From the NCBI GenBank assembly GCA_035578905.1, contig JAQJVL010000005.1:674347-738346 (forward strand): DNA of 64,000 nucleotides, in the 5' to 3' direction. Numbering within the stretch: the stretch's first letter is position 1; each line of letters begins with the position of its first letter. Below the pieces are notes generated by a model that worked only from the letters and a program-made list of their open reading frames with translations, was not told the origin of the DNA and did no database searches. Shown one piece after another: positions 1-64,000 of the stretch. The position numbers were made by a program, and so were the translations under genes. The stretch comes from Stictocephala bisonia (lineage: Eukaryota; Arthropoda; Insecta; Hemiptera; Membracidae).

Positions 1-96
1 AGCAAAGGCCTGTTCAATTGTCGGTAAACCGACCTTTAACATTTCGACACGATAATAATAGGTCGGCTAGCCGACAATAAACACTAGGAGGGTTAA
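1..96. mobile_element. Terminus of a piggyBac-like element (body lies left of the window)
   Basis: A TTAA at 93-96 is the likely outer edge. Reading inwards on the minus strand, 20 bases lead to a palindromic 16-mer at 61-76 whose core GTCGGCTAGCCGAC is a perfect 14-bp palindrome. A second palindrome, GTCGGTAAACCGAC at 20-33, is centred exactly 42 bp further in (centres 68.5 and 26.5). The two boxes are also inverted copies of each other (17-34 versus 61-78). This spacing, 27.5 bp from the TTAA edge to the first centre and 42 bp between centres, recurs at the piggyBac-like ends at 32260 and 53381. The first bases after TTAA read CCCTCC, similar to piggyBac-type ends. No transposase is visible because the element continues off the window. 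Confidence 0.55.
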
Positions 97-109
97 AGTA
101 CTTTTTAAT

Positions 110-384
110 AATATACCTAGGGAACTGTTATCAATAATGTCTTTTAAATCCTTGGCTAGGTTCACAGATACTTTAAATAACTATTTTAGAGAAGAACTTA
201 GAACTCTAAATGATATTCCTTATGGTCTGAGACATAGGAACTACAATGTTCTTATGCATACAAATAAATATGGCAGAGCAGTCCCAGAACACAGGATACC
301 AAATTTAATTAATTCACTGCCTATTCAACTACAAAATATTCCAACTAAATCTCAATTAAAGCCTAAACTGAAAACTATTACTTA
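110..384 (+). pseudogene. LINE reverse transcriptase C-terminal tail (fragment)
   Basis: An open frame of about 90 codons ends at a TAA at 382-384. It carries the pattern seen at the very C-terminus of jockey/CR1-type LINE proteins: an R-x-Y-N stretch, then IPNLINSLPIQLQ followed by basic residues, matching the usual 'WN-x-LP-x-x-I' tail. No RT core is present, so this is a 5'-truncated copy, as LINEs usually are. The family assignment rests only on this tail. An unrelated short ORF is possible. Confidence 0.45.
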
Positions 385-2829
385 AATAAATAGACCTAGA
401 AATGTCATGGTATTCTTTTGAGAAAATGCAAATAATGTAATATTGATAATTTTTTTTAGTAATAGATTTTTATTGGTAAACATTGTTGTGATAGCCTGAG
501 TGCTATATTTTAATAGGATTTAATAATAATTCCTCATATTATATATGAAGAAATATTTATTCACTGTTTCTATCAGATTTTGGGAGGTTATGTAGATCCA
601 AGCAGAAAGGCAATTAAATTAGAGTTAAATAACAAGAGAAAAGAATAGTCGATTGTAAATTTTCCATCTACTATCGATCTTTCAAACCTTCGATTTATAG
701 TATTGGTTTGATTTGCATCGCACTATCTGAAAGATAATTTTGTATTACCACATATAGGCCTATTTTGTTAAATGTCTGAACTGTTGTTGTTTTTTAGAAT
801 ATATATTGTTAAGATTTGTTCAATGTTAAGTTTTTATAGTTTATTTATGATTGTTTACTGGTAAGGGTATTTATGGTTTGTTATTATTTGTTTTATTTTA
901 AATTTGTTAATAGATTAATATGTAGTTGATAGTTTTATTGTATAAAATAGTTACATATTGGCAATAATATTTAATATCGAATGCATAAAGTTAATATATT
1001 GGGACACATTTTACCTGTAATAAAGAGTGTTCCTGCATATTTGGGTTGGACTGTCGGCTGAGGATGATAAACACAAACTAACAAGCATGTTCGTAACGGC
1101 GGACTCAAGCCATCAGGAATACGGAATTTGAGCAGGTTTCTCCCCATTGTCTATAAAACTGCATGTTAGGAATTCTAAGGTACGGTACTGTCCCGTCGAG
1201 CCCTCTAGAATGTCAGGAGCATTCTTGAAAAATATTCTGGTTCATTGCTTGTTAATAAATAATATACACAGTATATTCATGAAGATAGCTTTACCACTCT
1301 CTCTGTTAAGATGAAAAATATCCCCATAATTCTTAATTAAATTTATTATTATTTATATTTATATTTTATGAAATAAGATAGTTGTCTTATTTTTTGGTTA
1401 TACTGATTAATACTGAGTATGTTTTTCTCATTTATAATTTCATATTGAATATTTGAATATTATATAATAAAAACATTATCTAGTAATATATATTTTCCAT
1501 CAACTAGCATATAGCTAGATGGTTTATATGTGCACTGCAGCAATGTGTATTTGCGCTTGAGAAAATAAATTGAATTGAAATAAAAGCTATTTATATTGTG
1601 ATACTCTCTGGAAATGGAACTTCAGGTTGTAAAACTCCCTTGTTGAGTAGCAGGAAAGGCATCAGGGAAATTTAAGCTTCTAAAAAGATCATGACACCTG
1701 GGGTCTGTTATCTTTATTTGCTTAAATTTACTGAGTTTAACTTAACACTTTTTAATGGTCCACTGATATATCCTTTTTCAAACTAATATCACCTATACAA
1801 TTGTGTGTGTATGGGTGGGTGTGTGAGCCAATACCAATATGCGATATTGAAACTGATTAATAAAATTAATTGTTTAATGAACATTAAAAGAAGTCTACAA
1901 TTTGTAAGTAAATATTAAACACTTCACTAAGGTGGGTGCTGTAAACCTGAGTAATTACTATGGAAAATTTTCATTCTCTATTTTCAATCATTTATTACCC
2001 ATGATAATTTTTATTTACATTAATTGTTTCACTTAATTTATTTATTTCCTGTTTCATAATTTTCACAAAATAAATAATTTTAATTTGTCAAAATAATCAA
2101 CATCTTACCCGGCTGCTATCTAGCATTACATTTAAAAAAAGTCCTCAGAGTATATTTTCATGTTCTTTGCGCAACATTTTATAACAGGTACTACCTCATG
2201 AAAAAGGTGTCTTCCTGTCAGCTGAACAAGGACACACATCACATCCTCCCCCGGCTCGTCTTTCCCTTGGTTTGGGAAACTCTTATGGTCCGTTGAATGG
2301 GCCATATTGCATAGTAACCAAGTAAAGATATAATTTGTAGCACAGAAACAAAAATATATACATGCACAAACACAATTAATTCTTTGTAGCTACTAAAAAC
2401 AATACTGATATTTCAATAACAAAATTACTTGTTTGGGGTAAATTTAGCCCTAATGACCACAAACGAAATAAAAGACAACTGGACGATCTTGGTTTAATAA
2501 ATAAACATCGATATTTTACAATATTAATAACCCGTCAAAATTCACTGATTATCATTTATCAGTTTTAATAATAAATTGTTCCTGTAAACCATATTGTTCT
2601 CAATAAACTTGTGTGGTATATTTATGCGATATATAATGAATACCGGCGAGATTTGTTTTCCAGATTGTTTACTTCATAAACTGTATTCTTATTAAGGTCT
2701 TAATCGTTTTGTAAATCTACTTTACTGCTGTTGCTAATGAGTGAAAATTTATTTTTGCCACAATAATGTGGAAGAAAGTGGCTGATCATTAATAAGGAAC
2801 TTATTTTATCCATCAAAACTGTTTCATGC
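385..2829. other. Non-coding AT-rich stretch with LINE 3' debris
   Basis: I see no gene. Bases 1490-1585 look like a LINE 3' end on the plus strand, closing with a short TTGAA-type repeat (AAATTGAATTGAAA). A single degenerate copy of the GTGTATGGGTGGG minisatellite unit lies near 1805-1845. The rest is AT-rich without recognised structure. Confidence 0.4.
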
Positions 2830-3482
2830 TATGGCCCAGTATTGGCTGGCTCATAGTATTGTGTGAGAAATTTGAGCTGCTCAGCTGGAAGGCAGTATGC
2901 AGTGGTGGATTTTAAGTGACCATACATGGAAGGTCCTGTGTAATGGAGAGGTTCTGGGCATTAGAGATCTTAATGAATTTCTTAAGTAGTGCCTCTAGAC
3001 GTCTGGAGGACATCTCATCTCTGGAGGATCTATATTACATATTATCGGGAGCCAAGGGAGTGAAGCTGCCATGAGAGTGTCACTAATAGCTCTCAAGACC
3101 CCATTAAGTTGGACATCAGTCGCTTTAGTATGTACCGTATGTTACCATACGGGAGCAGGTTCTTTGGATGATCATTATGATTGATTTTTACAACACTTAG
3201 AAAGATAATCAATGTTCAATTAGTCAGTCTGTTACTTAAGTGTGTAACAAGGCTACTTGGGTTTTTAATGGTTTAAGATTTAGCTTCCAGGTTCTAAAAT
3301 ATTCATCAAGGATTGCAAGATCGCTTTTGAGTGTTTCTTTAGTAGTACTGAAATCCTATAAGCTCAAATCATCTGCATGTATAAATTTTCTAGACTTGTG
3401 GTTGGGATTTCAGCGGTATACATGTAGAACAAAATTTGAGCAAGCACAGACCACTGTGGCAGACCATCCTTCAGCTGACTAA
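2830..3482 (-). pseudogene. Jockey-type LINE reverse transcriptase remnant
   Basis: On the minus strand, 3482 down to about 3240 translates as a decayed RT core: GLPQWSVLAQILF corresponds to the conserved GLPQGSVLAPxLF block, and YMQMI stands where Y-A-D-D-L is expected. The frame continues through a lysine-rich stretch and then a proline/leucine tail near 2900-3050 resembling the jockey C-terminus. Several stops interrupt it and the catalytic YADD is lost, so it is dead. The stretch has no relation to a host gene. Confidence 0.55.
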
Positions 3483-3678
3483 AAGAGCTTTCTTCATGAC
3501 CGAATGTTTCTTCAAGAATGGGTGATATTCTATTGTATAACAGCCTTTACCAGCAACTTATAACGAACATTAAGAATAGATAAATGTCTTTAACTTGTTT
3601 GATGACTTTGATAAGAATCTCGTCATGACCCCAAGAAGGATTATTTTTAAGGGAATGTATAATGTCTAGAACCTCTCT

Positions 3679-4478
3679 CAGAGTGTCCAGTAAACCTCCT
3701 TAAACAAATTCCCTGACTTTTCCCTGACCGATCCCTGATTTCATACAAAATTTCCCTGACCCCAAATCGACATAGTTACATCTGTCTATTTAACTTAATT
3801 TAGTAATATTATGTACCACCATGTACATACATTATGATACTTACAGTCAATTACAATTATTAGTTACAGAAATATCAATATTTCACAAATATATTTTTAT
3901 TGATAACCGTAATAATTTAATTCAAAACTATTACCTATAGTAATTATTCTTTTTGAACTACTTTATAGAAGTAGAGGTAGAATTAAAAACATATTTTTAA
4001 TTAGCCTTGAGTAAAAAACACACCTTTTATTCTGTTGTTAAATTATGACAATTTTCAATGCCTTGCAAAACGGCAGTATATTATAATTTCCCCAAAACCA
4101 GCATAAATTTTAGGTCTATGGCTTATTTAACAAGTACTAATAATCAGACAATTATTTCAGTAAGTTTTAAACTTTTAACAATATTAAACTAGTTGTATGA
4201 GGCCGAACAAGCATAACCAAGCAATTAAGTAGCTCTTTCATAATTTAGAATATTGAATGGCATGTAAAATTAACATTTAGTTCTGAACAAAGTAAAGAAT
4301 TTTTTGTAGCGCACCCACGTATATATTGAATATTACAAATCACAACAAACTGGTGTTCTTGTTAGAATTTTCCAGGTTTTGTTTCGAATTCCCTGATTTT
4401 TCCCTGACTTTTCCAGGTCATTTAAAATTCCCTGACTTTTCCAGGTTTTCTCTATTTTCCCTGTTGCTGAACACCCTG
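3679..4478. mobile_element. Non-autonomous hAT-like element with terminal inverted repeats
   Basis: The ends are CAGAGTGTCCAGTAAACC on the left and, read from the right, CAGGGTGTTCAGCAACAG. Both sides carry several copies of a TTCCCTGACTTTTCC motif just inside the ends (3707-3770 and 4365-4465). The interior is AT-rich with no transposase. Imperfect TCTCT-containing flanks could be an 8-bp duplication, but I cannot establish it. The superfamily call is tentative. Confidence 0.4.
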
Positions 4479-4727
4479 TCTCTACAACAGATGATCATTT
4501 ATCTTATTTAATTTTATATTGTTTGTAATGGATTTACCGTTGGAAATAAAATAAAATAAAGAGCATTTCAATTTTGCATCATAATATAAAAGATCTACCA
4601 ACTCCCCTAGGTCCGTTTGAGATCCTTCTTAACAAGTCTAAACCAGATATTATTAGTTATGGTAAAAAAATGTAAAGAAGTCAATAAGAAGGCATATGAT
4701 TTCTTGCTTTGAAATTACTATGACAGG

Positions 4728-4839
4728 TTAACACGTTCACTGCTAAATCTAAAAGAGATAACTTCCTAAGAGCTAAAATTTTTTGGTAAGCGAAGCGCTC
4801 AATGATGCGGTTCCACATCACCGGCAGAGAATGTGTTAG
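4728..4839. mobile_element. 112-bp piggyBac-like MITE
   Basis: The left end is TTAACACGTTCACTGCT at 4728. Read from the right edge at 4839, the other end is CTAACACATTCTCTGCC. The first bases match the MITE at 53381 (TTAACACATTCGCTGCT). At the right end the near-palindrome GATGCGGTTCCACATC occupies 4804-4819, exactly 20 bp in from the edge, as in the other piggyBac-like ends of this window. The TTAA on the right has decayed to CTAA. There is no coding capacity. Confidence 0.55.
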
Positions 4840-4894
4840 TGAAAATTATTGGATGTAATAGTAATGATTTTTAAATGTATTATTCTTTCCAGTA

Positions 4895-5948
4895 CAGTAG
4901 ACTCTCGTTTATTGGAGGAAATTGGGACCGGGACCACCTTTTATATGTAAAAACTCTGATAATACGGAGGTTATGGTAAAAATAATATAAAAGCCATGAA
5001 AAAAGTACAAAACTTGTTATTCACAAGAAAAAACGCAATATAGTGTTAATGTAGTTACAGTCCTGTAAAAAAGTAGGAACATCAGGTTGTCTTTCAAAAG
5101 TTGTATACCGCAGGATGACAAGAAGTTGGGAGTAAGTATTCCATTCTAAAACTCTACAGCAGTCGTTAAAAAACTGCAATAATATAGTTTAATGGTAAAA
5201 ATCTAATTTAATGTCCATAGGCAGCATTGTGGATGGGAATTTCCTCTAACGTTACATTTTTTGACAACAAAACATTTCGTATTTATTTAATCTATTTAAG
5301 ATCACGGTAGTATTCGCGTCTTGGTTTTAAGTGCAGGGTACCGTTCAATCCAATTTCCGAACGAAATTATCGTATTTATCCTATCGTTTAACGCCATCTG
5401 CATTACTCTCTTAATAGTGCAGGGAACCATTCAAAATTTTAACAGAACAAAATTATCGTATCAATACCACATTTGTTGTACACATTGGTGATGAAAACAC
5501 TGATTCATCATTTCAATTTCATTATAAGCAACTGTCAACCATTTACCACTCATATCAAAACACTTGAATAAAATATTGAACAATAACAGTAACAACAATA
5601 AATTACGACAATATTTCCAAAACTGTATTGTAAAATCATGCATCAACATACTTAAACAACCACATTTAGTGCGAGAGCAGAGTCGACTAAGCCGATGGTT
5701 GTCAGGTGGTGATGTGTCATGAGGAAATGCATTTGGGTGGGAAAATTATTCCTATAATAGGGTACAATATCATACAGTCAGTGCCTTAACCTAGCACCAA
5801 CAGCCAATAGAGACACTGATTACTTGTCAAACGATTATATGATGTGTCACGCTATAGTATTCCTTTCATTAAGAGATTTATGTTCAGTTTTCACTGTCTG
5901 ATGACTAGCTCGGTTAACCCAGAGGATCGGATAACCGAGATTCTACTG
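4895..5948. mobile_element. Pogo/Tigger-like non-autonomous element
   Basis: The ends CAGTAGACTCTCGTTTAT (left) and CAGTAGAATCTCGGTTAT (right, reverse complement) form terminal inverted repeats. Each is bordered by TA (4893-4894, 5949-5950), as expected of the Tc1/mariner superfamily. The right end (read inwards CAGTAGAATCTCGGTTATCC) resembles pogo/Tigger termini. Inside, a unit of about 75 bp containing AGTGCAGGG and AAATTATCGTAT is duplicated near 5330-5460. No transposase frame is found. Confidence 0.6.
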
Positions 5949-6142
5949 TATCATTAGTTCTTTTGGGCTTAACACAGGCATTAAACTCAATAGAATAAGT
6001 ATTAACAAAATTTATTTAACATGAATGTTATCAACAAAGAGTAAAGATACAATATATAACACAATTCTATATCAATACAAACAATAGCAGTCATAAATTT
6101 GTATGGAATAAGTTAAAATTCATGTAGTTAGTTAACTATGTA

Positions 6143-6661
6143 CAGTAGACCCCAGTAATAAAGCGCATTTAAAAGATAAATACAAACCCGCGGTAAAAAG
6201 GCGACCACAGTATAAACAAACTGCATATCTTAAACAGTTATTATAGAAAACAATGAACAGTGATGTTAACTTACACTGTTTTAAGTGTTTTTATTTGAAT
6301 TTGGTGCTTAATAATCATTTGCATGCGAGAGATTAGAAAATTAAAGAAAATTGTGTTAGCAATGTGAAGAAAGTTCAGGCCTTAACTACTGTTACTGGCT
6401 GTAACAGGACAGTAGTTTAACCCATTATATTGGCATCTAACAGCTTATATTTAATTTAAACTATAGTACTGTGCAATAAAATTATGAAACGTACAGGACA
6501 TAATTTATTTACATGCTTCTATTCTGTCTTAATATAGAACTCAAAAATATTCTCCACGAGTCATAGTGCCCAGGGCGTGCAAGGATGCGGAGACATGACG
6601 AACCCCACATTGCACCTGATACCATGGTTCATTTTAGCGTGTTATATCGGGGGACTACTGT
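6143..6661. mobile_element. Second pogo-like MITE
   Basis: The left end CAGTAGACCCCAGTAATAAA and the right end, read inwards as CAGTAGTCCCCCGATATAAC, are inverted repeats flanked by TA on both sides (6141-6142, 6662-6663). It is 519 bp long and AT-rich, without an ORF. It shares only the outer CAGTAG with the element at 4895 and appears to be a separate family. Confidence 0.55.
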
Positions 6662-6663
6662 AT

Positions 6664-7660
6664 TTGCAAAGCAAAGCATTTTTTTTCAAGGTATTCAAGT
6701 TTGAACAGGAATTTATTGTAAATTAACATACAATTATTATTGTAAAATTCATGTACAAACATGAAAATTAGATACAGGCCTTGCATTGAGGTCTAGGCTT
6801 AATATAAATAAATATTAAAAGATCATATATATCGAGTTTCTTAAATGATTGTAAAAATTATTACTAGTTGGCACAGAATATCACTTAGTGAAATACCAGT
6901 CTTTTAAAAGAAAAGATTTACCAATTTTTCATTTAAATAATTTATATTGAATATTAATAAAAAGTATTTCACTTTCAATAAATATATATTTTATAAAATA
7001 TGCATATTAAATTATCAAAAATAAGATAAAAACTGTATTACAGTTAAGGAACTTTCAGCTAAGTATTAAATCTATTTATATAATAAAGATATGTATTAAC
7101 TCACCTGCCCCATGAATATATTTTAGATTGTATAATAAGACAAAGCCTGTTTTATAAGACCCACAAGAGCTTAATTAAAATTATTTATCATTCATTTGAT
7201 AAATTTTGAAGTAAATATTTAGGTTCATGCATTTTGGACACTATTTAAAATTGTTTTGGGTAATTCAGAATTTGTCAGTGGGGTACAGTGTGTGTGGGGT
7301 ACGGCTCACACTCAACAGTATACCCCCACCGATCCTTGTACTGGCTAATGACACCGGTCAGTTGAATTCTCAAGTGTCCAAAACGACCCTGAGGCCCGAA
7401 ATGCAACACTTGAGAAAACTACCCGATTTTGAGTTTTTATGCTGCTTTAAGCATTCTTAGTAGCCTAAGCTTTTTAAAAAATCTAAGTTGCAAAGCCTAT
7501 TTGTAATACTAGCACATCTGATCACTTGGTCACGTAACGCAAAGTATGGGCAAACTTCAGTGAAAAGTATATTCTGGAACTCTTAAAACAACAATCTCCA
7601 CCAAACCAGTATGGCCATGAAGCACTCAGTAAAAATATAACAAGCTAAATATTATCATCA
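6664..7660. other. No recognised feature
   Basis: AT-rich sequence. A short open frame at 7227-7460 has no similarity I recognise and no splice or codon evidence for being a gene. Confidence 0.4.
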
Positions 7661-7826
7661 CCAGCGTGGTGGCTCAGTGGCTAAGGCTTCGGACTGCAGA
7701 GGGCAAGGTCCAAGGTGGTTCCCACTGAGCCAACGGTCTGTACTTCACTCGTTGAATAAAGTTCACGCATAGGCTTGTAGCCCGTGAACTGGCGAGTGAA
7801 GTTTTTTAAAAAATAATAAAAAACTA
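7661..7826 (+). mobile_element. tRNA-derived SINE, family 1, copy 1
   Basis: The 5' part is tRNA-like with a box A TGGCTCAGTGG and a decayed box B (GGTTCCCACTG). The body has the family signature TACTTCACTCGTTGAATAAA and GTTCACGCA, followed by an A-rich tail (TTTTTTAAAAAATAATAAA). It matches the copies at 17222-17385 and 25902-26060, and a fragment at 18172-18246. SINEs of this type are transcribed by RNA polymerase III and moved by LINE proteins. Confidence 0.75.
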
Positions 7827-8686
7827 AAAAAAATTAAGAACTATGCAGCCTTTCATTAACTACAGAAATTTCCAAATCATACAGGAGAGACATTTTCTCT
7901 GGAGGCCCTCAACTGCTCCAACTGTGGTCCCTATTCCAAATAACAGCGGCATACTCAAGTTGACTTGTAGAATGTTAAACAAATGTGCTTGTTGATTGCC
8001 CCTATAGTTGGCAATCAACAAAATAAGATCCAAGTTCCTCATAGTTTTTGATACAACACATTAGTTATCGTGTTCAGAGAAGATCAATTAGGAGTCTTAG
8101 AGAAAGATAAGATCTCGGCAAGCACACTCTCTTTTGATTCTACGTCTACTAATTATTTAGATGAAGAATAAGTTTTAAATGTGAAAAAAAACTATCTCTG
8201 TTTTCTGAAGTTGTGTGTCATGTCTTTAGCCCACCTCACAGCTGAATCAATACATGAATAGAAGCGCCAAATGGTATAATCAAAGTAATTCCCAACATTC
8301 TGTTCAAAATAAATTCAAGCATTCAGGTTGAACAGACGAGAACTAGATTTATTCTGGCCTGAGGAGGGCTGTCACATAGTGGAATTGTATTTACTTATTT
8401 ATTCTTAAGACACCGATTGTCAAGATATGGACAAATATGGATTTTGATTAAGTGTAGATGAGCGAATGGGGAGGCATTTTTACAAACTAAGGCCATTTAA
8501 GCTAATTAATTTATCTTTTCAAATTACAAGAAATAAAATAACTGTCAAGATTCTTTCAAAAAGGCATTGAACAGAACTTTATTAAATACCAACGCCTTAA
8601 ACTATTAGCAAGTGTGAAACCAACATGAAAATTACATATAGTAATATTATGATTACACACACATTTTTATGAAAATATATCTATAT
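7827..8686. other. No recognised feature
   Basis: AT-rich sequence downstream of the CPT2 transcript end. No gene or clear repeat is seen. Confidence 0.4.
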
Positions 8687-8692
8687 TTTATT
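8687..8692 (-). promoter_or_regulatory. CPT2: Candidate poly(A) signal of CPT2
   Basis: AATAAA on the minus strand lies about 95 bases downstream of the CPT2 stop codon (8787-8789). It is the first consensus hexamer after the stop, so it is a reasonable 3' end signal. It is based on position only. Confidence 0.45.
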
Positions 8693-8786
8693 ATTCTATC
8701 ATGTTTTAATGTTTGTAAGAATTTGTAAGGAAATATAATTTAAAACAGTAACAATATAGCACAATACGTTCAAATATTGAACAAAT

Positions 8787-8913
8787 TTATGGTTTCAAAA
8801 TAAAATCTATTTTGTCCAAGCTGTGCTCAAGAGCTTGTATAAGGCCTTCTCCATCAGAGCAACCACTATAGTTGGTAACAATAGTGCCAAGTCTGTCTTT
8901 CCATACTGAATAC
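8787..8913 (-). CDS. CPT2: CPT2 terminal coding exon
   Basis: The acceptor TTTTTTCAG at 8914-8916 precedes the exon. The first base completes a Gly codon begun in the exon at 13186-13375. About 41 residues follow, starting YSVWKDRLGTIVTNYSG and ending DKIDFILKP, with TAA at 8787-8789. In CPT2 this is the last segment, where human has a GYAV..NWIGCNVSSY stretch followed by an amphipathic helix. The aligned pattern and the in-phase join to [11 protein letters not shown] upstream make the call secure. The protein is the inner mitochondrial membrane enzyme that converts long-chain acylcarnitine plus CoA to acyl-CoA and carnitine. Confidence 0.85.
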
Positions 8914-9250
8914 CTGAAAAAATAAATAAAAGCTGTTATTGTAAAATATTCAGGTCATGTTAGAGAGCAGTTAGCCAAGGAACTTAAATTTGTACTTCTT
9001 AACAACAGAATATGAAAAAATAACAAAATTGATCCAGGATATAAGTTTAATAAACACAAACTTAGGAAAGACATAATAAAATGATCATACAAATAATTGG
9101 CTGTACTTGATTTTTTTTTACTATAATCATACAGTCTACATTCCCATGTAGAGCTCTATGATTACTCTCAGAGAGTGAAAGAAAGGCTTAGAAGGCTCTA
9201 AAAATGCTGTGAATGCACTGCAGTTGAAACAGATAGCCTATGTAAAGATA

Positions 9251-9540
9251 GGTTAGGTTAAAGGGCACTAAGCCAGGAATTAGTATATTGGAGAGATAGG
9301 ACATCAGCAAACTAATCTTAGAAGACAAGTTCACTAACACCAGAGTAGTAGTAACAAACACAAAATAAACACACAATCTCACAAATGTTCAATACCACTG
9401 GCATTTTCTTCAGCTGAGTAGGAAGCACAAAATTTGTGAGATTATGTGTTTATTTTGTGTTTGTTACTACTACTCTAGTGTTAGTGAACTTGTCTTCTAA
9501 GGTAAGTTTGCTAATGTCCTATCTCTCCAATATACTAATT
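9251..9540. mobile_element. Hairpin (foldback) retroelement, copy 1
   Basis: The element is a near-perfect inverted repeat with arms of about 110 bp (9270-9395 and 9425-9540) around a short loop. It is flanked by identical 14-bp duplications CCTATGTAAAGATA at 9237-9250 and 9541-9554. A target duplication this long suggests insertion by reverse transcription, for example by a Penelope- or LINE-type enzyme, rather than a cut-and-paste transposase. The left end begins GGTTAGGTTAAAGGG. The right arm carries CTAAGGTAAGTTTG, a perfect U1-type splice donor. Related copies lie at 20935-21156 and 35560-35690. Confidence 0.65.
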
Positions 9541-9554
9541 CCTATGTAAAGATA

Positions 9555-10291
9555 ACAAGCAAAGTGTAATTGTATGTACAAAAATAACACCTGATGAAAG
9601 TAAAGAACTATTAAATTTATTTGTTATTAACTTAGAAAACCTGTTGCCTGTAGAAAAGGAACACATACAAGATATTTTCATACATGGTGACTTCAAAATT
9701 AATGTTTTAAATTTTTGTTTTAAAGGTATCTGTAATTCTTTTAGTAATAAGTGTTTTCAATTCTCACAAGAGTAGAATACAGGTTGGATCAAGATCACTC
9801 AACAATGACTTATATTGATAAAACAATAACCAATGTCAAGGCCATTATGTAGTTTGTAGGTGCCCAAGGCAACAAAAATTATGTTTCCCCCCTTAAAACA
9901 AAAACAATCAGCAAATTATTTTTATTTCAAACTGAATACAATTTTTATTACGAAATTTAATTAATTTATTTTGATAATGCCATCACAATGGGACAAATGA
10001 TTATCACTGTCATCATGAAGAAAGGGGTGGAACGAAAGAAGAAGAAAAGAGGATTAGGAGAGTACAGCACTCACCTTGAACACACAATGGCTACCTGCTA
10101 AGCCAAAAACAAACATATTTGGCATCCGTCTACATAATAGTGAGTACCACCACTTGTAACTGTATCCTGTTGCCTTCTACACTAAATAAACTTGCAATAT
10201 GTACTTACTGTACATAAAAACGTACATTTGTAAAACTATACTATAGCCTACTTTTAAACAAAATATCATATTACACTTAGTAAAAAGGTCT
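9555..10291. other. No recognised feature
   Basis: AT-rich CPT2 intron sequence between the hairpin element and the dead piggyBac. No gene or repeat recognised. Confidence 0.4.
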
Positions 10292-12490
10292 TTGACATAT
10301 TTACTACAGCTGCGTCATCAGAGATACACAATGGGACATAGCACGGTGCGTGTGGGTCACCGGTGACGAAGCGTGCAGTTCTTTGTTTGTGGATTTAGTA
10401 TGGTGCAGCCACTCGTTGGAGATGGTTGGGACATTGCCCCATTGTGTATCGAATACCAGTCTACTCCGTAGTGTATTTTGTTCAAACTTTCTGTGGTGCT
10501 ATGTGCGTCTCCCGGGACCTGTAACCTTTGTTCGCCTATTGTGTTGTTTACTGTATATATTATATATATTTGTATTTCAGTGTTTATTTATATTTTAAAG
10601 TAGTGTTAAAGTTTTTTAAGTCTTTTGTAACAAAAATGGATAATTTAATAGCAAGTCCATCAAATCTTACCTTATCTTTAGAGAACGTGCCTTTCGAAAG
10701 TGACAGTGACATTAAAGAAGACGCCGCTACTCAACAATCAGTTGACGGTCAATCTAGTGATGAGTATGGTGATTATTTCAATAGTGACAATGATCCAGAT
10801 ACATATGCTGCAGCTCCACAATGGGCAAGAACTACATCAGGCATGCAGCCAATTCAATTTACTAGATTAGACACATTGCTAGTACCAACTCCTGGTGACG
10901 GATCTCCCATTGATTTGTTCAACCTTCTACTCTATGAAAGTCTATCAATTAATCTGCGATACAAGTATCTTTTAAACCTATCCTCACACCAAAATCAAGA
11001 ATACATAAGTGGAAAGACTTGTGTACCAGAACTCAGAATATTCATACGTCTAGTGTTATATATAGAAACGATTAGATTGAATAGGATCCAGAATTAATAG
11101 AAGACTGATTTTCTTTTCGATTTTAAATCTTTTTAACAAAATATGTCTAAGGACAGATTTTTAAACATCCTTTGTTGTCTTCATTTTACAGGAGTACAAC
11201 AAAGGATGAAGACAACATCCTTTTCTCATTGTCCTTTGTCTCCTTTGATTCCATTTGTCTTTGATTCTTCCTTTTGATCAAAGACAAAAGGAAGAATCAA
11301 TAAGAAAAAAAAACCAAACCAATTGTCGACTATTTCAATGAAAAAATGCTTCAGATCTACTATCCACAAAAGGAACTTTCGATCGAAGAAGTTATGATTT
11401 TATGGCACAGGCGATACATATTTTTTCGCCAATACATAAAAGGTAAACGTCATAAGTATGGTATGAAAATGTACACATTATGTGAACACCATGGATTGAT
11501 CCTAAAATTTTTAGTATATGCTGGATCTGATGACAAATAAGTGGGGGGAAAAGGAACACAGAAAACGTTGTAATGAATTTGGAAAAGAAAAACTAGGAAA
11601 GGGCCACTGGGCCACTCAGTCTATATGGATAATGTTTACAATTTTAGCTCATCATCTAGACAGTTAACAAATCTAACATACTCAACCAGAACCCTCAGAC
11701 ACAACTGAAAACATGTGCCAGAGGCTGTGAAGGAAACCAGGTTGAAAAGAGGTGAAACTATTGCCATATATAGAAATAGTGTGATGATTGGAAAATGGAA
11801 ATAGAAAGGAACAGTCAACCGATATTATATATCAACCGAACATGACAATGACATGAGAGAATTCATAAACAAACTAAACCAAGTATAAAAATCAAATCGC
11901 TTCCAATCACAAAATATAATGTCTTCACGAGTGGTGTCGATCGAGCGGATTAGAAGATGAGTTATTATCTGTCTGAACACAAATCAACCAGGTGGTATAA
12001 AAAGATTGTCATACATATTGTTCAGATTCTGCTGCTAAACGCACATGCACTCCACAAAATGTATAGGCCAAAAATGACCATTTATGATTATAGACTCAAA
12101 AGTAAAAAGTTTACGAGGCAAACTGCTCACAAAATAATGAAAAGCATTGAACATGATGAGAAAAAGAGATTGAAAAGAAAGAACTGCCAAATATGTTAGA
12201 AACAAACTGCTTATTATTGCGACACCTGCACTGACAAACCTGGCCTATGTATTGGCCAGTTTTTTCAAGTGTGTCATGACAACTTGTAAATATTCACAGT
12301 AAGGATAGGTAAGAGAGTTGTACAAAGTGTAAATAATAAACATTAGATAATAAGATGTGAAAAACATTGCATATAACACAAGTTCCCGGACTGAATGTGA
12401 CACGGTGTCAGAGCGGGTGGTGAGATCAAAGGAGTCTCGTCGCAAACTGCAATTGCGTCACTGATGACCTACACTTTCCGAAGGCCAAAA
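10292..12490 (+). mobile_element. Degenerate piggyBac-like element (PB1)
   Basis: A TTGA at 10292 with CATATTTACTAC behind it looks like a worn TTAACACATT-type end. The 16-mer at 10312-10327 (GCGTCATCAGAGATAC) is a decayed first box. The 16-mer at 10354-10369 contains the perfect palindrome GTCACCGGTGAC and is centred 42 bp from the first. On the right, GTCACTGATGAC at 12457-12468 and TGACACGGTGTCA at 12398-12410 are further dyads, but the outer edge is not clear and 12490 is an estimate. Confidence 0.5.
10636..12290 (+). pseudogene. Dead piggyBac-like transposase
   Basis: The frame starts with ATG at 10636 and an acidic N-terminus (SDSDIKEDAA, DSDNDPDTY), followed by YAAAPQWA as in piggyBac proteins. 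The frame then fails repeatedly. MSKDRFLNILCCLHFTG lies near 11142-11190, and the catalytic region reads SIEEVMILW (11376), so the first Asp of the DDD triad is Glu, with GKRHKYG after it. YMDN-x-YN lies near 11623 and GVDRAD near 11935. A C-terminal stretch at 12110-12290 corresponds to the cysteine-rich tail. Two local hairpins (11160-11320) interrupt the gene. The order matches the transposase at 32541, but this copy is much older. It cannot make a working enzyme. Confidence 0.75.
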
Positions 12491-12721
12491 GTCATGGATA
12501 GAGGTCCAGAAATGAGATTTAATCATCAGTTTTGAATTTTTGAGGACATGAGGTAAGATATTATAAAAACAGATTTTTCAGCTCTTAGATTATATGTTTC
12601 TATTTACCGCCGCGAATGTGTTAAATTATGCACAAACAGTTAAAAAACATTATTTTTGCCTTTTTTGAGTAAAAACAAATTGATTGCAAATAATCAATCA
12701 TAATTTGAATTGCATAGTTTT

Positions 12722-12946
12722 TTTAAGGAAATGCTTATCTCCTCTTCAACCTTTCTCTTCCTTTTCGCAATTGACTATTGATCTTTGGTTCTTATTTATA
12801 AAGAGCAAGGGGAAGAACCAGTACAGTACGAAGTAAAATGTTAGTGATAAAAACTATCAGTTCAAAGCCTGGATTCAAATCTGCGATAAATCTAACTCAG
12901 GTACAAAGTGCTGACGCCTTAGACCACTCGGCAGTGAAATAAAAAG
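12722..12946 (-). mobile_element. tRNA-derived SINE, family 2, copy 1
   Basis: Read on the minus strand, box A GCCGAGTGGTCTAAGGCGTC and box B GATTTGAATCC have tRNA-Leu-like spacing with a long variable region between. The body (TGTACTGGTTCTTC, GATCAATAG, GAGGAGAT) matches the copy at 48493-48738. The tail ends in AAAAAAACT. It sits in a CPT2 intron in the same orientation as the gene. Confidence 0.65.
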
Positions 12947-13185
12947 AAAAAAAATATTTCTACATGAATAATAATAAAACAAAATAGAACTATGAACATA
13001 AGTAAAGTCATAAGACAAAAAACTCAAAAGGGAGAGTATTGCATAGTTGTGAAATACAACTGGTACAGATAACTAATCTACCATGACTCAAACTAAACAT
13101 ATGGCATGTATATAAAAATTATGGCACGAGTTCATAGCATAGTAATAAAATTATTTCTAACTCTGCATTTTAATATGTTACATAC

Positions 13186-13375
13186 CCAATACCAAAACCA
13201 TCGCGTACAACAGGACCAAATGCACCCATGTATAAACTGTCAGAGGATAGAGTTGATGTTGACAGGATGTTGTGATTAATTGCTCTGTAAGCTGGGTCAC
13301 TATATAGAGCTGGCTTCAAACCTATCTCGTCACACTTTAATTTTAAGGCAAAAAGATGTCTGTCAAATCCTTGAC
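13186..13375 (-). CDS. CPT2: CPT2 exon ([11 protein letters not shown] / STSTLSS segment)
   Basis: The exon is bounded by the acceptor TTTTAG and the donor GG|GTATGT. It starts in phase with two bases completing a Gly codon and reads [30 protein letters not shown] and [13 protein letters not shown]. These are the most conserved C-terminal blocks of CPT2. STSTLSS is the Ser/Thr motif that helps bind the carnitine/acyl substrate, and GFGPVV follows in all family members. It joins in frame to the exons on both sides (16965-17079 and 8787-8913). Confidence 0.93.
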
Positions 13376-15309
13376 CTAAAACATAATCAACAAATTTATG
13401 AGAAATTTTAATTAGGAATTTAAAATTATTTGTTATATTTTCAGAATAGAATAGTCTAAAAAAAATTCAGGTGAGCAAAAACATAAAATGAAAATGGGTG
13501 TGATCTGATGAGGACAGGTCATCCATGGTCCACCGAACCTGAACTCTATGTGCTCTTCTCACCATACAAGACTGTAGTAAATACATGATGATTTTTAAAG
13601 CAGTGTCAGTGCAAAATGATTACATTTTAATTTCAACTTTATATCACTCCATTGTTATGCTATTGGCATTATCCTAATTGGTTGTATTTAACAATAGTTG
13701 GTGGCAGAACAAAAAAATGAGGTAACTATTTTACCATCTTTTGTCTTTCTATTAAGTATATCTGGATTTATATTTAAAAAGAGTTAATTAAGATCAGGTG
13801 TTATAGTAAAAATATTTGATCTGTGGAAAAATTTCAGAAAAACCATATAAAATTAATAATTATGGTTTTATACACAGATTAGCAGTTCCAACATTAAAGT
13901 CTAATAAGCTATGCATTAAATACTAGAAAAGTGAGGATATAGCTGGTACAGTAAACTAATCATCTATTAGCTTATTAGAATTTGAAAGCTGGGCTAATTA
14001 TTGGGACAGCCTCAGCCTGTTCAGATTCCTTAAAGTTTGGATTATCTGAAAATGAGTGAAACTAATCATTCAAAGCATTCCTACAACTATCAGCATTGTT
14101 GATAATGTTTCCTGACAAATAAGAACGATATTGTGTGGCTAGGATGAGTCACTGAGTTGGCCTTATGTTGCTGCACCTGTCTGTCACTCTATCCCTCGCC
14201 CTCCTGTCTCTGATTGATGTTACTGATCACGGTACCTAGAAACGAACGCAGTAGGTATCACGTGCATATACCCTAATGTTACAAAGGCAAAGTGACAGCT
14301 GGTTGGAACAACAAATAAACACAAAAATACTTGTTCTAAATATTTGGTTATGATTCCAGCTAATTAGTGGCAAATAGATTTCTTCCTACTTAGCTTAAAG
14401 CTTCAAAGAGATTAGTAGCTTTAGTAACCAGTATTAAATGGAATAATCAAATAAGCTGATTTTGCTGAGGTGACGCAAGATTCTATTGCACAGAATCACT
14501 GTGATACCTACCATCTGTTCTATATTTTCTATATATGGTACCATCAGGTACCATATATTTATGATTAGTTAATGTAATCTTATTTCAGTCTGATTTGAAT
14601 ATTAATTTTATTGTGTTTTACATTTTTCGTTGATATCGTGACCTTGACAGCGCCTAATTGGCTACATTAATTTAACCCTGTTAATATTTTTTACATTTAG
14701 TAGAAGTTCATTTTGTTGTACTCCATTCTAGGATCTAGGTTAAAATGTAGATAATTATTAAAGTAGATAAGTTTATTAGTTTAAGAACGTAGTTTTATAA
14801 CATGTTTGTGTAGATGTAATTTAGTTTTTAGCACTTGAAAAAGATTTGGGTTTTACCAAATCAAAACGTCGTGATTGTTATTTTTCACGTAATGATGGCA
14901 AATGTCCAACTACCTTTGTCTCCCTCATCTGTTCTAGTTAACTTGTTAGTGATGCATAGACAGTGCCATTGTTTGAGGTTAATTGCTTACCCACTGTACA
15001 GTTCTTTGCAGTTTATATTCACTGTTATTTGTGTTCAATACTATAGTTAGTGTATTATTTTAACCTTACAGTAGGCTACTTAATAAAATTCAGTGTTTGA
15101 TTCATTATTTACGTAATTTTACTCTAAACTGCTGTTTGGTTTTTGATAGGCCTATGCAATTCCTTCTTGCGTTGGAGTGTGGTACAATGACAGTTAATTA
15201 ATCCTACACTAATCAATTTTCTTATACTGCACACTGAATAATAAATATGTTTTCAAGTTCCTCGTCTTCAATTTTTTATTTATTTCATTTCCATTTACCG
15301 TTGGTTAAG
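13376..15309. other. CPT2: CPT2 intron, no further feature apart from a short perfect hairpin
   Basis: AT-rich. At 14531-14558 the sequence ATATATGGTACC-ATCA-GGTACCATATAT forms a perfect 12-bp stem with a 4-base loop. Otherwise I see nothing. Confidence 0.45.
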
Positions 15310-15893
15310 ATTTGTTATGAGGCAGTGCCTATTGTCCTCTGTAAATATGTGTGTGATTGTTGGACATACGGTTTGCAATGTTATGAGGCAGTATCTATTG
15401 TCATCTGTAAATATATGTAGGATTGAGTAGTGTTGATTGTTGGACATGTGGTTTGTGATGTCATGAGGCAATATCTTTTGTCCTCTGTAAATATGTGTAG
15501 GAGTGAGTAGTGTGTGATTGTTGAATATGCGGTTTGCAATGTCATGAGGCAGTGTCTATTGTCTTCTGTAAATATGTGTAGGATTGAGTTGTGTGTGATT
15601 GTTGGATATGCGGTTTGCAATGTCATGAGACAGTGTCTATTGTCCTCCGTAAATTGTGGGATTGAGTTGAGTGTGATTGTTGGACATGCGGTTTGCAATG
15701 TCATGAGGCAGTGTCTATTGTCCTCCGTAAATTGTGGGATTGAGTTGAGTGTGATTGTTGGACATGCGGTTTGCAATGTCATGAGGCAGTGTCTATTGTC
15801 CTCAGTAAATATGTGTGGGATTGAGTTGAGTGTGATTGTTGGAAATGCGGTTTGCAATGTCATGAGGCAGTGTCTATTGTCCTCTGTAAATTA
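15310..15893. repeat. Tandem array of about 79-bp units (7 copies)
   Basis: The unit contains GTGTGATTGTTGGACATGCG, GTTTGCAATGTCATGAGGCA and GTGTCTATTGTCCTC. Units are 76-82 bp long because of small indels around the AATATGTGTAGG segment. Both strands are open over several hundred bases, which I take as a consequence of the repeat rather than a gene. The array lies in a CPT2 intron. Confidence 0.8.
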
Positions 15894-16964
15894 ATATTTC
15901 ATTTATTTATATGACTTAGCTGATGTTTTTCAGTAATGCTACATACATACTGAATTCAGAATGGTGTTATAATTTTTCAACCATTAGAAACAAAACAGTG
16001 AAATACAAAACATCGACACTTTGACTAAAACAAACTTTTTTAAGCAATTATCAAAGTTTTATGTATCTGGTCTTAGAAAAAAATTTTAACCGAGAGAATA
16101 TGTTGAGTTGTACATCAAATTGAAGATCTCACGTACAATAACACAGAGCTTCAAGTCCAAATTCAAGGGGTTTACCCTTTAAAAAATGGCAGTGGTCTAA
16201 ACTTGAAATCAAGTATAAAAAATTCCTCAATAGTTTAGAATTGAAAACAAAACTATAAAGGAAAAGTTAAATAATTTGTCTGATGTATGTCCAATTTTAT
16301 TGACTTAAAAAAAATGCACAAATTTCTCTATGAAATAACGTTTTCATGAGAAATGAGTATTTCTCTATGAAAGCTATACTTATGAAATAAGTATTTGAAC
16401 TGTTGAAACCTAGCTCTTCAGTTCAGAGAATGTACTTCATTGGCATACATGAACATTAATTAGATGTATAATTACATTAAACTCATGTTCGAACATCTTA
16501 TTTGCGTGGTGCATTAAACTTGAGTCTCGGAGTAAGCACTGAGGATACCACATCACAGCATGGGCAAAACATTTGGTGATGTACATATTGTAAATAACAC
16601 CATGATGCTGTCGTTACCAGAAGATTTAGATTTTAGTAACGACACTAGCCACTTAAGCTTACTAATTAATTAAGATTAACATGGTTCATTTATCTGTTTT
16701 TAGATATACCACAAAACAAAATATACCTTCCCCTAATACTTTTAAAATACTTTTGTGATTCAATGAAAATTTAAATCAAAGTTATGTTGTATAAATTCTG
16801 TTTGAGATTTTATACTTGAGAGCCGACTGGGTCTGTCGGGGTTTTATGTCAAAGGAAGCCTACTCAAACAATACCAATCTTTATTTTATCTTACTTTCTT
16901 TCTTAATTCAGTTTCTTGATAAATAATTTAAGAAAAATCAAATTAAAATTATTATCTGTATTAC
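15894..16964. other. CPT2: CPT2 intron, nothing recognised
   Basis: AT-rich sequence with no ORF, repeat or RNA gene that I can recognise. Confidence 0.4.
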
Positions 16965-17079
16965 CCATTGCAGCTTCCTTTATTAACTGAGAGTGTATTA
17001 CAGAACACTTCTTAATTATTTGTTGAAGTTGATCTTTAGATGGAGCAGGCGTCACTTGCGTTAGGGTCTGACATAGCTC
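16965..17079 (-). CDS. CPT2: CPT2 exon (KEAAMG segment)
   Basis: The acceptor TTTTTTTCTAG leads into GAG in phase 0, and the donor ATGG|GTAATA ends the exon after one base of a Gly codon. It encodes ELCQTLTQVTPAPSKDQLQQ and ends SQLIKEAAM. Human CPT2 has the corresponding loop and KEAAMGQGFDRH immediately before the next block, which here is supplied by exon 13186-13375. The middle of the exon is variable across the family. Confidence 0.9.
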
Positions 17080-17221
17080 CTAGAAAAAAATAAGAAAATA
17101 AAATACTAAATAAAAATATATACATTACAAATTTTGTGAAGAAAAGAACTAAGTTTTATCATTTATTGAAGGGGGAAAGTTGTAGAAACACCATGACTAG
17201 AATGTATAGTTAACTAAAAAT

Positions 17222-17385
17222 AGATTTTTATTTAAACTTCACTCACCAGTTCACATTGGCCTGCAGGCCTGTGCGTGAACTTTATTCAATGAGTGAAGTA
17301 CCGACCGTTAGGTCAGTTGGGGATTTGAACTTAGGAATTTGGTCTCTGCAGTCCGAAGCCTTAGCCACTGAGCTACCACGCCAGC
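17222..17385 (-). mobile_element. tRNA-derived SINE, family 1, copy 2
   Basis: The minus strand begins GCTGGCGTGGTAGCTCAGTG, with a good box A, followed by box B GTTCAAATCCC and the family body ending GGTGAGTGAAGTT. It is better preserved than copy 1 and is in the CPT2 orientation within an intron. Confidence 0.8.
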
Positions 17386-17789
17386 AAGGATGATGGAAAT
17401 TCTATTTAAATATTAAAATGGTAAAGGTAAACTCAACTATACAAGTGAATTGAAAGACTATAGGAATGTGTAAACGGAGACAGTATTAGCGGTCAGAAGT
17501 GGTTGCTATAGTGGACACCACTTCACTAGCCAGAAGTAGTAAGTAAATGTATGTTCTGGGACAACCATTATTGTCATTAGTAAGCAAGTCATTTACCAAC
17601 ACCTCACTAGTAGGTATACCGCACACTTCTGTTTACCAAATAAGGTCATCTAACTGTTAAAGGTTATTGACATCACCTCACCATATTTGGTCATATAACA
17701 GTCCAAGGTCATTGACCTCACTTAGGATAATTAATCTAGAAGCCATCATTTAGGGTCTGTCCCTAAATTACGAAATGCTAAACTCAGGC

Positions 17790-18336
17790 TTTTCAGGCCC
17801 TTCCCTCCCCCTTGTAACCCACCCGTCCACCCATACACGTACGGTGGTATTGGACCCACCTGCCCTACCCTACATGTACGGTGGTATTGACCCACCCACC
17901 CATCCATATACTTTCGGTGGAATTAAACCACACTCACATACACGTACAATGGTATGTGTAATCAATAACCCACCCAACCATACACGTACAGTGGTATTAA
18001 CCACCCGCAAACCCATACACGTACAGTGGTATTGACCCACCCAGCCCACTTATACACATACAGTGATATTGATACACTTATAAGCTACTCTAACATATTT
18101 GCGTAGTATTTTTAATACCACGAATGTTAGGTGGGAAAAAGCATCGAGAGTGCTGAGTCCATAAAAACGTATGGCCTACAGGCCTGTGCGTGAGCTTTAT
18201 TCAATGAGTGAATTACCTACCGTTGGTTCAGTCAGGATTTGAACGTACAGTGATCTTAACCCACCCGTCCACCCCTACACTTAAAGTGGTATTGACCTAC
18301 CCATCCACCTCTACACGTACAGTGGTATGGTGCAAT
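17790..18336. repeat. Minisatellite of the GTGTATGGGTGGG family, around a SINE fragment
   Basis: About six units (17815-18060) and two to three more (18244-18336) appear as the C-rich strand, with CCCACCC, CATACACGTACAGTGGTATT and similar blocks. Between them lies 18172-18246, a piece of SINE family 1 on the minus strand that is cut at its box B. The same unit recurs at 30326-30535, 30780-30935, 55440-55515 and 58096-58311. Confidence 0.75.
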
Positions 18337-18967
18337 CTGTCTGCTTTGCTGTTGACTAGTCTGCCAGCCTTTGCAGCATTTGGTTTTTTGTCGTTCTGTC
18401 AGTGAAGTAAAATATTGTTGTTTATTGTGTACTTTTATAGTTACACAGCGTATAAAATGCCTGGAACTTGATGTGCCATTGCGATATGCAATAATTATAT
18501 TATAAGAACTCGATTATCTGATGGGCAGTGTAAAATAATGTATCACCGTTTTCCAAAGGATGAACAAGTATGTAAGCGAGATGATAAATTTAACTATCGT
18601 ACTTGTATAGGTCTGAGGATGCTTAACAACAAGATTTAAAAGCAGAACTTTTAAAGTTACAACCAAAAAATTGCTAAAGCCTTTTGCTGTTCCTTCGTTA
18701 AGCTCACAGCCATTACAAAAATTTGACCCTCAAGCTAATAGTTTATTTAGTACTAATGAGCAACAACTGGAAAACTTGTAGAGAAGAGAGTGAAGGCAAA
18801 ACACTCGTTGCTCATATTATAAATCAATATGAAGTAAATCATAGCGATATTGATAATATAAACTGTAAGCCTACGGATCTTGCTAATGTGTCAACTAATC
18901 CAACTGATGAAGATACAGATGTTATGGAGCAATTTAACAGAAAAATGTCATCCTTAAAAAGAAATTA

Positions 18968-20302
18968 CGAGGGCTATCCAGAAAGTAACAGACATTTTTG
19001 AATTGTGCGGCAGTGGGCGGGGCTACAGCCGCCATCTTGGTGTCAAAACACTCTGGCGTTCAGTACACATCAAGCTGTAGTCGCATGCCGTCTGTACCTC
19101 TTTTGCTTGTCTCACTTTGAATAGTTAAAATGTGTGCTGCAATTGAAAATCTCGCCACTTGTGAAGTGTGTTCAGTGATAAAGGTTTTTGTTGGCAAAAA
19201 ACCATAAACCAATTGAAATCTATCGCCAACTGTGTGAAGTTTATGGAAATGGAATAATGAGTGAAAGCAGAGTAAGGCAGTGGTGTATTGACTTTAAAAA
19301 TGGCCGCACCAATATTCATGACGATAGTCGTAGCGGTTGGTCTAGCCTTGTGACTGAAGATTTGATGTTGAAAATCAATGACAAAGTTCGTGGAAATCGC
19401 TGTTTCACAATGTCTGAACTCTCGGAACATTTCCCACAAATTTCACGAAGTTTACTTCATGAAATTGTTGCAGGGAAGCTTGGATACCACAAATTTTGTG
19501 CCAGGTGGGTTCCAAAAATCCTTACGGAAGATCACAAAAAACAAAGACTTGCTGCATAGTTAACTTTCCTTGATGAATACGACAAACATGGTAACAAGCT
19601 TCTCGATCGTATCGTTACTGGTGATGAAACATGGGTGAAGCATGTCAATTATGAAACAAAAATGCAGTCTATGGAATGAGGGCACACCCATTCTCCAAAA
19701 AAACCAAGAAAATATCTCCAAACTCTGTCAGCGAGAAAGATTATGGCAACTGTTTTTTGGGATGCTAAGGGTGTGATTCTGGTTGATTTCCTTGAACGAG
19801 GACCAACAATCAACGCAGAGAGGTATTGTGAAACATTGCAGAAGCTACGGCGAGCGATACAAAACAAGCATAGGGGAAAATTGAGCTCAAAAATTTTAAT
19901 TTCCACGACAATGCACGTCCCCATACAGCCAATCGTACACGACAAGTCTTGGATGATTTTGATTGGGAAGTGTTTGATCATCCGCCTTATAGCCCAGATC
20001 TGGCACCAAACGACTACCACCTCTTTCCAGCGATGAAGACCTGGCTCGCAACGCAGCGCTTTGATAGTGACGCTGAACTTCACACTGGCGTTAATAAGTG
20101 GTTAAGATCTCAGGCGGCAGATTTCTACAAAGCTGGAATCGAAAAACTTGTGTCACGTTATGATAAATGTCTCAATTTGAATGGGGATTACGTTGAAAAA
20201 TAGCCTAAAAGTGTAGCTTTTAAATGTATATAATAAAATGTTCCTATTTCAGTTGGTTAATTTTTTATTTCAAAACATCTGTTACTTTCTGGATAGCCCT
20301 CG
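18968..20302 (+). mobile_element. Mariner element, complete ends
   Basis: The left end CGAGGGCTATCCAGAAAGTA is mirrored exactly at the right end (20278-20302 on the minus strand), with TA on each side (18966-18967, 20303-20304). Its 1335 bp is the usual mariner length. It is inserted within the P-element-like relic and is therefore younger than it. Confidence 0.9.
19130..20203 (+). pseudogene. Mariner transposase (DD34D), inactivated
   Basis: ATG at 19130 and TAG at 20201-20203 would give a protein of about 357 residues, the normal mariner size. An N-terminal helix-turn-helix region (KPIEIYRQLCEVYG, ESRVRQW) is followed by the catalytic blocks TGDETW, HDNARPHTA and PYSPDLAPND. The second and third Asp are 34 residues apart, which is diagnostic of mariner. 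It is broken by a frameshift near 19180, stops at 19558-19560 and near 19678, and another frameshift near 19890. All three acidic residues are still present. Confidence 0.9.
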
Positions 20303-20934
20303 TAAATATAGATGCCAAAATAATTAAAAAATGGAAATTTTATTTGAAGAGAAACCGCAAAAAAACATTGGAACATATGATAAATTACAAAAAGTACTTC
20401 AATCTACATTCACAATCAAATAAAGTTGTTGCTAGGGAGGAAAAAATAGTTAAATGGACAAATGAAGACTTACTTTGGTATTTGAGTAAACGTAGTTTTC
20501 AAGAAACAGAAAATGAAAATTCTACTACCAAGGCTTATCCACCTTACACAGATGGACTAGTAATTTTTAAATGAGGTAAGGATTATTTGGAACCATGTTT
20601 AATTATCTGGAAGTTGCTAAATCAAGAATGAAAGAGTACGAAAGAATTGTTGTTTTGCAGTTTGAAGAAATAAAAGTGAAAAGTGTTCTTGAGTATGAAA
20701 AAAAAATTATGACATTGTTGGGCCACATTCGTATATGCAAGTAGTTAAGCCTGTGGTCTTTTCTCAAAGTGGAAACAACCAGTTTATGTTGAGTTTGACA
20801 AACAAATGACTAAGGATATCCTCGTATCAATAATAAACAAAATGAACCAGATAGGCTATACTGTCAAAGCTTGTGTGACGATGTGAGTGGAGGTAAGATT
20901 GGATTGTGGAAAGAACTTAACATTAATATAGATA

Positions 20935-21156
20935 TTTTAGGTTAGGTTAAAGGGCGCACTAGGCCAGGAATTAGTATATTGGAGAGATAGAACATCAGCA
21001 AACTTACCTTAGAAGAAAAGTCACTAACACCAGAGTAGTAGTAAACAAATACAAAAGAATCACTTTGTGATAGTGTGATTCTTTTGTATTTGTTTACTAC
21101 TACTCTGGTATTAGTTCTAAGGTAAGTTTTCTGATGTCATCTCTCCAATATATATA
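20935..21156. mobile_element. Hairpin retroelement, copy 2
   Basis: The two arms pair around a loop at about 21060. The left begins TTTTAGGTTAGGTTAAAGGG. The flanks carry identical 10-bp AATATAGATA duplications (20925-20934, 21157-21166). Removing the insert restores the P-like frame: KELNINID before it and STFLNL after it. Same family as 9251-9540. Confidence 0.65.
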
Positions 21157-22111
21157 AATATAGATAGTACTTTTTTAAATCTATCTAGTAATGAGTCAAA
21201 GGCTAATGTCCACATGTTTGCTGACAAACCACACACACTGCAGCTTACTAGGAATTGGCTTCTAGACACATGAATTAAACTATGTATCTAATTGGGATAT
21301 AGTCAATAAAGAGCCTATTGAAAATTAAATCAAATTTGTGGAAAATGCTGATCTAAAAACGTTCACAGACTAACTGAAAAACATAACACATTGTGAGAAT
21401 GACAAAATGAAAGGAAAGCAGCTCAACTGCTATCAAAATATCACAGCAGCTGCCTTAAAATTTAACTTTCCCTATGACAAAACTGCCCTTAGTACCAGTA
21501 CGCTTATTGAACTCACTAATAGGTGGTACAACATTATGAATTCATAAGTACCTAAAAAGTATGGTCAACCTTTTGAAAAAGCCTACGGCCTAGAGTTAGG
21601 GGAGCAAGATAAAATATTAGACAGCATGTTGGAAACTATAAAGTCCATGCAGTGCAGCAGGAAAAATGTCTTCAATTGTTCCAAAAAGGGTGTATAAATT
21701 CTATAAATGTATTGAAAAATCTTTATAAAGAACTCTTTAACTAAAAGACATTTATGGACTTTAAAAAAAGTCCATAATTAGTTTAATCTATGATTTAATC
21801 AAATTACATATTAACTCATAGATTAAACCAAGACAGCTTTGAAAATTTGTTTTCTCAGATTAGGACGGGTGGTGGGTTCACCCTTCACCAATGGAAGCCC
21901 TATATTGAATTAGTATGATCATACTGTGTAAGACTTAATGGGTTTTGCAGAATCATACAAATGCAGAAAATGTAAATTAGATGGTGGACAGTTCTGAATA
22001 ACATTGTCAATAAAGTTTTAAAAACAACAGGCATAAAATTGGTTGAAAATAATAATGAATTACCTGGTGATGAGAACTTTAACATTATTATGGAGGAACC
22101 ACAGGAATCTA

Positions 22112-22795
22112 CTGATAGTTACAGACTTGAATGAACGCGGCTCATTGCCTAACGCTGGTTCGCAGGCGTTCTACAGGCCGTATTATAGCGGGTATACCTG
22201 GCTATTAAGTCGCATGATAATGATGCTGTTATTTTTTTCTATATAAGGCCTTCTTTTTACAGATAGCATAATTTTTTTTAATTGATACATTGTTTAAGAA
22301 ATCACTGAATGCTATTTAATTAATGTGTAAAAATTAACCTTGTACAACTTTACTACTTATTTTTTCTATAAACATGTATATTATTACACTGTGTTGTGAA
22401 AAAACTCCCTAGTCTACTATGTTAAAGAACACGTTATGTTAGCATAACAATTCAATATTATAATATTATTTAAAAATAACATACTATGTTTATCAAGGAA
22501 CATTATGTGAACATTTCAGTTCCACATAAAACAGACAACAAAGGTTTACAGTTGAAATACACATACAGTGCTTTATTTTACTTCAAAATAAAACGTTTTG
22601 TATGTTTATAAAATATACAAAACTTTAAAATATTAGTTTGTGTTTAATTTTAAATGTGTACTACATAAATTCGTTACGTCAAATACGTTAGTTGTCGTAA
22701 TAAACATAAAAATGTATTCATTATCTTAGATACTACATGTGATGCATGGCTGTATGGTGGATGAATCCGCGTTCATTCAAGTCTGTAACTATCAG
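22112..22795. mobile_element. TA-flanked MITE with 29-bp perfect terminal inverted repeats
   Basis: The left terminus starts CTGATAGTTACAGACTTGAA and continues to 22140. Its exact reverse complement closes the element at 22767-22795. TA dinucleotides flank both sides (22110-22111, 22796-22797). The interior is AT-rich without a transposase, so it is a non-autonomous Tc1/mariner-superfamily element. Identical repeats suggest recent activity. It interrupts the P-like relic. Confidence 0.8.
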
Positions 22796-23640
22796 TACAT
22801 ACAACTATGCAGAAGATGTAAGAGACCTTAAAGAAAGTGCTCTTCACTTAAATATAATTTTTAGTAATACACATATGTTGCCCATACATACATTATAAAG
22901 GTAAAACAAATATCACTCTATACTTTTGAAAGATGTGTTTGTAAATGTCTTAAGAAACAAAATAAAATCAAGCTATTAGTTTTAGTCAAACTTAATTTTA
23001 TTAATTTATGCTAAGAAAAATTCACACATGGATTTCTAATAAATAAAATTTAATACTATTTATTTTATAACGTCCAATGCATGCATATCTATACAGGTTG
23101 GGTGGACATGAAACACAAAGAAGAATTTTCTTATCTTGCAGACGATTTGAAGAACAACCCTGAGAAGGACAACAGTTCTTGATTGAGACATTTTTAACAT
23201 ATGGAGGTTTAAAAAATCTGTCAGAAGAAAGGTTACTGCAAGCAAAGAATTTGAATGTAGTCTTTGAAGATCAACACAAACAACTATTAAAGGGACCTGC
23301 TTTGTTTTTAATGTGACTAAAAAAATTGCTTTAGAGAGGATTCCATGTGTATCTATGAAATTTGCAACCTCCATAAGAACAGAGAACACCCCTAAGGATG
23401 AAGTTTTTTAATGAATCTATGTCAAAAAAGAGAAAAAGTGTGGCTGAACTTTGTGATAGGAAATATAATAATAAAAGTTTCTTAAATTACAGAGGAAAGC
23501 ATTATTTTATTGTAGAGTTGCCAATTGTTTCTTATTTCGAAAATGTTAACTGTTTTAATAAATTGTATTATTCAGATTTTCGTGTTTTTTCATTACTATT
23601 ACTTAGATTTATGAGTGTTGAAAAATAAAAAAAATGTCTT

Positions 23641-24360
23641 AGAGCAATTGGTGCAAAAATAGTCATAATATTATTGGTAAAGAAAATATTCAGTAAGTAA
23701 ATATAAAAGTAAAAAGTTTGAACAATTTTAGTATATAAATATTTGTGTTAAAAAGGTTAACTATTCTCTAAAGGTCCTTTAAACCAATAAAGGTCTTTAT
23801 TCTATACATTGTATAATGATTTCTACGAAGAAAAATGTGAAGATGCAAGAGTATTTGGAAAAGTAGCAAATTATTAAATAGTCAAGCGAGGTTCCTTTAT
23901 GCAATAATTAAAGTAGGTCAAAACGTCTTCAAAGTTATAAAACCATATTGCCAATTTATTTTTCAAAGTCAAAGCAATGCCTGAAGATACTCCACAAATA
24001 GGGGATTTTCGTTAACTGAATATTACTTGTCAATTGATAGCTAAAAAGTAAGTATCTTGACTTAACAAGGTGAAAAAAACGGTAGCGGTGAGGCGGCGAT
24101 AGTCAGGAGATATGCGGGTGACGTCACAGCTCAGCTTGCTAGTTAGTGTCTACATAGGTCTTACGGGAGTGAGGCAACCTCCTATACACTAACCTTGGGC
24201 TCTCCTGACAGAAAACTTGCTCATTAAAATAAAACATTCATTACACGTGTCTCACTAACTCACTGTATATAAATAATTATTATTCAATAAATTTTAATAT
24301 TTATTTAAATATGTGTGTGGTTTTTTATATCACAACATTTCATGAATAGACTTAGCGGAC
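23641..24360. other. No recognised gene
   Basis: AT-rich up to about 24080. Bases 24085-24215 are less AT-rich and of unknown origin. I see no ORF or terminal repeat. Confidence 0.35.
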
Positions 24361-24364
24361 ATAA

Positions 24365-24985
24365 GAACTGGTGTAGTAAAGGAGTTACACAAAGAAGCTT
24401 GTGAGTATTTTCTATATACATTTCAGCGAGAGTTGAGAGTGATGCTAAGCCTACACTGTCTACGTCTCAACAGTGCTGACCAAAAAGAAAAGTGTATCCA
24501 TGTAGACCCTTCATTTACAACAAGACTAATTCATTGACACCCCCAATCAGCAGTCAGTCAGACTCTGGCAATCAGTTTACTCATACATTCTGCTTTGTAT
24601 CATGAACAATGTCTGTGAATCGGCCTAGCACCAGCTGCGGGTGAAGCTTCACACTCTAAAATCTCCCTGAATAGTGTATAGACGTACGTAATGTAGAAAT
24701 CAAGGGAATGCATGACTTGTATGAAAGGGGGAGCTGATCTTGTGGAAATGATTCCTTATGTTTTACCAAATTTGCAATAGCGGTTCATTTCAAAACAAAA
24801 ACATCTAATAAAGTGGAATCAGCATTGAAACATTTTCTTGAAAAATATCCAATACATCATTTTCAAACTGATGATGAGTGTGAATGGTCCAATAATGGAC
24901 TTAGAAACTTACTTAAAAGTTAAATGTAAATCATTATTCAACATTTTCAGAAAAAAAGCTCCTATTGTAGAAAGGTTTTTTTAAA
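24365..24985 (+). pseudogene. Maverick/Polinton-like integrase relic
   Basis: VVKELHKEACEYF (24373-24411) matches the ELHKPxRxxF lead-in typical of Maverick/Polinton integrases. GADLVEMIPY (24731-24760) is the first-Asp block of the rve core. FAIAVHFKTKTSNKVESAL and HHFQTDDECEW (24780-24893) follow, with KKAPIVERF (24952-24980) in the place of the usual KASIVERF. Frameshifts separate the blocks and the segment between 24420 and 24720 does not align, so only fragments survive. No other Polinton genes are seen nearby. A related rve integrase from another element class is the main alternative. Confidence 0.6.
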
Positions 24986-25901
24986 AACAAAATAGACATT
25001 TATAAACGTATTGTAAAAAATACAAATTTTCTATATCTTTTTTCTTATAAGAAACATTATTAATTTTTTAATAAAAGTAATATAGTTACCTTTTGTTTGA
25101 GTGTGAGATTGATAAGAAGATCTAGTGTAGAGGATAAAAGTCACAGCCTTCTAGACTGTTACTGCTGCTTAACACTGAAGTCTCACTCTTACAAGTATGA
25201 TTATAAAGTGAACGATTGGCATGCAAGCCAGCGGTGTCCCTGTGTACAAGGGCCTTATGTCTGTTTGGAATACTAGGGGCTGAAGTCATCACTTCCTACT
25301 CAAGCACATTTATTGTCTTTTTATTTCACTTTGGCGCTACTAGTTTTACTGTAAAATGATTTTAACATAGTTGTAAATGTTTTGATTGTAAGCGCTTTTA
25401 TCTTCAGAAAACACATAATAATTTTAATACTTTTTACTGTTGCAAATGACATTTCTTCTTAACCACTTGAATGCTTATTTTCAAATAAATTAATTAATCT
25501 TTTAATTTCTTTCTCATCAACTGACTTCTCATCCATGGCTTGATTATTAACAGGTTTTCAATAATTCATAGATCTGTGTATTTTTTTTTTGTGATTAAGA
25601 TTTTTGAATTTTTTTACCTGTTTCTGCGCTTATTTTTTTCCACGTAGTCTTAACTTAGTTAAATTAATGTTTACTTTTACTGTCAGATAAGTTTCCTTGT
25701 AACAATTTATCTTATGTTCCTGTTTTGAGGATTTATTATAATGCTCAATTTTTCGTGCTCTGTAATACAGGCTTGTTTAACTCTTCAGAGAAACAAACTA
25801 ACTATACTTACTGAACAATTATGATGAACATTTAAAAAATATATTAATGTTAAATACATTTTGTTAGTTTCAATATAACAACCAGAATTTAAAAAGTTAA
25901 A
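24986..25901. other. No recognised feature
   Basis: AT-rich CPT2 intron sequence. Nothing supported. Confidence 0.4.
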
Positions 25902-26060
25902 TTTTTTTTATTTTACTTGCTAGTTCACATGGGTCTGCAGCTCTGAGCGTGAACTTTATTCAACGAGTAAAGTACCAACTATCAAATCAGTTGGGGATTC
26001 AAACCTCAGAACTTATACTCTGCAGTTTGAAAGCCTTAGCCAATGAGTCTCCATGCCGTA
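25902..26060 (-). mobile_element. tRNA-derived SINE, family 1, copy 3
   Basis: On the minus strand it carries box B GTTTGAATCCCC and the body TACTTTACTCGTTGAATAAA. Box A is worn (AGACTCATTGG). It is the most diverged of the full-length copies. Confidence 0.65.
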
Positions 26061-26146
26061 GTAATATACAGCCAGTAACTGCCATCTTTATTGTAAATTC
26101 ATAGTGTGGACACTAAGATACATTAAGTGATGTTTTTTATAATTTA

Positions 26147-26370
26147 CTCTGGTATTAACTAAACTTTAGTATAAGTTACTTTGGTATTAACTAAACTTTA
26201 GTATAAGTTACTCTGGTATTACCTAAACTTTAGTATAAGTTACTTTGGTATTAACTAAACTTTAGTATAAGCTACTCTGGTATTAACTAAACTTTAGTAT
26301 AAGTTACTCTGGTATTAACTAAACTTTAGTATAAGTTACTCTGGTATTAACTAAACTTTAGTATAAGTTA
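26147..26370. repeat. 32-bp tandem repeat, about 7 copies
   Basis: The unit is GGTATTAACTAAACTTTAGT followed by ATAAGTTACTCT. Copies are nearly identical. The array ends 55 bases from a CPT2 exon, just inside the intron after its donor. Confidence 0.85.
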
Positions 26371-26424
26371 ATCTGGACACAATGAAATTGAAACTTGTTA
26401 TAACTAATAAATCAATTGACTTAC

Positions 26425-26538
26425 TTGAGTTTCTATGGTACAAGGTCGCACAGTTTCTGTCCGTCCATGTTTAAAAGCTGCTGTGCTGCATGACTCATAA
26501 GTGGCAACTGGTTTACCTTTTAACTTATTGTAAGCCAT
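26425..26538 (-). CDS. CPT2: CPT2 exon ([15 protein letters not shown] segment)
   Basis: The acceptor TTCCTGCAG and the donor CAA|GTAAGT bound 38 codons in phase 0. The peptide starts [20 protein letters not shown] and continues to GRTETVRP. The [15 protein letters not shown] block is the CPT2 form of the carnitine acyltransferase signature, which lines the carnitine/CoA pocket. The Met at its start is internal: it follows QLSFQ of exon 27738-27907, as in human QLAFQMAF. Confidence 0.95.
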
Positions 26539-26859
26539 CTGCAGGAATAAAACATATGTTGAATGAAAAAGAGAATAAAAAATTTCAAAACACAATTTTA
26601 CTTTACATATTTACAGAAATCGGCATGATTTTAAATTAAAATAGGTTAAATTAGATAGTGAAAGTCCTCAAAATTGTATTATGATAAATTTATGAGGTAT
26701 TCTTTAATTTTATTATAAATATGTTAGATTTATTTTCTGATTTAATACTGGTATGTATTTTAGAAATCTTCCAATATGCATTGGTTTATTATTATAATAT
26801 TCTAGTCTGTGGTGATTTTTTATTATCTCTCTTTTATTTCTAGTATTGTATTTGAATAT

Positions 26860-27182
26860 ATAATCTTGAATAGCAGACACCATAGTAGAGGCAATGCTGA
26901 AAGGCGAAGAAACATGGACAACTTTTGTGGCCTATGCCAACACAGTACTACATGCCAAAAGTGAGGAAGGATGTCTGACTGACCCCTAGGTGTCATATAT
27001 GAAGTAAAAAAGTGACCGCGTAAGAGCACAAGACAACCGGCCAGGCATGAAGTCATCCGAAAGTATTCCGGCTTGGATCATCGCAGCCTGTAGGGGTTTT
27101 AGTGGGTAATCCCTTCCTTGAAGATTATTCCTAGGGGCGAGTCCCACACTCAGTGCGTAAAGACATTTCCCCTACGTAAAAA
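26860..27182 (+). pseudogene. R1-clade LINE 3' end (fragment)
   Basis: EAMLKGEETWTTFVAYANTV (26889-26948) resembles the conserved tail of R1/TRAS-type LINE proteins. The following sequence carries the customary short 3' region with a GTGGGTAATCCCTTCC stretch and CCTACGTAAAAAAAAA at the end, consistent with a poly(A) tail at 27173-27187. Stops are present. The assignment rests on the general pattern. Confidence 0.45.
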
Positions 27183-27737
27183 AAAATTTATTTGTGTATA
27201 CCAACATCACCTTATTACAAATATTGTTTTCATTCTCTCTTACATACTGTACGCAGTCATACACATATAAACAAAAAACTGTAATAATTTGTAATTTTTT
27301 AAGTGATCCCTGGCAGATTCTTGAAATGCAACTTAAGTATTATCGTCATTTTCTGTAGTTTAAGAGTTTGTAACAATTACTATCTGTTGTTGAACCATAC
27401 AAGCATATACCAAATTTTATGTGTGACTGTAGGTGTGCAAAGTAATTAGTTTTTAGGTTGGATGTATTGCAGAAGAAGGACATTTTTTTTAATAAACATA
27501 GTCCAGCATTAATTTTTCTTTAAATTTTTTTTAATATGGAGATCTCAAATCGAATCTATTGTTAGTCCTAGAAATGTTATGTGATCATCCATGTTAATAA
27601 AACATGTAGCTCAACTATAATAGAGCATCTGAGTCCTTACTTTATAACAGAAGTTAAAAATACCAATTGGCAATTTTCGAGATACGCACAGGCAATGCAG
27701 GGTTTTAAATAATGAAATTTGGGAGGCTAATACAAAC

Positions 27738-27907
27738 CTGGAATGATAATTGCATCATAGCATCTGGGCTGATGTTCAGTGGCTTGCACACTTGACGGCC
27801 AAATTTAGTATATTCCATAACCCTCACTTCAAGCGAATTACATGTTTTATTGTATTTTTTCTTTGCTTCATCTATTATATTTTTCATCTTATCATCCAAG
27901 TTAAATT
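27738..27907 (-). CDS. CPT2: CPT2 exon (FNLDDKMKN / SPDAMMQLSFQ segment)
   Basis: The acceptor TTCTTAG and donor CAG|GTTTGT bound the exon. Two bases complete a Glu codon, then FNLDDKMKNIIDEAKKKYNK and ISPDAMMQLSFQ follow. Human CPT2 has the same arrangement (EFNLTD.., SPDAVAQLAFQ). It is fully in phase with the exons at 31222 and 26425. Lysine-rich helices typical of this linker region are visible. Confidence 0.93.
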
Positions 27908-28261
27908 CTAAGAACAACAAACATACATTACAGTTATAGACAAACATCATTAATAATAAATTCTTAGAGAACAGTTATGGGGTCAACAGTAAATTCTTAT
28001 TATAAAAAATGTTCACTTTACTTGGCTTATGGATAGCATCTAAGCCAATTTTGGAATTCTTCAATGGGGTAGAACGGTCTGTCCACAAGCCACTTCCTCA
28101 GTTGTTTTTTCAGAAAATTTTACATAAAAATATAATTGTTGAAAAATGTCTCAAATCAAGGAAGAACCCAAAATAAAAGGAAAGTACTCTCCAAACCCCT
28201 TAAAATTGAGTTAACATTTCCATAAATAGGGATATTTGTGTACAAAATATGTTATAATTCC

Positions 28262-28708
28262 CTAAAAGTATTAAAATTCAGTGCCATAACAATGACATTT
28301 GTTGGATTCAGAAGTGCCGTGCTTCTGAGGAAGGTGAGGTTCCTCATTTCTTCTGGTAAGATGTTGGAGAGTGGCCCCGTTATATGATGGTTGCTTCTCA
28401 AAAGCCGCCAGCCTTAGTACATAGTTCCTGGCTCCCCTTGTGTTGTGCATATGAATGTCACAGACCCTTGGTAAATTTTTCCTGTGTGCATGTAATACAC
28501 TTTCTACTATGTAGAGTTCAATAATTTTGAGCTCTCTGAAGACTCTTTGCATGGTTTCCTTGGATGAACTGCCCCACATTAGTCTATATCTAATATGAGA
28601 CTCAAACAGAGAAAAGTATGCAGTTCTTTTCACTTCCTCATTACTGATGCATTTCAGTCTCCTAAAGTCATTGAGTGCCGAGCTCAGCTTTCCACATAGT
28701 TCATCCAC
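28262..28708 (-). pseudogene. LINE reverse transcriptase C-terminal fragment
   Basis: The open frame reads ELCGKLSSALNDFRRLKCIS, SLFESHIRYRLMWGSSSKE and FEKQPSYNGATL. The S/A-A-x-Y-x-L..S-x-x-x-Y-x-x-x-x-W-G-x-S pattern is the classic post-RT segment of jockey-type LINEs, and FEKxPSYxG is shared with the LINE at 47348. A segment is deleted between MQRVFR and ELKII. The copy is 5'-truncated. Confidence 0.75.
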
Positions 28709-29169
28709 TTGGCTTCTTTACATAATTGTAAATCTTTAAAGAAATAAAAATATTTTTCCTTCTTAAATCTCAATATTGTTAAACCGTTGATTAATGTATC
28801 AAGGGAAATTACCTGATTTTTACATAAATTTTACTATAAAAGAATTCACGTAAAATACGTAAATCAGGTATACTGCCTTGAAAAACAATTATGCATACAG
28901 AATGGAAATGGAGACCTCCAAACACATTTACTGTGATTGGCTATCTTTTTGCCCAGGTTTCGAATGACCGAGGTTGAATATAAACTGTTTTAAAACATGA
29001 AATGAAAATCGTCTTTATTAGGAGCGAAATTAGGACTTTTAAAGTCCTCTCTTCCACTTAAAATGACAGACATTGGCCCAGGTAAGACACAGATCTAGAC
29101 CATCTAACCATCTAGGCGATGGCCCAGGTCACGTGACATGGCTGAGTAGATCTATTGTCTCAAATGAAA

Positions 29170-29271
<102 letters not shown>

Positions 29272-29460
29272 CGCTATACTTTAAACAAGCCCCACTGCTT
29301 TTTATTAGAATTAAAAAATATTGCTTGTTGAATAATTGTTGCATGAAATATTACATTTATATCATGTTATAAATCAATCTAATCAAAATAATAATAATTA
29401 TTATTTTATTTCATTGTTTTTATAGTTATAAAAAAAAGTATTACGATTACTACTATTGCA

Positions 29461-29960
29461 TACTGAAATGAAATGAAATGAAAAATGACTTTATTAGGGG
29501 GAGTTAAGGCTACGTTATATTCCACAATCTTATTTCCAAAATAACTTTTTTTTAAGTATCTGAAATACATACAGTAGGTTACAATAATTACTTAAACATC
29601 TATTAAAAAATCAATAATCTATATCCTACATTTTGTTGTGATCAAAATCCAAATCAAGATTACTGTTTTAAAATTAATACAGATATAAATCATCACTCGT
29701 ATTCATTCAACCAACACACATACAAAGCACTCATGAACAACCACGGTGACCCCACCCCATGCCTACAGGCACTGCAAAAGCAGGTCCTTTACTCCCAACC
29801 CCGAGAGCGCTTATCAATCAATGGTCCTGATATTATCAGGGAGCAAATTCCATAAGTGACAAGTAGAAATAGTAAAAGAGTTGCTATAGAAAGTGGTGTA
29901 ATGTAAAGATAGATAGTAAAGAGGCTCCCTGACGTGTACAGGTGGATCACAACAGCACTT
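29461..29960 (-). pseudogene. LINE 3' fragment with TTTCA tail
   Basis: On the minus strand HLWNLLPDNIRTID (about 29855-29815) resembles the final WNxLPxxI motif of LINE proteins. Some 330 bases later the copy ends CTAATAAAGTCATTTTTCAT then short TTTCA repeats (29463-29480). The same style of 3' end, AATAAAGACGATTTTCATTT, occurs at about 28996-29030, a second tail nearby. LINE 3' ends of this kind commonly close with such microsatellites. Confidence 0.5.
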
Positions 29961-30325
29961 TTCAGATGAGCAATATTTAACTAAACCATCTTAATATTTG
30001 ATTTTTATGTGTTGGTATACAATTTTAGACTAGTTTTTTATTTTTTACATTTACAGAATACTTCTAGCTCATCCTGCCATTTTGTATTTCACTTGAGAGT
30101 TTGATCCCAACTGGCTGCACAACAAAATGTACTATATTATGTAATGCTATTTTGAGGTATTTTAATCCTCTCTACTTAATAATGCATGAATGAATCACTT
30201 CGTCCATCTTGTGACTGAAGTGTTTTCCTAATACACTTAGAAAGATTTTATACAATATGCAATTAGTTTAAAAGACGCACATTACTATGTGACATTAAAC
30301 TGCTGCATGGTCTTTTTAGTGTATC

Positions 30326-30935
30326 AATACCACTGTCCGTCTACAGGTGGGCGGGAGGGCATTGCTACTGTCTATGTATGGGTAAGTAGGAGGGCCATTA
30401 CCACTGTCCGTGTACAGGTGGGCGGGAGGGCATTGCTACTGTCTATGTATGGGTAAGTAGGAGGGCCATTACCACTGTACGTGTATGGGTGGGCGGGAGG
30501 ACAATGCTACTGTCCATGTACGGGTGGGCAGGAGGGCTATTACTGTATGACTGTACAGCCCACCAAAGAAACAAAGACTGTACAGACCACCAAGCAAACA
30601 AAAACTGTACAGAATACCGAGCAAACAAAAACTGTACTGACCACCAAAAAAACAAAGACTGTACAGAATACCGAGCAAACAAAAACTATACTGACCATCA
30701 AACAAACAAAGACTGTACAGACCACCAAGCAAACAAAAACTGTACTGAACACCAAACAAACAAAGACTGTACAGACCACCACTGGTCAATATCACATTAC
30801 GTGTATGGGTGGACGGGTGGGTCAATACCACTGTACGTGTATGGGTAGGTGGGCGGGTCAATACCATTGTCCGTGTATGAGTGGGCAAGTGAGTCAGTAC
30901 CACTGAACGTGTATGGGTGGACGGATGGGTCACAA
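30326..30935. repeat. Compound minisatellite: GTGTATGGGTGGG units flanking a 27-bp array
   Basis: Bases 30326-30540 and 30783-30935 are units of the G-rich 33-36 bp family. Between them, 30546-30782 is about nine units of 27 bp (CTGTACAGACCACCAAGCAA plus ACAAAAA), alternating two versions so that a 54-bp higher order shows. Because 27 is a multiple of 3, long frames stay open and read as nine-residue TVQTTKQTK-type repeats. I see no start, splice or promoter evidence for a protein. Confidence 0.8.
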
Positions 30936-31221
30936 GTACACAAAGTTGTACCTATTCTGCAATAGTTAGTAGACTGCTACAGTGGTTTTTATTCACAAGA
31001 TACGTGAACAGCCCTAAACTAAAAACTGGTAGTCAAAAGGGTTTATAAAAAAAATACTTTATATTCTCTTTTACAAATCCTAAACTAAAATGTAATTTAT
31101 TGAAATTAACACTTATTTCATCTTTTATAATACTCTTTTCACATTGAGCGTGTTTAAACTACTTTTTGAAGGGATTTTTTTTAGATTTCAAATAATATAG
31201 CATTCTGATACTACAAAATAC

Positions 31222-31409
31222 CTAGTTTGCGAACAGTAGATGTATTTTTCCCCAGTGTATCGTGGTGGACTCTGGGCTTTGTTGTGCTGTCATTATAAAT
31301 ATCATTGAAGTACCGTAAAACAGCCACTCCATCTCCCCATGAATGTTCAAAGTTTATACCAGCATAGCCGTCTTGAGTGACGATCAAGGAGAATGACTTA
31401 TCAAACCAT
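31222..31409 (-). CDS. CPT2: CPT2 catalytic-histidine exon
   Basis: The acceptor TTTCTACAG and the donor CTAG|GTATTT bound it. One base completes an Arg codon, followed by [20 protein letters not shown] and [24 protein letters not shown] and FEHSWGDG are hallmark CPT2 blocks, and the His in EHSWGDG corresponds to the catalytic His (human residue 372) that deprotonates carnitine or CoA. The exon ends KL|E, joining 27738-27907. It is the most conserved exon and identifies the gene as CPT2 rather than CPT1 (which has AEHSWAD). Confidence 0.96.
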
Positions 31410-32259
31410 CTGTAGAAATACAACAGAAATATAAGATAACATACAAATTAAATTATACTATAAAAAAAGATTTATTTTCTATAGACACAACTTTAATACG
31501 CATTATTTCTTAGATATAAATAATACACTTGAAATATATAACTAGTTTTATCCTCCTTCCACATGTTGTTAATTACAAAACGTTTAACAACAAAAAATCA
31601 CCATCTAATTAAAATCCAATCCATAGTCCACTATACAAATTAGAGCAAACAAATATTTCAAGATATAGCAAACTAAAACAATACTTGATCTTACACAAAA
31701 TTATTGTAAAATAAAAAAAATTTAACAAATAATACAATACATTTTGTGTTAAAACAAACAGGCATATTTTCATTACCAAAACTAAATTTGATTAAATTAC
31801 TGTTAATATTTAGCAAATAATTGAACAAATTCAACCAAACAAGAAAAATAAACTGCATTTTTCCTTTAAAAGATACTATGTAGGTTAATACTGATTTGGA
31901 AAAACATAGCATAAGCAAAAAATAAATAAAGATGACAAAATATTTCAAAGCAATCAGAAAAAAAATATACTGACACCTTCTACAGTCTATGCACCATATC
32001 TCCATATTATAAAAAATTTTATATTGAAACAGACATTTCAGCAACAACCACTCATTCTTATGAGATCACAAGAAAAGCATATACAATTGACATATTTAAT
32101 ATTTTAAGTACTACTTATGTTAATATTCAGTTCTATGTGTTTTTTGGGTTTTATACAGGCATGTTTTTAAAAATGAATAAAATCGTGTTAAAGAATTATA
32201 GTTATGCCATATTAAATATTATTTCAGTCACAAAACCCTATACCTTCAAACAGTATTCA
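31410..32259. other. CPT2: CPT2 intron, nothing recognised
   Basis: Very AT-rich. The open frame on the minus strand at 31691-32047 is rich in F, I, K and N and looks like chance. Confidence 0.4.
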
Positions 32260-32279
32260 TTAACACACTCCGTGCGGAG

Positions 32280-32295
32280 GCCTCCGATCGGAGGC
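32280..32295. repeat. Palindrome box 1 of PB2
   Basis: GCCTCCGATCGGAGGC, a perfect 16-bp dyad starting 20 bp from the TTAA. It overlaps a further palindrome, CGGAGGCCTCCG (32275-32286). Possible transposase or host-factor binding site. Confidence 0.9.
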
Positions 32296-32321
32296 ATGAC
32301 GAACTCTCTTCGTGTGCGTCC

Positions 32322-32337
32322 GCCTCCGATCGGAGGC
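32322..32337. repeat. Palindrome box 2 of PB2
   Basis: Identical 16-bp palindrome, 42 bp from box 1 (four helical turns at 10.5 bp). Confidence 0.9.
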
Positions 32338-32540
32338 ATTCGTACCTGCAGTATTGAGTTGGCCAATGCTAGCTCAGCGTTCATGTGAGGAGGTCTATTC
32401 TTTGTTAGAGTTTTATTTATATCCGTGTTATACTTTGTTTAGGCTGGTTGAGATTACCAACGATTTTTAGTGTATATAGATAATGTTTTAGTGTATATAG
32501 ATAGTGTATTAGTGTTATAGCGTGTACATTATTTGTAAAC

Positions 32541-34182
32541 ATGGAGTGTACAAATAGAACTAGTGAAATAGACAGAATGCTATTAGAAAATGATGACGGC
32601 ATGGACTACTCTAGTGAATCAGAAGGTACGGACATCTTGGATGACCTTGACGAGACGCAGCAGTACGCGGATTCTGATACCGACGATGACATCCCCGATG
32701 ACAACCCCAACATTGCTGATGGCCCAGACGATGTTGTCTACAACCCACAGTGGGTACCTTACACCGCAGGTTTGAGAAATATTCCATTTTCAAAAGAAAA
32801 TAAAATATTAGTACCATTGCCAGAAGACAATACACGTTTTGGTTTTTGAGAGTTGTTATTAGACGATGAATTTTTGCAAGTAATTGTAGAAAAAACAAAC
32901 GAATATGCTTGGCAAATATTTTTTTCACCAACTTTACAACCTAAGTCTAGGATAAACAAGTGGACAGACCTTACTCTTGCAGAGTTTCCACATGGGAACT
33001 GTCAGAATAAATAGAATAAATGACTATTGGAAGACGGACAAAATGTTTAACTTCCAGTATGTTAGGGAACAAATGCCTAGAGATAGATTTTTATTGATAT
33101 TGAGATGTCTTCACCTGTCAGACAACCAGCAACCAACAGATGACCGTTTAGCGAAAATGAGAATCCTAATCGATTATTTCAATAAAAAGATGAGTGATGT
33201 GTACTACCCTGGGTGTGAACTTTCACTTGACGAAGGTACAGTGCTATGGAGGGGACGTCTGCTTTTCAGACAATACATATCTGGAAAGCGTCACAAGTAC
33301 GGGATAAAGGTGTACTCTCTGTGCGAGCCTGATGGCCTCTGTTTGGCCTTTACGGTCTATAGTGGAAAAGAGGGGAGCTCAGTGGTAAAGGTCATGCTAG
33401 TAAAGTTGTCAAACATCTTATGCAAGGCAAGCTAGGGGTCGGACATACATTATATATGGACAACTACTACAATAGTTTTCCACTAGCTTCCGAGCTTCTT
33501 GCTGAAGATACCTACTGCACTGGAACTTTACTTTCTAATAGAAAATACCTACCAGCAGAAGTAGTACAAGCAAAGCTAAGACCTGGAGAGAAAATAGAGC
33601 GCTATGCAGAGGGAGTGATGGTTGGGAAATGGCGTGATAAACGCAATGTTACGTACATTTCAACAAAGTATGAAAATGACTGGGCAGAGTCCAACAACAG
33701 ATATGGTCAACCAAGACAGAAGCCATTGCCCATAGTGTTTTATAACGCTTACATGAAAGGGGTAGACAGGAATGACCAAATGATGAGTTTACTACCCTTT
33801 CGAACATAAGAGTTTGAGGTAGTACAAGAAAACGTTTGTTCATTTTCTTCAGATGCTTATGGTGAATAGTTTTAAATTGTACCGCATAGCAAACCCAAGA
33901 TATAAAACAGACCTTTACAGCTTCAGACTTTCAGTTATCAACAAAATGTTGACAAGAAATGTAGTCACACCACCACCTCGCCCCCGACAATCACAAACTG
34001 TCAGGCATGTTTTGTCAAAGTCAGATGTTAGAGACAAAAAAGGTGATAGATTTTTGAGGAAGAGGTGCAGACAGTGTGCCAAAGAAAAGAATAAAACGAT
34101 GACAGTATTTATCTGTGCTCAGTGTCCAGGGGAGCCAGGACTATGTGCCTTGGCTCGTTTTGACAAGTGGCACTCCCCGTAA
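32541..34182 (+). pseudogene. piggyBac-like transposase, nearly complete
   Basis: ATG at 32541 opens an acidic N-terminus (DSDTDDDIPDDNP), followed by VYNPQWVPY and a core with RDRFLLILRCLHLSDNQ. The catalytic DDD triad of the family is intact: SLDEGTVLW (about 33227), YMDNYYNSF (about 33456) and VDRNDQMMS (about 33761). The C-terminus holds the cysteine-rich domain (CRQCAKEKNK, FICAQCPGEPGLC) that in piggyBac binds the subterminal DNA, ending at a TAA at 34180-34182. It is broken by a TGA at 32847-32849 and frameshifts near 32970 (with a small deletion), 33380 and 33805. Compared with the copy at 10636 it is young. Confidence 0.9.
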
Positions 34183-34356
34183 TGAACTAACTTGTTCAGA
34201 ACAATGTAAATAATTTAGTTTAGTTATTATAATAGTGATTTGTAATGTATTTGACTTATCAATTGAGGCCACAAGCAATATAGCGTGTGTGACTGAAGTG
34301 CGAAGCGCGGGACGTCTACGGTCGGTGACCCATGGAGAAGGACGTGATGTGCGGAC

Positions 34357-34372
34357 GCCTCCGATCGGAGGC
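34357..34372. repeat. Palindrome box 3 of PB2 (right side)
   Basis: Third identical 16-bp copy, 175 bp after the transposase stop codon. Its flank GTGCGGAC matches GTGCGGAG before box 1 in direct orientation. Confidence 0.88.
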
Positions 34373-34434
34373 AAAAACTTTGACGTCACCACAGCCACCA
34401 TTTTGTTGCCGGAGAGATATTTATATGCTGTTAC

Positions 34435-35219
34435 CAGATTCTTCTGATAACAAGGTATTAAGTGTCTTAACTAACACTGGTCAGTCACTTTTTAAAGAAG
34501 ACATAGGTGTACGGAGTCGAAAGCGTCACTAATTTTCCTGTCTGAAGTCCAATGAACAGGAATAGATGTTTGAGTGCAAGAAATGTCCATACAATATTCA
34601 ACAATTTGGTCTGGAGTAAAGTCTCTTATTGTTATCACTGGTTTTGAAAAATGCAATTGTTTCAAAATTCAGAGACTGACTTGTGAGAAAAAGCGCCCTT
34701 GGCTCTGTAGGTACAATACGGCTGGTACTTACCATGTTTTAAGTTACATAATCAAATGATAAAAGGAAAGCCACATTATTAGTTAAGATAGTTGAAGCCT
34801 GCCTCGTGCCACCATGTATTTAGTATTATGTTATGTTGTGCATTATTATAACTTGTTACATTGTTAGAATATTTAATTATATATTTATTTATCTATTAAC
34901 TTATATGTTAAAGTGGATGGAACTTATATGTAATTTCATGTATGAATAAAATAAATAAATAATTTACAAATAAAATTGTATACATTGGATTGTTTAAACG
35001 TTTTTGAAAAATATTGTTTCCAAATCTCAATCCACAAAACATGTTTTCAGGAATTCAAAACTAACAAAATTAGCAGATTTTTATAAAAAAAACATTTTAA
35101 TAATATGTAATATAAGTTATTTTATTTTCACATGCTACTTAACAGAAACTTAAATCCAATGTGTTTATTACAAACATAACGTATGTGAAAATTAAATTTT
35201 AAATGTCCATCAATTTTGA
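34435..35219. other. Unassigned sequence with a LINE-like 3' tail
   Basis: An open frame at 34574-34759 has no recognised similarity. Bases 34860-34968 resemble a LINE 3' end on the plus strand closing in AATAAAATAAATAAATAA. Confidence 0.35.
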
Positions 35220-35349
35220 TACCTATAAAATTATTATGTTCCAATTTCTTTTTCTAGAAGTGCAATATTTTCTTCTGTAGAGAGAAATACTTGAATTTTG
35301 TAGGAAGAATTTCATCTAATTGCATTTTGATAAATTGATTGAAAACCAC

Positions 35350-36450
35350 TGGAGAATCATATTTGAATCAATATACGTTTTTTTTCTTGAATAGAATCAC
35401 CTGTGGTTAAAAACGTTGTATCATCTGCAAATAAACAAATTTCGGAAGATATATAAGTTTTTTATGTAATTTATAAATAGATTAAGTAGTATTGGCCCTA
35501 ATGTGGAACTCCAGATTTTCTGTTTCTTTTGAATGTATATTCTCTCTCTACTCACCTGAAGAAAATGCCTGTGGTGTTGAAAATTTGTGAGATTGTGTCT
35601 ATTTTGTGTTTGTGACTACTACTCTGATGTTACTGAACTTGTCTTTTAAGGTAAGTTTGCTGATGTCATATCTCTCTAATATACTAATTTTGAATGTACA
35701 TAACAATTATTATAGTTTCATTAATATATTGAATCTCAACCTTTTGCAACCTTTTATTAAGGGTGATTTGAACCACTCAAAAGCAACTCTTCTAATTCCA
35801 TGGCTATACAATTCGTCTAATAAGAGTTTATGAGAGACTGTATCAATTGCTTTTTGAATATCAAGGAATAAAACTTGTACATTCTTCTTATTATCTAAGG
35901 CTGATACAATTGTTGAAACAGTTTAAGAGATGGCATTCATAGTTGACTTTTTGACAAAATCCAAATTGATTTTGTTTGATAATATGTCATCAAACAAAGT
36001 CAATAAAACATTTTTAATAAAACTTTTTCAAATAGTTTACTAAACACTGATACAGTTAATATAGGTCTATAATTATTACAATTCCATTAATCTTCCTGAC
36101 TTATGCACTAGTATAATCTTGGATTTTTTCGTATATTCTGGAAATTTACCATTTAGTATGGAGTAATTTATTAAATGAATCAATGGGGTTACTAATTCAG
36201 CGCAACACTCTTTTAGAAGTTTGATAAAAAATTATCAGATTCAATGGAACTATATGACTTCAGAGGCTTTATTACATCCACTACTTCAACAGTAGAAGTT
36301 AGAATTAGAAAAAAATGAGGAAATCATGCTGAAAGTTGAAATACTATTTAAGGCATTTATAATATTTTCTTTCAATGTATTCTTCCCAACATTGACAAAG
36401 AAATTATTAAATATATCAGTTACTTTATTAGGATTCGTTTCATAGTTATT
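35350..36450 (-). pseudogene. Old LINE: reverse transcriptase part
   Basis: On the minus strand the relic shows INYSILNGKFPEYTKKSKII, NNYRPILTVSVFSKLFEKVL (about 36175-36010) and further down GVPH-GPILLNLFIN and FICR-YN (35510-35415), where GVPQGSILGPILFxxFIND and FADDT are expected. Many stops and frameshifts. It belongs to the same element as the endonuclease at 39834-40640, from which it is separated by the 55-bp satellite. Confidence 0.7.
35560..35690. mobile_element. Hairpin element family, single arm
   Basis: This region matches the right arm of the element at 9251-9540: AATTTGTGAGATTGTG, GTTTGTGACTACTACTCTGA, the splice-donor-like TTAAGGTAAGTTTGCTGATG and CTCTAATATACTAATT. The other arm is absent, so the hairpin form is not obligatory. 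It interrupts the LINE relic. Confidence 0.6.
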
Positions 36451-36679
36451 GGAACATATCTTTATTTTGAAATGAGTTGAACTTGAGGAATAATGTTTAT
36501 TTCTGTTTGTAAAAATAATTGTCCACGTAGTTTTTAATAAATTCTAACTTTTATTTATTTTATAAAGTTAATTTTTCCAAATCTTACAATATTATAAAAA
36601 TGTAATTTTATATTATAATATACAATCTGTAAAGGATAATTTCTATTTAAATCTTGGAGTATAAACTTCTTAGTCTTCT

Positions 36680-39655
36680 TTTGATTATTGCAGCATGATT
36701 TGACAATTTTATGACTTGCTATATCACTCGTTATTTTTGTTATTGCAGCATGATTTGACAATTTTATGACTTGTTATATCACTCGTTATTTTGGTTATCG
36801 CAGCATGATTTGACAGTTTTATGACTTGCTATATCACTCGTTATTTTGGTTATTGCAGCATGATTTGACAATTTTATGACTTGCTATATCACTCGTTATT
36901 TTTGTTATTGCAGCATGATTTGACAATTTTATGACTTGTTATATCACTCGTTATTTTGGTTATCACAGCATGATTTGACAGTTTTATGACTTGCTATATC
37001 ACTCGTTATTTTGGTTATCGCAGCATGATTTGACAATTTTATGACTTGCTATATCACTCGTTATTTTTGTTATTGCAGCATGATTTGACAATTTTATGAC
37101 TTGTTATATCACTCGTTATTTTGGTTATCGCAGCATGATTTGACAGTTTTATGACTTGCTATATCACTCGTTATTTTGGTTATCGCAGCATGATTTGACA
37201 ATTTTATGACTTGCTATATCACTCGTTATTTTTGTTATTGCAGCATGATTTGACAATTTTATGATTTGTTATATCACTCGTTATTTTGGTTATTGCAGCA
37301 TGATTTGACAGTTTTATGACTTGCTATATCACTCGTTATTTTGGTTATTGCAGCATGATTTGACAATTTTATGACTTGCTATATCACTCGTTATTTTGGT
37401 TATTGCAGCATGATTTGACAATTTTATGACTTGTTATATCACTCGTTATTTTGGTTATCGCAGAATGATTTGACAGTTTTATGACTTGCTATATCACTCG
37501 TTATTTTGGTTATCGCAGCATGATTTGACAATTTTATGACTTGCTATATCACTCGTTATTTTTGTTCTTGCAGCATGATTTGACAGTTTTATGACTTGCT
37601 ATATCACTCGTTATTTTGATTATTGCAGCATGATTTGACAATTTTATGACTTGCTGTATCACTCATTATTTTGGTTATTGCAGCATGATTTGACAATTTT
37701 ATGACTTGCTATATCACTCGTTATTTTGGTTATTGCAGCATGATTTGACAATTTTATGACTTGCTATATCACTCGTTATTTTGATTATTGCAGCATGATT
37801 TGACAATTTTATGACTTGCTATATCACTCGTTATTTTGGTTATTGCTGCATGATTTGAAAATTTTATGACTTGCTATATCACTCGTTATTTTGGTTATTG
37901 CAGCATGATTTGACAGTTTTATGACTTGCTATGTCACTCGTTATTTTGATTATTGCAGCATGATTTGACAGTTTTATGACTTGCTATATCACTCGTTATT
38001 TTGGTTATTGCAGCATGATTTGACAGTTTTATGACTTGCTATATCACTCGTTATTTTGATTATTGCAGCATGATTTGACAATTTTATGACTTGCCATATC
38101 ACTCGTTAATTTTTTTATTGCAGCATGATTTGACAATTTTATGATTTGTTATATCACTCGTTATTTTGGTTATTGCAGCATGATTTGACAGTTTTATGAC
38201 TTGCTATATCACTCGTTATTTTGGTTATTGCAGCATGATTTGACAATTTTATGACTTGCTATATCACTCGTTATTTTGGTTATTGCAGCATGATTTGACA
38301 ATTTTATGACTTGTTATATCACTCGTTATTTTGGTTATCGCAGAATGATTTGACAGTTTTATGACTTGCTATATCACTCGTTATTTTGGTTATCGCAGCA
38401 TGATTTGACAGTTTTATGACTTGCTATATCACTCGTTATTTTGGTTATTGCAGCATGATTTGACAATTTTATGACTTGCTATATCACTCGTTATTTTGGT
38501 TATTGCAGCATGATTTGACAATTTTATGACTTGCTATATCACTCGTTATTTTGATTATTGCAGCATGATTTGACAATTTTATGACTTGCTATATCACTCG
38601 TTATTTTGGTTATTGCTGCATGATTTGAAAATTTTATGACTTGCTATATCACTCGTTATTTTGGTTATTGCAGCATGATTTGACAGTTTTATGACTTGCT
38701 ATGTCACTCGTTATTTTGATTATTGCAGCATGATTTGACAGTTTTATGACTTGCTATATCACTCGTTATTTTTGTTATTGCAGCATGATTTGACAATTTT
38801 ATGACTTGCTATATCACTTGTTATTTTGGTTATCGCAGCATGATTTGACAGTTTTATGACTTGCTATATCACTCGTTATTTTGGTTATTGCACCATATTT
38901 GACAGTTTTATGACTTGCTATATCACTCGTTATTTTGATTATTGCAGCATGATTTGACAATTTTATGACTTGCTGTATCACTCATTATTTTGGTTATTGC
39001 AGCATGATTTGACAGTTTTATGACTTGCTATATCACTCGTTATTTTGGTTATTGCAGCATGATTTGACAATTTTATGACTTGCTATATCACTCGTTATTT
39101 TGATTATTGCAGCATGATTTGACAATTTTATGACTTGCTATATCACTCGTTATTTTGGTTATTGCTGCATGATTTGAAAATTTTATGACTTGCTATATCA
39201 CTCGTTATTTTGGTTATTGCAGCATGATTTGACAGTTTTATGACTTGCTATGTCACTCGTTATTTTGATTATTGCAGCATGATTTGACAGTTTTATGACT
39301 TGCTATATCACTCGTTATTTTTGTTATTGCAGCATGATTTGACAATTTTATGACTTGCTATATCACTTGTTATTTTGGTTATCGCAGCATGATTTGACAG
39401 TTTTATGACTTGCTATATCACTCGTTATTTTGGTTATTGCAGCATGATTTGACAGTTTTATGACTTGCTATATCACTCGTTATTTTGATTATTGCAGCAT
39501 GATTTGACAATTTTATGACTTGCTATATCACTCGTTATTTTGGTTATTGCAGCATGATTTGACAATTTTATGACTTGTCATATCACTCGTTATTTTGGTT
39601 ATCGCAGCATGATTTGACAGTTTTAAGACTTGCTATATCACTCGTTATTTTGGTT
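36680..39655. repeat. 55-bp satellite array, about 54 copies
   Basis: The monomer is TTATTTTGGTTATTGCAGCA, TGATTTGACAATTTTATGAC, TTGCTATATCACTCG. Variant positions (TTGC/TCGC, ACAA/ACAG, GGTT/GATT/TGTT, CTATA/TTATA) recur in order, giving a three-monomer 165-bp higher order in the left part. A marker monomer TTGCTGCATGATTTGAAAA recurs at about 37845, 38615 and 39165. One monomer lacks a base (about 38893). The period is not a multiple of 3, so no long frame exists. It lies inside the old LINE, between its endonuclease and RT parts. Confidence 0.97.
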
Positions 39656-39737
39656 ATTTTTAAAGAAAGTGCTTATTAGAGTATTTTGATAGTATATTGT
39701 TAATATGTGTATATTCTTCATCTAAAGATGTTTTCTA

Positions 39738-39741
39738 TATA

Positions 39742-39820
<79 letters not shown>
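39738..39820. repeat. (TA)n microsatellite
   Basis: About 40 TA dinucleotides with one C interruption, just right of the satellite. Confidence 0.95.
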
Positions 39821-39822
<2 letters not shown>

Positions 39823-39833
39823 ATGATCAGGGC

Positions 39834-40640
39834 TCATTTTCTAATACTGTTCAGAAGTTCAAGCTTTGGTTTGAGTGATCTTTTTTTATTTGTATTCTGT
39901 GGTTCCTTTATTTGATTAAAGGATGTTGGTTTGATTAAAACATCTTGAGCATAATGATCTGAATTTGCTGTATTTAGAACATGGCAGTTGATAAGTTTTG
40001 GTTCTATTATGGTAAAAATATTGTCTAAAATTAATTTTGATCCTTTGAAAAAAGAAGGATCAAAATCAATTGAAAATAAAATGGAAGAAAATATTTTATG
40101 TTGTGAGCTAAAACTTTTCATGATATAAAGGAGTGTCTTTTTGTTACTATATTTTTTGTCCAGTTAACGTTAAAATCTAAAATAAATATTATATTATTTT
40201 GATTACTAAACAAGTTATTCAAACAACATGATGTTTGAAAAGAACAAATAAAGTTTCATTTTGGGGGTCTATATAATTCTACCATTAAGGATTTTTTTTG
40301 AAACTTTTCTTCAATATTTATTGCTGACATTTCCATATTTTATTAACTACAACAATATGAAATATGATAGCACTTAATGTTTTCTTTAGTGCTATAATTG
40401 TTTTATACATTGTTTTTTTGTACATGCTCCACCTTTCCAAAAATTATTTACATCTGTATGCAATAATTGATAATAAATCACAATGGATATGATGATGTTG
40501 GACATAAATCACAATGCTTTGGTATGATGTTCCGTGAAACATAAAATATCTTGAGATTCTTCTGATGCAAAATCTTTTAAAATTTCAAGTTTATTAAAAA
40601 GTCCATGTATGTTTTTCTGTATTATTTTTAATGCTGAATC
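39834..40640 (-). pseudogene. Old LINE: APE-type endonuclease part
   Basis: The minus strand begins about 40640 with KNIHGLFNKLEILKDF and DILCFTEHHTK, the N-terminal NIRGLxxKLE..ILCFTEHW block of LINE endonucleases. A middle part reads IIFILDFNVNW (about 40180), and the end reads ILDNIFTIIE and NTANSDHYAQDVL (40040-39950), the IDNIFTN..SDHYA block. The catalytic residues are partly kept (E of TEH, D and N of DFN, SDH). Frames are broken in at least two places. Confidence 0.75.
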
Positions 40641-40664
40641 ATTAAAATATACATTGAATTTAAT

Positions 40665-40930
40665 TTACGGTTAAATTTTACCAATAATGTTTTGCATGAT
40701 TCCAATTTTTTTTGTCATATATTTAATTTTTCTTAATAAAACATATTTCTTTCAGTTATTCTTACAGGTACAATGTAATTATTAATCTTAGGAAATTGAT
40801 CAGTAGTAATAGAAATTAATTGAGAGAAACTTTCCTTTCCTGATTTATTAAAATGTAAACCATGTTTTGTGTAAAAGAACCGTGATATATATTCTAGATT
40901 TGTAAAATTTTGGATTTGTACAATGTGCCT
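40665..40930 (-). pseudogene. Old LINE: C-terminal part of ORF1 (SGNH hydrolase-like)
   Basis: On the minus strand, FFYTKHGLHFNKSGKESFSQ (about 40885-40826) corresponds to the TRHGLHLNKSGKE block at the end of SGNH/esterase domains found in ORF1 of several CR1/jockey-type LINEs. YIVPVRITERN follows. The N-terminal half of the domain is found 3 kb away at 43890-44250, the gap being explained by inserted sequence. Confidence 0.6.
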
Positions 40931-41095
40931 GTAAGATAAACTGAAAGAAATATTTTTTAGAAAGAAAAATTAAATACATGACAAAAAAGATTGGAATCAC
41001 GCAAAACATTATTGTCTAAATTTAACAGTAAATTAAATTCAAGGTACATTTTAATAATTCAGCTTTAAAAATAATACATCAAAACAATGAATAAA
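40925..41095 (+). repeat. Inverted fragment of the same old LINE (first part)
   Basis: This plus-strand stretch is the mirror image of 40665-40780 (shared blocks TTTTGTCATGTATTTAATTT, GTTTTGCGTGATTCCAATC, TTTCTTTCAGTTTATCTTAC on the minus strand). It gives the same peptide as the ORF1 end, in the opposite orientation. It continues after the younger LINE at 43550-43860. Confidence 0.6.
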
Positions 41096-41389
41096 TGAAT
41101 TTATTCCATCATAACCAGTACATAGTTATAATAAGAAAACAACCCGGAATTGACTGACCACTTTTACGAGTAGTGTGGTCAGTATAGACAACAAAATACA
41201 ACAGGTTTCTTGTCAGAGTCCAGATTATAGTAACCTGTTGTTATCAGCCGGGCTGCTCTCCTTGGCGTCTACACCTAACACTGATAAGGCACATAATAGG
41301 ACCTGCTATGCAAGACTGTACCTTCACTGCAATTCACAACTGCTGCACTTCACTACAATACTAATAAACACAAACAATTCCCTTTAGCC

Positions 41390-43520
41390 TAGTATAAAAA
41401 TATTTACAATTTATTATTTCAATTATTACAATACTTTACCAAAAATAAAACCAAAATACATAATACCATTACAATACAACTATAAAACACAACTTTTTTT
41501 AACTGTAGAATAAGTTACAATTTTCATTTAGTAATAGAAAAGCTTTTAAATTACTACAAAACTTTCTAACGTTAACGGAAATTTTAATTTCATAAGGCAA
41601 CTTGTTGAAATATTTTGGACCATTATACAGAAATGAATGCTTCAATACGGACTTGTTAATCTTAGGAGTTCTAAACATTCTCCGGACTATGCTTCTGGTA
41701 CCGTAATTTAGGTCCGTTGTACCCAAATTACCACTTTTAGTGTAAAAAAGTCTGAGGACTTTAAAAACAAACAAATGTTGTAATGGTAATATTTTCAATT
41801 GAACGAAAATCGGAAATGAGCTGTCTCGTATTCTCTTGTGTGTAATTATTCTCATAAAATGATTCTGCACCGCTCTTAATCTCTCTATTAAATATTTAAA
41901 AGTCCCACCCCAACACACAACTCCATACTGAAGTCTTGAACTTACTAGAGCAAAGGACAGAGTTCTTAACAAACTTTCATTGCAGAAATTTCGCAAAAAA
42001 TAAAATTTTCTCATAATTGCTTTAAGTTTGTTATGCAGGACAGTTATGAGGTTCTCCCATGACAATTTTGAATCAAAAATTACTCCAAGATATTTGAAAT
42101 TTTCTTCTTTTGTTATATATTTACAATTACATAGATCTTCCATATTTTTCACACAGTTAATCTCATGAAATTTAAAATTGCGAATAAAGCCAAAATCTTT
42201 AAAATCAAAATTCACATACTTCGTTTTATCAACGTTGACTGACATTTTGTTCAATTCACACCATCGTCTCAAAATAAAAAGATCTTGATCAATTTGGTTC
42301 CAAATGGTTTGTGCATGTGTTTGGGAATAGAAAAAAGCTATGTCGTCAGCAAAAGCACTTGCCTTCCCATTAAAATTCTGCTCTAATAAATCATTAATAA
42401 AAATCAGAAACAGAGTAGCAGAGATGACACTGCCCTGCGGCACACCTGTTGCGACGGGCAGGGGTGCGCTGAAAGATTGTCCAACCCGCACTCGCTGTTC
42501 CCGCCCTGTGAGGAAGCTACGGAACCAGCTCAAGGCTACACCCCGCACTCCCACCGCCTCCAGTTTTAGTAATAAAATTCTGTGATCTACCAAATCAAAC
42601 ACCTTTTTAAAGTCTATAAATAGACCTGTAGATTTTTTACTGTCATTTAAGCTGGAATATATCATATCTGTAACATTAATAAGGGCATCCTCAGTTGATC
42701 TACCCTCCCTGAAGCCATACTGATTCATACTAAAAAACTGAATACTATTTAAATAACCGAGTAATCTTATTTTCATTAATTTCTCGAATATTTTGGAAAA
42801 TACTGAGAGTAAACTAATTGGGCGGAGATTGTCCAATTTTATAGATGTATTCTTTTTGTAAATTGGCACAACTACGCTTGATTTTAATTATTTTGGAAAT
42901 TCACCTGTAGAGAAGCTTAAATTCATAAGCTTAGCAAGAACAGGAGATATTACGTGAGCAATGTGTTTGATCAATGCTACACTAACGTTATCAAAACCTG
43001 ATGACTTTTTATTTTTTCAAATTTTAATGATTGTTAATACTTCATTTTCGTTCGTTGGAAAGATAAAAAAGGAAGACAGCCTTGGTGTTAAATTGAGTTC
43101 ATTGACTGCATTTGACGATTGGCTAGACTGTACTTCGATAAGGTAATTGTTAATTGTGTCGGCTACTGCACACGAATCAGATAAGATCACTCCGTTATCT
43201 AGTTCTATTTTGTCAAAAGATTTTTTAGAATTTGACCCACTCAGATTATTTACAATTTTCCATTGAAGAGATGAATCTCCTTTTGCTTCATTAACTTTTT
43301 TAGAATAATAACTATTTTTCGTCTCGTTAATTTCTATTCTTAATCTACTACAGTATCTATTGTAAAAATCAGAAAAGCTTCTATCATACAGTCTATTTCT
43401 ATAAATTTTATACAATTTGTGTTTTCTTTTTATTTTATCTAGTAACTTGGTGTTAATCCAAGGACTGATTAACCTAGCTTTCTGAAGTTTACAAAACCTC
43501 AAGTTTTGACATTTTTTGCA
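41390..43520 (-). mobile_element. Younger 5'-truncated LINE (minus strand)
   Basis: One open block from 43502 to 41499 plus a short 3' region to about 41390. It splits the inverted old-LINE fragment (40925-41095 and 43550-43860), so it inserted later. No endonuclease part is present. Confidence 0.75.
41499..43502 (-). pseudogene. Reverse transcriptase of the younger LINE
   Basis: From 43502 the frame gives a pre-RT region (KLLDKIKRKHKLYKIYRNRL, SLQWKIVNNLSG). After a frameshift near 43015 and a stop near 42887 it gives a full RT domain: LRPISLLSVFSKIFEKLM, NQYGFREGRSTEDAL, FIDFKKVFDLVDHRIL, GVPQGSVISATLFLIFINDL and FADDIAFF with the catalytic FADD. The thumb and C-terminal part follow to KFCSNLKAFLLLNENCN. 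Only two lesions are visible. It resembles jockey/CR1-type enzymes. The FDLVDH motif departs slightly from the common FDxVDH. Confidence 0.88.
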
Positions 43521-43549
43521 ATTATCAATTACTTAATACTCAAAAAATA

Positions 43550-43860
43550 ACTGAAATTTGCACTAACATTATCTGATGCAAAACATACACTCCAATTTGC
43601 AGAACTTATTTTTAACATAGATGGACTGTTTGATGAACTTGAAATTTTAAAAGACTTTTAATTGTATCAGCATCAGGAGAATCTCCAGATATTTTGTTTC
43701 ACGGAACATTATACAAAAGCTCAGAAGTGTGATTTATGATCAATTATTGGATAGAGATGTAAATAATTCTTTGGAATTTTAGGAAAGGTGGAGCATGTCT
43801 TTCCTAAAGAAAACATTTGATGATTTATGGAGATTCAGATTAAGCCATATTCATTTTTTT
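43550..43860 (+). repeat. Inverted fragment of the old LINE (second part, endonuclease start)
   Basis: The plus strand reads GLFDELEILKDF and SPDILF with TTTCACGGAACATTATAC, AAATAATTCTTTGGAATTTT and GAAAGGTGGAGCATG, the mirror of 40400-40640 on the minus strand. It continues the fragment starting at 40925, interrupted by the younger LINE. Confidence 0.6.
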
Positions 43861-43889
43861 TTTTCAAACATGAAGCATCATATCTGTAT

Positions 43890-44569
43890 GGTATATTTGG
43901 GATTATAATATTTGTCTTTGATAAAAACTCTTAAATTTATTTTCAATAGAATCTATTGACAAACAGATATCTGTATTTTGATCAATATCATTTGTACCAG
44001 CAATTATTATAAGATAATTTAATATATCTTTTAATGGCTTTTCATAATTTGTTTTAACAATACTGTAAATATTGTATTTATCCTCTAAGGTTATTCAGTA
44101 TTTCATGTAAGTGTCCTCAATGGCTGTTAGAAAGTATTTTGGTACTTGCTTTATTATTTATGAATTTTTTATTTATTATTTCTGGCCTTCCTTTGTTTAT
44201 ATTGATACCATTCTTAGTCTCATATGAATTTGTCCAAAAATTTGCTTTTAGAGAGGAAATAGCAATTTCTTAATTTGTCAACAAAGAGTTTTTACATAAG
44301 AAACAATTCAATGTGTTTTATATTTTCACTCAGTAAATTTTCATTAATTTTAATTTTTTAATTTTATTACAATTGTAAAAAACAGTTTTTAAATGATAAT
44401 CTATAATATTTATGTTTTTGTTATATATTTGTATATTAATGCAATTACTTTCAACATTTTGGGTATTTTTATATTTGTTTTGAGTTGTAGGATTCTTTAT
44501 CAGTTTTATTTTTGGAAATATTTCAGAAGTTGATCTGTCAATGACATCCCATAGAGAAATTATTGACAT
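43890..44569 (-). pseudogene. Old LINE: N-terminal part of ORF1 with SGNH-like core
   Basis: An open frame (44569-44330) starts MSIISLWDVIDRSTSEIFPK. Further downstream NLEDKYNIYSIVKTNYEKPL and LIIIAGTNDID (about 44095-43980) match the KYKIxSxVKPNAxL and VVIxAGTNDVD blocks of SGNH-type ORF1 proteins. The GTND carries the conserved Asn of block III. Stops are present between the parts. Confidence 0.6.
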
Positions 44570-44599
44570 TTTGATAGATTTTGTAGAATTTTTGTTATT

Positions 44600-45319
44600 G
44601 GTTTGAGAATGATTGTTTTTGTCTTGTATAAAACGTTAATTAACAACAAATGTAATTTAGTTCTAAGCAAGTCGATTTTCAAGTGTGTATTTAGAATTGA
44701 CCAAGATTTATGGATATCACACTAAAAATTACTATTTTGTTGAATTGATTTTACATAATATATTTTACAGAAGCAGCAATAGCACATTTTCAATTTTTAT
44801 TATTTATTATTATTATTTTTTAACAGGTTTTATAATGTATAGTTAACTGAGTAATTAAAATCACATTACAACAAAATATATTACATTTTTCTAGGCATGC
44901 TATTAATAACTAGCACATCACAACAATAAATAACAATATTAACAGATAACCAGGAAAACAAAACTTATTTTACGTAAACTAAATAATAAGCTAATAACAA
45001 TAATTTTAATTTAAAAGAAAACAATAACAAAAATTTAAAACAACTCAAAATTTATGTTGAAATTTACACTACAACAAACAAACTGATTGATATAATTTTT
45101 TGTGATAGTTCACTGTGGGCTGCAATTTTCCTGTTTTTACTCACCACAAATATTTACAAATTGTTGCGTCATTCACCAAAATAATATTGTTTGTACAGCT
45201 AATTAAAGATATAACAGTCTAGCTGACTACATAAATACTACATACCATAAGGTCAAGATTAATAGATAAGTTTTTGTCAGGTAGTCTATTAGAATTGGTT
45301 TTTGTTATTTACATTTACA
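44600..45319. other. No recognised feature
   Basis: AT-rich spacer before the long-TIR element. Confidence 0.4.
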
Positions 45320-46013
45320 TACAGGGTGGACAGAAGTCAGTGTTAAAATATTTTTCTGGTGAAACTACCAGATATTAGTGACAAAAAATGGAAATATTAT
45401 TTTCTTCGCCACAACCACCTTTAATTAATAGATATTTTAATTGTTTTACTAAAAAAACGTGTTTTGTTTTAGTAAAACTTAGTTTTCACCATTATTTATT
45501 AACATTTTATCACTTTTGGTGTTTTTTTTAAATCTACACAACATTTTACATTCAAGGTAAACTAATTTTTCATTATGAACTTATTATAAACAAATTTGTG
45601 ACAAAATGAAATTTTAATTTTTTTTAAAAATAAGTCACGGAGGCCCATAAAAAATTTTATGGAAGACCCTATTTAGGCTGAGGACTTTCATAAAATAGGT
45701 CCTGTTTCATAAAATAACAGAAAAACATGCCTGTTTTTTAAGCTTTAAAATGATGTAATACAACTGTACTCTCATACTCGTCTTCTATTGGTTAGTACAG
45801 AATCTATGCTAAAAAAAAGGTTTGCTTGAAATGCCACAGGATCATTGAAGTAGTCACAATAAAATAATTTTTTAATTCATTTACAGCCAAATATATTGTT
45901 TATTTTTTTATTCACTGTAGTATGTGTGTTATTTACAAGATGAACACCTAAAAATAATGAAAAAAAAGAAACAAGCAGAAACTAATGTAATCTACAGAGT
46001 ATGCTCAAACTGT

Positions 46014-47025
46014 CTACCTTCGTTTATTATGCAACCCCTTGCCACGCTTTCTCATAGCCCTGACCATCACATTCAAAGTTAATTTGTCACGCACCTTTTG
46101 GGCAGCTAGCTGAATTCTGTTTCTCAGTTCTTCTTCTGAGTTCAAAGGGGCTGAATAAACTTCATTTTCCATCATACCTCAAAGAAAGAAATCCACAGGA
46201 GGGAGGTCAGGTGATCTGGCCGGCCAAGGTATGGTTCCAGCGTGACCCATCCACATAGGGTAGTTGTCCGACTGCCACTGTCGCACATCATGGGTGAAAT
46301 GAGGGGGAGCACGGTCTTGCTGGAAAATGATGTTGTCCCTCTTGTTATGGTCCATGCAGAAGTGTGGGCAAGGTATGTTGTAAGAAATCTAAATAAGTTT
46401 GACCGTTTAAATTTGCTGGAAAAATGTGCGGACCTATAAGTTGGTTTCCGATGACACCTGCCCATACGTTGACTTGGAAACGTCTTTGAAAAGAACTTTC
46501 TCTGGACACTCTCGGGTTTTCTTCGGCCCAGTGATGCATGTTATGCGTGTTGAAAACGCCAGCCCTAGTAAAGGTAGACTCATCAGTGTACAGGATATTT
46601 CTCAAAAAGTGATACTGCTCAATATCACTGTTGAGCAGCTAGCGACAGAACTGTACTTTTGGAGCATGATCATGTGTTTCTAACTTTTGTAAAATGATAC
46701 GGGTGGAAATTATTTTCATGTAAAATACTTAATATCTTGCCATTAGAAACACCAACTTCATCGGCAAGTTGTCGACATCTTGTTTCAGGATTTTGACAAA
46801 CTAAATTTAGAACCTACCTAAAGAGCAGAAACTACCTCGTTTTGGCTGCCTGTGAACACTTCCTCTCTCCAACAAACGCTGATGTAGCATCGAAAAAACT
46901 TGAGGCGTAGGCACTCTACGATCTGGATACCGTAATTGGTATTCTCTTTGAACAGCCAGTGCATTACCATCACAAAAACCATACACGAAGTGCATCTACG
47001 CATACTCTCACGTTGAAAACTCCAT
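46014..47025 (-). pseudogene. Transposase of the long-TIR element (DUF4817-type helix-turn-helix plus DDE)
   Basis: ATG at 47025 starts MEFST, then HFVYGFCDGNALAVQREYQL and RVPTPQVFSMLHQRLLERGS, the N-terminal helix-turn-helix that I believe corresponds to the DUF4817 family of insect transposases. The DDE core follows: ILYTDESTFTRAGVFN (first Asp), HHWAEENPRVSRESSFQRRF, then QQDRAPPHFTHDV (second Asp) and SPDLPPVDFFL (third Asp, 40 residues between). It ends at a TAG at 46014-46016. Two early stops, a frameshift near 46350 and others make it inactive, although the catalytic residues remain. Confidence 0.85.
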
Positions 47026-47347
47026 GACAGCTTGTACTCTACTAAAAATTCAACAGGAAACAGGCTAAAACAGATAAGGCCTGCTGGAAGACAAAATACA
47101 ACCGGAACAACTTTTATTTCTACTCCTCTTTTGAATGTGGGTATAAGAGAAAGTGGACTTTGGACGATCTAATAAGATTAGTATTTTTATGGTATTTCCT
47201 AAGCCATGGAAAGTAATTCACTGTTTAAATATGAAATTTGAACATTTATAGATATTACCTCAAATCAAATCAACTCAAAATTTCTTTATTACATGAACAT
47301 TAAGTACAGTAATATAGTCAAACATGTAATGCAAAAGGAAAAGTCAA

Positions 47348-50300
47348 TTAGGTGTTTGTTGCATCCAGGAACTCCTCCAGGCTGTAGAGTGGTGTCTTAA
47401 CAAGGAATTCTTGAAGTGATTTCTTCAGTGCCTTTCCAGTTAGCGATTGAAGGTCCTCTGGCAGTCAATTTCTGAGTTTCCGCCCTACATAAGATGGTTT
47501 TTTTTCAAAGAGGGCAGTTCGGTGGCGGGGCAGAACATATCTGGAGGCGTGTCGGGTGTTGTAGTCATGGAGATTGTTGTAAGTGTCAAAGTTGAGTCTG
47601 TCAACATGTAGCATTGTTTCGTACACATACAGAGCTGATACAGTCAGAATGCCTAAATTTTGATATGCTTCTCTGCAGCATTGTCGAGGCTCAAGATTGG
47701 CAAGGGATCTGATTGCCTTTTTCTGGAGGGTGAGTATCCTTTTCAGGTTTCCATTAGAGCTGCCCCAGATGATAAGACCATATCTAAGACCACCTCTACC
47801 AGTGCGTAATAGGCAGCTTTGACGGATGCCTCAGTACCCACTGATTTGAGTCGCCTCATGACGTATATGCCTGCACATATTTTATTCGAAATTGTGCTCA
47901 CATGATGACTCCATGAAAGTGTATTGTCGATAGTTAAGCCCAGAAATTGTGTTTTATCGGATACTGATATGTCTGGAATATTTGTTGGTATTTCATTTTT
48001 CCTACTGAAATGCACTTGCGTTGTTTTTTTAGGATTTATTGCCAGATCTTTCAGTGCACTGTATTTGATGGCTCGTTGGAGAGAAGTCAGAGAGTTAAGG
48101 GATAGTTCATCTACTGTGTCATTTTTTATAAGAAGGGTAGTGTCGTCTGCATACATTATGCAGTCAGTACTGGGGCTGTCAATGAAAGTAGGGAAGTCAT
48201 TAGTCAGAAGGATAAAAAGAACTGGGCCAAGTACTGATCCTTGAGGCACACCTCTTGCTATTGGTTTTGGAGCTGATGTGTATGATCTGGTGATGCAAGA
48301 TTCAGTATGCTGTACCTCCACAAGTTATGACCTTCCTTGGAGGTAGCTGGAGAACCATTTATTCTCTATGCCTCTTACTCCCAGATTTTCCAGCTTTTTT
48401 AATATTAGGTCGTGTCCCAGACAGTCGAAGGCCTTGCTGTAGTCAAGAAATAAGGCTGTTACGTACTTTTCGTCATCTATGCTGTCAATGTTGGGCGAGC
48501 CGGTGGCCGAGTGGTCTAAGGCGTCAGGACTTTGAGCTTGGGTTAGAGATAGCGCTGGTTCGAATCCGGCCTAGACTGAAAGATTTATCAGTAATATTCA
48601 CCTTGTACTGTACAGGTTCGCCCCCTTACTCTGACTGAATAAGTTCTTCGCACAGATCAATGGTCTATGGGGAATGGTCAGAGTGGTTAAGGAGGAGATC
48701 GGCCTCTCCTTTTAAAAAAAATAAATAAAAAAAAAAAATGATTGATTCTACTAAGCTGATAATTGCTGATATGGTTGATTTTCCTTTTTGAAATCCATGT
48801 TGGTTGACTGTGATTAAATTGTGATGTTTCAGGTAGACCATCAATCTCTTCAGAACAAGTTTCTCTAAGATTTTTGCAAATGTAGATATTAGCGAGATGG
48901 GTCTGTAGTTCTGAGGGTCTGATTTCTTTCCTTTCTTGTGTTTCGGATAGACCTTTGACACTTTAAGTCTTGAGGGGAAGTGACCGTCGACAAAAGATTT
49001 GTTAATGATTGCTACAAAGGGTCGGGTTAATTCATTTGCACAGAGCTTTACACTCTTTGAAGAAAACTCATCTATGCCACTGGACGATTTGTTTTTCAGT
49101 CTGCGAATTGTTTGATTCACCTCTGTCCAAGTTGTTGGTGTCATGCAAAATGACTCTGGCATGGGGATGTTAAACAAGTTTGGGTTTTCTCCTGTCCAGC
49201 CAGGTGCTAGAGTGTTTATTTGGTTTTGGATTGTCATATCAGCTATCTGAGTAAAGTAAGTGTTAAAGCTTTCAGCTACTTCTGCAGGATTATGTAGTGT
49301 GGTGTTGTTGATGTTAAGTTTAGGGCACTCCTGCTTGCACTGTTTCCCACGCCTCTCATTATTAATCAAACTCCATAGGGTCTTGGTCTTGTTGTCAGAT
49401 TCTTCTATGTGCTTTGAGTTTGCTTGCCGATGCAGTGTTCTTAGTTTTTGGTCATATATCCTCTTTCTGTTTATCATTATTTCTTTTTCTTGAATATCTC
49501 CTGTTATTTCGTAGGTGTTAAGGGCTCGTAGATAGGAGGCTTTCATATCAGCAGATTCCAAGTCGTAATAGTGAGATGGTTTGGTAGGCCCTCTGTTCTT
49601 GTGTTTCCTTTGAGGGCAGCAGATATCTAGGACAGTATAAAGGGTGTCATGGAATATATTATATGCTGTTTCTGTGTCTTCAGCAGTTTCAACAGCATTC
49701 CAGTTTTTGTTGACGAGGATGGATTTGAGATTTTCGAGGTTTTTTTTCCCCATTTGTCGCTTTAGTATTAGTGTTGAGTTGGTCTCTTCGTTTAGGTCAA
49801 GGCTGCTCATCTGGGCTGTATGGTCAGAGAGGCCAGTTTGTAAAATAGTTACAGTGACCTCCGCTTCTGGGATGTTGGTGCATACGCAGTCTATGGAGGA
49901 TCTCGTCTCAGCTGTTACCCGTGTCGCAGGGAGGGGAAGCCTTCTTATGTTGTGTGTGGTTAGTTCGTCTTTTAGCATCAAATTGTCAGGGTTGTTTTCT
50001 TTTAAGCTATCAATGTTTATATCCCCTAGTAATAAAAATAACTTATTGTGTGCTTGGTTGTGGTCTAGGATTTGAGACAAAATATTTAGGCCAGTTCTTG
50101 TGTTTCCACCAGGAGGGCGATATACACCAAGGAGATATATTAGCTTTCCTTTAACTTTGATCTGTGCCATTGCTGCCTCAAGGAGAAGTTCTTCACAAAA
50201 ATGTGTAATTTCAATGGCCTCTATACTGGTTGTCAGGTTGTCCTTACAGTATATAGCGACACCTCCTAGCTTATGATTTGTTCTGCTAAATTCAGTTACC

Positions 50301-50475
50301 AAATTGTAGCCTTGTATTTTGGTGTTTAAAATTTCACTTTGACTCAAGCCATGTTCTGTCAGTATAAAAAGACTAGGGGATGTTTCATTGAGCAGATGGT
50401 TTAGTCTGTCAACTTTGTTTGAGAGTCCCCTGATGTTTTGATGAAGGATTGTCAGATGTTCATTTCGTTTCGTTG
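47348..50475 (-). pseudogene. LINE ORF2: endonuclease and reverse transcriptase
   Basis: The frame overlaps the end of ORF1 and starts with HQNIRGLSNKVDRLNHLL, then FILTEHGLS, LGVYRPPGGN, LLLGDINIDSL, ATRVTAETRSSIDCV and TGLSDHTAQ, the full APE-type endonuclease set. The RT begins NYRPISLISTFAKILEKLVL and NQHGFQKGKSTISA. It is then cut by the SINE at 48493-48738 and resumes with FLDYSKAFDCLGHDLILKKL, GVPQGSVLGPVLF and MYADDTTLLI (catalytic YADD intact). A nonsense codon in GRS*LVEV (about 48325) and a frameshift near 47770 follow, and the C-terminus ends EFLDATNT with TAA at 47348-47350. Apart from these lesions it is complete. Confidence 0.88.
48493..48738 (+). mobile_element. tRNA-derived SINE, family 2, copy 2 (inside LINE ORF2)
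   Basis: The head carries box A GGCCGAGTGGTCTAAGGCGT and box B GGTTCGAATCC, tRNA-Leu-like with a long variable arm. The body contains TGTACTGTACAGGTTCGCCC and GATCGGCCTCTCC, followed by a poly(A)-rich tail (AAAAAAAATAAATAAAAAAA). The insertion splits the LINE frame exactly between codons for VESI and DSIDD, with only a short (CATT-sized) duplication visible. It is opposite in orientation to the LINE and better preserved than the copy at 12722. Confidence 0.85.
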
Positions 50476-52026
50476 TTTGAGGCCTAAAAAATATTCTTCA
50501 TTTTCTGCCATTGGGGTATTCAGTGAGCAATCAGAGACATCGGTGGGTTCTTTAAAAGTATTGCAACTTGTAGATATCAAATTTGTCAATTTAACATATT
50601 CTGTGCTGTTATTGAGCCCGTAATTATTTATCAGCTCCCTATAGTAGTCAATGTTTTTCTCAAAAAAGGTTTCATAGTCCTCATTTATGTCTTTTATTTT
50701 TGCATGTTGAGGGTGAGCCTTTTTGCTGTTTGCCTGAGGATTCACTGGTTGTGTTCTTTTGGCTTCCAGAGTTGGAGGGGGTGACACTTCCGCTGTGTGA
50801 ATCTGTGCTTTGCTTTTTACAACTTGCAATGACACGCTTAACCTGTTATCCCTTCTCTTTTTAATGGGATTGTTATTCTTGATCAAGGCAGCAGTGTTTG
50901 TCAATATGCTAACAGAATTGTTCTGTTTTTTAGAAGTAGTTTGTCTGGCTCTCCACGTCAAACTTTTGTTCAGTTTTTTAGTCGGAGTTTGTCTGACTCT
51001 CCCTGTTTGTGATGAGCTCAGTTTTTCTGTGGGAGTTTGACTGGCTCTCCCTGTTGAATTCTCGTTGGGGTCCTTGGTACGGAGTTGTACTGAGAAGTGT
51101 GATATTATTTCCCCAGTACTTTGGCAGTTGTCAAGGTCAGATGTGGGCAGAGATAGTGGATAAAGGTGATCTTTATTTTGTAGCTCGTCTAGTAGTAGCT
51201 TCATCTGTTGTTCCACTTTGTCTTGTCTGGTGCTTAACTGTCCAACTTGTATAAGGAGAGACGGAGAGCTGTTTGGTGGGGGAGAGGGAAAGAATGACAG
51301 AGATTGTGGTGTAATTGAAGGGGATATTCCTTCAGAAGTTTGAGTGGTGGAGTTTTTATATGATTCTGGATCATTACTTAACTTAATTTTGAGCTGTTTA
51401 ATTGTATTCTGAAGAGTTGCAACATTTCTCTCGTATTTAGAAATGATTTCTTCTTTTTCTCGATCAGAGTCTTCATATAATTTTTCAAGGTCAGTCCTCA
51501 TTTTGTTTTCTTTTATTAATTGGTTTTCAACCTGATTTAATTTTTCCACTAGCATGCTATATCTATTTAGAATTGTAACCTTCTCATTTTCAAGTTCTTC
51601 TAATTGTGATTGATAGTCTATGTTGTTCATTTTACGATTATTCAGTTCTCCAATTTCGAGTATTAGTTTAGCGTTAGTGGTGGTTAATTCAGTTATTTGC
51701 TGCTTTAGCTCTTGATTTTCAGCTAACAAGGCATTTCCAACCTCGGCTGCAAGGGACAGTGAGTTTTCTAGGTTTTCTTCAGTATTGCCAATGGTTAAAA
51801 TTTTTTGTTCAATTTCTTCTAAACTAGTCGCTGAGTTACTGCTGTTTATTGTAGTTTTACATTTGCCACATTTCCATGACTCTATTTCAGATTTATTTAG
51901 GTTTTTGAACATTTTATCTGTCCAGTTAAGACATTTGGAGTGGTACCATTGACCGCACTCACCCGTGCACAGTATGCCCTTGTGCCTCACTCCTATAGTA
52001 CAAGTCCCACATGGGTATCTGGACAT
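50452..52026 (-). CDS. LINE ORF1 protein with PHD finger and coiled coil
   Basis: An intact frame of 524 codons starts with ATG at 52024-52026. Residues 6-57 hold a C4HC3 PHD-type finger (PCGTC, LCTGEC, WYHSKC, WKCGKC). A coiled coil of about 150 residues follows (leucine/glutamate-rich, for example LEELENEKVTILNRYSMLVE). Then comes a Ser/Pro-rich stretch (SPSITPQSLSFFPSPPPNSS), three related basic repeats with the RARQT/RVRQTP motif, and a C-terminal tail. In LINEs this protein binds the RNA and forms the RNP; the coiled coil would drive multimers. The last codons overlap ORF2 in another frame, suggesting coupled translation. This is the only large intact frame in the window. Confidence 0.88.
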   Translation of the reverse strand: MSRYPCGTCTIGVRHKGILCTGECGQWYHSKCLNWTDKMFKNLNKSEIESWKCGKCKTTINSSNSATSLEEIEQKILTIGNTEENLENSLSLAAEVGNALLAENQELKQQITELTTTNAKLILEIGELNNRKMNNIDYQSQLEELENEKVTILNRYSMLVEKLNQVENQLIKENKMRTDLEKLYEDSDREKEEIISKYERNVATLQNTIKQLKIKLSNDPESYKNSTTQTSEGISPSITPQSLSFFPSPPPNSSPSLLIQVGQLSTRQDKVEQQMKLLLDELQNKDHLYPLSLPTSDLDNCQSTGEIISHFSVQLRTKDPNENSTGRASQTPTEKLSSSQTGRVRQTPTKKLNKSLTWRARQTTSKKQNNSVSILTNTAALIKNNNPIKKRRDNRLSVSLQVVKSKAQIHTAEVSPPPTLEAKRTQPVNPQANSKKAHPQHAKIKDINEDYETFFEKNIDYYRELINNYGLNNSTEYVKLTNLISTSCNTFKEPTDVSDCSLNTPMAENEEYFLGLKQRNEMNI

Positions 52027-52094
52027 TATATAACAAAAATTATGATCAAATATTTAATAATTAATAGTTAAGTAGATGAGAGATGTCAATATTT

Positions 52095-52325
52095 GGAACT
52101 GTTTTTTATTATGACGAGGTTTGGCAGGCTCCTCGTGGTTAAATATGATAAGTGTCAATATTTGTTGAAGATGTCAATAAAGTAAGAAGCTTTTATGTAG
52201 GACTGTTTTTTATTGAAGCTTTGACAGGCTGCTTAAGTCTTTTCAAAGTGGTGGTCAGAATAATATAATTGTAGGACTGTTTTTTATTGAAGCTTTGGCA
52301 GGCTGCTTAAGTCTTTTGTTGGTTA
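52095..52325 (-). promoter_or_regulatory. LINE 5' region with repeated units (probable internal promoter)
   Basis: GGACTGTTTTTTATTGAAGC and GGCAGGCTGCTTAAGTCTTT occur at about 52200-52245 and 52275-52320, with a diverged third version at 52098-52145. Tandem 5' units are known in several LINE families, where each contributes promoter activity. Promoter function here is inferred. Confidence 0.5.
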
Positions 52326-52874
52326 AAATTATATATTACCTGAAATTTTAACCGTATTTTCAGTACTTCAATGATCCCGTGGCATTTCAAGCAAACCTTG
52401 TTTTTTAGCATAGATTCTGTATTAACCATTAGAAGACGAGTATGAGAGTACAGTTGTATTACATCATTTAAAGTTTAAGGCATGTTTTTTTCTGTTATTG
52501 GCATCTCTTCAGGAACTATTTTATGGAAGTCCTCGGCCTGTATATCTTGTGACTTATTTTTAAAGAAACTTAAAATTTCACTTTGTTGCAAATTTATTTA
52601 TAGTAAACTCATAATGAAAAATTTGTTTACCTTGAATTCCCATGTAAAATGTTGTGAAGATTTAAAAAAAACACACCAAAAGTGAAAAATGATAATGAAT
52701 AATGGTGAAAACTAAGTTTTACTATAACAATACATGTTTAAAAAAAAAACAATAAAAATATATTTAATTAAAGATGGTTGGGGGGGAAGAAAATAATAAT
52801 TCAACTTTGTTGTCACTAATATCTGGTAGTTTCACCAGACAAATTTTTTAACACTGACTTCTGTCCACCCTGTA

Positions 52875-53380
52875 AATATATATTAGTGTAAGTTCTTATA
52901 ACTCGAGTCAATTCATTGTTAGATACATAACAATTTTTACTAAATGTATACTGTTAGTATACTTACACTCAATAAAACCTATTGTTACTGACCAATTTGG
53001 TTTGTGAATGGGACTGATAGGCTTAGATTCCAGTTTTTGATTGCTTTGGAGTTAATAAATTAGTAAATTACAAACTCATAGCAACAAAAAAATGAAATTA
53101 ATTTAAAAACTGAAACAAACACAGACTACACCAAACACTTTGAAACACAATAGCACCCTGAATACATTCCAAAGTACACAGCAGCTAATGTGCAATATTG
53201 GTTAATGATTAGTACTACGAGAATCACTTTACAAATAGGAATATCTGGGATTATCTATTGAATAATCAGTTAAGTTGAATTCTTGTTTCTTGCAATATCA
53301 CTGATAATTTTTCAATATAGAAAACCATGCAAGCTTAGAGTATTAGAGCATATTGTTGAAGCTGATATTGAATTGACTAG
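52875..53380. other. No recognised feature
   Basis: AT-rich spacer. Nothing supported. Confidence 0.4.
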
Positions 53381-53778
53381 TTAACACATTCGCTGCTGAT
53401 GGCGCGGTTCCGCGCCATGCCCCATGCTTCGTGAATGCGCATGGTGCAGTTCCGAGCCAAATTGTTAGTTTTGTGTTATTGCCTCAGTGTTTTTAGCATT
53501 TAACATAGCGCTGTGATTTGTTGTAAGCACTTTAGAAATGTTTTGTCGAACAAAATATTACAATTCGATATATTTGAATTATAACTTGTTCAGATATTCA
53601 AATAAACAAAATATTCGTTATAGTTTACCACTCCTAGTGAGGGTATCTATCACTTGTAGGTTAGCAGCGGTGAGGGTATCTATCACTTGTAGGTTAGCAG
53701 CGGTGAGGGTATCTATCACTTGTAGGTTAGCAGCGGTGAGGGTATCTATCACTTGTAGGTTAGCAGCAAATGTGTTAA
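53381..53778. mobile_element. piggyBac-like MITE with palindromic boxes and internal 33-bp repeats
   Basis: The left end TTAACACATTCGCTGCTGA and the right end, reading inwards as TTAACACATTTGCTGCTAAC, are clear inverted repeats including TTAA at both edges. A 16-mer GGCGCGGTTCCGCGCC at 53401-53416 (7-bp arms, 2-base centre) starts 20 bp from the TTAA. A worn copy GGTGCAGTTCCGAGCC (13 of 16 matching) lies exactly 42 bp on at 53443-53458. On the right, four 33-bp units (GTGAGGGTATCTATCACTTG plus TAGGTTAGCAGCG, 53637-53768) end in the TIR motif itself. No transposase. Confidence 0.85.
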
Positions 53779-54335
53779 AGCATTTGTCGAGTTGAAGACC
53801 ATTTTAACTCACATTAAACAGAAAAAAATTAGTTTTTAAGTTGAGGAAAGGGAATGCCCATCAGCTCACACATTCCTCATGAAATGTATATAGGCACCAT
53901 TTTTGGAAATAAATATTCTATAAATCATACTAAAAGTTTTAAATTACCTATGTAATATACCTACTTTTAACTATTTTAGTATAAGAAACCAGGTAAAAAA
54001 TGTAGGAAAGTTCTGACTAAACAGAAATGTGGTAAATCAATTTGCAACCTTTTGCAACTTGTTAAGGAAGGTCTCAACTTCAGAAATATACCAGTTGTAA
54101 AGTCCGAAAATATCCAAATTACATAGTAAACAACAAGTAAACAAAAATAATAAATAATTGAAACAAATCAAAATAAATTAATCTAATATTAAAACTAGTA
54201 CATAGAGGGTTTTTAAGTGGCTTATTACGATTTTAACATCGTAAATATTGTAAAACAAAATGGCAGATAGATGTGCTTTTCCACCATTGTTACAAATTAA
54301 GGTTATAAAAAGATATGTATATGTTACTAGCAATT
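53779..54335. other. No recognised feature
   Basis: AT-rich. No ORF or repeat supported. Confidence 0.4.
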
Positions 54336-55041
54336 GCCAAATTCGGGCATTGTCCGAAATTTTTACCCACTTCGAGAAGTGCTAACTTTATTTTACTGAC
54401 TCCACGGAAGTACTTTATTTGGGCAATGACCGAACCAAAATACTCAATCCGCAGAGTGATTGATTTCACTTACTCAATACCCGAAGTGAAGGTTTGTTTC
54501 AGCTTCTGAGCAAAATTAAATACACTCTCCTCAGAGTGAGCATTCATATTTACTCATTCCGTGAATTGTATATTATGGATTTACTCAATTGCTGAAATGT
54601 TTCCCACAGTGTTTTCTGTTATCTGTCACTAGGCCTGACATATTTCTGTACAAACTCATGTGTATAAACATACACGTATTTGTACACACCATATGCGTAC
54701 GAATATGTACACGTTTTCTATTCCTTACGACACTAATGAAAAATACTACACTGCAACTGCAACACTATTGAATTAAACAACACAAGTGACTCACTATTCA
54801 GTCTCAAACAGTGGGCCACTCACACACTATTTACAGGGGAGGGATGAGAGACATGTCTGAACAGGCTTCGTATGCCATGGGAAACATCATTTCGGCAATT
54901 GAGTAAATCCATAATACAAAATCCGCAGAATGAGTAAATATTAATGCTCACTCCGCGGAGAGTGTATTTAATTTTGCTCAGAACCCGAAATACGAGGTGC
55001 AGCTGGAAAAAAACCGGACTGATGCTGGAAAAAACAATTAT

Positions 55042-56215
55042 TTACAATTTCATGTTATCTCCTTCAATGTACTCTCCTCCTCGGTCTCTACACCGCTCCA
55101 TACGAATTTTCCACTGTTCATAGCAATGCTGCAGATCATTTTCGGTAAGTCCATACATTACTTCCGTCGCTTTTTCTTTTACTGCTTCAACAGTCTCAAA
55201 TTTAGTTCCTTTCAAAGCTGACTTGACTTTAGGGAAAAGAAAAAAGTCACAGGGGGCCAAATCAGGTGAGTAGGGTGGATGATCTAAGATGGGAATGTTG
55301 TGTTTTGCCAAAAACGTCTTCACTGACAACGCACTGTGAGCTGGGGCATTGTGTTGGTGAAGGATCCATGACTTTTTTCTCCACAAATCGTTCCGTTTTC
55401 TCTGTACTCGCTCACATACACCCAAAGGGTGCAGATTTTCCTAGTACCACTGGGTATAACCACTGTACGTGTATGGGTGGGCAGGTGGGACAATACCACT
55501 GTGTAGGGTAGCCAGGACGCTAATGTAGTAATGCTGATTTTACTGTTTGTCCCTCTGGTACCCAATCAATGTGCACAATCCCTTTGATGTCAAAAAAAAC
55601 AATCATCATAGCCTTGAATTTCGATTTTGACATTCGTGCTTTTTTTTGTCGTGGAGAACCAGGAGTTTTCCAATGCATCGATTGGCGTTTAGTTTCGGGA
55701 TCGTAAGTAAAAAACCACGATTCATCGCAAGTAATAACATTTTGTAAGAAGGTGGGATCACTTTCAATGTTTTCCAGGATGTCAGAACAAATCATTCTTC
55801 GGCGTTCCTTCTGTTCAATTGTGAGACACTTTGGAACCATTTTTGAACACACTTTGTTCATGTTGAAACTTTCATGAAGAATCTGCCTAACACTTTCCTT
55901 GTCAACTCCTGTTAACTCAGACACTGCTCTGATTGTTAAACGGCGATCTTGTCGAACAAGTTTACCGATTTTTTCAATGTTTGCATCAGTTTTTGCTGAC
56001 AATGGTCTGCCAGTGCGAGTGTCATCACTGGTGTCTTCGCGGCCATCTTTAAATCGTTTAAACCACTCAAACACTTGTGTTCGCGATAAACAATGATCGC
56101 CGTACACTTGTAACATTACAAACGTTTCACTTGCAGATTTTCCTAGTTTGAAACAAAATTTGATGTTAACACGCTGTTCTTTCTGTACACTCAACATTTT
56201 CCGACGCACAGACAA
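55042..56215 (-). pseudogene. Mariner transposase 2, disrupted
   Basis: ATG at 56213-56215 opens a long intact N-terminal block: EQRVNIKFCFKLGKSASETF and SRTQVFEWFKRFKDGREDTS (helix-turn-helix), then ITCDESWFFTYDP with the first catalytic Asp. After VPEGQTVKSALLH a stop and the minisatellite piece interrupt it. The frame resumes with RVQRKRNDLWRKKSWILHQH and ends with PYSPDLAPCDFFLFPKVKSA and the usual GGEYIEGDN tail. The second catalytic position reads HQHNAPAH where mariners have HHDNAPAH, so the Asp is replaced by His. It is inactive on two counts. Confidence 0.9.
55440..55515. repeat. Single unit of the G-rich minisatellite inside mariner 2
   Basis: AACCACTGTACGTGTATGGG, TGGGCAGGTGGGACAATACC and flanking GTACCACTGGG form one to one-and-a-half units of the family seen at 58096-58311. 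The mariner coding sequence continues on both sides. Confidence 0.75.
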
Positions 56216-56467
56216 AACGTCAACTACTTAAAACAGACGCCACGGGCAGACTGAGTGCAGGAGGCAGATGAAACTCGAGCAGTAGGCGGAGCGAGAGTCA
56301 CGTGACAGGCCACGCGAATTTCAGCCTTATTGCATTCGTTTTATTGTTTCACCAGTACTAGTCCGGTTTTTTTCTAGCCGCACCTCATAAACCTTCACTT
56401 TGGATATTGTGTAAGTGAAAATAATCACTCCATTAATTGAGTATTTTGGTTCGGCCATTGCCCGAAT

Positions 56468-56806
56468 TGTATTTTTGAATATATAATTATATAAGGCTAT
56501 TGCTTCCTTAAGTAGTCATTCATTGTAGTGAACATTTTTGTTCAATTGTATATCTTTTTCATTTTATCAATTAGGTAATTCTTTAGAAATGCTAATTAGT
56601 CTTCCTCTTTTCATAATACGATTTTTGTGGCGTGTTATGTTTATTTTACAACAACTGTAAACTTTGTAGCACCAGATATAAAATGATAGCAATGTATTTT
56701 CATTTCCATTACAAAGTATATGCACGATCATTATTAATTCTTGTAAATATATTTTTTTTTTATTTAAATATTTTTGTAACAGGGTGGGTAGCCTGGACTT
56801 GTTAGC
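56468..56806. other. No recognised feature
   Basis: AT-rich spacer before the LINE reading frame. Confidence 0.35.
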
Positions 56807-59006
56807 ATGATAAACGACGTATGTGATGAAATAGTATCTAATAGAACTGTAAATGCATGTATTTATGAGGATGTGGGGGTTTTTGATTTTTTTAGTGATA
56901 ACAACATTAATCCAAAAAAAAATATAACAATTCTTAGTTTAAGTATTCGCAGCTGTAATAAACACTTTGATGAACTTATGCTAATCTTAAATTCTTATAG
57001 AAATAAATTTGACGTCATAATTTTGACAGAGACTTGGATGGATGAGAGTTGTGTGAATGTGAGTATGGATGGGTATGAAATATTTGTGAATAAAAAAAAG
57101 AAAAAAACAGAATGATGGAGTAATTGTGTTTGTGGGCAAGTGTCTAGCTGTAAGTTATGATGAGTTGAGTTTGCATGGAGCCACTTGTCTTAAAGTAGAG
57201 CTGACGTTTGGCAGCGACAGGTTATCGCTATTGGCAGTTTACAGGAGTCCGTCAAGTGACCTTGGAACATTTATCAATGAACTGGAATCTTATCTCGACG
57301 GCGATGGATGCAGGGGTGGCGCGTGCTGGCTTATTGGTGACGTGAACTGTTGTATTTTGTCAGAAACTAAAGAACGATTATCACAAAGATATCTGAATGT
57401 TATGTTTGGGGCGGGTTTCACAAGTTGTATTAATATACCCACGAGAGTTACTGAATACTCTAAAAGCTGTATAGATCATATATTTACTAATATGAAAAAC
57501 ATTAGCTCAGTAAAATCAGCAATAATAAAATCAGAGATGACCGAACATTTCTTCACTGTTGTTCAATTTCAGTCATGTTTTAATAAGAATTCCAGTCAGC
57601 CATTTTCCACAAATATCAATTCTTGCTTCGACATGAATGCTGCTTTTCAGCTTCTTTCGGGTTGGGATTAGCCTGAAATTCTAAATATCAATGATGTTGA
57701 TGTTAGCTGCTCTATTTTCATTGAGGGGGCCAAAAGATCAATGTGTCAGCTTTAGGCCTATCACATTGGCTAGTGTCATGTCCAAATTATTAGAAAAAAG
57801 TATTAGAATACAACTTGAAAATTATTTAATCAGATATAACATTCTTTTTCAAAATCAGTTTGGTTTCAGGAAAGATAAAAATTTAAATGATGATTTATTT
57901 TTATTGACAAAAAATATTCATAATGCAATGAAACTCGCTGTCAAGCGTTGGTTGTTTGATCAAAGTTGGTTATCTGTTAATTTATCGAAAACAAAATGTA
58001 TGCCAATTTCTATTAGAGCCAACTGTGATCCGAGCAATGTGGAACTGCACTTGCATTCATGTGGTGGTCAGCAGGGATGTGTGAAATGCGTTAAGTGCCA
58101 CTGTACGTGTATGGGCGGGCGGGTGGGTCAATGCTACTGTACGTGTATGGGCGGGCGGGTGGGTCAATGCCACTGTACGTGTATGGGCGGGCAGGTGGGT
58201 CAAGACCACTGTACGTGTATGGACGGGCGGGTGGGTCAATGCCATTGTACGTGTATGGGCGGGCGGGTGGATCAAGACCACTGTACGTATATGGGCGGGC
58301 AGGTGGGTCAAAGTGGTGTGTGGTGTGAATGCGTTAAGATTGTATCTGAATATAAGTATTTAGGGGTCGTTTTTGACAACCGCTTGAAATGGAATGTTCA
58401 TGTATCATACTTAAATGGCAGACTTCATTCATTTATATTTTTTCTTCACTTAGTAAAATACTTTCACCTGATTTAATAAAAATAGTTTATTATGCTTACA
58501 TTCAATCATTGTTGCAATATGGTAATCTGGCATGGGGCGGGTGTTACCGAAGCATTCTCTCTCCATTAGAAATTACTCGGAAGTCAATAATTAAAGCTGC
58601 TCTGCAGAAAAACTCACGTTTTCCCACAGACTTACTCTTGGAAGAATTTAAAGTGCTCAATATCTCTCAACTTTACCTAAGAACAATTATTTCATACATT
58701 TTTAAAAATATAGAAAACTTATTTAACGAAATAACACATCCGTTCTCAATGAGGGCTGCGTTAAATATTGGTTTCCACCCACCTAGATTGTTCAACACTA
58801 TTACTTCAACCTCATCACATTACATTGTCAACACTGTTTATTCCAAACTACCTCCGCATATAAAAAATCCACACCCTTGCAGTTATAATACGTATAAAAA
58901 ATCTGCTAACCATTGGTTGTTAGAACTGGGAAGAGATCATGTTAATTCATTTTTGCTGATCAATGTATGTACGCACGCGCCTTTTTTGGGCGTAAAGTGT
59001 GAGTGA
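56807..59006 (+). pseudogene. LINE endonuclease-RT with deleted catalytic core
   Basis: ATG at 56807 gives an APE-type endonuclease: NITILSLSIRSCNKHFDELM, FDVIILTETWMDES, then after a frameshift near 57112 LLAVYRSPSSDLGTF, CWLIGDVNCCIL, NIPTRVTEYSKSCIDHIFTN and SEMTEHFF. GDVN and IDHIFTN are standard; SDH has become TEH. From 57691 the RT starts FRPITLASVMSKLLEKSIRI and NQFGFRKDKNLNDDL, but jumps near 57937 straight to SVNLSKTKCM, so the segment with the YADD active site is missing. EYKYLGVVFDNRLKWNVHVS and LLQYGNLAWGG follow, interrupted by the 36-bp array. The element ends near 59430 with TTTCATTTCATTTCATC. Confidence 0.85.
58096..58311 (+). repeat. Six 36-bp G-rich minisatellite units with flanking duplication
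   Basis: Each unit has TGCCACTGTACGTGTATGGG followed by CGGGCGGGTGGGTCAA. Most contain a GGGCGGGCGGGTGGG-type run of four G-tracts (for example 58113-58127), the canonical G-quadruplex pattern. GTGTGAAATGCGTTAAG at 58079-58095 and GTGTGAATGCGTTAAG at 58323-58338 flank the array as a near-identical 16-17 bp duplication. The host LINE peptide is continuous across it, since 36 is a multiple of 3. Confidence 0.9.
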
Positions 59007-59430
59007 GTATAGAGTGTAAGTGCATATGTAGGGCTTAGATGTGTGTGTGTGTGTGTGTGTAAATGGGAGAGAATGCGAGTGTGTATGGAGTGTGAGTAGG
59101 GTATGTTTGCGTATCCAAATTTCTGTAAGATGGATTTTTCTTTCACAATCAAACATGAGATTCCTCTAGCTTATAAACATATGTTTAATTTTGACACTTA
59201 ACTATTCTTTTATTATATAAATATTATTATTGTTTTTAAATAGATACTTATAAACTGAATATCCTTTTCAAATTATTATAATTTAATTACAATTGTTAAA
59301 TTTATTAGCTGATATAGAGCTCATTCCCCATCCACAGGCTATAGCCCATGTGGGGAATTTTTTCATAAATATTCTTTATTGTATTAATAATTTTTACTGA
59401 AATAAACGGATTTTCATTTCATTTCATCAT
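59007..59430 (+). other. LINE 3' region with (GT)n
   Basis: Contains a GTGTGTGTGTGTGTGTGTGT run at 59040-59060, then AT-rich sequence with AATAAACGG and the TTTCATTTCATTTCATC end at about 59415-59430. Belongs to the LINE ending here. Confidence 0.55.
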
Positions 59431-60971
59431 AATTTTAGCTAAATAAAAATATAAAACAAAGTCTCAAATGAAAAACTTGGATTCCCAACATGTTTCACTA
59501 GTGTTACTAAAACAGTTTTACAAAAAACCATGTACAATATCTATAATATGCTTGTTCACAGCTGTCACTTTTCAACATTTATAATATGATACCAGCTTTT
59601 TATCTACTGACTTTTAAATATTATATGTTTGTACAGAAAATTTAAAATTAGCTTTTACAAAATTATTAGTTCCAAAGGGTTTACTTGACTTGTAGTGTAA
59701 GAAATTGTTTTTCATCAATAACATTTTTCTCTAAAAGATATTTTGATGTTGAAGGCCTCATTAGAAAGGTAAAGTTATACTCAACAAATAATGTTATGAC
59801 TACATTTTCAATTAAACCAAAACTTTTCCACTCATTTGAGGTTAAAACAGCATTTTAGGATAAAAAAACATGAATGGATAAGTTCTAACACTCATATCTT
59901 TGTATAGGCACATAGAATTATATTTAAAAAATGGAAACTGCTGCGCAAACCAACCATTACAAGTTTATTCACAATAAATTCTTCAAAAATCAACTAATTT
60001 TTTATTATCAGTCAAAGTATGAAATTCTGTTTTGAAAAAACGCAAATTTTGCTAATTTTCAAAATACAGCCATGTGTATTTAATACAAGTATAAATAGCT
60101 AACAATTTTGGAACATTTGTATGGATATATAATATGAATATTTACTATTGGGTTTTTTTTAACCACAGTCCAGTTGGCAAAGCCACTAAGTGCCAAAAAA
60201 ATGGCTAAATAGCCAACAAATATTTGCCTAAATATTTTTTTCAATTTTGTGTCATAAGAGACCATTACAGGTCTTACATTTTTTATACTTTTATCCTTCG
60301 CAAATTTTGTTTCATACAATGTTTTGTATGAGTCACCATCTTCGAAATAAGCCGATTACGTCAAAATAACCCGTTATTTTTATTTATTAACAAAGCACTA
60401 TCTTTAAAATGTTTATCTAGCCTTTGGCTAATCTAAAAATAAAAAAAATCTGAATGGTAAGTTTAATAGTTTTAAATTAATTCCTTATTCAATTTTACAT
60501 GATTGAAACACTTTTAGAGCTATTTAAAAACAACTCTTAAAAATATAAAATTTAAGGGTGAACATTTCAATATTAAACGCTCTATAACTCATCATTGGTG
60601 CATTTTAATGAAAATTTGTAGTCTCATTTTTTTCTTTAAATTAGATAATTAACTCATTAAATATGTTATCTTTTAATAGTTTGTCCCCAATAAAGGTGCC
60701 CCATTATTAAGTAAAATTAACCAATATTAATTTTATAATATCTCTACACATGCATTGCAATTACAATTTTAACACTAAAAACATGATTATAACAATTGCA
60801 AGAGGAAGTTAATGTACATAGGACACATACTTAATTCAAGTAACAAAACAAACACTACGCAAATTCAGTGATGCAATAGATATGAAACTCATAAAATATT
60901 TTGAAATAAGGAAAAATTCTATTTCATTATTAATCTCCTTGATTAAAATATTGACATAAAATAGGTCTTAC
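59431..60971. other. CPT2: CPT2 intron, nothing recognised
   Basis: Long AT-rich stretch without ORFs, repeats or RNA genes I can support. Confidence 0.4.
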
Positions 60972-61297
60972 CTGTCATATACTCCAAAATGAAATGTTCT
61001 TAAAATCTGTGCTTTTGCCCAAAACTTGACATCTTCAGAGCATGTGTCAAAATTAACATACAGAAAACACGAACACATACATAAACATAAACACATACAT
61101 AAACATGATCTCGGCACAGGTAGTAGACTACAGATATCTATTTCCCCCTCCTCTTCAGTAATTACAGCTACAACCTGGACAGAATTCATCTCTTCACTCC
61201 TTTTCCCATTTATTATTTTGTTAAATATGAAATGGGATTTGAATGATAATTTTTCAATGAGTACGATCTCCTTTTCCTCTTGGTCTTGAAGAACAAT
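60972..61297 (-). CDS. CPT2: Probable CPT2 exon upstream of the catalytic exon
   Basis: The acceptor TTATTATTGTATTAG precedes 108 open codons, and the donor GACAG|GTAAGA leaves two bases (AG) that, with the first base of exon 31222-31409, make an Arg codon: GVYDR|WFDKS. The phase is right, and YDRWFDKS is also the form found in CPT1 enzymes. VVAVITEEEGEIDI aligns acceptably with the LAYLTSENRDIW segment of human CPT2 at about the right distance. The rest is poorly conserved, and a repeat-like CLCMCLCLCMC stretch (61060-61105) looks like an expanded microsatellite. The intron to the next exon would be 29.6 kb, all mobile DNA. A repeat-derived ORF is the alternative. Confidence 0.5.
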
Positions 61298-61499
61298 CTA
61301 ATACAATAATAATAACTTTAATAACGTTTGAAATGTGATACTTAGAACACTGGCCTAATCCAAAAACCATAAAACAGTAATCAGCATTTGCTCAAGATAT
61401 TATTGACAAAAATTATCCAATGAGCGGCATAAACAAAGGCCTTGACTGTTTGTATGTAAAAAAGGCAAAAGACGTAATAATCTCGAAGAGTACAATATT

Positions 61500-61720
61500 T
61501 ACAAACTATTCCAAGAACAAGAGGAAAAGGAATTCGTACTCAACGAAAAGTTATAATTCAAATCCTGCTCCATCTTCAACATAATAATAAATGGGAAATG
61601 GAAAGGACAGCTAAACTCTGCCCAGAAGATTGTTTTTGTGTGTTATATTCTATATATTTTAATTTCGACACGTGCTCTGAAGATGTTGAGTTCTTGAAAA
61701 AAACTATCATGTAAGCACAT
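61500..61720 (+). pseudogene. Inverted diverged copy of the 60972-61297 exon
   Basis: The plus strand repeats the exon in opposite orientation: FQEQEEKEFVLNEKL against LQDQEEKEIVLIEKL, SIFNIIINGKW against FIFNKIINGKR, and further on NFDTCSEDVEF against NFDTCSEDVKF. A stop follows NEKL and the frame shifts between the blocks, so it is not a working exon. About 200 bp separate the two copies. Confidence 0.6.
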
Positions 61721-62739
61721 GATTTTAAGAAAATAATATTTTGGACAATCTGATGGAGGTAAGGTTCAATTTATATACGCATAAGATAGTTTTGTTAGAA
61801 GACAAAAGAGCAAAATAATCCAAAACTACATACTTGACATGCAGGGTGCCTGAAACAATGTGCACCATTAAACCACATACCCTGTTAGTTTTAAAGTCAA
61901 CCACACTGATTCTGAGTAGGAAATTCCAACTAAATAAAAGAAAGGAAAAGTAGTTGGGATCTTATAATTTTGTTCATTTAATTGATTTCATGAAAATGAT
62001 GGATTTAGTATAAAAATGATACAGTTGGTTGTAAAATAATGATAGTTTTAGATGTTAAATATAAATAAAAAATACAAACTTGATTAGTAATTTGTGTTCT
62101 AACTGTTATTCTGTGATGTCTAATCATTTTCTTCTTTTTTAATTAATAAATAAGAAACCTAACCTAAAAAGACTCCAAATATCTTGTTTCAGAATTTTAA
62201 GATATATATCTATCTACAGTTGATATCCCACTTATTTGCAGTTCACTAAATTACCTCAATTGATTTTCAATGATCAGATTTTGTAAAGCTTTCTTCTACT
62301 CACACTTCAGTTTGGTTGTAAACTTTATAAATAATTATTTTTAGTGAGTTCCTTCTTACATATTTTACTATACAATCTGTTGTCTTCAATTTTTTTTTAT
62401 GAGAAAAACGGAGAAAATGGTTCCTGCAGTCATATTTATGCAGTTTACATCCTATAAATTAAATAGGATATAATCCTATAAATGATATATCCATAAAGTG
62501 TTGTGTCCTAGTGTTGGTAGCTGGGTCTATTAAGTGTTGTATACATATTTATGCTGTTTATATCCTATAAATGAAATATAAATAATTGTGTCAGGAAAAC
62601 TAATACAGGATTTAAGTTTTTACAGTTTTTATTTAAAAATATTGAAAGTAAAATATGTTTTTAAAAAACTATGTTAAGTTGGTAGAAATTAATTATATTT
62701 AATTTGACTAATTAAAATTATGTTTGAGAGCATCTAGAT
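61721..62739. other. No recognised feature
   Basis: AT-rich. Short direct repeats around ATCCTATAAATGA occur at 62440-62580. Nothing else supported. Confidence 0.35.
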
Positions 62740-63030
62740 AAATAAATATAGTAAATGTTCTTTAATACTAGTTGCTCAACCTCTGCAACTTTACAGAATA
62801 ATTTAATCAGTCCTTGATTCAGATTTTTCTTAAGGAGCATGAGATCATGTAAAGCTTTTTATCTCATACTTCGAGCCAAGTTTTTCCCTGCAGGAAAATT
62901 ATGGTATCGTCAGCAAAGAAATTAAATTTCCCAAAACATTAAATTAAGATATGTTATTTATATAGATAAAAAATAAAACTGGCCCAAGATTACTGACTTG
63001 GACCACTCTGTAGTCTACCGGCGAGACATC
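62740..63030 (-). pseudogene. LINE reverse transcriptase fragment with intact FADD motif
   Basis: On the minus strand, NLGPVLFFIYINNIS (about 62980-62935) and FNFFADDTIIFLQGKTW (about 62925-62875) match the SVLGPxLFxIYINDI and FADDTxxF blocks of LINE RT. The two blocks are in slightly shifted frames and stops follow. It is a short relic. Confidence 0.65.
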
Positions 63031-63094
63031 ACTATTTTTTTTGACAGGCTGTGACAAGTGACTGATTTAGTGATAGAACAATAGAGCAGGTTTA

Positions 63095-64000
63095 TATCAG
63101 TCATTCACTCCCCTCATGACTAAAACTGTGCTAGGATAGAAGACATGGCCTACCTGTCAGTCACTCACTCCCCTCATGACAAAACTGTGCTAGGATAGAA
63201 GATGACATGGCCTACCTATCAGTCACTCATTCCCCTCATGACAAAACTGTGCTAGGGCAGATGACATGACCTACCTGTCAGTCACTCACTCCCTTCAGGA
63301 CTAAAACTGTGCTAGGACAGATGACATGACCTACCTGTCTGTCACTCACTCCCCTTATGACTAAAACTGTGCTAGGAAAGATGACATGGCTAACCTGTCA
63401 GTCACTCACTCCCCTCATGACAAAACTGTGCTAGGACAGATAATATGGCGTACCTGTCAGTCACTCACTCTCCTCATGACAAAACTGTGCTAGGACAGAT
63501 AACAGGATCTACTAGTCAGTCACTCACTCCCCTCATGACAAAACTGTGCTAGGACAGATAACAGAACCTACCAGTCAGTCACTCACTCCCCTCATGACAA
63601 AACTGTGCTAGGACAGATAATATGGCGTACCTGTCAGTCACTCACTCTCCTCATGACAAAACTGTGCTAGGACAGATAACAGGACCTACCAGTCAGTCAC
63701 TCACTCCCCTCATGACAAAACTGTGCTAGGACAGATAATATGGCGTACCTGTTAGTCACACACTCTCCTCATGACAAAACTGTGCTAGGACAGATAACAG
63801 GACCTACCAGTCAGTCACTCACTCCCCTCATGACAAAACTGTGCTAGGACAGATAACAGGACCTACCAGTCAGTCACTCACTCCCCTCATGGCAAAACTG
63901 TGCTAGGACAGATAACAGGACCTACCAGTCAGTCACTCACTCCCCTCATGACAAAACTGTGCTAGGACAGATAACAGGACCTACCAGTCAGTCACTCACT
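63095..64000. repeat. 59-bp tandem array running off the window (15 or more copies)
   Basis: The unit is CAGTCACTCACTCCCCTCAT, GACAAAACTGTGCTAGGACA, then GATAACAGGACCTACCAGT. The left units are more diverged and longer (61-63 bp, with GACATGGCCTACCTGT). From 63480 two versions alternate (GATAATATGGCG and GATAACAGGACC). Copies become nearly identical towards the right edge, so the array is likely to continue and to be growing on that side. Confidence 0.92.

Follow-up and report, generated by a model that had tools for sequence, protein, structure and literature searches.

Elements and palindromes in the window

The window, that is, the whole stretch of DNA analysed here, comprises 64,000 nt of Stictocephala bisonia (assembly GCA_035578905.1, contig JAQJVL010000005.1, positions 674,347-738,346 of the forward strand). 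It contains five piggyBac-like elements, designated A, B, C, D and PB2, whose features are collected in Table 1. Distances are given from the element tip; the value of 27.5 for the first dyad centre in the original prediction had been counted from the first T of TTAA and equals 24.5 from the tip.

Table 1. Positions of the five elements, their palindromic boxes and coding remains in the window.
Element	Feature	Position	Strand	Remarks
A	Left target site TTAA	93..96	-	
A	Box 1, core GTCGGCTAGCCGAC	61..76	-	Centre 24.5
A	Box 2, core GTCGGTTTACCGAC	19..34	-	Centre 66.5
B	Whole element, 104 bp	4728..4839	-	Between TTAA 4728-4731 (right, boxless) and CTAA 4836-4839 (left)
B	Box 1 GATGTGGAACCGCATC	4804..4819	-	Centre 24.5, 7/9 pairs
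D	Whole element, 2325 bp	10292..12624	+	TTGA 10292-10295 (left) to TTAA 12621-12624 (right, tip CACATTCGCGGC)
D	Box 1	10312-10327	+	4/9 pairs, barely a dyad
D	Box 2, core GTCACCGGTGAC at 10356-10367	10354..10369	+	Centre 66.5, good dyad
D	Broken transposase remains	10639-12286		tblastn of relatives
D	Third, imperfect box GTCACTGATGAC	12457..12468	+	158.5 bp from right tip to centre
PB2	Left target site TTAA	32260..32263	+	Tip bp 1 = 32264
PB2	Unit 1 outer motif TGCGGAG	32273..32279	+	bp 10-16
PB2	Box 1 GCCTCCGATCGGAGGC, perfect 16-bp palindrome	32280..32295	+	bp 17-32, centre 24.5
PB2	Unit 2 outer motif TGCGTCC	32315..32321	+	bp 52-58
PB2	Box 2, palindrome identical to box 1	32322..32337	+	bp 59-74, centre 66.5
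PB2	piggyBac-type transposase, broken frames	32541..34179	+	DDE_Tnp_1_7, zf-Tnp_2
PB2	Third unit, right end: TGCGGAC followed by the identical palindrome at 34357-34372	34350..34372	+	
PB2	Right target site TTAA (tentative)	34467..34470	-	Tip GACACTTAATAC
C	Whole element, non-autonomous, 390 bp	53381..53778	+	Between TTAA 53381-53384 and TTAA 53775-53778
C	Box 1 GGCGCGGTTCCGCGCC	53401..53416	+	Centre 24.5
C	Box 2 GGTGCAGTTCCGAGCC	53443..53458	+	Centre 66.5, 13/16 letters as in box 1
C	Right end, 33-bp tandem repeats with TGCTAACC motif	53637..53767	-	Without palindrome at bp 17-32

The left site and first palindrome of PB2, and an identical copy 42 bp further on, are exactly as originally predicted; the third identical copy was absent from that account. 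Third boxes deep in the right end are retained by PB2, at 102.5 bp from its tentative right tip, and by D (158.5 bp in), and both are oriented as the left-end units. Element A runs off the window start, with only 92 bp in view. Its tip, CCCTCC, differs from those of the other elements, and the offset of 24.5 and spacing of 42 bp are unchanged, in agreement with the prediction. At C, the predicted centres and the 13/16 copy were recovered, the second box being weak as a dyad (5/9 pairs). D likewise shows the good second dyad expected of it, next to a site that is TTGA rather than TTAA and a poorly paired first box. For B, the box at 24.5 was confirmed, flanked by CTAA instead of TTAA, and no second box is present in the element. 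Thus a first centre common to all five elements is seen cleanly in three (PB2, A and C) and in decayed form in B; for D, whose present letters do not place a dyad there, we infer it.

Target sites are TTAA on both sides of C and, with a tentative right tip, of PB2; B and D have TTAA on one side and a one-base variant on the other (CTAA and TTGA, respectively), and A has a single side in view. The right site of PB2 is probably the one given in Table 1, whose tip is weakly similar to the left tip. Partner ends were found by a tip-pattern search on both strands. As the ends of B, C and D were set by their partner right ends, with the boxes unused, the predicted offset agreement survives the definition of true ends (by partner ends, not by empty sites) for these three elements, and weakly for PB2. 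A tip-like match at 50591, lying inside a retroelement-like reading frame, was treated as chance. The palindrome at bp 17-32 was absent from all four right ends (PB2, B, C and D), and the layout, apart from the third boxes of PB2 and D, belongs to one end of the element. Neither this one-sidedness nor the partner right ends figured in the original prediction.

The boxes of B and C are identical at 11 of 16 positions, the 5 differences being all transitions as judged by eye. The B box is therefore counted as a decayed C box, which leaves PB2, A, C together with B, and D as the four classes by letters. Sequences that differ from family to family, as predicted, are seen for four classes, not five.

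Several other features were recorded in the window. Behind the TTAA at 14569-14572 (minus strand) lies a dyad, GGTACC-TGAT-GGTACC, with its centre at 24.5, which may be due to chance or to another family; it was left out as a member, its tip being unlike those of the other elements. A tandem array of a 55-bp repeat extends from 36533 to about 39700 (55 copies counted), most of the copies shown being 93-99% alike to the reference copy. Two inverted arms of 115 bp at 9275-9543, complementary at 95% and separated by 39 bp, resemble a fold-back element. Inverted arms at 45550-45823 and 52394-52637, 6.6-6.9 kb apart, flank long retroelement-like frames at 48668-52053, with TTAACACTGACTTCTGTCC in outward orientation at 45346 (minus strand) and 52848 (plus strand). 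A similar minisatellite-like repeat, encoding by eye roughly T-H-P-x-H-T-R-T-V-V-L, recurs at 17754-18032, 30472-30951 and 58060-58359, one occurrence being within a reverse-transcriptase-like frame. Finally, we take 19182-20200 and 55045-56227 to be the remains of two mariner-like transposases, the frames being judged by eye.

Statistics of the tip-to-dyad geometry

Three TTAA sites, those of PB2 (32260), A (93-96, minus strand) and C (53381), have dyads whose centres lie at exactly 24.5 and 66.5 bp from the tip of the element. Their composition-weighted dyad scores at these two offsets, 40.5, 31.4 and 27.9, respectively, are the three highest among 1387 oriented TTAA sites. By the same score, the next-best TTAA site is an AT microsatellite (18.2) and the best of seven control tetramers reaches 19.2. 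Scanning for dyads without base-composition weighting gave no enrichment at 24.5 in this AT-rich window. A grid scan covered 110 half-bp offsets and 61 lags, with a G+C filter applied to both boxes. At the threshold used, the cell (24.5, 42) was the sole TTAA cell with more than one member, having 3, while the control tetramers yielded one cell of 2 (TATA) and otherwise 1. Since the offset and the thresholds were informed by these same elements, the dyad-score and grid tests are not independent of them. In the shuffle test, the edge rule excluded A, so that the real window counts 2, like-for-like with the shuffles; a count of 2 was reached in 65 of 1329 shuffles and a count of 3 in none.

The repeat structure of the left ends was also calculated. 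The best self-repeat lag is 42 in the four left ends having a second unit, with 22 (PB2), 19 (C), 16 (A) and 13 (D) of 25 letters repeated; the period in these elements is thus 42 and not the 44 of piggyBat. Of 11 units, 10 have a TGC or TGT 14.5 bp to the outside of their dyad centre, the first unit of D being the exception (TAC), and the frequency of TGY in the window is 0.035.

The transposase and its C-terminal zinc domain

Two pieces of PB2 match PF13843 (DDE_Tnp_1_7), and PB2 also matches zf-Tnp_2. Searching the window by tblastn with relatives covered PB2 and D and detected no transposase in the parts of A, B and C in view. The transposases of D and PB2 are distinct, with 31-67% identity between forward-frame translated pieces, and the C-terminal zinc domain of D is partly deleted, reading loop included. 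Among the matches listed, the best named relatives of the PB2 transposase are from Homalodisca vitripennis, which we take to be a leafhopper. A profile of PB2 relatives detected piggyBat at 2.1e-42 versus piggyBac at 7.3e-21. Related-locus searches of viral contigs and genome contigs found no piggyBac loci, nor did a tblastn search of phages and plasmids with relative P0004.

The C-terminal piece of PB2 was modelled with a mean pLDDT of 79.5 and a pTM of 0.38. Submitted to Foldseek, the model had one PDB match at E<=0.001, the piggyBat chain 9c0f (E 2.3e-4), with a TM of 0.42 and a poor overall rmsd. A phmmer search of the same piece against the PDB retrieved no transposase and one unrelated match (E 0.87). 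The link of the PB2 C-terminus to piggyBat runs through relative P0001, whose cysteine-rich domain (CRD) part alone has an i-Evalue of 4.3, and through the fold search.

Three alignments were assembled from hand-picked rows: the window piece with 14 of 18 matches (A1), 18 rows from 120 matches listed out of 535 found (A2), and 36 rows from three relative searches and the window (A3). Of the 36 hand-picked rows, 31 show every ligand of the pattern H-C-C-C-C-C-C-H, which is collinear with that of piggyBat, where one Cys is replaced by His. The PB2 copy keeps 7 of the 8 zinc-ligand positions, the remaining one being neither Cys nor His. Taken together, sequence and model assign the PB2 transposase and CRD to the piggyBat type, with a predicted cross-brace zinc domain.

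Counting from the second CRD cysteine, an inferred offset in the numbering puts the base-contacting residues R543 and E545 of piggyBat at +6 and +8. Among 131 proteins, 46 matches carry the CRD motif, of which 35 have a 12-residue loop, 32 of these being unique; PB2 does not fit the motif. In these 32 unique loops, +6 is Arg in 26 and +8 is variable.

Known relatives and the reading of the left ends

In human PGBD3/MER85, an imperfect 16-bp palindrome lies 3 bp inside the 13-bp 5' TIR (PMC3459987, 2012), and can thus be counted at bp 17-32 of the 5' end, as in PB2, A and C. PGBD3 has this palindrome three times: the second copy is 59 bp upstream of the ORF, and the third, like that of PB2, comes after the ORF and well away from the 3' TIR (114 bp). 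In the short deletion derivative, as in B, the 5' palindrome is the only one retained. Palindrome binding was shown by EMSA and ChIP-seq: exchange for random sequence reduced binding by 80% for the palindrome and 60% for the TIR, and the consensus is matched by 291 of 363 bound versus 48 of 526 unbound MER85s. The letters of this palindrome, GTTCCAtTAtTGGAAC, are unlike those of the window elements (all PMC3459987).

The bat element piggyBat (Myotis lucifugus) is the closest solved transposase and CRD to PB2. Along its left end, G motifs at bp 11-16 (G1, GCGGGA), 55-60 and 99-104 are each followed by a palindrome (P1 at bp 19-30), the unit being repeated every 44 bp (PMC11707139). The first palindrome is bound by a CRD dimer (PMC11707139); CRDs sit on P1 and P2 and none on the right end (PMC11707139, PMC13405395), and the left end, within the tetramer, is bent near bp 25 and 69 (PMC13405395, preprint). 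Recomputing the dyads on the printed oligonucleotides, we obtained centres of 24.5 and 68.5 for piggyBat and 25 for piggyBac, and a best self-repeat lag of 44 for piggyBat by the computation applied to the window left ends. Like the window elements, piggyBat therefore repeats an outer motif and a palindrome along its left end, with a P1 centre of 24.5; unlike them, it has a 44-bp period, three units, imperfect palindromes and other letters (PMC11707139). No palindromes and no third box are reported for its right end, whereas PB2 and D have one (PMC11707139, PMC13405395). The right-end motifs of piggyBat are at 12-15 (G1RE) and 44-48 (G3RE) (PMC11707139), about 32 bp apart; the 33-bp repeat of the C right end contains the tip motif, possibly with the same spacing.

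In piggyBac (Trichoplusia ni), as in the window elements, a palindrome lies near the tip; it spans bp 17-33 (centre 25) and carries a CRD dimer (PMC7351741). CRD-dimer binding was seen by cryo-EM for both piggyBat and piggyBac (PMC11707139, PMC13405395, PMC7351741). In contrast with the window elements, piggyBac has its palindrome on both ends, at different distances, and a CRD fold unlike that of piggyBat (PMC7351741); its transposase is more distant from PB2. The paired-palindrome layout, which the original prediction had supposed undescribed, is thus already present in PGBD3/MER85 (2012), at the same bp 17-32, and in piggyBat (2025). Exact phasing by four helical turns (42 bp), put forward as a general feature, does not extend to the whole group either, the piggyBat spacing being 44 bp. 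A literature search, conducted largely outside subscription journals, found no description of the 42-bp version or of these insect families.

We consider it very probable, by analogy with these systems, that the window elements have piggyBac-superfamily left ends of the piggyBat/PGBD3 kind, the palindromes being transposase-dimer sites 42 bp apart. A full left end would then hold two such sites. In each, the outer TGC/TGT motif (bp 10-12 and 52-54) would be read by the transposase core, and the palindrome centred 14.5 bp further in by two dimerised C-terminal CRDs. The protein would set the tip-to-dyad distance, and the letters could drift along with each family's recognition domain. The right ends being devoid of a tip-proximal palindrome, the two ends would be bound asymmetrically, as in the piggyBat tetramer. 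The geometry, its one-sidedness and a PB2 transposase and CRD assigned to the piggyBat type are seen here directly; binding, the tetramer and the matching of CRD to palindrome in the window elements are expected from the relatives. The dimeric DNA-binding domain proposed in the original prediction is the best explanation, having been demonstrated in relatives by EMSA, ChIP-seq and cryo-EM. Weighing against it are the presence of a transposase in PB2 and D alone, the poor dyads of D box 1 and C box 2, the weak right tip of PB2, the third boxes of PB2 and D (shared with PGBD3, absent from piggyBat), the 42-bp period, which is not that of piggyBat, and the like-for-like shuffle count (65/1329).

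The constant offset could instead stem from common descent of one end whose letters have since drifted, and not from a protein constraint. The similarity of the PB2, B, C and D tips to CACAYTC..TGC is what such descent would leave, as are the transition-only differences (5/16, by eye) between the B and C boxes. Yet A, with its unlike tip CCCTCC, keeps 24.5 and 42, PGBD3 and piggyBat also have 24.5, and the different letters on both arms of a dyad would point to selection. A matching geometry with unrelated ends and transposases elsewhere has been partly seen, and we judge descent without constraint to be very unlikely. Somewhat less credible still is the proposal that the palindromes act as DNA or RNA hairpins or cruciforms, not as duplex binding sites. 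In its favour, both boxes of PB2 have perfect 16-bp symmetry. One report, citing a review, notes that inverted repeats, subterminal or inner, may be present in piggyBac-like elements, and mentions theoretical hairpins and cruciforms of such repeats (PMC12324416). Against this, the innermost position is unpaired in C box 1, the B box and A box 2. Between the two copies in A the arms agree at 10/12 positions and the centre at 1/4, C showing the reverse (arms 9/12, centre 4/4), and the palindrome of the relatives is bound as a bent duplex by a CRD dimer (PMC7351741, PMC11707139, PMC13405395). The hairpin or cruciform requirement suggested originally is not needed for the explanation.

Chance, or selection by the reader among about 1390 oriented TTAA sites, appears to us the most improbable of these readings. 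Sites and offset were indeed chosen together when the prediction was made, and the edge-trimmed count of 2 is matched by some shuffles (65/1329); but among the TTAA cells only (24.5, 42) exceeds 1, its 3 members being a number that 0 of 1329 shuffles reach, the ends of B, C and D were defined by their partners with the boxes unused, and the published relatives have the same offset.

The palindromes are thus most likely transposase-dimer sites, in insect elements that had not been counted among the members of this architecture. What is new is these further insect members, the 42-bp spacing and the four palindromes on one scaffold, the end architecture itself being already known. Within 64 kb, four palindrome classes stand on one scaffold, two of them with a transposase in view. 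It is conceivable, as a more speculative step, that on a fixed tip-to-dyad scaffold the CRD reading loop changes in step with the letters of the palindrome, yielding mutually orthogonal transposase/end pairs in one genome, separated mainly by their palindromes.

The end architecture known from human PGBD3 and bat piggyBat is hereby extended to insect elements. With a fixed geometry and variable letters, left ends could be searched for by dyad scanning, and this combination merits genome-wide study. Genomes with many families could reveal how a zinc-domain dimer changes its specificity, a matter relevant to the possible failure of related transposons in the same genome to cross-mobilise.
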